The position numbers and the translations under genes were made by a program. Shown piece by piece: positions 1-32,462 of a stretch of DNA of 32,462 nucleotides (positions are counted from its first letter, which is position 1; each line of letters opens with the position of its first letter). The stretch spans positions 1 through 32,462 of IMG/VR virus record IMGVR_UViG_3300014501_000052; one strand, 5' to 3'. This stretch comes from a virus. The notes below the pieces were generated by a model, which was not told the DNA's origin, did not search any database, and worked only from the letters and a program-made list of their open reading frames with translations.

Positions 1-273
1 CACCTGGTAATCGCCGGTCGTGTCGCCGCCGTCGTAACCGGTGCCGTCATTGCCGGTGTCTTGCCCATCGTTGCTGGTAGGGGCCTGGGGGTTGACGGTC
101 TCGATCGTGCCCGAGTTGTCGCCGCCGTCGTAGCCGGTGCCGTCCGAACCGTCGTCTGAACCGTCATTGCCAGTGTCCGGCGGCGTGTTGTCGCCGCCGT
201 CGTCATCGTCGGCAGTGTTCGACTGGGCTGGGTCGAACACGAACTGGATGATGTTGAATCGCTGGTCGGGCAT
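1..273 (-). CDS. Acidic Asp/Gly-rich protein, 3' end outside window
   Basis: Leftward reading frame open from an ATG at 273 to the window edge with no stop, giving the first 91 residues. The N-terminus (MPDQRFNIIQFVFDP) is ordinary. From about residue 20 it becomes low-complexity and very acidic, with two copies of a unit containing DGTGYDGGD, each preceded by a TGNDG-type stretch. It follows the post-tape-measure tail gene after a short repeat-filled spacer, so it is probably part of the tail or baseplate block. The Asp/Gly repeats could bind calcium or act as a flexible linker, but I recognise no family. The gene itself is well supported by frame and position; its function is unknown. Confidence 0.6.
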   Translation of the reverse strand, partial: MPDQRFNIIQFVFDPAQSNTADDDDGGDNTPPDTGNDGSDDGSDGTGYDGGDNSGTIETVNPQAPTSNDGQDTGNDGTGYDGGDTTGDYQV

Positions 274-313
274 AGGCTTCTCACGTCTTCACGTTTCAGA
301 GTTTCACGTTTCA
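274..313 (-). repeat. TGA-containing 7/8-base tandem repeat in spacer
   Basis: Read on the coding strand, this spacer is units of 7-8 bases that each begin with TGA (TGAAACG, TGAAACTC, TGAAACG, TGAAGACG). The first TGA is the stop codon of the upstream gene. The 20-base core TGAAACGTGAAGACGTGAGA recurs exactly near 10515-10534. Confidence 0.7.
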
Positions 314-1690
314 GTCCTGGGTGTTCTGGAACGTCGGTTGCGTCGGCCTGGCCAACTTCGTGAGCGTCAACTGCGTGGAGTCATCGACCCACATGACGTA
401 GCTCCACGTCGTCTGCTTCTCCACGCTGTTGATGTCCTGGAAGTTTATGTCCGGCTCTTCGGCGAGCTGGCTTGGGTATAGCGGCGGCGGCGGCATGAAC
501 CATTTGCCGGCGCCGGTGGCACTGCCCGTCTGGTAGAGCTTGCGGAAGACGGCCGGAACCTTCACCAGGACCGGCGTGATGCCGGGATAGCTGTGTTGCT
601 CCCAAACGTCCTGGTCGTCGGTCCGGCGGAAGGTGGCTGACCAATTCAATAACGGGTTGCCGTTGCCGCCCTCCAATGATTCAAACGTCGCTTTCACCCG
701 CACGTGCCGGTTGAGGCTCACCGACGTTTGCTCTCGCAGGATCGTCCCGGTGTTCGTCGCGACGCTGCCGTTGGCGGCGGCGGCGTTGATCTGCTGCTGC
801 ACCAACTGGCGGAGCTGCGTGATCACCTGCTGGGGATCGCCGACGACGACCAGGTCGAAGGTGAAGATGCGCGTCAATCGCATTTGCTCATCCCGGTTGA
901 CCGTGTCCTCTTCACCCTCGCCATCGACGACCGTCGCGCCTCCGCCAGCTCCCGGCAGCGGCGCGGCGAGCTGCGTGGCCACCAGGTTAAAGTTGGCCTG
1001 GTCCTGCGTCGCGGCCATCTCGAAGCGCTGGGTGACGATCCAGTTGGGGTAGGCGTACTGGCCGGTGAAGATGCCCAGCAACTGCTGGTACTGTTCGCCA
1101 ACCGGTCCCTCTCCCGCCGAGCCGCCGAACAACTCGCCCGACCAGGTCACAACCTTCAGGTTGTCCGGGCCCGTGTCGGTGGCCAGACGCGGGATGCCGT
1201 CGGCGCTGGCCGTGTCGGCGGAGACCGTGAACCTGAACCGCCGAACAAGAGTCGCCTCGTCTTTGCCGCCCAGCAGCTCGAACGAAATGTGCGGGCCGCC
1301 CAGGATGCACTCGGCGGCCGGTATGGTGAGCAGCTCCTGGCCGCCCAGGCCCCACACCGAAAAGTCGATGCCGGCCTGGGTGAATGAGCCGGCGGCGATC
1401 GACAACGCGGCCGCCAGGCTGCCTGGGTCGTCCGCCTCCACCCACCCCTCGCCCTGGCCGGTGATCTTGGCCCCGATCGTCGCGCCAAAACGGATGATCG
1501 GCTCTTGACGGTAGCTGAAGTCGTCGAGCTGGAAGGCTTCGCCCCCGACGCTGCACGCATTCAATCCACTGAACGCGGCGGCGGGAACGCCCTCGGCGGC
1601 CGGGGAAAGCAGGGCGGGCACGCCAGGCGTCGCCTGGCCGGGCTGCGTGACGCGGGAGGGCTGGGTGATGGAAGTGGCTTGGACGCTCAC
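311..1690 (-). CDS. Tail protein downstream of tape measure
   Basis: A 459-residue protein that starts with GTG at 1690, overlapping the TGA of the tape-measure gene by 4 bases (GTGA), which implies translational coupling. The sequence is soluble, beta-rich looking, without signal peptide or membrane segment. The position immediately after the tape measure is where distal-tail or baseplate-hub proteins are encoded in siphophages and Mu-like phages. I do not recognise a specific domain, so the tail role is inferred from context. The N-terminal 25 residues are rich in Gln, Pro and Thr. The stop codon is also the first unit of a tandem heptad repeat. Confidence 0.55.
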   Translation of the reverse strand: MSVQATSITQPSRVTQPGQATPGVPALLSPAAEGVPAAAFSGLNACSVGGEAFQLDDFSYRQEPIIRFGATIGAKITGQGEGWVEADDPGSLAAALSIAAGSFTQAGIDFSVWGLGGQELLTIPAAECILGGPHISFELLGGKDEATLVRRFRFTVSADTASADGIPRLATDTGPDNLKVVTWSGELFGGSAGEGPVGEQYQQLLGIFTGQYAYPNWIVTQRFEMAATQDQANFNLVATQLAAPLPGAGGGATVVDGEGEEDTVNRDEQMRLTRIFTFDLVVVGDPQQVITQLRQLVQQQINAAAANGSVATNTGTILREQTSVSLNRHVRVKATFESLEGGNGNPLLNWSATFRRTDDQDVWEQHSYPGITPVLVKVPAVFRKLYQTGSATGAGKWFMPPPPLYPSQLAEEPDINFQDINSVEKQTTWSYVMWVDDSTQLTLTKLARPTQPTFQNTQD

Positions 1691-3555
1691 AGTGCACCCC
1701 CTACTGCCCCGGCATCAGCCGCCCGGTTGAGTTGCTCTTTCTGCCGCCTCGCCGCTTCCTGGATGGCCGGGCGCAGCTTGTCAGCGATCTGGCTGCTGGC
1801 CTTGTGCACGTCGATCGAATCAACCTTGGCGTTGACGGTCACATTGCTTTGAACTGGCTGCTGCCTGGGGTGGCTGGCCGCGATCTGGTTGGCGACGTGG
1901 CTCATGTCGGCCAGCACGCCGGTGTTGGCCAGCGACACGCCGCCGCTGGCCTGCAACCCCACCGCAACGCCGGACGGCGCCGGCGGGGGCGTCGCGGCCC
2001 TGACGGCCGTCGCCGCCGAGGGGCCGGGATAGACCGCATTGAAGGCGTGAGCAGCCTGGTTCATCAGGTGAAGCACGCTGGTGACCTTGTCGAAGATCCA
2101 GCCCAGCACCTGGGCGAGGAATTTCAACTCGGCAATCCATTCGGCGATGACCGGCTTGGCGAGCTTGCCGAATGTTTGGAGCGCCGGCGTGATGTAGTGG
2201 CCGATCAGGACATAGCCTTCCTTGAGGTAGTCAAGGAACTCGCTCAGTAACGGCCCCAGGCTCTTTACCGCCGGCTGCACAGCGACGAACGCCTGCTTCA
2301 GCGCATCGCCGATGGCGGGCACGGCTTCTGTGAGAACCCAGTGACTGACCTGCTGGCCGATGCCGAGCAGCTCCACAAAGATGTCCCGCGCCTGGAGGGC
2401 ATAGGGCTTGATCCGAGCGAAGGCGGCGGGGAGCTGCTTGCCGACTGCGTCGCTGGCCGCCCCTTTCACCCAGGCGATCAGCGGCTGCCAGTCGGCCCAT
2501 ACGGAGCGGGCATAGCCGGCCCACGCGGTCAGCACGGGCTGCAAGAACGCCACGGCCCTGGCGAAGCCGCCCTGGATGGCGGGGATGGCCGTGGAGCGGA
2601 TGTACTCGATGCCCACCTGGATGGCCTCCCACGCGACGTGCAAGCCGCGGGAGGCGTAGCCGGCGGCCGACGACACCGCGGCGGCCACGCCGCCGCTGTG
2701 GCTCTGGATCCAGTCGAAGGCATAGCCGATCCCCGTTCGAACGCCCTTCGACACCCTGTCCATGATCGATTCAAAATCCTGAGCATGGGCGGCGGCGAAG
2801 CGGAGGAAGGGCGTGGCCACCGCCCGCTTGATGCCGGTCCACGAAGCGTCCCAGACGTGCTCCATCTGGACGACCTTGTCGGAGATCCCGATCAGGTCCG
2901 ACGCCATGCCGCCGCTGGCGGCACGGATGCGAGCCGACGCCTCATCCACGCCGGCGGAGCCGTGCTTCAGGATGGGGAGCATCTCCAGGCCGCCGCGGGA
3001 GAGCAGGTCCATGGCAGCCTGGGCCTGCTTGGCGGGGCTGTCGAGTCCTGAAATCGCGTCGGCCACTTCCCTGAACAGGCCCTCGGTATCCTTCACGTGG
3101 CCGGTGGCGTCATAGACGCTGATGCCCAGCTTGCCGAAAGACATCGCCGTCGCTTCGTTGCCCTCGGCGGCGTCGGCGGCGTTGCGGGAGAGGAAGGCCA
3201 TGGAATGGGCGACCTCCTCCATGGGCAGATTGACCTCTTTGGCGGCGGCCCCAACCTTGCCCAGGAAGCTGGCGGAGACGCCGGCCTTGTCGGCTTCGAC
3301 GCCCAGGCTGTGTGCCGATTCGGCCACTTCGAAGAACGCGTTCTTGACGTAGCTGAAACCGGTCTCGATAGCGTTGCCGACGCCGGCGGCGGCCGTCTTT
3401 GCCAGGCTCACCCAGCCGAGCAAGGGATTGGCCAGGAAGTTCGTCACTACGCTGGGGAAGACGTTGGCGATGGCCCCAGCCTGGACCATGCCCCTGGTGA
3501 ACGGGTCGATGTTCAACCCGAGGTCCCCGATCAATGATCCGGCGGTGAAGCTCAT
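1687..3555 (-). CDS. Tail tape measure protein
   Basis: A 622-residue protein beginning MSFTAGSLIGDLGLNIDPF. It has long Ala-rich amphipathic helices, hydrophobic stretches near residues 30-65 and 275-300, and a region (about 80-230) resembling the conserved N-terminal tape-measure domain, with phrases such as SFLGKVGAAAKEVNLPMEEVAHSMAFL. Tape measures set tail length and are ejected with the DNA. It lies directly after the frameshifted tail chaperone pair, the canonical position. The length is short for the family, so a short tail tube is expected. The start at 3555 is preceded by an AAGGAA ribosome-binding site. A helical C-terminus rich in Lys, Gln and Arg completes it. Confidence in the assignment is high from composition plus context. 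Confidence 0.85.
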   Translation of the reverse strand: MSFTAGSLIGDLGLNIDPFTRGMVQAGAIANVFPSVVTNFLANPLLGWVSLAKTAAAGVGNAIETGFSYVKNAFFEVAESAHSLGVEADKAGVSASFLGKVGAAAKEVNLPMEEVAHSMAFLSRNAADAAEGNEATAMSFGKLGISVYDATGHVKDTEGLFREVADAISGLDSPAKQAQAAMDLLSRGGLEMLPILKHGSAGVDEASARIRAASGGMASDLIGISDKVVQMEHVWDASWTGIKRAVATPFLRFAAAHAQDFESIMDRVSKGVRTGIGYAFDWIQSHSGGVAAAVSSAAGYASRGLHVAWEAIQVGIEYIRSTAIPAIQGGFARAVAFLQPVLTAWAGYARSVWADWQPLIAWVKGAASDAVGKQLPAAFARIKPYALQARDIFVELLGIGQQVSHWVLTEAVPAIGDALKQAFVAVQPAVKSLGPLLSEFLDYLKEGYVLIGHYITPALQTFGKLAKPVIAEWIAELKFLAQVLGWIFDKVTSVLHLMNQAAHAFNAVYPGPSAATAVRAATPPPAPSGVAVGLQASGGVSLANTGVLADMSHVANQIAASHPRQQPVQSNVTVNAKVDSIDVHKASSQIADKLRPAIQEAARRQKEQLNRAADAGAVGGAL

Positions 3556-3565
3556 TGCAGTTCCT

Positions 3566-4155
3566 TCAGGGACGCCCGGTCCTCAATGCTTGTCGGAGGC
3601 TGTCCATGCCCGCCGCGCCTTTGCCAAACTTCCAACGCTTGGTGCCGCCGGGGCCGTCCACTACGCTCGATCCTTCGTCGCCCGATCCGGTTGCTCGCAT
3701 GGCGTCCTCTATCTGTGCGGCTCTCAGGTTGATGATCCCAATCGTCACGTCGATAGGTAGGAGCCACGCCTCCGCCAGCGTCATCGACGGCACCACCTGA
3801 AGGAGGGCGATCACCAGCGTCTCTACGCCTACCGCCCCTGTCCCTGCATCGCCGTCTCGACTCGGTCGCGAACGTCGGCCAACTTTTTTTTGACGATCGA
3901 CTCGCCGTAGTAGTGGATGACTGCGGTGACCACCAGGGCAATCTTTTCAGAGTCCCAGTCGGCCACGTCGATGGGGGCCTCAAACAGACCGCCGATCACC
4001 GCGCGGGCCTCGTCATCGCTCATGGACGTGGCGCGTTGCAGCTTGGCGATGTCGATGGCGTTCAGCCGCCGGACTGCCAGGGTGTGGCCGTCCAGGGCGA
4101 GGGTCAGGTCCCAGGGTTTCACCTGGGCATAGATCTCGGAAAGGTCGATGGTCAT
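3566..4155 (-). CDS. Tail assembly chaperone GT, -1 frameshift product
   Basis: The frame that encodes the 82 codons ending at 3566 is open upstream, without a stop, through the C-terminal end of the preceding gene to an 8-A run at 3884-3891. A -1 slip at that run joins the first gene (start 4155) to this frame and gives a fusion of about 196 residues. The T part includes LVIALLQVVPSMTLAEAWLLP and ends GMDSLRQALRTGRP. Gene order is tail tube, this pair, tape measure, exactly as for lambda G/GT and its many analogues, where GT helps tape-measure folding and tail tube recruitment. The slip itself is inferred. The alternative is independent translation of the downstream frame from a GTG at 3814. 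Confidence 0.75.
3829..4155 (-). CDS. Tail assembly chaperone G
   Basis: A 108-residue protein starting MTIDLSEIYAQVKPWDL at 4155 and ending at the TAG at 3829-3831. It is mostly helical with an N-terminal beta-hairpin (residues 15-30), similar in size and layout to phage tail assembly chaperones. An in-frame extension upstream of 4155 is only the repeat-bearing spacer and is not used. The C-terminal codons include AAA AAA AAG, the slippery sequence for making GT. The gene sits between the tail tube and the tape measure. No sequence motif is diagnostic by itself; the identification rests on position, size and the overlapping open -1 frame. Confidence 0.7.
   Translation of the reverse strand: MTIDLSEIYAQVKPWDLTLALDGHTLAVRRLNAIDIAKLQRATSMSDDEARAVIGGLFEAPIDVADWDSEKIALVVTAVIHYYGESIVKKKLADVRDRVETAMQGQGR
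3884..3891 (-). promoter_or_regulatory. Slippery A8-G site for -1 ribosomal frameshift
   Basis: On the coding strand the G frame reads GTC AAA AAA AAG, which contains the classical A-AAA-AAG heptamer. After a -1 slip the frame reads GTT GGC CGA and continues with no stop to 3566. It lies about 55 bases before the G stop codon. Confidence 0.7.
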
Positions 4156-4173
4156 ATTCAAGTACTCCGCATG

Positions 4174-4194
4174 TGACAAATGACAAGTGACAAC
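4174..4194 (-). repeat. Three tandem heptamers (TGACAAN)
   Basis: On the + strand TGACAAA, TGACAAG, TGACAAC follow each other exactly, filling most of the spacer between the tail-tube stop and the chaperone start. The same family recurs at 6177-6204, on the opposite strand sense. Confidence 0.75.
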
Positions 4195-4195
4195 G

Positions 4196-4729
4196 CTAGT
4201 AAGGCGACCCGGACGGCGCCGGCCCGACGTAGCCGTAGCACAGCAGCGGGCTGCCTGGCGTGGTGAGCTGGGTGCGCAGCGGCCAGTAGAGCCAGTCGAT
4301 CTCCAGGTCCGTCTTCTCATCCTCTCCATTCCGCTTGGGGAATTTGATCATCGGGAACGCCATCAGCAGCGTGATGTCTTCGGCCGTCCCGCTCACGTCG
4401 ATGGGATGCACGGTCAACTGCTGGGCATAGCTGTACAGGTCCTTGTGCCAGGTGGCCGGGGTCAGCGAGATGGACCCAGTGCTGTACCAGGGCATCAGCC
4501 CCTGGTACTGCGTGATGTCGATCTCCCGGGCCACTGACTTCAGGGGGCCTTTCAGGGCGATGACCCACTGGCCAAGCTCCACGTCGCCGATGGAGCCGAC
4601 CTTGATCGGCTTGGTGACCATCTCCATGGCGCTGGGGTCCACTTCGTCCATGGAGCCGAGAAAGAGCGATCCCCAGGTGATGTCGTAAGTGCCGGGGCTG
4701 CGGACGCGAGCGATGTTGTAGGCGGTCAT
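4196..4729 (-). CDS. Major tail (tube) protein
   Basis: A 177-residue protein beginning MTAYNIARVRSPGTYDITWGSLFLGSMDEV. It is beta-rich, with the pattern of tail tube proteins: an N-terminal strand describing a target value (GTYDITWGSLFLG), later a segment around residue 70 resembling those that lead into the tube fold (VAREIDITQYQG), and no membrane segment. Its place just before the chaperone pair and tape measure, and after the tail terminator, is the standard one for the tail tube subunit. An AAGGAT ribosome-binding site precedes the ATG at 4729. The homology is inferred; a structural match would settle it. Confidence 0.7.
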   Translation of the reverse strand: MTAYNIARVRSPGTYDITWGSLFLGSMDEVDPSAMEMVTKPIKVGSIGDVELGQWVIALKGPLKSVAREIDITQYQGLMPWYSTGSISLTPATWHKDLYSYAQQLTVHPIDVSGTAEDITLLMAFPMIKFPKRNGEDEKTDLEIDWLYWPLRTQLTTPGSPLLCYGYVGPAPSGSPY

Positions 4730-4751
4730 TGAGGTCTATCCTTAATGCGGG

Positions 4752-5225
4752 TTAAGCAAAGAACCCATTGTTCATGAACTGTGCGTCGAAATTGATGCGG
4801 ACCTCCGGGCGGCCCTTCTCATCCCGGCTGACTATCCCGGGCGGCCGGATGTTGAGGAAGCCCAGCACGCGCCACTGCGGAGCGGTCCCGAACAGGACGT
4901 TGCGGGCCGGGCGGCCGTTGCCGTCCAGCAGCACCTGGTACAGCGACTGCGCCAGGTTGAGGGTGGCGTTGTCTCCGTAGCCGACGCACTTGATCTGGAT
5001 CGACGTGGTCTCCAGCCCGATCTGCTGGACCGACCCGCCGTACGCCTGAATGACGGCATAGGGCTGGGGGCGGTTGCTGGAGTCCTTGGGCACATACGTC
5101 TCGTCGGCCATGCCGATCCACAGCGTCCGAGGCGTGGCGGCATAGACCAGCGGCGGCGACGCCTCGGCGGCCATCCAGGTCGCCACAGCATTCAAGAAGG
5201 CGAAGATGGGGTCGGGCTGTGCCAT
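4752..5225 (-). CDS. Tail terminator / tail completion protein
   Basis: A 157-residue protein, MAQPDPIFAFLNAVATWMAAE at its start. Short helical N-terminus followed by a mixed alpha/beta body including SIQIKCVGYGDNATLNLAQSLYQVLL, where a strand is followed by a helix that pairs residues in the manner of tail terminator proteins (lambda gpU-like fold). It lies between the HK97 gp10-like gene and the tail tube, which is the usual terminator slot. The ribosome-binding site before 5225 is poor and lies in a repeat-bearing spacer, so translation may depend on coupling. The family call is by context and general pattern. Confidence 0.6.
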   Translation of the reverse strand: MAQPDPIFAFLNAVATWMAAEASPPLVYAATPRTLWIGMADETYVPKDSSNRPQPYAVIQAYGGSVQQIGLETTSIQIKCVGYGDNATLNLAQSLYQVLLDGNGRPARNVLFGTAPQWRVLGFLNIRPPGIVSRDEKGRPEVRINFDAQFMNNGFFA

Positions 5226-5232
5226 AGTCGAT

Positions 5233-5261
5233 CGAGCGCGTCGCTACGCGACGGCGGTTAA
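5233..5261 (-). repeat. Dispersed intergenic repeat, copy 1
   Basis: A 29-base segment, GCGCGTCGCTACGCGAC followed by GGCGGTTAAACG, in the spacer after the HK97 gp10-like gene. It contains a short hairpin (GTCGC/GCGAC). A near-identical copy is at 5676-5702, one gene upstream. Confidence 0.75.
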
Positions 5262-5273
5262 ACGGAGCGGCCC

Positions 5274-5663
5274 TTAAGGGGCCAGTTGTTTTATCCGTTG
5301 TTCGATGTACGGGACCATCTTGGGCTGGTTGGCCCGGATGGCGTTCTCGAGAAACTTGGCTTCGCCCTGGTCGTGATGGAAGTCAATCCGCTCGTGCTGG
5401 ACCTCGGCGTACACCGTGTTGAAGCCTAGCTCCTTCTTGATCTTCCCGTTCGACACTTCAGCCGGCCGGGTGAAGGCCGACGCCTTCAGCGTGCCCGGCG
5501 CCGGGTCGTTGGGGCTATACAAGCCGCCGCCCACCGGGGCGAGCTGCTGGGCGTCGCCCAGGACGTGCTCGCCGAATTCATCTAACGCCTGGCGGGCGGC
5601 GGCGATCTGGCGATCGCCGGCGATCGACAGGGACTGCATGAATTTCTTGAGATCTGCCGGCAT
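5274..5663 (-). CDS. HK97 gp10-like head-tail/tail component
   Basis: A 129-residue protein, MPADLKKFMQSLSIAGDRQIAAARQALDEF at the start. The N-terminal helix, the central stretch AFTRPAEVSNGKIKKELGFNTVYAEVQHERIDFHH and the C-terminal KFLENAIRANQPKMV closely follow the HK97 gp10 family pattern (a 'Y-A-x-x-x-H-E' strand, then 'q-x-K-F-L-e-x-A' helix). These proteins act at the head-tail junction or tail completion. Start at 5663 has a strong GGAGAAGG ribosome-binding site. It is followed by the tail terminator gene as in HK97-type clusters. Confident at family level. Confidence 0.75.
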   Translation of the reverse strand: MPADLKKFMQSLSIAGDRQIAAARQALDEFGEHVLGDAQQLAPVGGGLYSPNDPAPGTLKASAFTRPAEVSNGKIKKELGFNTVYAEVQHERIDFHHDQGEAKFLENAIRANQPKMVPYIEQRIKQLAP

Positions 5664-5675
5664 CCTTCTCCTAAG

Positions 5676-5702
5676 CGCGTCGCTGCGCGACTGCGGTTAA
5701 AC
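5676..5702 (-). repeat. Dispersed intergenic repeat, copy 2
   Basis: Matches 5233-5261 except at two positions (GCGCGTCGCTGCGCGAC then TGCGGTTAAACG). The TAA stop codon of the small gene at 5697-5837 lies inside this copy, as part of GTTTAACCGC on the coding strand. Confidence 0.75.
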
Positions 5703-5837
5703 GCCTCGGGTCTTTAGGGCCCTGCGCCGCGGGCGAGGCGGCGCAGGCTCGGGTGGACCGTACCGATCGCTCCTGTCTGCGTAGCCTCCCGCCTCGCCGC
5801 GCCTGATCGGCACTGTCGCGGGCGGGAATTCCGTCAT
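5697..5837 (-). CDS. Small Pro/Arg-rich protein of unknown function
   Basis: A 46-residue reading frame starting MTEFPPATVPIRRGEAGGY, 2 bases after the TGA of the upstream connector gene and ending inside a dispersed repeat. The sequence is basic and rich in Pro, Arg and Gly, ending ALKTRGV. It has no hydrophobic segment. It fills what would otherwise be a gap of about 170 bases between two connector genes with tight junctions on both sides, which is the main argument for it being real. The ribosome-binding site is weak. A function cannot be proposed. Confidence 0.45.
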   Translation of the reverse strand: MTEFPPATVPIRRGEAGGYADRSDRYGPPEPAPPRPRRRALKTRGV

Positions 5838-5839
5838 CG

Positions 5840-6169
5840 TCAAAGCTTCAAGAACACTTCCCAGTGGGCGATGCCGCCCTGGCGGTCGATCACGTATTCG
5901 ATCCGGTACGTCTGCATCTGCCCCCCATCGGTCGCACAGACGGCCTGGCCGCCTTGCTGGGGCACGTTCCCGCCCAGCGAGGCCTTCGGGACATAGCAGA
6001 CGCCCTTCGCGTCCTGGATGGCTTCTCCGACCGCGTAGCGTTGCGTGCCAGTGACATTGCTGAGCTGGCACCGGGCGTTCACCGTCACCGGCGTGCCGAA
6101 CGACGTGGCGCCGTCAGGGCCTGGCGGGGCCGGCGGTGCGAGCGTCGATAATTGGCCGTTGGTGATCAT
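5840..6169 (-). CDS. Putative head-tail joining protein
   Basis: A 109-residue beta-rich protein, MITNGQLSTLAPPAPPGPDGATSFGTPVTVNARCQLSN at its start. The later part (AVGEAIQDAKGVCYVPKASLGGN then MQTYRIEYVIDRQGGIAHWEVFLKL) has the layout of small SH3/OB-like stopper proteins: a sentence-like 'x-G-x-x-x-x-A-x-g-v-x-Y-V-P' strand and a C-terminal 'Y-x-I-x-x-V-x-D-x-x-G-x-x-x-H-W-E' strand pair. It lies in the connector cluster between a gp6-like gene and the HK97 gp10-like gene. The start codon follows a tandem heptad repeat. Role inferred from size, fold impression and position. Confidence 0.55.
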   Translation of the reverse strand: MITNGQLSTLAPPAPPGPDGATSFGTPVTVNARCQLSNVTGTQRYAVGEAIQDAKGVCYVPKASLGGNVPQQGGQAVCATDGGQMQTYRIEYVIDRQGGIAHWEVFLKL

Positions 6170-6176
6170 TGCTGTC

Positions 6177-6204
6177 GGTCACTGGTCATTTGTCACTGGT
6201 CATT
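6177..6204 (-). repeat. Four tandem heptamers (TGACCAG/TGACAAA)
   Basis: On the coding strand the units alternate as TGACCAG, TGACAAA, TGACCAG, TGACC, with TGA every 7 bases and therefore in successive reading frames. It lies just upstream of the start at 6169 and overlaps the 3' end of a possible small gene. Same family as 4174-4194. Confidence 0.75.
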
Positions 6205-6273
6205 TGCGTTGCCGCTCAGGATCAGCAGCGCGGATATTGCCGCCGCCGTCGCCACCATGGCGAGGAAGGTCAT
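6193..6273 (-). CDS. Possible 26-residue membrane peptide
   Basis: A very short frame whose ATG overlaps the TGA of the preceding gene (ATGA), starting MTFLAMVATAAAISALLILSG and ending at a TGA inside the heptad array. The peptide is one continuous hydrophobic helix of about 20 residues followed by NANDQ. Classic 4-base overlap and a clean membrane helix support expression, but the length is minimal and the stop falls within repeat DNA, so it may be fortuitous. If real it could be a small membrane or holin-like peptide. Confidence 0.35.
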   Translation of the reverse strand: MTFLAMVATAAAISALLILSGNANDQ

Positions 6274-6881
6274 AGGATGCGGCCGCCTTTCAACCGGTAC
6301 ATGCGGATCATCTGGAATCCCAAACGACACAGCACTTGCGGTCCTCTCTCGACAAGCTGGCGGTACGCCTCGGCGGCCGCTCCGGTGCTCTGGCTGGCCA
6401 ACCCGTCATAGATGGCGTCGATGCGGTCCTTGCGGACGCCGGACAGGATCGAATCGGCCTGGTACATGACGGCATGCTTCACGCGCCAGGGGATCAGCGG
6501 GACCAGGTTGGTTGCGTCCCAATCCCACACCACGTCGGTCCCATAGGGTGCGACATTGAGCGACAGGTTCTCATTGAGCACGGCATCGCCCCGGCCTCTC
6601 GGGCGGGACTCGTAGGCGACGCGGGGGAACTCCAGGAGCTGGGGGGCCATGCCCTGGTAGACCGTGTTGTTGGGGTTGTTGGGGTTGAAGCGGCGACCCT
6701 GGTACGGCCCGGCGGAATCGACGTCCAGGGAGGCGACCGCCAGGGCGGCCGACTGCTGGCCGCCGTTGGCGGCCAGGAAGGCCGGGATGAGGTTGGCCGG
6801 GACGTTGGCCACGATCGCCACCGCGCTGCCCAGGTCCAGGTAGGTGGGGATGCCGTCGATGGTGAGGGCCTGCACGCTCAT
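6270..6881 (-). CDS. Putative head-tail connector (adaptor) protein
   Basis: A 203-residue protein, MSVQALTIDGIPTYLDLGSAVAIVANVPANLIPAFLAANGG at its start. It is the first gene of the connector cluster: its start overlaps the TGA of the upstream gene by 4 bases, and three further connector-type genes follow. The C-terminal half is helical (SILSGVRKDRIDAIYDGLASQ, then AYRQLVERGPQVLCRLGFQMI), compatible with an adaptor that binds the portal. I do not recognise a defined family. The role is inferred from the neighbours only. Confidence 0.45.
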   Translation of the reverse strand: MSVQALTIDGIPTYLDLGSAVAIVANVPANLIPAFLAANGGQQSAALAVASLDVDSAGPYQGRRFNPNNPNNTVYQGMAPQLLEFPRVAYESRPRGRGDAVLNENLSLNVAPYGTDVVWDWDATNLVPLIPWRVKHAVMYQADSILSGVRKDRIDAIYDGLASQSTGAAAEAYRQLVERGPQVLCRLGFQMIRMYRLKGGRIL

Positions 6882-7657
6882 GGTGTCACCGTCGCAGTCG
6901 ATGTGAGGTAGGCGCCGGGCTTGCTGAAGGTCAGGGTGTAGGCCAGGCCATGGGTGAGGTACATGGGGGCCAGCCAGCGGCCGTCGTCGCCGGTAATGGC
7001 CCGGCCCCGCTCCACGTAGGCGCCGGCGGTGTAGTCGGTGGCCAGGTAGGCGCGGATGACGCCGCCGGAGACGCCGGTCGATCCCAAAACATAGCGGAGG
7101 TTGTCGGTCCCTCCCGTGTTGTGGTTCACAGGCACGGTGCCGTCGCCATCGGCGGCGTTGTCGCCGGATTCGCCAGCGCCGATCGGCACATCGTTCGGGG
7201 CGGTGCCATCGACGTGACGGCGGAAGATCGCATCGTAGGCGCCGGCGGCCGACACCCCGGCAGGGGTCGTCGCCGAGTAGCGGCTGGAATTGTTGCCGAC
7301 GGTGTAGGAGCCGCTGGCCGCGCTGCTGGTCGCCGAGGCGCTCAGGACAAAGCCTGTGCCGCTGGTGATGCTGGCCACGGTCGCACCGGCCGGGATGCCG
7401 CTGCCAGACATCGTCTGGCCCACCGAAAGGCTGGCGGTGCTCGCGCAGGTCACATTGACGGTAGAGTTGAGGACGACGCCGGCGAGGGTGACGACGCCGC
7501 CGCCATCCTGGGGGGCGGAGACGGAGTAATAGCCAAGTTTGTAGTTGGCATCAGACCAGGTCTCGTACGCGGACGTGTTGGTGTTCCACACCAGGTTGCC
7601 CTGGTGGTAGTCGGCGACGACCGCGAGGCCGGAGATTGGATAGTCGAGAGAGTCCAT
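6878..7657 (-). CDS. Virion protein with GxGIPAG module
   Basis: A 259-residue, Thr/Ser/Ala-rich beta protein. Residues about 60-120 hold a module with SGSGIPAGATVASI followed by GTGFVLSASA, which is a repetitive Ig-like or carbohydrate-binding-type unit common in phage structural proteins. Almost the same module occurs in the protein encoded at 11863-12504. It begins at 7657 directly after the TAA of the beta-helix protein and its TGA overlaps the next start. It may be a head or neck decoration, or part of a fibre complex with the beta-helix genes upstream. No enzymatic motif is visible. Confidence 0.5.
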   Translation of the reverse strand: MDSLDYPISGLAVVADYHQGNLVWNTNTSAYETWSDANYKLGYYSVSAPQDGGGVVTLAGVVLNSTVNVTCASTASLSVGQTMSGSGIPAGATVASITSGTGFVLSASATSSAASGSYTVGNNSSRYSATTPAGVSAAGAYDAIFRRHVDGTAPNDVPIGAGESGDNAADGDGTVPVNHNTGGTDNLRYVLGSTGVSGGVIRAYLATDYTAGAYVERGRAITGDDGRWLAPMYLTHGLAYTLTFSKPGAYLTSTATVTP

Positions 7658-9238
7658 TTAGTCAGTCGAAAACGAGATCCCGTCGAGCCAATACGTTCCA
7701 ACAGTCCCATTGTACGGACCCACGAGGCCGTTGCTGAAGACGTTCACGCCATTAAACACCTGGGCCGGACTGCCCCCATAGATTGCGCCTGGCACTGTTA
7801 TGCTTGGACTGGCAGGGCGATATCCAACGGGAAGCGCGAAGATGGCCGCTCCGCTGCTGCCCGTCACAAGCCCGGCAAGGTGGACCATTCCGTCGGCGTC
7901 TTTCCAGAACCTCGCTCCGCTGTAGCCGCTGCCATAGTTGGCCCAACCGCCCTGGAATGCAGGTGCTCCGGACGCGCCAACATAGACGACGGGTCGCTGT
8001 GGCACGCCAGCGGCGCTCACCGCCGTCAACGCGGTGCCGGTCTGGGCGAGATTCTGCCAGAGGATGCCAGTCGCCAGCGAGCCGCCGTTTACCGACACGT
8101 TGGTCAGCCCGCTCGCCGCGTTGAACTCCATGCCGTATTGAATGCCGGCTTCAGAGTCAACGTTGGAAAGCTGGATGTTCGAAATCGCTGCGTCGAAGGC
8201 GTCAACCGCGACGCCCCAAGCGGTCGCTCCGCTGCTGCCGATAGCCCGCGCGATCAGATTGGTTCCATTGCAATCGTGGCACAAGGCGTAAAAGTCGCTC
8301 TTGAAATAGATTCCTACCACGCCGGCCCCGCTGGCGATGACATTGTCAACATTCGAGTCAATCGCCTTGCAGGCCAGGCCGTAGCTGCCGAAGAAGGTTT
8401 CAACGTTGTTGACCTTCCCGCGGACCACATTTTCAAAACGGAAGGCGTGCGTGCCCGATGTAGGACTTTGGGCGAGGCATACGACCTCGTTAACCGCCGG
8501 CGCGTTGAGCAGGGCCGTGCCGGTGGGATGACCAATAGTGTTCGTCAGTGTGCCGCCGGTCAAACTGCCAGTCCCTACTGCGCTGATGCCCCACAGGACC
8601 GGGAGTGCTGGCGTGACGACCCAGTTGCCCGCCGTGCCGGTCACGGTCACCCCGCTCAGGCCAAGCGTTGCCAGGGCCGTCATCAATGCAGACGCTACCG
8701 TCGATGCGGCGGCGCCGTAGGCGATTGCCGTCGTCGTCGCCGTGGTGCCGCCCAGATTCGCCACGGTGAGCGTGAACGTGCCGCCGGTGGGGCCGCCCGC
8801 GATCGTGAAACTGTCGGGGACGTTGCTGATGGCCAGGCCATCGACGGCATTGCCGCCATAGAGAGCGGTGCAGACCGCAGAGCCGCCGTCGATGCCGACT
8901 TTTTCCAGCGAGATGTTGTCGTTGAAGATGCTCAGCGGGGCCGGAATCACGGCGCCGTTTTGGAGCCTGGTCGGCGCAGTGAGGCTGTCCACCGATGGAG
9001 CCTTCGCTCCGCGAATCCTGCAGCCGGCGGGGATCGGGACCGTTACAGGAGCGGCATACACGCAGTCGCCAACGTCGAGCACGCCACCAGGCGAGAGAGC
9101 GGACACGCCGGCATTCAGGGTCGCATATGGGAGATCGAACGATCCGCGCCCGGGCGTCGGCGCGTCGCTGCCGTTCACGGAGGATACATAGACCGTGGCG
9201 GCGGGGGCGGCGATGATTGGGAACGCGGTTGCGACCAT
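7658..9238 (-). CDS. Right-handed beta-helix spike-like protein
   Basis: A 526-residue protein from the ATG at 9238, whose A is shared with the preceding TGA (TGATG). Residues 15-50 read as the start of a parallel beta-helix: VYVSSVNGSDAPTPGRG, then SFDLPYATLNAGVSALSPG. The central region has many Asn/Val/Ser turns typical of pectate-lyase-like coils (for example around residues 290-390), and an inserted domain at about 140-230 is rich in Thr and Gly. The C-terminal YWLDGISFSTD resembles tailspike ends. Such proteins bind or cleave surface polysaccharide. Its location between capsid and connector genes, rather than at the tail end, is unusual. The fold is confident; catalytic residues are not identifiable. 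Confidence 0.65.
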   Translation of the reverse strand: MVATAFPIIAAPAATVYVSSVNGSDAPTPGRGSFDLPYATLNAGVSALSPGGVLDVGDCVYAAPVTVPIPAGCRIRGAKAPSVDSLTAPTRLQNGAVIPAPLSIFNDNISLEKVGIDGGSAVCTALYGGNAVDGLAISNVPDSFTIAGGPTGGTFTLTVANLGGTTATTTAIAYGAAASTVASALMTALATLGLSGVTVTGTAGNWVVTPALPVLWGISAVGTGSLTGGTLTNTIGHPTGTALLNAPAVNEVVCLAQSPTSGTHAFRFENVVRGKVNNVETFFGSYGLACKAIDSNVDNVIASGAGVVGIYFKSDFYALCHDCNGTNLIARAIGSSGATAWGVAVDAFDAAISNIQLSNVDSEAGIQYGMEFNAASGLTNVSVNGGSLATGILWQNLAQTGTALTAVSAAGVPQRPVVYVGASGAPAFQGGWANYGSGYSGARFWKDADGMVHLAGLVTGSSGAAIFALPVGYRPASPSITVPGAIYGGSPAQVFNGVNVFSNGLVGPYNGTVGTYWLDGISFSTD

Positions 9239-10545
9239 CAGTTTGCCACCACAATCGCCTGCACGGCCGCATGGATCTGCGCCACGCCAGCGGCCTGGCT
9301 CAACTGCCCGGAGATCACCGCGTTGACCACCGGCGCCGGGTCGTAACTGATCGCCTGGACTTGGCGGAATCCGGCCGGGAGCTGACCCGGCGGCGCGGCC
9401 GGCGAAGCTCCGCTGAAGGCCGTGCCGGGCCACGTCCCCGCGATCGTGCAATTGGTCGCCGTCAGCAACGGAGTTCCCGCCGGAGGCGCGGTCCAGGGTG
9501 GGGTGCCCCCGTTGTTCCAGGCGCCGCCGCTGGCGATCATCCCACTGGGATAGGTCTCGGCGCCGGCGATCGTCGTCGGCGGCGTCCCCTGGCCCGGCAT
9601 CGCGACGAACGTGCAATTGACCAATTTGACGGGCCAATAGGTTTGGATGGCCGTGCAGCCGACCCAGGCAGTGCCTGACCAGTAGTAGTGGCCGCCGATG
9701 AAAGTGCAGTTGCTGATCGTGCACCCCCCCTGGCTCATCACGTTCAGCACGCCGATGCCGGAGTCGACGAAGACGCAACTGTCTATGTTGCCGCCCGCGC
9801 GGGTCTGGATCTGGCACGCCGAGTTGCTGGCAAACAGGCACTGCGAAATCGAGGGGAGCGAGTTAGGGGCGTTGATGTACAGGCCGTGGTAATACTGCAA
9901 CCGGGCGGCCGGGGGCTGCCCGGTCTGCCAGCCGTTCCAGGCGAAGCAGCTCGCCGAGATCGAGATCGGGCCATCGACCCCTTCGATGTACCACCCCTGG
10001 CCGTCGAACAGGTTGGCGGGATCGTGCAGGGCGTTAATTGAGATCGCCCCGGCGATGGTCAAACCCCCGGCGTAGGTCTCACTGCATCCGTTCTGATCGA
10101 ACCCCGTTATATAGATGTTTGAAAACGCCTGGGCGGCGGTGTGATTGACGGAGTAAATCCCATAACCCTTGGGGACCGCGCCAGCGACGTGGACCGCATA
10201 GCCGCTGGGGAAGGTGGTCGGAAGCGGGGGAGTGACCGGCGACCAGACGTAGGCCGATGGCTGGGAAGTTGGCTGGGAAGTGGGCAATGTCGCAGGCGGT
10301 GAAGTCGGAGCGGTTGAAGGCTGGGATGCGGGCGAGGCGCCCAGGGCGGCGGAGACGGCCGTCACTACCGGGACGTTGGCCGTCAGGTCGTGCTGCTGCC
10401 CGTCGCAGGTAGTGACAATCACTGACCGGATGCATGGCGGTACTTGGGCTGGAAGCAGGGCGATCGCGGTCAGCAGCACGGCCGAGGCGACCAGCAATCG
10501 AAATGCGAATCTCACGTCTTCACGTTTCACGTCTTCACTCCTCAT
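9238..10545 (-). CDS. Beta-helix protein with signal-peptide-like N-terminus
   Basis: From the ATG at 10545 (overlapping the preceding TGA) the product is 435 residues; GTG codons at 10530 and 10515 are alternative starts with the AGGAG site 7 bases before 10530. After MRSEDVKREDVRFAFR comes a hydrophobic stretch LLVASAVLLTAIALLPAQ that looks like a signal peptide. A Ser/Thr/Gln/Pro linker (about residues 85-115) follows, then a beta-helix-like body with CTISNCTFIGG, LVNCTFVAM and ATNCTIAG coils. Linkers of this kind are typical of secreted planctomycete proteins. An exported protein inside a virion operon is odd: it may be host-derived or act outside the lysing cell. Function unknown. Confidence 0.55.
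   Translation of the reverse strand: MRSEDVKREDVRFAFRLLVASAVLLTAIALLPAQVPPCIRSVIVTTCDGQQHDLTANVPVVTAVSAALGASPASQPSTAPTSPPATLPTSQPTSQPSAYVWSPVTPPLPTTFPSGYAVHVAGAVPKGYGIYSVNHTAAQAFSNIYITGFDQNGCSETYAGGLTIAGAISINALHDPANLFDGQGWYIEGVDGPISISASCFAWNGWQTGQPPAARLQYYHGLYINAPNSLPSISQCLFASNSACQIQTRAGGNIDSCVFVDSGIGVLNVMSQGGCTISNCTFIGGHYYWSGTAWVGCTAIQTYWPVKLVNCTFVAMPGQGTPPTTIAGAETYPSGMIASGGAWNNGGTPPWTAPPAGTPLLTATNCTIAGTWPGTAFSGASPAAPPGQLPAGFRQVQAISYDPAPVVNAVISGQLSQAAGVAQIHAAVQAIVVAN
10513..10545 (-). repeat. TGA-type 7/8-base repeat overlapping a gene start
   Basis: Coding-strand units TGAGGAG, TGAAGACG, TGAAACG, TGAAGACG, TGAGA. They share a 20-base identical core with the array at 274-313, although here they lie at or within the 5' end of the beta-helix gene, which suggests the true start may be downstream. 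Confidence 0.65.
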
Positions 10546-11420
10546 CCGGGTATTGCAAAGTCGATCCTCACGATGGTTCCCGTCAGGTTCGCGGGCGATC
10601 CCGTGCCGGTGATAGTCAGCAGCAGCCCATCTCCCGCCGCCGTGTCCAGATTGGCCGGCGTGCCGTTCAGAGACAGCGACCGCATCACGTTGGCGGTCAG
10701 TCCAGAGCCTCCGGTCAACTGCGTGGTGTTGCCGGCGCCGAGCAGGTTGGTCGATCCCGTCCCGGCCGCACCGGTATCGACCAGGCCGAAGCTCCAGTAG
10801 TTCGTGTTGGACGTGGCGACGGTGGTCGTGTTGCCGATGGCCACGCCGCTCACCACGGCGGCGGCCGGCAAAGCCGAGATCAGTTGGCTTACGTTGCCAG
10901 TGACATTGCCCAGGACGATCTCGACCGACCTGGTCAAGGCGGCCGCCGAGGGCGGGGCATAGAGCAGCACCTTGGCGACGGCGGAGCTGGTGATGGCGGA
11001 CGCCCCGGTCACCACCGTGTAGAGCGGGACGTGGCCGGCGGTGAATCCGACCGTGTTGCTGACCACTTCGCCCGCGCCGCTGAGGGCCAGGGGATCGACC
11101 TCCACGTAGTTGGTGGTCGATGCCGCCATGGCGGTCGTGCTGGCGGCGAGGGACAGGACCGTCTGGCCGTACTGGATGCGGCCGGCATAGAGACCCAGCG
11201 TGAGACCGACCGTCGTGCTGCCGTTGATGCTGAATGCCCCACCGCCCAGGCAGATGGAGTCGATGTCCCAAGCGTAGCTGTTGATTCCGGTGGGACCGGC
11301 GTCGACGTCATTTTCCAGGTCGTTAATCAACTGCGCGAGGCCGCCGGTGAACTGCTGGCCGAACTGCCGGCAGTCGCGGTTGATCGCGTCGGCCTGAACT
11401 TGGGTGAGGAAGTCGGTCAT
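10542..11420 (-). CDS. Fibre-like virion protein
   Basis: A 292-residue protein, MTDFLTQVQADAINRDCRQFGQQFTGGLAQLIND at its start. The body is Thr/Ser/Gly-rich beta structure including TNYVEVDPLALSGAGEVVSN and HVPLYTVVTGASAITS, the style of phage fibre or collar domains in which a 'Y-V-E-V-D' strand precedes a 'G-x-[IV]-P-L-x-x-V' strand. No signal peptide. It precedes the two beta-helix genes, so the three may form one appendage. Translation starts at 11420 after a 101-base hairpin-forming spacer. The class is supported by composition, not by a specific signature. Confidence 0.5.
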   Translation of the reverse strand: MTDFLTQVQADAINRDCRQFGQQFTGGLAQLINDLENDVDAGPTGINSYAWDIDSICLGGGAFSINGSTTVGLTLGLYAGRIQYGQTVLSLAASTTAMAASTTNYVEVDPLALSGAGEVVSNTVGFTAGHVPLYTVVTGASAITSSAVAKVLLYAPPSAAALTRSVEIVLGNVTGNVSQLISALPAAAVVSGVAIGNTTTVATSNTNYWSFGLVDTGAAGTGSTNLLGAGNTTQLTGGSGLTANVMRSLSLNGTPANLDTAAGDGLLLTITGTGSPANLTGTIVRIDFAIPG

Positions 11421-11432
11421 GGGGGCAGTTGC

Positions 11433-11520
11433 AAGTTGCTGGTTGCTAGTTGCTAGGGAAAGACGGGATCAGTCTCGTGCCCGCTCTTGTCTGCTGCTAG
11501 CAACTAGCAGCTAGCAACTT
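11433..11520. repeat. Inverted pair of heptad arrays (hairpin element)
   Basis: Two 24-base arms, 11433-11456 and 11497-11520, are inverted repeats matching at 22 of 24 positions. Each arm is itself a tandem of heptamers (GTTGCTA units; CTAGCAA units on the other side). A 40-base centre includes a weak inner CGGG/CCCG stem. The element fills nearly the whole spacer between two late genes and resembles a REP or small mobile-repeat unit. A shorter relative is at 19444-19482. Confidence 0.75.
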
Positions 11521-11521
11521 C

Positions 11522-11818
11522 TTACTTGGCCGTGTCGGTAACCGTGCAGCCGAACTCCAAACACGCGTGGGCGAAGATCGGATCGTCGCTGGTCGCCACG
11601 CCATTCACGAATGTCAGCCTGGGGACGCCGACGACCTGGTAGGGCGTGGCGTGGGCGATCTGGAATCGCGGCCCCGCTGGAGCCGGCGGAGCTGGCGGGG
11701 CCGGCTCGGCAACCTTGGTGGGAGTCAGGGGCTGCGCCGGGGCCGGGGCGGCGATCGGGGCGGCGGCGGGAACCGGCGGGGCCGGCTGCGGGATCGGAAC
11801 GTGTGTCGGGGTTTCCAT
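11522..11818 (-). CDS. Small Pro/Ala-rich virion-operon protein
   Basis: A 98-residue protein starting METPTHVPIPQPAPPVPAA at 11818; an in-frame ATG at 11836 lies in repeat DNA and is unlikely. Residues 1-50 are almost only Pro, Ala, Thr, Val and Lys, a flexible arm. The C-terminal 45 residues form a small domain (RFQIAHATPYQVVGVPRLTFV, ending FGCTVTDTAK). Position among small genes after the capsid suggests a minor head or decoration protein, but nothing in the sequence proves this. An AGGAAG ribosome-binding motif sits close to the start. Confidence 0.5.
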   Translation of the reverse strand: METPTHVPIPQPAPPVPAAAPIAAPAPAQPLTPTKVAEPAPPAPPAPAGPRFQIAHATPYQVVGVPRLTFVNGVATSDDPIFAHACLEFGCTVTDTAK

Positions 11819-11825
11819 AGTCTTC

Positions 11826-11856
11826 CTATTCAGCATTCATCATTCAGACTTCAGCA
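11826..11856 (-). repeat. Tandem heptamers of the TGAATGN family
   Basis: Coding strand: ATGCTGA, AGTCTGA, ATGATGA, ATGCTGA, ATAGGAA, giving TGA every 7 bases. The end of the array merges with the AGGAAG ribosome-binding site of the next gene. A related short copy is on the + strand near 21106-21127. Confidence 0.7.
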
Positions 11857-11862
11857 TTTCCG

Positions 11863-12504
11863 CTAGTACGCTCCGCCGCTCTGCGGAGCGAGCGGGTTCA
11901 CCATGTCCTTGCCAGGCTCGCCGCCGACGTCCAGCCAGCTCTTGCCGGAGATGCTGGGCAGGTAGCCGGCGATGGTCACCGAGCGGCGGACATATTGCGT
12001 GCCGGCGGGGATGCTTATTGACGCGTAGTTGATGCCCATGGCGGCGATCGCCGTCGCCGTGCCGGCGTTGGTCCAGGTGGAATTGTCGGGGCTCGTCTGG
12101 GCGGTGTGGGTGTACACGTTGTTGAAAACGTAATTCCCGGCCGACGTGCTGGTCGTCGCCGCCGCTGACAGGACGAAGACCGTCGAGCTGGAGACGCTCG
12201 CAATAGTCGCACCTGCCGGGATGCCCGTGCCGGTGACGCTCATGCCCGCTGCCAGGCCAGCCGTGCTGGTGACGGTGACTGACGTGCTGGTGTTGGTGAG
12301 GGTCACGTTGGCGCTGGCGATCGTTACCGTGCCCAGGTTGAGCGACTCGATCAGCGCCCCGACGTAGCCGGAGACCGCCAGGCTGGCGGCGGCGAAGGAT
12401 GCGCCCAGGTCCAGCGAGTCGCTCTGGTAGGTGGCGAGCTGGGGCTGCACGGTGTCGCCTTCGAACATCGAGGCGTGGCCGCGGCGGAAGTGGAATGGCT
12501 TCAC
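11863..12504 (-). CDS. Virion protein with GxGIPAG module
   Basis: A 213-residue protein beginning with GTG at 12504 (V/M-K-P-F-H-F-R-R-G), chosen because GGAG lies 6 bases upstream; the upstream in-frame region is a duplicated spacer. After an N-terminal segment the protein has TSTAGLAAGMSVTGTGIPAGA and SSTVFVLSAAATT, matching the module in the 6878-7657 protein. The C-terminal half (YTHTAQTSPDNSTWTNAG, then SISIPAGTQYVRRSVTIAGY) resembles jelly-roll domains used in virion decoration, and is similar in outline to the protein at 12869-13300. A capsid or tail decoration role is likely but not shown. Confidence 0.5.
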   Translation of the reverse strand: MKPFHFRRGHASMFEGDTVQPQLATYQSDSLDLGASFAAASLAVSGYVGALIESLNLGTVTIASANVTLTNTSTSVTVTSTAGLAAGMSVTGTGIPAGATIASVSSSTVFVLSAAATTSTSAGNYVFNNVYTHTAQTSPDNSTWTNAGTATAIAAMGINYASISIPAGTQYVRRSVTIAGYLPSISGKSWLDVGGEPGKDMVNPLAPQSGGAY

Positions 12505-12547
12505 AGGTTGCTCCTTACGACCCGAGACAGGTTGCTTACGACCCGAG
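12503..12547 (-). repeat. Tandem duplication of a gene 3' end and stop
   Basis: Two tandem copies (24 and 21 bases) of the sequence around the stop of the 12536-12829 gene. The distal copy has 3 extra bases that create the GGAG ribosome-binding site for the next gene. Confidence 0.7.
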
Positions 12548-12829
12548 GCGTCCGACCTCGGCGCTTCCGTCAAGGGCGTTCGATATCTTGCCGGTGTCCC
12601 GGTCGGTGACTTCGTAGCCGATGCGGATGGCGTCTTTGGCGCACTGCTCGCTGTCGGTTTCGGACCGCCCTTCGATGAACTTGCAGCCGCAACGCTCGCC
12701 GCTGAATGTCGGGTGCTTCACGCGGATCTGAAAGCGTTTCTCGCCGGGCCGGCGGGGGATGGGGCCGGCGATGATCTCCGGCCCCCCTTGCCCCCCGTCC
12801 TGCGCGTCTTCTGTCTTTCGCTTTGCCAC
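12536..12829 (-). CDS. Hypothetical protein, 97 residues
   Basis: Starts with GTG at 12829 (M-A-K-R-K-T-E-D-A-Q-D), 8 bases after a GGAG site. The N-terminal 25 residues are charged and Gly/Gln-rich. A compact middle region follows, GEKRFQIRVKHPTFSGERCGC, with two Cys close together and a further Cys in DSEQCAKDAIRIGYEV. Ends GSAEVGRLGS. It lies among small genes after the capsid and could be a head accessory protein, but I do not recognise it. Good codon usage and tight junctions support it as a gene. Confidence 0.5.
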   Translation of the reverse strand: MAKRKTEDAQDGGQGGPEIIAGPIPRRPGEKRFQIRVKHPTFSGERCGCKFIEGRSETDSEQCAKDAIRIGYEVTDRDTGKISNALDGSAEVGRLGS

Positions 12830-12868
12830 TTTGGGTCTCCTTCAATGCAAATAGCCTCGCTGGAAAAC

Positions 12869-13300
12869 TTATCCGAGGCGGACGTTGGGATTGAGGTACG
12901 CCTCGAAGGTGATGCTGGGCGCGGTGCCCGCTACGACGAGCTGCAGCCGCACGTAGCGGCCCTGGATCTGGGCGCGCAAAACGACGGTGCCGGTGGCGGT
13001 CACCGCCAGCGTCCCCTGGGTCGTCCAGGTGGCGTCGTCGGGGCTGTCCTGGAGGTCGAAGGTGTACGTCTCGTTGCTGCTGCCGAGGTTGAGGGCGGTC
13101 GTGCGGATGACGGCCCCCATCGGCATGCCCAGCTCGCCGGGAGCCCGGCCAGAGCCGAGATCCAGGACGGGATAGGTGGTGTTGGCGGTGGAAGTGACCG
13201 TCGAAGTGGACGGCGCCGGCTGGGGCGGAGTGGTCGTGGGCGGCGCCTGGTGCAACGCGAGCTGCACGTCCTGTACGCCGGCCGGTAGTGAGGGGTCCAT
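12869..13300 (-). CDS. Putative capsid decoration or accessory protein
   Basis: A 143-residue protein, MDPSLPAGVQDVQLALHQAPP at its start, with a Pro/Thr/Ser linker at about 18-42 and a beta-sandwich-like domain after it. The segment TYTFDLQDSPDDATWTTQG followed by LRAQIQGRYVRLQLVV is typical of small jelly-roll domains in which a deviation is measured along a ligand-binding face; similar wording is in the 11863-12504 protein. It is the first gene after the major capsid gene, the usual place for a decoration protein. GGAG lies 7 bases before the ATG. Context-based call. Confidence 0.5.
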   Translation of the reverse strand: MDPSLPAGVQDVQLALHQAPPTTTPPQPAPSTSTVTSTANTTYPVLDLGSGRAPGELGMPMGAVIRTTALNLGSSNETYTFDLQDSPDDATWTTQGTLAVTATGTVVLRAQIQGRYVRLQLVVAGTAPSITFEAYLNPNVRLG

Positions 13301-13311
13301 AGGGTGCTCCG

Positions 13312-13363
13312 GTTCAGAGTTATTCGAGGCTCGGATTGTTCAGAGTTATTCGAGGCTCGGATT
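13312..13363 (-). repeat. 26-base perfect tandem duplication at capsid gene end
   Basis: Two perfect 26-base direct copies, 13312-13337 and 13338-13363. The right copy carries the last codons of the capsid gene (N-P-S-L-E-stop); the left copy repeats the same codons and a second TAA in the spacer. Confidence 0.85.
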
Positions 13364-14272
13364 GTTGGGGATGATCCCGGCGACGCGGCAGGCAGCGCGG
13401 GGGTGGAAGATGGCGATGCCGACGTTGGCTTCGATCAGGTCCACGTAGTAGGTGCCCAGCAGCCCGACCTGGACGTGTTCGATCAATTGGCTGCCCATCA
13501 GGCCCTGGACGTATTCGCCGTCCGTGTCGTCGCCCAGCTTGATGACGTACAGGCTGGTCGTCGCCGAGCTGCTGCCCATCACTTCGGTTTCGGTGAGGAT
13601 CGGCTGGTCGTCGCCGTCTTCGTCAAGGATCGCGAAGGGGACGCCGTCATAGCTGGCGGCCTGTCCCTGGATCTCGGCGATGCGCGTGCCGCTGGCGGTG
13701 GCGCGCAGCAGGTCGGTTATGGTGCGCCGGCACGCCTTGTTGCAGACGATCACCTTGCCTTCGTTGTTGCCGCCGATCACGCGATCGAGGGCGGCATCCA
13801 AAATGTCCAGGGTGAGGGCGCCGCCGTTGGCGCCGCAGGTGATGTACTGCCGGCCGGTCAACCGGGCGTTCAATCCATAGAACTGGCGGGGATCGTTGGC
13901 GGGGTCGCCCTGGATGCAGTATTTGTCGAAGAACAGCGACGACCGTTTGACCTTGCCGGCGATCGAGTTGGCCCGGGCGATGTCGCCCTGCTTGTTGACG
14001 ATCTGCCGGTCGGTCTGGACCTTGCCGCCGAAGATGGCGAGTTGTTCGACCAGGGGGTTGATCACCCCGGCGTCCGGGGCATAGTCTTCGTTGAGCCCGC
14101 GGAAGGCGATGCCGCCGGTGGTCTGCTGGCGGTTGTAGGTGTAGGAGAAGCCGTCCACCATGATCCATTTGAGCCGGGGCATCAACTGGGACTTGTTGGT
14201 GATGATCTGGACCAGCCCGGCGCGCTTCTGGTCGGTGGTCTGGGAGATGAAATCTACTAGCGAGATAGCCAT
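13346..14272 (-). CDS. Major capsid protein
   Basis: A 308-residue protein, MAISLVDFISQTTDQKRAGLVQIITNKSQLM at its start. The features fit the HK97-fold capsid group without a long delta domain: an N-arm, 'L-P-R-L-K-W' type turn, GGIAFRGLNEDYAPDAG, then an A-domain-like segment (KVIVCNKACRRTITDLLRATA) followed by VPFAILDEDGDDQPILTE and a C-terminal strand EANVGIAIFHPRAACRVAGI. It follows a separate scaffold gene and the portal/MuF genes, the normal order. AAGGAAG lies before the ATG at 14272. It ends in a duplicated 26-base repeat. Assigned with high confidence from order and pattern. Confidence 0.8.
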   Translation of the reverse strand: MAISLVDFISQTTDQKRAGLVQIITNKSQLMPRLKWIMVDGFSYTYNRQQTTGGIAFRGLNEDYAPDAGVINPLVEQLAIFGGKVQTDRQIVNKQGDIARANSIAGKVKRSSLFFDKYCIQGDPANDPRQFYGLNARLTGRQYITCGANGGALTLDILDAALDRVIGGNNEGKVIVCNKACRRTITDLLRATASGTRIAEIQGQAASYDGVPFAILDEDGDDQPILTETEVMGSSSATTSLYVIKLGDDTDGEYVQGLMGSQLIEHVQVGLLGTYYVDLIEANVGIAIFHPRAACRVAGIIPNNPSLE

Positions 14273-14335
14273 GGTCTTCCTTTACCTTGCTAAGGCCAGC
14301 ACGCCGCCGGACGTGCCGCCCTTATTGTGAGCCTC

Positions 14336-14962
14336 CTACACGGCCGCGATGGTCCCTTGCGCCGTCTGAGCCGTGGGGCCTACGGTCGTCTTGTCGGCCG
14401 CCAAACCGGCGGCGATCTTTTGAACGGGGGAACGCTTGTCGTCGGGCCGGGCCACCTGCGCCGACGGCGCCACCGCACCGGCGGCGGCGGACGCTCCGCC
14501 AGCCACTTTCGGCGCCTTCACGCCCAGCTTGTCGAGCAAACCTTTGTAGCGGCCGCGGATGGCGTGCTCTTGCTCGGCGAATTTCGCCGGGTCGGTGCCC
14601 AGGGCGCCCTGGTACTCTTCAGGCAGATCAGCCAGCTTGCTGGCGATGTAGCTCTGCCGGGCCTGCTGGATCTGCGCCTGCTGGGTGAAGCCCTGGAGCT
14701 TCTCGCCTACCAGCTTGTCGACGTCGGCCAGGGTGAGGGGTTTGGCTTCGCCCGGGGCGGCGGCCGCCGTAGCCGGAGCCGGCGTCTGAAGCTTGCCGAT
14801 CTGTTCGGCCAGCGGAGTGAGCGCCTGAGTGAACGCGGGGGCGATAGACTTGGCGATCGCTGCGCCAAGCTTGTCATAGTCGATCGCCGGGGCTTGGTCG
14901 GTCATCTGACTGTCCTTTCCGGCGTCATTCGATCGCCGTTTGAATGGGTTCCAAAGAGTCAT
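14336..14962 (-). CDS. Capsid scaffold protein
   Basis: A 208-residue protein starting at the ATG at 14962, which shares its A with the upstream TGA (TGATG). A second possible start is the Met of MTDQAPAIDYDKLG, 21 residues on. The sequence is Ala/Gln/Lys-rich and helical, with likely coiled coil at about 35-65 and 85-115 (KLVGEKLQGFTQQAQIQQAR), a Pro/Ala stretch near 60-75 and a disordered tail. This composition and the position immediately before the major capsid gene are typical of phage scaffolding proteins. No protease Ser-His motif is visible, so it is a scaffold without a fused protease. Confidence 0.7.
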   Translation of the reverse strand: MTLWNPFKRRSNDAGKDSQMTDQAPAIDYDKLGAAIAKSIAPAFTQALTPLAEQIGKLQTPAPATAAAAPGEAKPLTLADVDKLVGEKLQGFTQQAQIQQARQSYIASKLADLPEEYQGALGTDPAKFAEQEHAIRGRYKGLLDKLGVKAPKVAGGASAAAGAVAPSAQVARPDDKRSPVQKIAAGLAADKTTVGPTAQTAQGTIAAV

Positions 14963-15219
14963 CAAAACACTGTCCCCGGCGGATCCGCCGGCTTGGGTGC
15001 CATCGTCGCTCTGCCGCCCAGGGCGGCGGCCGTGCCGTGGAGCTGCACGGCTCCGGGTTGGCCAAGGCCGGGCGAGCCGGCATCCGGCTCGGCGGCGAAG
15101 ATCTGGTTGAACTCATCCTCCAGCAGCTTGTCCGGCGGCGAGAGGGACCAGGTGAAATCGTCGGCGAGGGTGGCCACCATCGCGACGCCGTGCCAATCGA
15201 ACTGGATCGTTCCGACCAT
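14962..15219 (-). CDS. Small hypothetical protein between MuF and scaffold
   Basis: An 85-residue frame starting MVGTIQFDWHGVAMVATLADDF at 15219; its A overlaps the last base of the MuF stop codon (TAATG) and its TGA overlaps the scaffold ATG. The N-terminal 40 residues look like a small globular unit (FTWSLSPPDKLLEDEFNQIF); the rest is Gly/Ala/Pro-rich. Coupled junctions on both sides support it. It could be a minor head protein; nothing more can be said. Confidence 0.5.
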   Translation of the reverse strand: MVGTIQFDWHGVAMVATLADDFTWSLSPPDKLLEDEFNQIFAAEPDAGSPGLGQPGAVQLHGTAAALGGRATMAPKPADPPGTVF

Positions 15220-17243
15220 TACGCCACCTCTCCGTGCAGGATGCCCACGATCAGCTTCAGATACTCCGGGTCCTTGGCGAACCGCATGGGGTTCTGGTAC
15301 AGCGTCTCGATGCCGACACTGAGCACTTCGGTGTACATCAGGCCGGCGGCATCTGAGCTGTATTTCTTGCCGATGTAGTGAGCCAGGGGATAGCCGACCG
15401 TCTTGGCGAACTCGTCTTCCCGCCCCATCTCGCTCGGGTCGAAGTTGCACTGCGGATACTTGGCCTTCAGGCTCACAAACGCCTCTTTGCCGACGCGTTC
15501 CTCCAGGAACAAGTTGACCGCCTTGCGGGCGCCGGGGAGCGTATCTTCCAGCTCGTGCCCCAGCTCGTGTGCGAGCGTGTGCTCAGGCGTGTACTCGGTG
15601 GCGAACACGCTGCCGTGGCTGGCACCGGGGCGGCCGATGCCCGCGTTCGTGTTCCAGTGAGCACGGCCGCTGGTGGCCACTTCGAAGGTGACCTTCCTGG
15701 CGGGAACCCCGGAAACGGCAGCAGTCCGCTCGCTGACCCATTTGACGGCGGTGTCGATCTTCCCCTGGGCGACGGACAGCTTGGCGTCTACCTTGCCCTG
15801 GGGAATAGTGTTCGTCGGCCCCTGGACCTTCAGGGCTTCATGGGCCTCGGCGATGCGGGCGGCGTGGCGGCCTTCGATGGCAACCCTCTCTGTGCTGAGC
15901 GCGAAGCTCTCCTTCACCAGGGTGTGACGCTTTTTGATGTCTGATTCATTGGCGTACTCCGTCCTGATGGCTTCGATGCGCTTTTGGATCTGCCCGTAGC
16001 GAGCGTTGTCGGGCTCGGCAGACTTGGCGACCTGCGCGATGCGATCGGCAATGCCGGCCGCCTTCGTGTCGGTGCGCGCGAAGAACGTCTTCAGGTCGGC
16101 GGCCGTCTTGACCGCTGTCGGCCCGGTGGCGACGACCGGGGCCGGTGCGACCGGGGCTGGGGCGGGCACGGGCTTTGGCGCAGGGAGGGCCTGGCCATAC
16201 ATGGCCGCCGCGGTGTCCTTGTACCGCTTGGCGGCGTCGGACCCCATGCCCACGCTCTTGAACAGAGCTTGAGCCTGCGTGGCCGTCTTGCCCGCCAGCG
16301 CCAGCGTGTCCGGCGTCGGCGCCGCATCCTTCAACTGCGTCGGCGTAGCCAGGGCCGCGACGAAGGGCCGCGTGCTCTTTGAGCAGTTGGGATGGAACGG
16401 CGGGACGGGATAGCCCGCATTACCTGGGAGCGACGACAGCGGCGGGTAGTGCGGGTCCTTGCCGGAGAGGCTGAACACTTGCCCGAGAAACGCGGTGCAG
16501 AAGGTGTTTGAGACCCGGCCGACGATGCTGACCAGGTCGATGCCCACCTGCTGCAGCCGCTCGTGACGGGCATAGGTCGTCGCCTCGCGCGTCTTCGTGC
16601 GGACGACCAGGCGGGCATACTTGCCCACGTCGAACTCCATCGGGCCGCCCCGCGTCTGTAGGACGATCTTGTCCCCGTGCACGGCTCGCAGGGCTTCGCG
16701 CAGCTCCCGGATGACCGCCGTGGGCTGCCCCTCGATCAGTCCGCCGGCCAGGATCTTGTTGATGTCCTGTTCGCTCAGCTTGAGCTGCGCGGTCTTGCGG
16801 AGGAGCGTCTTGGCACCGTTGCCCATCGCGGTCTCAGCCTTGCCCAGATCCGCGGCGGCGTCGCGGGCGAAGACGGCGACGGCGCCGCGATCGACCAGGG
16901 CGAAAGATCCGTGGAGGGGATTGTCAGCAGGGGCTGATGCTGGCGGCCGAACCCCGGCGGCAACGGCCTGCGAGTCGGCCCTTGCGATTCCGTCCTCGAC
17001 GGCCTTGGCGAACGTGGTCGGCGAGCCGAGCCAGTTGACGGTTTGCTTCTTGAGCGTGCGCAGCTCGTCGTCCACCTGGCTAATCAACTGCGCCGCCCGG
17101 GCCATCCGCCACGCCTGGCTCTGGGTGGCGCCAGCCGGCTTGAGAATGAACCGTGCCAGCTTGCGTTGGGCGGCCAGGTAGTAATCCGCGAGGATGTCCA
17201 CCGTGCCCTGAGGGATGCCGCTGGTTGAGAGGTTCGGGGTCAT
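15219..17243 (-). CDS. SPP1 gp7/MuF head protein with C-terminal HEXXH domain
   Basis: A 674-residue protein whose ATG overlaps the portal stop by 4 bases. Residues about 205-296 are a MuF head-morphogenesis domain: VVRTKTREATTYARHERLQQ, then the Cys-bearing NTFCTAFLGQVF segment and the signature PPFHPNC at 281-287. After an Ala/Pro linker (350-380) and a helical region (380-500) there is a second domain with HELGH at 559-563, the HEXXH zinc-protease motif, and YTEVLSVG near 637-644 as a possible third ligand. MuF proteins sit near the portal and can be injected. A MuF-metallopeptidase fusion suggests an enzyme delivered to the host or active in the head. Much longer than Mu gp30. Confidence 0.8.
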   Translation of the reverse strand: MTPNLSTSGIPQGTVDILADYYLAAQRKLARFILKPAGATQSQAWRMARAAQLISQVDDELRTLKKQTVNWLGSPTTFAKAVEDGIARADSQAVAAGVRPPASAPADNPLHGSFALVDRGAVAVFARDAAADLGKAETAMGNGAKTLLRKTAQLKLSEQDINKILAGGLIEGQPTAVIRELREALRAVHGDKIVLQTRGGPMEFDVGKYARLVVRTKTREATTYARHERLQQVGIDLVSIVGRVSNTFCTAFLGQVFSLSGKDPHYPPLSSLPGNAGYPVPPFHPNCSKSTRPFVAALATPTQLKDAAPTPDTLALAGKTATQAQALFKSVGMGSDAAKRYKDTAAAMYGQALPAPKPVPAPAPVAPAPVVATGPTAVKTAADLKTFFARTDTKAAGIADRIAQVAKSAEPDNARYGQIQKRIEAIRTEYANESDIKKRHTLVKESFALSTERVAIEGRHAARIAEAHEALKVQGPTNTIPQGKVDAKLSVAQGKIDTAVKWVSERTAAVSGVPARKVTFEVATSGRAHWNTNAGIGRPGASHGSVFATEYTPEHTLAHELGHELEDTLPGARKAVNLFLEERVGKEAFVSLKAKYPQCNFDPSEMGREDEFAKTVGYPLAHYIGKKYSSDAAGLMYTEVLSVGIETLYQNPMRFAKDPEYLKLIVGILHGEVA

Positions 17244-18919
17244 GCCGCCCTCCCTGCCGCCGATGCAGCCGAGCCGGCGGCGACGCCGCTATTCGTGTAG
17301 CTATTGGAGGCGCCGGCGACGCTGTCGGGGTTAGCCAGCTCCGCCGCCCGCTGGTCAGCGCCCGGAAGGTCCGCGTCTTCCACGCCCCCACCCGCCACGC
17401 TCCCTTCCCCACTCTCCGCCGTCCCGCCGCCATCGCCCATGAACACGGTCGGCTGCTGCTGGGCGCGCTCGGCTTCGATGCGGGCGAGTTCCTTCGCCAC
17501 CGTCGCGGGATCGCCGTACAGCTTTTCCAGACCGCCTTCGACCGACATGAGCTGGCAGGACCGGAGCGTGGAGAGCGTTTGGGCCTGGTCGAGTTCATCG
17601 ACCGGGATGCCGTCGCGCGGCTCGACGCCCAGGGGATTATCGCTCACGTCATAGCGCGTGCCGGGCAGCGTCTGTTCAAGGGCCTGGGCAACGCCGATCA
17701 TCCGGCGGATGCCTTGCTTCCAGTAGGCGGCCTTGCGGCGTGCCTTGGTCAAACTGTTGGTGGCGCGCAGGCGGAGGGTGGCGTAGCTGACCGGGGCCGC
17801 CCCTTCGTCCATCCCCAGCAGGACGCCGCTGGTCTCCGCCCTGACCAGCAGTTGCGCCAGGGCGAATTTGCGGTCCTCGATCGCGGAGGCAAGCTGCGCC
17901 TCCCAGGTGATGTATTTGGGGATTTTCTCCGGGTCGGAGAAGGGGAATGCCTCGAAGTCGCTTCGGATGTTCCCGTTCTCATCGAACGCCTCTTCGGGGA
18001 AGACCATCTTGGGGTCGGAGTGCTTCAGCAGCACGCGGGCAATCTGCGTGTTCTTGGCGTTGACCATGTCCTGCAAGTCGATCAACCCGTCATAGTCCGA
18101 AACGGGGCGGCCGCGCACCAGCAGGTTGGGGACCCAGATAATCGTGTTCTGGTCGATGCCGGTTTGGGTGATAGGCTCAAGAGGTCCGCCGGGCGTCCCG
18201 TCTGGCTGGGGAGCCACGGGCCACTGGTCGATGGCGAGCTCGGTGAGGGTCTTGTTGTCATCGTTGAGCTGGTAGCAATGCCGCTCGATCTGCCCGGCCG
18301 TGTAAATCTCTTTGAGGATCAGCCAGATCGGCTTGTCGGCCGGCTGCATCGAGCCCCCCTGGCCGCCGACGTTGGTGACCGAGTAGCGATCGTAGCGGCG
18401 GTATTGCAGGTCGGGTCCGAGGTCGCCCGCTGGAAAAACTTCGTCGGTGGGGATTTGGCGGAGGTAGACCTCGCCGTCCATGACGACCGCTTCAACGCAC
18501 GCCTCGGCTTCGTAGCTGGCATCGACGGCGCAGTTGTAGAGCAGGGTGTACAGGCTACACCGCTCGCTCAGATCGTTCAGGGCGGCTTGCTGTTCGGGAA
18601 CGTCGCTGCGCAGGATCGGCTCATCGCCGAAGAGCAAGTCGGCAGACTTCAGACTGATCAGCCCCAGCACGTTGTAGGCCAGGTACATCTTGGTCGTCTG
18701 GGTATTGACGCGGACCTCGGGGAACTGGAACTGGGTTCGGCCCTCATCGACGTAATACTCCCGGTGCTTCCCGTCGAAGAGCATGCGGGCCATGCGGATC
18801 CGCTCCAGGCGGGATTGCTGGGCGGGAGTGAGCCATGCGCCATAGTCCGACCCGGGCGCGTTCCAGGCGCTGCCGGTCGAGTAGACCCAGATGGCGGGGA
18901 TGGCTTTTGCTGAATCCAT
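17240..18919 (-). CDS. Portal protein (SPP1 gp6-like)
   Basis: A 559-residue protein from the ATG at 18919 (MDSAKAIPAIWVYSTG), preferred over an upstream in-frame ATG that would overlap the previous gene. The N-terminal region has WLTPAQQSRLERIRMARML, then the wing/stem-like stretch LISLKSADLLFGDEPIL, a feature of SPP1 gp6-type portals. A central region (LVSYDGLIDLQDMVN-type crown segment, here RPVSDYDGLIDLQDMVNA) and a C-terminal Gly/Ala/Ser-rich tail of about 60 residues complete it. Twelve copies would form the DNA channel. It is preceded by DUF3486 with only 7 bases between; no large terminase gene intervenes. Confidence 0.8.
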   Translation of the reverse strand: MDSAKAIPAIWVYSTGSAWNAPGSDYGAWLTPAQQSRLERIRMARMLFDGKHREYYVDEGRTQFQFPEVRVNTQTTKMYLAYNVLGLISLKSADLLFGDEPILRSDVPEQQAALNDLSERCSLYTLLYNCAVDASYEAEACVEAVVMDGEVYLRQIPTDEVFPAGDLGPDLQYRRYDRYSVTNVGGQGGSMQPADKPIWLILKEIYTAGQIERHCYQLNDDNKTLTELAIDQWPVAPQPDGTPGGPLEPITQTGIDQNTIIWVPNLLVRGRPVSDYDGLIDLQDMVNAKNTQIARVLLKHSDPKMVFPEEAFDENGNIRSDFEAFPFSDPEKIPKYITWEAQLASAIEDRKFALAQLLVRAETSGVLLGMDEGAAPVSYATLRLRATNSLTKARRKAAYWKQGIRRMIGVAQALEQTLPGTRYDVSDNPLGVEPRDGIPVDELDQAQTLSTLRSCQLMSVEGGLEKLYGDPATVAKELARIEAERAQQQPTVFMGDGGGTAESGEGSVAGGGVEDADLPGADQRAAELANPDSVAGASNSYTNSGVAAGSAASAAGRAA

Positions 18920-18926
18920 TCTTCGC

Positions 18927-19442
18927 TCAAACTCCGAACACAGCCTTGCGGACATCCGCAATGGTCTGATCGTCGATCGCCTGTCCTTTACCCTTCAGCG
19001 ACCGCATCTCCCGCTCCAGCTTCGCCGCCAGCAATTTCACCAAACCCTCTTTGCTTCTGACCAGGTTGCGGAGAGCCATGGTCATTTTCAGCACGTCGCC
19101 GGTGTCGATGTCGCCGTCTTCCTGGAGCTGCGCCGATTGCTCGAAAACGACCTGCGTCAGCTGCATCGCGGCGGCGTCGGCTACGTCTTCCAACTGGCCG
19201 CCCTGGATCGCCGTCTTGATCACCTGGGCCAGCTCGCCGCTCCGGGAAAACCGCTCCTGCATCAGCAGCGACTTGAACTTGCGATACCAGTTCCCGCTGG
19301 CGGTGCGACCCACGTTGAAGCCCCGCGACAAGAGCCAGTCGTGGATCTCGTCATAGCTGCGCCCCGGCTCGCGGGCGAACGTCTCCAGCTCGTCAAGCTC
19401 GGCCCGGTTGAGCAGCTCGAGAACTTTGAATTGGCTGGGCAT
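18927..19442 (-). CDS. DUF3486 / Mu gp27-like protein
   Basis: A 171-residue helical protein starting MPSQFKVLELLNRAELDELE. The N-terminal part has SYDEIHDWLLSRGFNVGRTASGNWYRKFKSL, the helix-turn-helix-like pattern of DUF3486 (Mu gp27), in which a 'G-x-x-v-s-x-s-x-x-x-r-y' segment contacts DNA. The C-terminal two-thirds is helical (VFEQSAQLQEDGDIDTGDVL and LVKLLAAKLEREM). Family members lie before the large terminase in Mu-like phages and are thought to serve as small-terminase-like proteins. Here the next gene is the portal. Family call is good. Confidence 0.75.
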   Translation of the reverse strand: MPSQFKVLELLNRAELDELETFAREPGRSYDEIHDWLLSRGFNVGRTASGNWYRKFKSLLMQERFSRSGELAQVIKTAIQGGQLEDVADAAAMQLTQVVFEQSAQLQEDGDIDTGDVLKMTMALRNLVRSKEGLVKLLAAKLEREMRSLKGKGQAIDDQTIADVRKAVFGV

Positions 19443-19443
19443 C

Positions 19444-19482
19444 GCAGTTACTAGCTACTAGCCGCTAGTCGCTAGTAGCTGC
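19444..19482. repeat. Heptad hairpin element (CTAG units), short form
   Basis: Inverted repeat of 18-base arms (19444-19461 and 19465-19482), matching at 16 of 18, with a 3-base loop. Each arm consists of CTAGNNN heptamers. It fills the spacer before the DUF3486 gene. Related in design to 11433-11520. Confidence 0.75.
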
Positions 19483-19486
19483 CTCT

Positions 19487-19861
19487 TCAAAGTTCCTCGT
19501 TGCTCACCCGCGGGTCCCACACGTCCGGGTCGGGATCGGCCTGCCCGCGATAGAGCAGGCATCCCTTGTCCTCGATCCGCACGAACACGTTGTCCGGCCT
19601 CACGCTCTCGCCGTGCATCCGCCGCAGGCGAGTGACTGTCACCATGGACTTCCGCTCCAGGTCGGCCAGCAAATCCATCGCGTGCTGGTCGTTCTCGATG
19701 CGCTGGTCCAACACGACCGACTGGTTGACCTGGCGGACGATCTTCGTGCCCGACAGGCCCTGCATGGGGGCGGCGCCGCGAGAGAGGTACAGGGCCTCCA
19801 GGATCGACCAGCGGAGCATGCGGTCGGTTTCATTGCGCGCCTTGCTGAAGTCGATGGGCAT
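19487..19861 (-). CDS. Winged-helix protein of Mu-like terminase neighbourhood
   Basis: A 124-residue protein. Residues 10-80 have the layout of a winged helix: DRMLRWSILEALYLSRGAAP (helix 1), LSGTKIVRQVNQ (helix 2), AMDLLADLERKSMVTVTRLR (recognition helix plus wing). A similar short winged-helix protein (VpaChn25_0724-type) is usual just before DUF3486 in Mu-like phages. The C-terminus is hydrophilic (GCLLYRGQADPDPDVWDP). DNA binding is likely; the exact target is unknown. The match to the named family is from memory of the pattern and context. Confidence 0.55.
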   Translation of the reverse strand: MPIDFSKARNETDRMLRWSILEALYLSRGAAPMQGLSGTKIVRQVNQSVVLDQRIENDQHAMDLLADLERKSMVTVTRLRRMHGESVRPDNVFVRIEDKGCLLYRGQADPDPDVWDPRVSNEEL

Positions 19862-19864
19862 GGG

Positions 19865-20386
19865 TCAAGGTCCTCGCTTGTTGCTGAGCGCGTCTTCGAC
19901 TCTCTGGGCGAGCTGGGCGTGCTTGATGTCCTGCTGTCCCAGGTGCGCCTGGATCTGCTGCACTTTGGACTCCATGGCGCCCTGATGTTCCTTCAGGTCC
20001 TGCTTGCTGGCCGCCTTCTCGGCGATCACCTGCTTGATCTCCGCCAGGCCCTTCACGATCGAGCGTTCCAGATCGCGGCCGTAGTCGTCCATCTTGCCGA
20101 ACTTGCTGGAGCCGTCGTCCAGCCGCCGCTGCACGTCCAGCAGCTTCTCCGTCACCAGCTTGGTGGCGAGTTCTTTAGTGGCCTCGGTGGACTCCTCCAG
20201 TTTTCGTTCCAGGCTGTCGATCTTCCTGGCCCGATCGGCTTCTTTGGCGTCCTGGTCGTGATGGCGGTCCCTGGCCTGGCGATCCCGCTCTTTGCCCTTG
20301 CTGTGGATGATCGCGACGCCGATCGCCACGCAGGCACTGATGCCTACGTTGATCCAACCGAGGTTCGATTCAGCCAGCAGGTGCAT
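19865..20386 (-). CDS. Membrane-anchored coiled-coil protein
   Basis: A 173-residue protein from the ATG at 20386 (MHLLAESNLGWINVGISACVAIGVAIIH). One N-terminal membrane segment at about 10-27, then a long highly charged helix from 30 to 165 (KGKERDRQARDRHHDQDAKE; LERKLEESTEATKELATKLV) that is a clear coiled coil. Such proteins in this slot of Mu-like phages are often lysis-related (spanin or holin accessory) or DUF2730-like. DUF2730 members have the same architecture, a membrane helix followed by coiled coil, and lie immediately before the winged-helix gene, which fits well. I favour DUF2730-like with moderate certainty. Confidence 0.55.
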   Translation of the reverse strand: MHLLAESNLGWINVGISACVAIGVAIIHSKGKERDRQARDRHHDQDAKEADRARKIDSLERKLEESTEATKELATKLVTEKLLDVQRRLDDGSSKFGKMDDYGRDLERSIVKGLAEIKQVIAEKAASKQDLKEHQGAMESKVQQIQAHLGQQDIKHAQLAQRVEDALSNKRGP

Positions 20387-20400
20387 TCTTCTACGCAGGC

Positions 20401-20426
20401 AGCCCCGCGGGCGAACCCGCGGGGCT
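20401..20426 (-). terminator. Strong GC hairpin with UUCG-type loop
   Basis: Perfect 11-base arms (AGCCCCGCGGG / CCCGCGGGGCT) around a 4-base loop that is TTCG on the coding strand. There is no U-tract, so it may be a pause, RNA-processing or stabilising hairpin between the lipoprotein and coiled-coil genes rather than a full terminator. Confidence 0.5.
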
Positions 20427-20464
20427 TCGAGGCATGCCGCCATCCACGCGGCGTTTATTCCGGG

Positions 20465-21085
20465 TCACGTCTTCGGCGCCGCCGGGGCCGCCGGGGCTGC
20501 GGGCGCGGGAGGCGTCGCTCCGCCCGACACGACCGGCACGACCTGGTTCACGCCGCCGATCAGCGCGGTGGCCACGGGCTGGAGATTGGCCGGCAACGCC
20601 GACACCGGCACGCTGTCGGCCACGGCCTGGACGGCGGCGATGATCTGCGCGGTGTGGTTGTTCGACGCCGTCTGCGCGGTCGTATTGGTGGATGACACAG
20701 AGGCGTGGCCGAAGTAGGCGACAATGCCGACGCCCGCCAAGCCGATCAGCGAGCTGATAATCGGACCCCAGGGGGACGGGGCGGCGGCGGCCAGGGTCTG
20801 GCCGATCTGCACACCGCTCTGCACTTCCTGGATCTTCACCGCCGCAACGTCGCTTTGTTCCTTGGCCTCATCGGCGGCGAGCTGCTGCAAGCTCGTGACC
20901 TGGGGCTGGAGGCTGGGCTGGGTGGCCGCCTGCGTGGTCGCTGCGGACAACGCCTTCTGATCGGCAGTAACCGCCGCGGTATCCGCCTGCACGGTCGGGT
21001 TGGCGGCGGTGCAGGCATACAGGCAAAACGCGGTGATGGAGATAATGGCCAGGACGAAACAGGCGAGTAGCCGGGACGTGCGCAT
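20465..21085 (-). CDS. Lipoprotein-like membrane protein, possible lysis gene
   Basis: A 206-residue protein from the ATG at 21085. The open frame continues upstream without a stop but there it reads through non-coding, hairpin-rich DNA. MRTSRLLACFVLAIISITAF is a signal sequence ending in L-Y-A-C, an acceptable lipobox with Cys25. A Thr/Gln/Ala region with a TQAATQPSLQPQ linker follows, then helices (QLAADEAKEQSDVAAVKIQE), a second hydrophobic segment near 120-140 (WGPIISSLIGLAGVGIVAYF) and a Pro/Ala tail. First gene of the late operon. A lipoprotein with an extra membrane segment in the lysis slot could be a spanin-type or holin-type protein; specific function is not established. Confidence 0.55.
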   Translation of the reverse strand: MRTSRLLACFVLAIISITAFCLYACTAANPTVQADTAAVTADQKALSAATTQAATQPSLQPQVTSLQQLAADEAKEQSDVAAVKIQEVQSGVQIGQTLAAAAPSPWGPIISSLIGLAGVGIVAYFGHASVSSTNTTAQTASNNHTAQIIAAVQAVADSVPVSALPANLQPVATALIGGVNQVVPVVSGGATPPAPAAPAAPAAPKT

Positions 21086-21307
21086 GGGGGCTCCGGTAAG
21101 GGGGTCTGAATGAACGCTGAATGGAAGACTTGCACAGGCCTTCTCGGCTCCGTGCAAGCCGGCGGAGGAGGGCGGGGGCGCGGCTCCGCGCTGGCGATCT
21201 CCCGCAACGGAGAGTGGTAAATGAGTCTTAAGGTGAACGCGGCCCCCCGGCAGGGGGGAAGGATTCCCAGCCGTCACAATCGAGCCGCGTGAGCCGCGTG
21301 AGTGCAT

Positions 21308-21325
21308 GACCGCAGGGTTGCGGTC
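21308..21325. promoter_or_regulatory. Perfect 7-base inverted repeat
   Basis: GACCGCA / TGCGGTC around a GGGT loop. It lies beside an 8-A run at about 21330-21338, so an RNA hairpin or a protein-binding dyad is possible. Confidence 0.45.
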
Positions 21326-21357
21326 CGATGAAAAAAAAGTATCAAGGGTATGCGGTC

Positions 21358-21389
21358 GCACCGAGCTGACACGAGTGTCAGCCCGGTGC
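21358..21389. promoter_or_regulatory. 32-base dyad (6+8 base arms)
   Basis: GCACCG, one mismatch, GCTGACAC, two-base centre, GTGTCAGC, one mismatch, CGGTGC. On the minus strand it is followed about 20 bases later by T8. Could be an activator or repressor site, or a structured RNA stem in the late leader. Confidence 0.55.
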
Positions 21390-21484
21390 GCCGAGGCCTC
21401 GCCGGTAGTCGGGGTATGAGCCCCTATCGCCGAGGCAAGACGCCCGAAGTAGCGAGCGAAGCTATGCCGGCGCGGCTTACCGAT

Positions 21485-21501
21485 GTGGAACTGAGTTCCA
21501 C
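21485..21501. promoter_or_regulatory. 17-base perfect dyad
   Basis: GTGGAACT, one-base centre, AGTTCCAC. A protein-binding site is more plausible than an RNA hairpin because the loop would be too small. Confidence 0.5.
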
Positions 21502-21565
21502 CTTGGCGAGCCACGCTGGCCTTGCAACAATGAAAAAAGAGTTCGGGGAGTGACGCTTCCATTCC

Positions 21566-21654
21566 TCAGCCAACAAAAAAGCCCATCGGTCTTGGAACGC
21601 TCCGCTTCGTGCGGCGCGCCCACATCCGTTGGGCTTTAGTCCCTCATTGGCTGA
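21566..21654 (-). terminator. Nested inverted repeats ending in a T-tract
   Basis: Inner arms 578-589 and 626-637 (AAAGCCCATCGG type, 11 of 12 paired) and outer arms 566-573 and 647-654 (TCAGCCAA / TTGGCTGA). Read leftward, the inner stem runs into TTTTTTG at 21574-21580, so it can terminate the repressor operon before the late leader. Confidence 0.6.
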
Positions 21655-21694
21655 CGTTGGAGAGAATCTAGGCAGAGGCCAGTCAAATGTCAAA

Positions 21695-22099
21695 TCAATT
21701 CTGACTGGCGATCTGACACCCGCATCTGGCGCAGTAGGTGCGGTGGCCCCGGCTCATGACCCAGTAGATGAATCCGGGGAAGAGGCAGAGGAGGCTCAGG
21801 AGGATCGTGAAGAGGAGCGAACCGCGGCTCTCGATGCGTGGCGAGCCGACGTAGCCGCAGTTGGGGTTGGGGCAGACCACGTCCCCACGGCGCGGCTGCG
21901 GCCGGAACACGGGGGCGGCGACCGGACCCGGGTTCATGATGATCGGCGGGCGCGGCGGCTGGGCGGACGCCGGGACGGGCGGCGGCCCGTTCGCCCTCGA
22001 AAGCTTGGTATGGCAGGGCTTGCAGACGGCCTTGTCTTCCCAAACGAATGGCGTCTCCAGGTTGCCAATCCCACGCCCGCAATTCTCGCACGTTTCCAT
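21695..22099 (-). CDS. Zinc-ribbon membrane protein downstream of repressor
   Basis: A 134-residue protein with two Cys-pair units at the N-terminus (C-E-N-C near 4-7 and C-K-P-C near 26-29), a Pro-rich linker (38-68), a further C-x4-C pair (CPNPNC near 76-81), one strongly hydrophobic segment (LLFTILLSLLCLFPGFIYWVM, about 95-115) and a final C-A-R-C-G-C. The arrangement is zinc ribbon, linker, zinc ribbon, membrane helix. It follows the repressor in the same direction and would be expressed in the lysogen. That position is used by superinfection-exclusion or other lysogenic-conversion genes, so such a role is a reasonable guess, with no direct evidence. Confidence 0.6.
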   Translation of the reverse strand: METCENCGRGIGNLETPFVWEDKAVCKPCHTKLSRANGPPPVPASAQPPRPPIIMNPGPVAAPVFRPQPRRGDVVCPNPNCGYVGSPRIESRGSLLFTILLSLLCLFPGFIYWVMSRGHRTYCARCGCQIASQN

Positions 22100-22119
22100 A
22101 CCTGTCCCTTTTTTCCCGA

Positions 22120-22137
22120 CCCGGAAATATTTCCGGG
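22120..22137. promoter_or_regulatory. 18-base perfect palindrome upstream of zinc-ribbon gene
   Basis: CCCGGAAAT / ATTTCCGGG, in the 52-base gap between the repressor and the following gene. It shares GGAAAT/ATTTCC half-sites with repeats in the divergent control region, so it may bind the same regulator. Confidence 0.5.
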
Positions 22138-22151
22138 GCGAGCCCGGTGAT

Positions 22152-22769
22152 TCATGGGATCTCTCGCGTCGCGAACACGACGCGGCCGATTCGCTCTACG
22201 TCTGAGCGACTGACAAACGAGCGGTCGAACGCCGGGTTCTGGGGTATGAGTTCCAACTCCTCTCCCCGCTCGATTACTCGGCGCAGCGTACCGGGCGATC
22301 CGCGCAGCTTCAGCCAATGCACTCGCCCTGACTCGACCTGGCCGCCGGCCCGAAAGGCCACAAGGTCTCCCGGCTCGAACCGAGGCGACATCGAGGCATC
22401 GCCCACAGTGGCGCCGAGATGCTCATGCCCAGCGTCTGCGGAGCGCGGCAGGACCAGCAGGGCATCGGTGTCGTCGGCCATTCTGCATCTCTCTCCGCCC
22501 ACCACGTCCACGGCGTAGTTCGTGCCTCCCTCCTCCTCGATCTTGCCCTCATAGGCGTCCTTGACCCGCTCGGGCGACCTCCCGAGCCCCCTGGCTAGCA
22601 TCGCAAGCGTCCCTTGATTGCGGCGTCGGCCGCTCGCGGCGTCCTCGATCTCCTGAATCGTCGATGTGGACAGGCCGCTCCGGCGAGCCAACTCTTCCTG
22701 GCTAATGCGCAGGACGCTTTCCCTCACAAACCTGACCCATCTCGCAAAATCTCCGGCGGAATCCGTCAT
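22152..22769 (-). CDS. CI-type repressor: HTH plus S24-like domain
   Basis: A 205-residue protein. Residues 21-47 form a helix-turn-helix (ISQEELARRSGLSTSTIQEI). The C-terminal domain has GDASMSPRFEPGDLV at 123-137, the S24/LexA pattern with the catalytic Ser126, and ELELIPQNPAFDRSFV. The catalytic Lys expected in the 'x-K-R-[VL]' strand is replaced: the sequence there is TLRRV (Arg163). Self-cleavage may therefore be lost or slow, and induction may use another route. It is transcribed leftward, away from the early operon, and the 120 bases upstream carry operator-like dyads. The repressor function is inferred by family and position. Confidence 0.75.
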   Translation of the reverse strand: MTDSAGDFARWVRFVRESVLRISQEELARRSGLSTSTIQEIEDAASGRRRNQGTLAMLARGLGRSPERVKDAYEGKIEEEGGTNYAVDVVGGERCRMADDTDALLVLPRSADAGHEHLGATVGDASMSPRFEPGDLVAFRAGGQVESGRVHWLKLRGSPGTLRRVIERGEELELIPQNPAFDRSFVSRSDVERIGRVVFATREIP

Positions 22770-22788
22770 TTCCCGGCGACTTTAGCGG

Positions 22789-22794
22789 ATTATC
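22789..22794 (-). promoter_or_regulatory. Possible -10 box for repressor transcription
   Basis: GATAAT on the minus strand, 20 bases before the repressor ATG, giving a very short leader. No good -35 is seen 17 bases upstream, so this would be a weak or activated promoter. Confidence 0.35.
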
Positions 22795-22818
22795 CTAGAT
22801 GATACCCGAAAATTCTTC

Positions 22819-22834
22819 GATGTCCCTTGACATC
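22819..22834. promoter_or_regulatory. Operator-like dyad over the early -35
   Basis: GATGTC, 4 bases, GACATC: a perfect 6+6 inverted repeat. The right arm overlaps the -35 hexamer TTGACA of the rightward promoter, an ideal location for repression. Confidence 0.55.
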
Positions 22835-22854
22835 CCATATTTCCCATGTAATAT
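22827..22854 (+). promoter_or_regulatory. Rightward early promoter
   Basis: TTGACA at 22827-22832 (perfect -35), 16-base spacer, TAATAT at 22849-22854 (4 of 6). It precedes the early genes and overlaps two repeats that could be operators. Confidence 0.6.
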
Positions 22855-22897
22855 CGCGTGAATCCGGGTCAAGTTTCCCGGTGATCCTATGGGAAAT
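22839..22897. promoter_or_regulatory. Separated 9-base inverted repeat
   Basis: ATTTCCCAT at 22839-22847, inside the early promoter, is exactly inverted as ATGGGAAAT at 22889-22897. The 41-base gap is about four helical turns, compatible with looping or with two operator half-sites. Confidence 0.4.
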
Positions 22898-23265
22898 CGG
22901 TTGGACGATGGCTGAAACGGCAGATCGAGGGCCGGCTACAGACGCAGTCTCAGTTCGCAGCGCAGGCCGGAATCCCGCTTCCGACCATCAAGGGGTGGAT
23001 TGGCCGGCGACGTCCATCGCTCTACGGCCTGTCGGTTGCCAGGCTGGCGAAAGCGCTTGGGACTCCTCGCGGGGCGATCGACCGGCGGGTGACGAAACGC
23101 GAAAGGCGAGGTGGATTTCGAGGACTTTCCGTTTCACCCGGCCACGCGGCCGCATGCGGTATCTCGCCTGCAAGGCAGCCGGCGTGTCGCCCCATTATGC
23201 GGAGACTTGGGTGGCGGGCGACGGTTCCGTGGTGGCCGCGCTCAACCAGGTCAGGCGCGAACTGA
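22885..23265 (+). pseudogene. Ner/Cro-like HTH frame without a normal start
   Basis: Codons from 22885 encode VGRWLKRQIEGRLQTQSQ followed by FAAQAGIPLPTIKGW and LYGLSVARLAKALGTPRG, a clear helix-turn-helix of the Ner/Cro class, placed as the first gene of the early operon where Mu has ner. The frame has no ATG, GTG or TTG between its upstream stop (22882-22884) and the domain. An ATG at 22889 lies one base out of frame (ATGGGAAAT); one extra G would give M-G-K-S-V-G-R-W-L. GC-rich third positions end near 23105, so the last 50 codons are probably not real. Either a homopolymer error, a genuine frameshift mutation, or a CTG start at 22912. Confidence 0.5.
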
Positions 23266-23321
23266 CGAAAAGTCAGAGAGCGGCGGTGGCCATGATGATC
23301 AAGGAGGGGGTTGACCTATGA
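23154..23321 (+). CDS. ParB-like nuclease domain fragment
   Basis: A 55-residue product from the ATG at 23154, MRYLACKAAGVSPHYAETWV at the start, ending ELTKSQRAAVAMMIKEGVDL. The 'R-Y-x-A-C-x-x-A-G-V' and 'L-T-x-S-Q-R-A-A-V-A' segments are the second half of a ParB/Srx-type domain; the upstream in-frame codons for R-G-R continue the 'G-R-x-R-Y' motif. The first half of the domain is missing in this frame. It ends with an ATGA overlap into the ParB-methyltransferase gene, which carries a related segment (MTVSQKAAAAVEVA). It is likely a truncated or frame-disrupted ParB-like gene. Confidence 0.5.
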   Translation: MRYLACKAAGVSPHYAETWVAGDGSVVAALNQVRRELTKSQRAAVAMMIKEGVDL

Positions 23322-24655
23322 AGAGACTGTTGCCCCACCCGTTGTCCGAGCTGCTGCCGCCGCTTGGTCCCGAACAGTTCGCAGCACTAAAGGATGCGAT
23401 CGCCCACAACAAGGGCCTGCTGAAGCCGGTTGTCTTGTTTGATGGGAAGATCCTGGACGGGCGCCACCGCGCCATCGCCTGCTACGAGCTCGGACTTCCG
23501 GTGAGAACGATTGAGTTCGATCCGGCGTGGGGATCTCCGGCGTTTTTCGTATACCAAAACTCGTTGAACCGTGAGATGACGGTTTCACAGAAAGCGGCGG
23601 CGGCCGTTGAAGTGGCGGACGCACTGGCCGCTGAGGCAGAATCCCGCTCCCGGTCCAACCTGAAAAAAGGGTCCCGACCCGGCAATATTTCCGTGCCGCA
23701 GGGCGAGTCCCGTGATCTGGCCGGCTCACTCTGGCGCGTCTCAGGGAGGTACGTTTCAGAGGCTAAGGCAATCCGGGAACACGATGCAAAGCTTTACTCG
23801 GCCGTCCGACTTGGCGCTGTGACGATTGCGCAAGCAAAGAGAGAGATTCACCGCAACAAGAAGCGCAAGGCCTTGGCCAAGCCGGCGGCGGCCCCATCGG
23901 CGCAGGCCTGGGAGACCTGGGACATCATCGCCGGCGACTGCCTGAAGGTGATGCCCACGATGCCCCGCCGCCACGCCCGTTTGATCTTCGCCGACCCTCC
24001 CTACAACCAGTCGATCGACTATGGAGACGGCGAGAAGGCCGACGCTCGCTCTGAGTCGGAGTATCTGGACGAATGCGCCCAATGGATGGCGGAATGTTTC
24101 GAGCTGCTCGCCCCGGATGGCACGATGTGCGTGCTGATCTCTGATGAGTATGCGGCGCACTACGCGATCATGCTCGGCGAGATCGGTTTTCACCGGCGTT
24201 CCTGGATCAAGTGGTACGAGAGCTTCGGCGTCAACTGCAACAACAACTTCAATCGTTGCAGCCGGCACGTTTTCTACTGCGTGAAGGACGAACAGAACTT
24301 CGTCTTCAACCCCGACGCCTTCAACCGCCAATCGGACCGGCAAGTCAAATACGGCGATAAGCGCGCCAACCCCAAGGGAAAGATCTGGGACAACGTCTGG
24401 GGCATCAACCCGCCCATTCCGAGGCTGGTCGATAACGCTCCCGAGCGCATGCCCGATTTTCGCACGCAGCTCCCCCTGGCCCTGTTGAAGCCAATTGTCG
24501 AGGGGTTCAGCGATCCGGGCGACGTGGTCCTTGACCCCTTTTCCGGGAGCGGCACGACGGTGGCCGCCGCGAAGCTGCTGGGCCGCAAAGGCATCGGCAT
24601 TGAGAAGAACGCGGCTCGGGCGGAGCAATCGAGGCAGAGGCTCGCCAGTGTTTAG
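23318..24655 (+). CDS. ParB-domain DNA methyltransferase fusion
   Basis: A 445-residue protein. Residues 1-110 are a ParB-like domain: LKPVVLFDGKILDGRHRAIA at about 35-54 and a helical part with NREMTVSQKAAAA. Residues 200-445 are an amino-methyltransferase of the beta arrangement: DPPY at 226-229 (motif IV) comes before DPFSGSGTT near 400-410 (motif I, SAM binding). It would methylate adenine N6 or cytosine N4. Phages use such fusions to protect DNA from host restriction or regulate genes. The start at 23318 overlaps the preceding stop (ATGA). No cognate nuclease is nearby, so it is an orphan enzyme. Confidence 0.85.
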   Translation: MKRLLPHPLSELLPPLGPEQFAALKDAIAHNKGLLKPVVLFDGKILDGRHRAIACYELGLPVRTIEFDPAWGSPAFFVYQNSLNREMTVSQKAAAAVEVADALAAEAESRSRSNLKKGSRPGNISVPQGESRDLAGSLWRVSGRYVSEAKAIREHDAKLYSAVRLGAVTIAQAKREIHRNKKRKALAKPAAAPSAQAWETWDIIAGDCLKVMPTMPRRHARLIFADPPYNQSIDYGDGEKADARSESEYLDECAQWMAECFELLAPDGTMCVLISDEYAAHYAIMLGEIGFHRRSWIKWYESFGVNCNNNFNRCSRHVFYCVKDEQNFVFNPDAFNRQSDRQVKYGDKRANPKGKIWDNVWGINPPIPRLVDNAPERMPDFRTQLPLALLKPIVEGFSDPGDVVLDPFSGSGTTVAAAKLLGRKGIGIEKNAARAEQSRQRLASV

Positions 24656-24684
24656 TCCCAGCAGCTCAGCGATTCGAGCGGACT

Positions 24685-24927
24685 ATGCCCGATCGAACGA
24701 AGCCAATTACGTCCTACAAGACCGAGAAGCAGCGGGACTGGCACATGCTCCGAGCGCTGACTGAAGACATGATCGCCGCCGCCGTGGCCAACGGGACGCA
24801 CAGCGACGGGCCGGCAGACACGGTGTGCCAGGGTTGCCGGCGATGGGTGAAGAGCATCACGCACGTGACGCTGGACCACAAGAGGCTATGCAAGGACTGC
24901 GATCCGACGAAAGAGAGGCGCGCATGA
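24685..24927 (+). CDS. Small zinc-finger protein
   Basis: An 80-residue basic protein, MPDRTKPITSYKTEKQRDWH at the start, with a C-x2-C (CQGC) and a second C-x2-C (CKDC) separated by about 19 residues, a treble-clef or zinc-ribbon-like site near the C-terminus. Its TGA overlaps the next ATG. Phage early operons often carry small zinc-binding proteins of unknown role. Nucleic-acid binding is plausible. Confidence 0.55.
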   Translation: MPDRTKPITSYKTEKQRDWHMLRALTEDMIAAAVANGTHSDGPADTVCQGCRRWVKSITHVTLDHKRLCKDCDPTKERRA

Positions 24928-25094
24928 GCCGCTACCGATGGATTCGCCTGGCGCCGGGAAGCTTCTGGGAGATCGCCTTCGTGTTCGATGGCCTGGTGAT
25001 GTTCCACGGCATGCACACCCGTTACTCGATCGAGTCGCTCGCCGGGAAATACCCGCAATTGGAATGGGGGCCAGTCATTCAGGAAGTGGAGTGA
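24924..25094 (+). CDS. Hypothetical small protein, 56 residues
   Basis: Starts MSRYRWIRLAPGSFWEIAFV at 24924 with an ATGA overlap and a GAGAGG ribosome-binding site. The remainder (GLVMFHGMHTRYSIESLAGK) is a compact alpha/beta mix with several aromatic residues, no Cys and no membrane segment. Unknown function; the gene is supported by coupled junctions on both sides. Confidence 0.5.
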   Translation: MSRYRWIRLAPGSFWEIAFVFDGLVMFHGMHTRYSIESLAGKYPQLEWGPVIQEVE

Positions 25095-25097
25095 TCT

Positions 25098-25349
25098 ATG
25101 CCTATCACCGACTCGGACACCGTCGCCGACACAGCCTATGACATCCTCACCCAGGCCTACCGGGCCTGGAGCGTGGATCGCTTCCTGTGCCACCCCACCG
25201 AGGCGATCCGGCTGTGCAAGTCGGTGCGGGCGATCTTGCACCGCCCGAAGCTGTCGGATGAGGACATTCTGTGGACCCTGGTCAACGCCAGGAAAAGGGG
25301 ACGGGTGAAGGGCGCGGGCGTCAACATCAAACATCGCGCCATCCGCTAA
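25098..25349 (+). CDS. Hypothetical helical protein, 83 residues
   Basis: Starts MPITDSDTVADTAYDILTQA at 25098, 3 bases after the previous stop, with GGAG upstream. Mostly helical: AYRAWSVDRFLCHPTEAIRL, then LSDEDILWTLVNARKRGR, ending with a basic tail (VKGAGVNIKHRAIR). The second half resembles a small winged or helix-turn-helix arrangement, so nucleic-acid binding is possible, but no family is recognised. Confidence 0.5.
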   Translation: MPITDSDTVADTAYDILTQAYRAWSVDRFLCHPTEAIRLCKSVRAILHRPKLSDEDILWTLVNARKRGRVKGAGVNIKHRAIR

Positions 25350-25380
25350 GGACAAAACTTTTCACGGAGGATTTTACCAA

Positions 25381-25602
25381 ATGGGAATGCTCAGCATCGG
25401 ACGCAGGCCATTCACGGCCACACAGAAGGGCAATTGGATCCGGCTGATACTGCCGGACGGGCGAGAAGCCTATGTGGGGCTGGAGACCGAGACGCGCGGC
25501 GGCGAGCAGTGCTGCCGCGCCCTGGTCGTCGCACCGCTGGACGTGCGGATCGAACGGACCGAACGGATCGAACGACGGGAGGGGGACACATGCCAGGTGT
25601 AA
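25381..25602 (+). CDS. CsrA-like small protein (divergent)
   Basis: A 73-residue protein starting MGMLSIGRRPFTATQKGNWI after a strong GGAGGA site. The order of elements follows CsrA/RsmA: an N-terminal 'M-L-x-x-x-R-R' strand, a charged central strand, then CRALVVAPLDVRIERTERIE, which aligns with the CsrA segment 'V-R-x-G-[IV]-x-A-P-x-[DE]-V-x-V-x-R-x-E-[IV]' including the RNA-contacting Arg. It is longer in the middle than typical CsrA (about 61 residues) and lacks the usual G-E-x-[IL]-x-I-G motif. If real, it would be a phage-encoded post-transcriptional regulator of host mRNAs. Moderate confidence only; a structural comparison is needed to decide. Confidence 0.45.
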   Translation: MGMLSIGRRPFTATQKGNWIRLILPDGREAYVGLETETRGGEQCCRALVVAPLDVRIERTERIERREGDTCQV

Positions 25603-26375
25603 CCGCAACCGCGCATCTCTGCGCAACCGAGGATCGCGCCATGACAACGCTCTACGATCAGATCAGCGAGGCGAAATTGACGGGGATCAAACCGGGGCAG
25701 ATCGCCGCCGCCATCATCCACTACCCCGAAGAGTACCGCTGCCCGGCTTGTGACAGCCTCATCCCGCCCACCATGATGAAGCGGGAAGACGAGACGCACG
25801 TGCAGACCTTGCAGCTTGTCCGCAAAGTGCAGATCTACTGCGGGCACTGCAATGCGGCCTTCGCCGCGCGGTTCGCCCTGCGCAGCGGGCTGCTGGCCCA
25901 ACTCGACTCGGTCACCCGGGTGAACCTGGACGGACTGAAACAGCTCAAGGCGGAACTGGGCGTGGTCAATGGCGACCGGCAGTACGTCTACGACCCGCAA
26001 TCCGCCGACGCGGTCCGGCTCGAGACCGCCGAGGAACGGCGGGAGCGGATGCGCCTGGACCGCGAAGAGTTGTATGACCGGATCACGGCCACCGAGTTGC
26101 AGCTTGTGAGCCTGAAGGCGGCGTTCCGGCAGATGATGGGTGAGCATCGCGACCAATGCCAGAGGAACGCGCTGGCCGCCAGCCTGCCCGGCTGGGAGCC
26201 GAGCGGCTCGCTGGATCAGGAGAGCTGCGGTTGGTCGGTGGAAGCACAGGCGCGTCGAATCGCCGCCGCGGGACCCAGGGTCGCCGCCGAACGAGAGATG
26301 GCCAGAAGGCAAGACGAGGCCGCCGAGTTTGCCCGCCGCTCGTTCGATACATCCACGTCGCAACTGGTGGGATAG
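25590..26375 (+). CDS. Zinc-ribbon plus coiled-coil early protein
   Basis: Starting at the ATG at 25590 (GGAGGGGG upstream) gives 261 residues; the next ATG at 25641 (MTTLYDQISEAKLTGIKPGQ, GAGG upstream) gives 244 and is equally likely. A zinc-ribbon-like core has C-P-A-C and Y-C-G-H-C about 33 residues apart. After it, long charged helices (LETAEERRERMRLDREELYD; TELQLVSLKAAFRQMMG) form a probable coiled coil. The C-terminal third is Arg/Ala/Glu-rich. It may bind nucleic acid or act as an adaptor in the early operon upstream of the transposase. No known family. Confidence 0.55.
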   Translation: MPGVTATAHLCATEDRAMTTLYDQISEAKLTGIKPGQIAAAIIHYPEEYRCPACDSLIPPTMMKREDETHVQTLQLVRKVQIYCGHCNAAFAARFALRSGLLAQLDSVTRVNLDGLKQLKAELGVVNGDRQYVYDPQSADAVRLETAEERRERMRLDREELYDRITATELQLVSLKAAFRQMMGEHRDQCQRNALAASLPGWEPSGSLDQESCGWSVEAQARRIAAAGPRVAAEREMARRQDEAAEFARRSFDTSTSQLVG

Positions 26376-26379
26376 GACC

Positions 26380-26808
26380 ATGGACTCGCCCCTCTACAAC
26401 ATGACGCTGACCGAGCTGCGCATGTACAAGGCGATCGGCGGGATTTTACCCACGGTCCTTGAGCGGCGGCTGCAGCGCGGCGAGCCAGACCGGGTGGCCT
26501 GGTACCAGCCGGCCCGGCTGGCTTTGCCGCCGCTGGTGACCCGGCCCTTGGAAGACGTGCGGGCGGAGCTGGCCGGCCTGGAGCGGCACGCCATGGCCGC
26601 CAAGCTGGGGCAGGCGGCCGTGGAGCGGCCTGTCCCCCAGATTCTGCGCCCCATCGAGTCGATCGACCCCTGGGGCCTGCGCTACGCCACGCTTCTAACT
26701 GGGGCACGCCGCCTCCGCGTGGACGTTGAGGAATTGCTGGAGGCGTGCCGCGACGGATCGACCCGTTGCTACGGACGGCGCTGGAGGTTTTTACGGAGCG
26801 CCGCATGA
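26380..26808 (+). CDS. Hypothetical protein upstream of transposase
   Basis: A 142-residue protein from the ATG at 26380 (MDSPLYNMTLTELRMYKAIG); in-frame codons upstream overlap the previous gene. Its TGA overlaps the transposase ATG (ATGA), implying coupled translation. The N-terminal region (LTELRMYKAIGGILPTVLER) is helical, a Pro-rich middle follows, and the end (LRVDVEELLEACRDGSTRCY) resembles a helix-turn-helix tail. It could be an accessory to transposition or a regulator. Unrecognised. Confidence 0.5.
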   Translation: MDSPLYNMTLTELRMYKAIGGILPTVLERRLQRGEPDRVAWYQPARLALPPLVTRPLEDVRAELAGLERHAMAAKLGQAAVERPVPQILRPIESIDPWGLRYATLLTGARRLRVDVEELLEACRDGSTRCYGRRWRFLRSAA

Positions 26809-28856
26809 CCACCCCTGCCCTACTCCCCACAACCCCACTCGCCACCCTGCCGGCCCCTGCCAACGGTTGGATCGACCTGCCGACAGCCGCCAAGCGGTCT
26901 GGCAAATCAATAGGCCACCTGCGCCGCTGGTGTGGCTCGGCAACCTATGCACCCGGGGGAGTCACCCTCCAGAGCAAAGGGCTGGCCAAACTTGTAACGG
27001 TGCCTGGCGCAAAGCCGGAATGGATATTGAAGGAGGAGGCCGATCCATCCTTCGCCGCCGTTAAATTCGCCGATCAGCTTGGGACCAACCTGCGCGGGCT
27101 AACCGACCGCCAGCGGCAGACAGCCCAATTGCGCCGGCTGATCCTGGACAAGTGGAGCGAGGCAGTCAAAGCGGGGTTCACCCTGGGCTTCGACAAAGAC
27201 AAGGTCACCGGGCGCTTCGTGGAACAGCTCTTCCTGGGACAGATCGCCGGCATCCCGAAGAGCATCGAGGTGTGCCGCCGGACGCTGTATCGGTGGGAGG
27301 GGCTGTGGGACAGCGGCGGCCTGGCGGCGCTGGCGGACGGACGGGGCGGCGGCAAGGTAGAGAAAGGGGCAGACCCATTCATTGAGGCGGTCAAGCACTA
27401 TTACCTGTCCAAGCGGCAACTGCCGTTGACTACCTGCCACAAGATGGCCTGCCTGGACGCCGCGGAGAAAGGATGGGAGGTCCCATCGCGGCGGACCTGC
27501 CAGCGGGCCATCGACGGCTTGCCCAAAGGGGTCGTCATCAAACAGAGATTCGGAGAGGAGGCGTATACGAACGAAGCACAGTCGTATATCGAGCGGGACT
27601 ATTCCGGGCTGCGCAGCAACCAGATCTGGGTAGGCGACCATCACCAATTCGACGTGATCTGCCGGCACGGGGATAAGCTGATTCGCCCCTGGCTGACCGC
27701 CTGGATGGATATGCGGTCCAGGAAGATCGTGGGGCGGCAGGTGTTCGCTCATGACCCCAACTCGGACACCATCCTGTCGGCCCTGCGCATGGGGTGCCTG
27801 GATGCTGGGGTCCCTGAGACGGTGATGATCGACAACGGCAAGGATTACGACTCCTACGCGCTCAACGGGCGAACGAAGAAAGACCGCTGGCTGATCCGCA
27901 AGGGCAAGATCCAGCTTGACCCGGTGTACGCCGGGGGCGTCTTCGCCGCCCTGGGCATCGAGGCGAAATTCGTGCTCCCCTACCACGGGCAGAGCAAGCC
28001 GATCGAGCGGTTCTTCGGAACGGTCGAACAGCAGACGCCGGTGTGGGCCACCTACTGCGGGCGCAGCACGGCCCACAAGCCGGAAGACCTGGAGTTGCAG
28101 CTTGATCGCGGCAACGCTCCGCAGTTGACGGATTTTATCGAGTGGTTTTCGGGGCACGGGGGGTGGATCGAGACGTATCACAACACGGTCCACACGGGCG
28201 ACGGGATGGACGGCAAGACGCCCAACCAGGTGTTTGCCGAGAATTTGTCCTGCAAGCGGACGACGACGCCAGAGCTACTGGACGTGCTCCTGCTGAAGCC
28301 GACGCCGCCGCTGAAGGTGGGACAGAACGGGGTGACCTGGCAGGGCCTGCGCTATGGCCAGCATTGCCCGGAGTTGATTGAGATGCTGGGGCGGGAGGTT
28401 TTGCTCCGGGTGGACGATCGGGACCTCAGCAGGGTCCAGGTGTGGACCAAAGAGGGGCGGTTCGTCTGTGTCGCCCCGGCCAATGAGCGAGTGCCGGTCA
28501 ATGCGACCAGTCAGGAGCTGCGCAAGGCGATCGCGGCGACTAAGTCGGATAGGAAGCTCATGAAGGACTTCGTGGAAGCCGGGCCGCGCATGGCCGACGA
28601 CCTCCCCGACAAGATTTTGCGCGCGCGGGCCCGCGTGGCGGCCGCCGTCAAGCCTGGGGAGACGCTGGATCTGGATACAGGCGAGGTCTCATTGAAACCG
28701 GTTCGATCGCCCCTGGAAGACCAGTTGCCGGCCCTTCAAAAGGCGTTGGAAGCCCGGGGGAGTATGCGTATGGCCGTCGGCGCCGAGAATGTAAGCGAAG
28801 ACCCCATGGCCGACTTGAAGGCGGCCCTGCAACGCCGCGAAGAGGCAGAGGAGTAG
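26805..28856 (+). CDS. Mu-type DDE transposase (MuA family)
   Basis: A 683-residue protein starting at 26805 (MTTPALLPTTPLATLP). An N-terminal DNA-binding region follows (GWIDLPTAAKRSGKSIGHLR, a HTH-like start). The catalytic core has the RNase-H-fold triad: D at about 278 in IWVGDHHQFDV, D at 343 in VMIDNGKDY, and E at 401 in KPIERFFGTVEQ. The spacing of 65 and 58 matches MuA (269, 336, 392). The C-terminal beta-barrel and tail (DRDLSRVQVWTKEGRFV) match the Mu C-terminal domain. It joins phage ends to target DNA and drives replicative transposition. The next gene is the AAA+ partner. All key residues are intact. Confident. Confidence 0.95.
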   Translation: MTTPALLPTTPLATLPAPANGWIDLPTAAKRSGKSIGHLRRWCGSATYAPGGVTLQSKGLAKLVTVPGAKPEWILKEEADPSFAAVKFADQLGTNLRGLTDRQRQTAQLRRLILDKWSEAVKAGFTLGFDKDKVTGRFVEQLFLGQIAGIPKSIEVCRRTLYRWEGLWDSGGLAALADGRGGGKVEKGADPFIEAVKHYYLSKRQLPLTTCHKMACLDAAEKGWEVPSRRTCQRAIDGLPKGVVIKQRFGEEAYTNEAQSYIERDYSGLRSNQIWVGDHHQFDVICRHGDKLIRPWLTAWMDMRSRKIVGRQVFAHDPNSDTILSALRMGCLDAGVPETVMIDNGKDYDSYALNGRTKKDRWLIRKGKIQLDPVYAGGVFAALGIEAKFVLPYHGQSKPIERFFGTVEQQTPVWATYCGRSTAHKPEDLELQLDRGNAPQLTDFIEWFSGHGGWIETYHNTVHTGDGMDGKTPNQVFAENLSCKRTTTPELLDVLLLKPTPPLKVGQNGVTWQGLRYGQHCPELIEMLGREVLLRVDDRDLSRVQVWTKEGRFVCVAPANERVPVNATSQELRKAIAATKSDRKLMKDFVEAGPRMADDLPDKILRARARVAAAVKPGETLDLDTGEVSLKPVRSPLEDQLPALQKALEARGSMRMAVGAENVSEDPMADLKAALQRREEAEE

Positions 28857-28860
28857 GCCC

Positions 28861-30024
28861 GTGTCACCAGACGTCACCAATCCGACCGCAATGGACGCCC
28901 TGCTGGACGCAGGGAGAATACGTGGAGCATCACGGATGATCGCCGAAGGAACCTCTGCCGAGTCCGTTACCAAGGAAACCGCCCAGAAGGTGATCGACCA
29001 GGTCACCAGCTACAAAAAGCAGAGCCGGCTGAGCCTGGGGGAGATCGGCAAGGCCATCGGCTATGGCGGCCCCACCATCAGCCAGGTCCTTTCCTGGAAG
29101 TACCCGGGTGACTGGCGGGCGATCGTGCTGGACCTGGACCGCTGGCTGGAAGACCAGGCCAAGCGCGACGCCGCCCCTAAGGACGGCGCCTTCGTCTGGA
29201 CGGCGGTGGCTCAGGAGATCAAAAGCATCGCCGATGCCGCGATCACCCTGCGCACCATCGGCCTGGTCTACGGGCCGACAACCAGCGGCATCGGCAAGAC
29301 CATGGCCCTGGAGGCGATCGCGGCGGAGAAGCCGGGATCGATTCTGATCACCGTGGAGCGGGTGGCGGCGACGACCACCGGCGTCTTGAAGAGCATCGCC
29401 AATGGGCTGGGGATCGGCTACTCCAACTCGACCGACTACATGTTCGAGCGGATCAAGAAGGAGCTGTACAAGACGCCCCGGCTGCTGCTGGTAGACCAGA
29501 TTCACACGCTCCGCGGTGCGCGGGGCGACAAGCCGCTCTATGTGCTGACCGAGCTGCACGACGCCACCAAGGCCCCGCAGTTGTGGTGTGGCACGTCCGA
29601 CATCGTCGCCTACCTGTCCAGGGGCGAGGCCAAGGGCAATGAACCGTTAGCACAGATCCGCCGCCGCATCGGGATAAGCCGGGATCTCATGGAGCGCACG
29701 CGCGGCAGGGGCGGGCGGTCGGACGGCGAGCCGCTCTTCACCATCGAAGAGATCCGCCATGTATTTGGCCGCAACAAGATGAGGCTGGCGCCGGATGCCG
29801 CGCAGTACCTCTACGGCCTGGCCAACGTGCCCAACCAGGGCGCCCTGGGCACCTGCCGCAACGTCGTGTTGATGGCCATCCTCATTAACGAGAGCCGGGC
29901 GGAAGTGCTCACCGCCGCGATGCTGCGGAGCGCCCACCGGACGCTCATCAACGGGCCGGCGTACGCGATGCTGGAAGAACGGATGAAAACACAATCGCCA
30001 CAGCCAGTGGCAAAGGCAGGATGA
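28861..30024 (+). CDS. MuB-type AAA+ transposition activator
   Basis: A 387-residue protein from GTG at 28861 (GAGGAG 8 bases before), 4 bases after the transposase. Residues 55-100 are an N-terminal HTH as in MuB (LSLGEIGKAIGYGGPTISQV, then KYPGDWRAIVLD). The AAA+ core has Walker A at 138-147 (GPTTSGIGKT), Walker B at 208-213 (LLLVDQ) and a sensor-1 segment LWCGTSD near 241-247. Walker B reads D-Q rather than the usual D-E, so ATP hydrolysis may be impaired or regulated. MuB-like proteins choose target DNA and stimulate the transposase. Assigned by motifs and by place next to the transposase. Confidence 0.85.
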   Translation: MSPDVTNPTAMDALLDAGRIRGASRMIAEGTSAESVTKETAQKVIDQVTSYKKQSRLSLGEIGKAIGYGGPTISQVLSWKYPGDWRAIVLDLDRWLEDQAKRDAAPKDGAFVWTAVAQEIKSIADAAITLRTIGLVYGPTTSGIGKTMALEAIAAEKPGSILITVERVAATTTGVLKSIANGLGIGYSNSTDYMFERIKKELYKTPRLLLVDQIHTLRGARGDKPLYVLTELHDATKAPQLWCGTSDIVAYLSRGEAKGNEPLAQIRRRIGISRDLMERTRGRGGRSDGEPLFTIEEIRHVFGRNKMRLAPDAAQYLYGLANVPNQGALGTCRNVVLMAILINESRAEVLTAAMLRSAHRTLINGPAYAMLEERMKTQSPQPVAKAG

Positions 30025-30290
30025 CCCGCATGTCTACCAAACAAGCATATGCGGTGGAGGGGCAAGCCAGGATCATCCAGGTGAGCCGCGTGGACGGCTA
30101 TGTCCTGGATGACTGTCCCGCGTTCAAGGCTGAATGGGACGAAGAGTCCCAGTGCTTTGAGGAATGGCTGGCACAAACGGACGGCGGGTGGCGCCGGACC
30201 GTAAGCCAGGATGACGTGTATCAGGCGATCGCCTTCGCTCTGGGGCACGGCATCGAGCGGATCGAACTGACGGGGACGTTTCAGATTTGA
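30021..30290 (+). CDS. Small early protein, 89 residues
   Basis: ATG overlaps the stop of the ATPase gene (ATGA). Starts MTRMSTKQAYAVEGQARIIQ; an internal Met four residues on is possible. The protein is acidic with a hydrophobic core (VSRVDGYVLDDCPAFKAEWD, ending GIERIELTGTFQI). No recognisable motif. Position after MuB is where Mu carries small semi-essential early genes. Confidence 0.5.
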   Translation: MTRMSTKQAYAVEGQARIIQVSRVDGYVLDDCPAFKAEWDEESQCFEEWLAQTDGGWRRTVSQDDVYQAIAFALGHGIERIELTGTFQI

Positions 30291-30302
30291 GGAGACGGCA
30301 AA

Positions 30303-30650
30303 ATGCCTTTCAAGACTAAGCCACTGAACACGATTCAACTCGGCGCCCTGCGAGAGGCGATGGATGCCGGAACGGGGCGAATTAATTCAGACCGAAGCAC
30401 GGGCAAATCACTGGTCTCCCGAGGACTGGCAGTCGAGATAGACAGGGTGGGCCGCGCGGTGTTTCATATGGCGAGAACGGGGGAAATTGTATATGCCGCG
30501 GTCCATCACGACAGGGTAGAATTCGACCATCCCGGAGTGACCTACTTCTTCATCACGCCGCTGGGCAGGGAACGTGCCCACTACGCTGCCGACAAGCATA
30601 CCCCGCGGGACGGGATTTCCGACGACCCGACGCTGATGGAGGATCTATGA
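30303..30650 (+). CDS. Hypothetical early protein, 115 residues
   Basis: Starts MPFKTKPLNTIQLGALREAM after a strong GAGGAG site. The N-terminal 60 residues resemble a small winged-helix pattern (LNTIQLGALREAMDAGTGRI, then SLVSRGLAVEIDRVGRAVFH). The C-terminal part (VEFDHPGVTYFFITPLGRER) is beta-like. A DNA-binding or regulatory role is possible. The TGA overlaps the next start. Not recognised. Confidence 0.5.
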   Translation: MPFKTKPLNTIQLGALREAMDAGTGRINSDRSTGKSLVSRGLAVEIDRVGRAVFHMARTGEIVYAAVHHDRVEFDHPGVTYFFITPLGRERAHYAADKHTPRDGISDDPTLMEDL

Positions 30651-30889
30651 GCCCAGACACATCCGGATGGGCGCACGTGGCCCCCGCACAGGCAGCGCAC
30701 TTTTTCCAGCGAGGCAAGAACCGCTGCCTGTGCAGGCGCTGGTGTTGGGAGGCGGCGTTGTCCTTCGGAAGTCGCTCTCCGGCTCAGATTACGTCAACGT
30801 GTCGAGATTGCGAGGCAGCCATACCCGTTCCCTCACGCGGTACTCCGGGTGAGGGTTTAAGGACCAAATGCCCACCCCAGGCCAACTGA
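30647..30889 (+). CDS. Small Cys-rich early protein
   Basis: An 80-residue protein coupled to the preceding gene by ATGA. It has C-L-C-R-R-W-C near residues 27-33 and C-R-D-C near 52-55, a possible zinc site, followed by a Pro-rich tail. The GemA-like gene starts 22 bases before its stop. Short, with unusual composition in the second half; the 3' end might be read-through, but the Cys arrangement argues for a real zinc-binding protein. Confidence 0.4.
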   Translation: MSPDTSGWAHVAPAQAAHFFQRGKNRCLCRRWCWEAALSFGSRSPAQITSTCRDCEAAIPVPSRGTPGEGLRTKCPPQAN

Positions 30890-31467
30890 AAACCATCCAC
30901 GCCGGCGCCCGCCGGGTCGGTCTGACCGACGCCGCGTACCGGGTCCTGCTGCGCAACGTCGGGGGCGTGGAGAGCAGCAAGGAGTTAGATAATCCCGGCG
31001 TCGAAGACGTCATGGCCGTGTTGGAGGACCTGGGCTACGCGGGCCACCCGGGCGGCGAGCATTACTGGCGGGACAAGGTCCGCCTGAGAGGCAGTGAGTG
31101 CGGGGCGCGGATGGCCCGCAAGATCCGTCAGTTGGCGGACGGGTGCCGGTACCCGCTGGAGTCGCTGGTGGAGCGCTTCAGCGACGGCAGGACGGCGGTA
31201 GTCGAAAAACTCCACCCGCGCGAGGGGTGGAAGCTGATCGAGGGCTTGAAAGCCATCGGGCAAAGGGAAGAGGCCGGCAAACGGATACCGGCGGCAACGG
31301 ATGCGCCGGGGCAGGACGCCCCGGAGGCCGCCACGGACGGCGGCTCCCTTTTTTCTCTGGCCGACTCGCACAACTCTACTCGCCGAGACATTGGCGGGGC
31401 TGTTGTGGCCAGTTACGGCGAATGGTCCTGGCCGCGGGAGGCTGGACCGGATGACGTCCCCTTCTAA
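30868..31467 (+). CDS. gemA: GemA-like protein (Mu gp16 family, DUF1018)
   Basis: A 199-residue protein starting MPTPGQLKTIHAGARRVGLT, followed by DAAYRVLLRNVGGVESSKEL: the standard GemA opening, 'I-h-x-a-x-x-x-l-g-l-x-d-x-x-Y-R-x-l-L'. The middle (YWRDKVRLRGSECGARMARK) also fits the family. In Mu, GemA (gp16) modulates host gene expression and DNA topology. The C-terminal 60 residues are disordered and Ala/Gly/Ser-rich. The start has an AAGGA site and overlaps the upstream gene. In Mu a middle-operon activator (Mor) follows GemA; here I see zinc-ribbon and hypothetical genes instead. Confidence 0.75.
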   Translation: MPTPGQLKTIHAGARRVGLTDAAYRVLLRNVGGVESSKELDNPGVEDVMAVLEDLGYAGHPGGEHYWRDKVRLRGSECGARMARKIRQLADGCRYPLESLVERFSDGRTAVVEKLHPREGWKLIEGLKAIGQREEAGKRIPAATDAPGQDAPEAATDGGSLFSLADSHNSTRRDIGGAVVASYGEWSWPREAGPDDVPF

Positions 31468-31479
31468 ATGGAGCGAGCG

Positions 31480-31752
31480 ATGACGCAGAGGCAATCAACA
31501 AAGCCAGCCGTGCCAGGCGAAGAGATCACAGACAAGGTCCTGGTCTGGAGCCTGCGATCGAACCTATGTCCGGCCTGCAAGGGACTCAAGCGCGCTCATA
31601 ACACGCTCTGCCCGCCTTGCTACCGCTCGCTCCCCTACGGCTTGCGTAATGCCCTCTACGACCGGCTTGGCCAGGGGTATCGCGAGGCCATCCAGGCGGC
31701 GCTTGCTCACCTTAAAAAGAGCGTGTTTTACGCCACGGAAGCAAGACCCTAA
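31480..31752 (+). CDS. Small zinc-ribbon protein after GemA
   Basis: A 90-residue protein from the ATG at 31480 (GGAG 7 bases upstream; an in-frame ATG at 31468 is less likely). C-P-A-C and C-P-P-C are separated by about 11 residues, forming a compact zinc ribbon, followed by YRSLPYGLRNALYDRLGQGY and a helical C-terminus (REAIQAALAHLKKSVFYATE). Similar small 'C-P-x-C' proteins with this layout occur in phage early regions. A nucleic-acid or protein adaptor function is likely; not further identified. Confidence 0.55.
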   Translation: MTQRQSTKPAVPGEEITDKVLVWSLRSNLCPACKGLKRAHNTLCPPCYRSLPYGLRNALYDRLGQGYREAIQAALAHLKKSVFYATEARP

Positions 31753-31768
31753 AGGATCAAAGGCAAGG

Positions 31769-32083
31769 ATGCCGACGATTACCCTCCATCTTGGCCAGGC
31801 AGTGCCGTGGCGCGCCGCCCCGGCCGGCATCGCCCAGATCTCCGAGCTGCGCCGCAAGCGCGTGGAGATCTGCTACCTCCAGCTCTGCCGCAAAGGGCCG
31901 CGGATCCGGCGCGTCGTGCTCCCCGTCTCGGCGATCGACCGGCTGATCCGCGACTTCCCCCTGCTTTTCCCCAACGACAACCTTTACCGCCGGGGAATCG
32001 TTCCCAGGCAAAAGACCTATGTTCTCCCCCCCCCCCCTGTTCAGGGCGGGGGCATGGCAAAAACCCTTTTTATCGAGGAATGA
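31769..32083 (+). CDS. Hypothetical protein with C12 tract near 3' end
   Basis: A 104-residue protein from the ATG at 31769, MPTITLHLGQAVPWRAAPAG at the start. Helix-strand body (AQISELRRKRVEICYLQLCR, then LPVSAIDRLIRDFPLLFPND), basic overall. A run of 12 C at 32026-32037 encodes four Pro near the C-terminus (VLPPPPVQGGG), after which the frame ends at 32083, 3 bases before the next gene. A one-base change in the run would alter the last 16 residues and could extend the frame. Function unknown. Confidence 0.45.
   Translation: MPTITLHLGQAVPWRAAPAGIAQISELRRKRVEICYLQLCRKGPRIRRVVLPVSAIDRLIRDFPLLFPNDNLYRRGIVPRQKTYVLPPPPVQGGGMAKTLFIEE
32026..32037 (+). repeat. Homopolymer of 12 C inside a gene
   Basis: Twelve consecutive C. 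Another frame stays open through it to 32100, so slippage in either direction would give an alternative C-terminus. It may also be a sequencing-error hotspot. Confidence 0.75.
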
Positions 32084-32086
32084 CCT

Positions 32087-32462
32087 ATGCGAAATCGTAA
32101 GAACCGTTCGTTGTGCGAGGCGTTGGAGTCTCGCACCCTGTACAACGCCACCATCTACCCGACCGACGCGTCGAGCGGGTCTGCCCAGACCCAGCGGTCC
32201 GAGATCAAAGAGCTGGTCATCGTGCTGGGCACCGCCGACAGCGGGTTCGACAGCGCCGACATCACCATTGCCGTGGCCAACGGCGACGGGTCCGGCGCTA
32301 ATGACGGCTCGGCGAACACAGACATCTCCGGCACTGTGCTGGGGACGCCGACCACCAGCGACGATGTCACCTGGCTCGTGCCCATTGTCGCCTCCACCAG
32401 CTACACCACGTCGGCCGGCAGCTTGGACAACGGCATCTATGACACGGCCGTTACCAGCAGCG
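32087..32462 (+). CDS. Exported planctomycete-type protein, 3' end outside window
   Basis: From the ATG at 32087 (GAGG 9 bases upstream, 3 bases after the preceding stop) the first 125 residues are visible: MRNRKNRSLCEALESRTLYN and on. The basic start followed by C-E-x-L-E-x-R-x-L is the N-terminal signature of many secreted planctomycete proteins. Further on, QRSEIKELVIVLGTADSGFD and SLDNGIYDTAVTSS match the 'q-R-S-x-[IV]-x-x-L-x-V-x-[FL]' and 's-L-x-x-G-x-Y-x-x-x-v' strands common in those proteins. No stop is reached. Tight spacing suggests it is transcribed with the phage early operon (a moron), but it could also be the host gene flanking the prophage end. Confidence 0.6.
   Translation, partial: MRNRKNRSLCEALESRTLYNATIYPTDASSGSAQTQRSEIKELVIVLGTADSGFDSADITIAVANGDGSGANDGSANTDISGTVLGTPTTSDDVTWLVPIVASTSYTTSAGSLDNGIYDTAVTSS

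Follow-up and report, generated by a model that had tools for sequence, protein, structure and literature searches.

A probable accessory gene for a planctomycete-type exported protein behind the early genes of a Mu-like phage

The window analysed here is a whole IMG/VR record of exactly 32,462 bases, both ends of which are cut inside a gene, and its gene content identifies it as DNA of a Mu-like transposable phage. The last gene in it, which starts at 32087, is probably an accessory (cargo) gene of this phage, lying in the variable stretch with which the early lytic operon ends and encoding an exported surface protein. A preliminary description had placed a planctomycete-type gene for an exported protein directly behind early phage genes. 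This arrangement is confirmed by the open reading frame, the spacing of 3 bases, the GAGGA sequence and the LESRTL motif, and the host-type character of the protein is borne out by its homology to exported proteins of the hosts. Whether the phage carries the gene or lies next to a host gene had been left as two possibilities; the extent of the early operon in a sister prophage (genome G436), the 3-bp spacing and the lack of detectable end sites favour the first and disfavour the second.

The assignment to the Mu-like transposable phages rests on a MuA-type transposase, a MuB-type ATPase and GemA; the genes for the first two lie side by side, with the GemA-like gene downstream of the pair (Table 1). 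Structural genes run leftward on the minus strand and early genes rightward on the plus strand. The best relatives of the transposase (46%, 44% and 44% identical) all belong to one planctomycete order, and a general genome scan gave at most 40% identity. The same order holds the domain family found in the 32087 protein, a coincidence that argues for a gene carried by the phage. At the left edge of the window, positions 1-273 of the minus strand hold a phage gene that is cut by the contig start, contains D/G-rich repeats (GTGYDGGD) and adjoins the structural gene 311-1690. The idea that this edge is host DNA was dropped, as the DNA of the sister prophage continues for about 3.4 kb past the counterpart of 311-1690. 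A circular contig, with the 32087 gene resuming at position 1, was also rejected, the open plus-strand ORF there being in another frame.

Table 1. Features of the window bearing on the gene at 32087 and on the identity of the phage.
Feature	Positions	Strand	Remarks
Structural genes, collinear with sister prophage	311..19861	-	e.g. 64% identity for 13346-14272
Likely repressor (HTH plus S24-like), at divergence point	22152..22769	-	sequence-based assignment, independent of family searches
ParB-like protein joined to DNA methylase	23318..24655	+	from sequence; sister prophage counterpart 46% identical
MuA-type transposase	26745..28856	+	phrog_310, 2.7e-97; Mu-transpos_C
MuB-type transposition ATPase	28861..30024	+	phrog_296, 7.5e-35
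GemA-like early gene	30868..31467	+	PF06252, E 1.7e-9
Small zinc-ribbon-like early gene	31468..31752	+	counterpart in G436 sister prophage
Preceding gene, 104 aa	31769..32083	+	relatives in planctomycete mobile-element contigs L080, L081
Tract of 12 C within gene 31769-32083	32026..32037	+	sole C/G run of at least 9 in window
GAGGA, likely ribosome-binding site, within end of preceding phage gene	32075..32079	+	
Start of exported planctomycete-type protein gene	32087..32462	+	125 codons, cut by contig end
LESRTL, LE.R-type N-terminal motif	32123..32140	+	residues 13-18
Domain homologous to that preceding C-terminal dockerin in host exported proteins	32186..32452	+	residues 34-122

The plus-strand ORF 32087-32462 opens with an ATG and is still open where the contig stops. 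It begins 3 bases past the TGA (32081-32083) of gene 31769-32083, and this spacing and the ribosome-binding site resemble those of other early genes, which argues that the phage carries it. The preceding gene recurs in other planctomycete mobile-element contigs, and this points the same way. Residues 13-16 of the predicted protein (32123-32134) are L-E-S-R, followed by T-L; of the window ORFs with at least 60 aa, only two have a motif of the form [LM]E.R.[LFM] close to their N terminus, the second of them antisense. The motif, LESRTLYNA, is a degenerate one of the LE.R type, degenerate after LESRTL, which counts against the phage-cargo reading, and the protein matched none of the curated LE.R-type models of NCBIfam and Pfam. 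About 15 residues separate the motif from the domain, and the cargo part that host proteins have between signal and domain is absent. An AlphaFold model of the visible 125 aa had a pLDDT of 36, too low to be of use. On the basis of 125 codons only, GC3 is 0.87, against 0.79 for early and 0.86 for late genes, and codon usage, which on so few codons does not discriminate, is slightly nearer to that of late phage genes.

An HMM of host paralogues only gives residues 34-122 a score of 62.6 bits, and since the best of 2000 shuffles reached 12.5 bits, the match is not due to chance. The host copies came from a tblastn search in relatives of a genome holding the upstream phage gene; nine strong matches were obtained, all of them in the genomes G505 and G515. 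Both genomes belong to one planctomycete order, and the family is multi-copy in each. The window domain is 38-45% identical to the host copies, and 21 columns are invariant in all nine aligned domain sequences. In the hosts, the domain is ~90 residues long and is found in long exported proteins, some 85 residues ahead of their C terminus. These proteins begin with an LE.R or ME.R motif, and in three of the four host relatives scanned with Pfam the C-terminal end is a type I dockerin (PF00404). The domain is present in 8 of 26 genomes of the order and in 2 of 392 genomes of an even phylum-wide sample, one of these being G515; weak phylum-level matches at two further loci (L073 and L074) were judged spurious. 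An LE.R/ME.R N terminus and a homologous domain are thus common to the 32087 protein and the LE.R-type dockerin proteins of this order. However, the latter are 590-1330 aa long and carry long cargo between signal and domain, whereas the window protein joins the signal directly to the domain, an architecture unseen among the host copies found. A dockerin may follow the domain beyond the contig end.

Single-protein scans of viral contigs with the 32087 protein and with the 31769-32083 protein gave no confirmed relatives, a domain profile run against the viral contigs retrieved none, and the domain was likewise missing from the phage and plasmid records searched. Among LE.R DNA patterns, a search of low power, one pattern found nothing in viral contigs and another only two chance matches. 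A cargo gene that is rare would be expected to lack counterparts of the domain in other viral records, yet a host gene would give the same result, and together with the lack of the gene in sister prophages it counts against a gene carried by the phage.

The closest guide to the DNA beyond the window is an intact 37-kb Mu-like sister prophage in G436 (contig C1, ~1584960-1622205), which is collinear with the window and 31-64% identical to it in most genes, structural and early. It is flanked by tRNA-Ser and a sulfatase gene, and near both of its ends are inverted sites of the transposase type (AGTTTAGA, ACTTTAGACG and GCGCGCACTT). The counterpart of gene 31468-31752 has its stop at 1618161, and the early operon runs ~4 kb beyond it, which argues for the phage-carried reading; the window ends ~710 bases beyond the same landmark. 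The operon tail consists of six accessory ORFs, followed by ~155 bp of non-coding end with the inverted sites. After the counterpart of 31468-31752 the sister prophage has no LE.R gene but other accessory genes instead, among them a wHTH-like ORF and DUF5131, GNAT-like and formyltransferase-like genes. Near DUF5131 in this prophage (locus L146), positions 7339-8439 encode an ABC/GNAT-like protein that may be of a DNA-modification kind, and 8440-9048 the formyltransferase-like protein. The accessory genes after GemA differ among G436 and two related loci, L031 and L042, which carry others, one a methylase, and this variability also favours a phage-carried gene. The 32087 gene itself is absent from every sister prophage read, the same place in G436, L031 and L042 being without it. 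Given the operon tail of G436 and the two other loci, the gene would lie in a zone for variable early cargo, with the phage end ~3 kb further on; this expectation is an analogy with one closely collinear intact prophage, not a reading of DNA beyond 32462.

Transposase and ATPase genes were also noted at two further loci. At ~5.25 Mb of the same G436 contig (L147), a Mu-type transposase gene again lies paired with that of its ATPase, with host genes on either side and an extra transposase-like fragment; no phage surrounds the pair, which is apparently a short element or transposon and not a full prophage. In a Planctomycetota MAG (L015, 3423-5482), behind a transposase and an ATPase there is a single unassigned gene, perhaps a structural one, before host isc-type genes begin; this is probably a prophage remnant.

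The competing possibility that 32087 is a host gene at a phage junction predicts a phage end within the final few dozen bases of gene 31769-32083, the host gene having its own ribosome-binding site. We consider this improbable. The family is host-type, with members in host genomes but, beyond the window, none in the viral records searched, and the conserved part of the preceding protein stops near 32040, so that its last 43 bases could be foreign. Repeated 22-mers near 32087, however, were not above those in shuffles, and there are no copies of the G436 inverted sites in the window. In controls, this 22-mer test was positive for the right ends of Mu and KS10, borderline for the left end of BalMu and missed the left end of KS10; it is a weak test, which missed one of the four known ends and also two ends that were presumed. 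The phage end looked for between 32083 and 32087 thus did not show itself in a weak test, and with the Mu and KS10 right ends positive, the lack of repeated end sites argues that the phage carries the gene. Such a junction would also need a coding phage end, whereas the sister prophage ends in non-coding DNA, as do Mu and KS10 (115-204 bp at the ends read, against 3 bp before 32087), and a chance insertion within ~46 bases of a start codon. Moreover, the host copies found are all in ORFs of at least 331 aa in which the domain lies towards the C-terminal end, an arrangement that 32087 does not share.

The contig stops 376 bases into the gene with no phage gene visible beyond, which counts against the phage-carried reading. 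A further rival is an assembly chimera, in which a piece of host DNA was joined to a phage contig, or a defective prophage that has become fused with a host gene. The contig is metagenomic, a 12-C homopolymer lies just upstream and a multi-copy host family could break assemblies, but the join would by chance have to yield a stop, 3 bases, a start and a correctly placed ribosome-binding site, and we regard such an origin as very unlikely. It is unlikely, too, that the gene is phage-borne but its product not exported, the gene then being what decay or repurposing has left of a host gene, without surface function. The degenerate LE.R motif, the missing cargo domain and the lack of a curated model match would fit this; frame, start and motif are nevertheless intact across 125 codons, and the invariant domain columns are retained. 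On balance, we infer that the gene lies inside the phage.

For a gene carried by the phage, the following course may be proposed. The protein would derive from a host exported-protein family, its LE.R-type N terminus having been fused to the pre-dockerin domain with loss of the cargo. It would be translated early in infection, its gene being the last one visible in the early transcription unit, and then exported to the cell surface, where its effect would most plausibly be superinfection exclusion or the occupation of the host's surface-anchoring sites. Gene 10 (ORF10) of B3-like Pseudomonas phages is an early-operon gene for which superinfection exclusion was shown experimentally (PMC9936078); it and the 32087 gene are both accessory genes in the early lytic operon of a transposable phage, a likeness claimed for position only. 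With this precedent, hindrance of superinfection is plausible, and surface masking by the 32087 protein is plausible as well.

The earlier suggestion of a moron holds in part. Like the morons of transposable phages, 32087 is a single accessory gene known from one phage only and absent from the same place in relatives (PMC4378225). As a rule, morons come with a promoter and a terminator of their own, and some are expressed from the prophage (PMC4378225), whereas the 32087 gene follows its neighbour after 3 bp, a search for sigma-70-like promoters found none for it, and no terminator is visible. It is therefore not a textbook moron and is better described as an accessory early gene. Its product may act in receptor masking or lysogenic conversion, but the position of the gene in the early lytic operon with no promoter-like site of its own fits poorly with expression from a silent prophage.

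The 12-C tract lies ~50 bases upstream of 32087, and only one register terminates gene 31769-32083 at 3 bases ahead of the start codon. In the L080 relative, the corresponding codons hold a tract of 11 C (856-866), and a +1 shift there leads to a stop directly before the next ATG. These tracts possibly reflect slippage or length variation, or are merely CCC proline codons. It is a highly speculative idea, with a slim chance of being right, that a host surface module reduced to signal and anchor, without cargo, is displayed by the phage early in infection and that slippage at the 12 C makes the coupled translation phase-variable.

Should 32087 prove to be a neighbouring host gene, it would be an ordinary matter. 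The envelope of planctomycetes is unusual, and their LE.R/dockerin surface system is poorly understood. If the gene is carried by the phage, this system would be a target in the conflict between phage and host, and the protein would offer a small natural construct, a signal plus an anchor module, for testing export and attachment.
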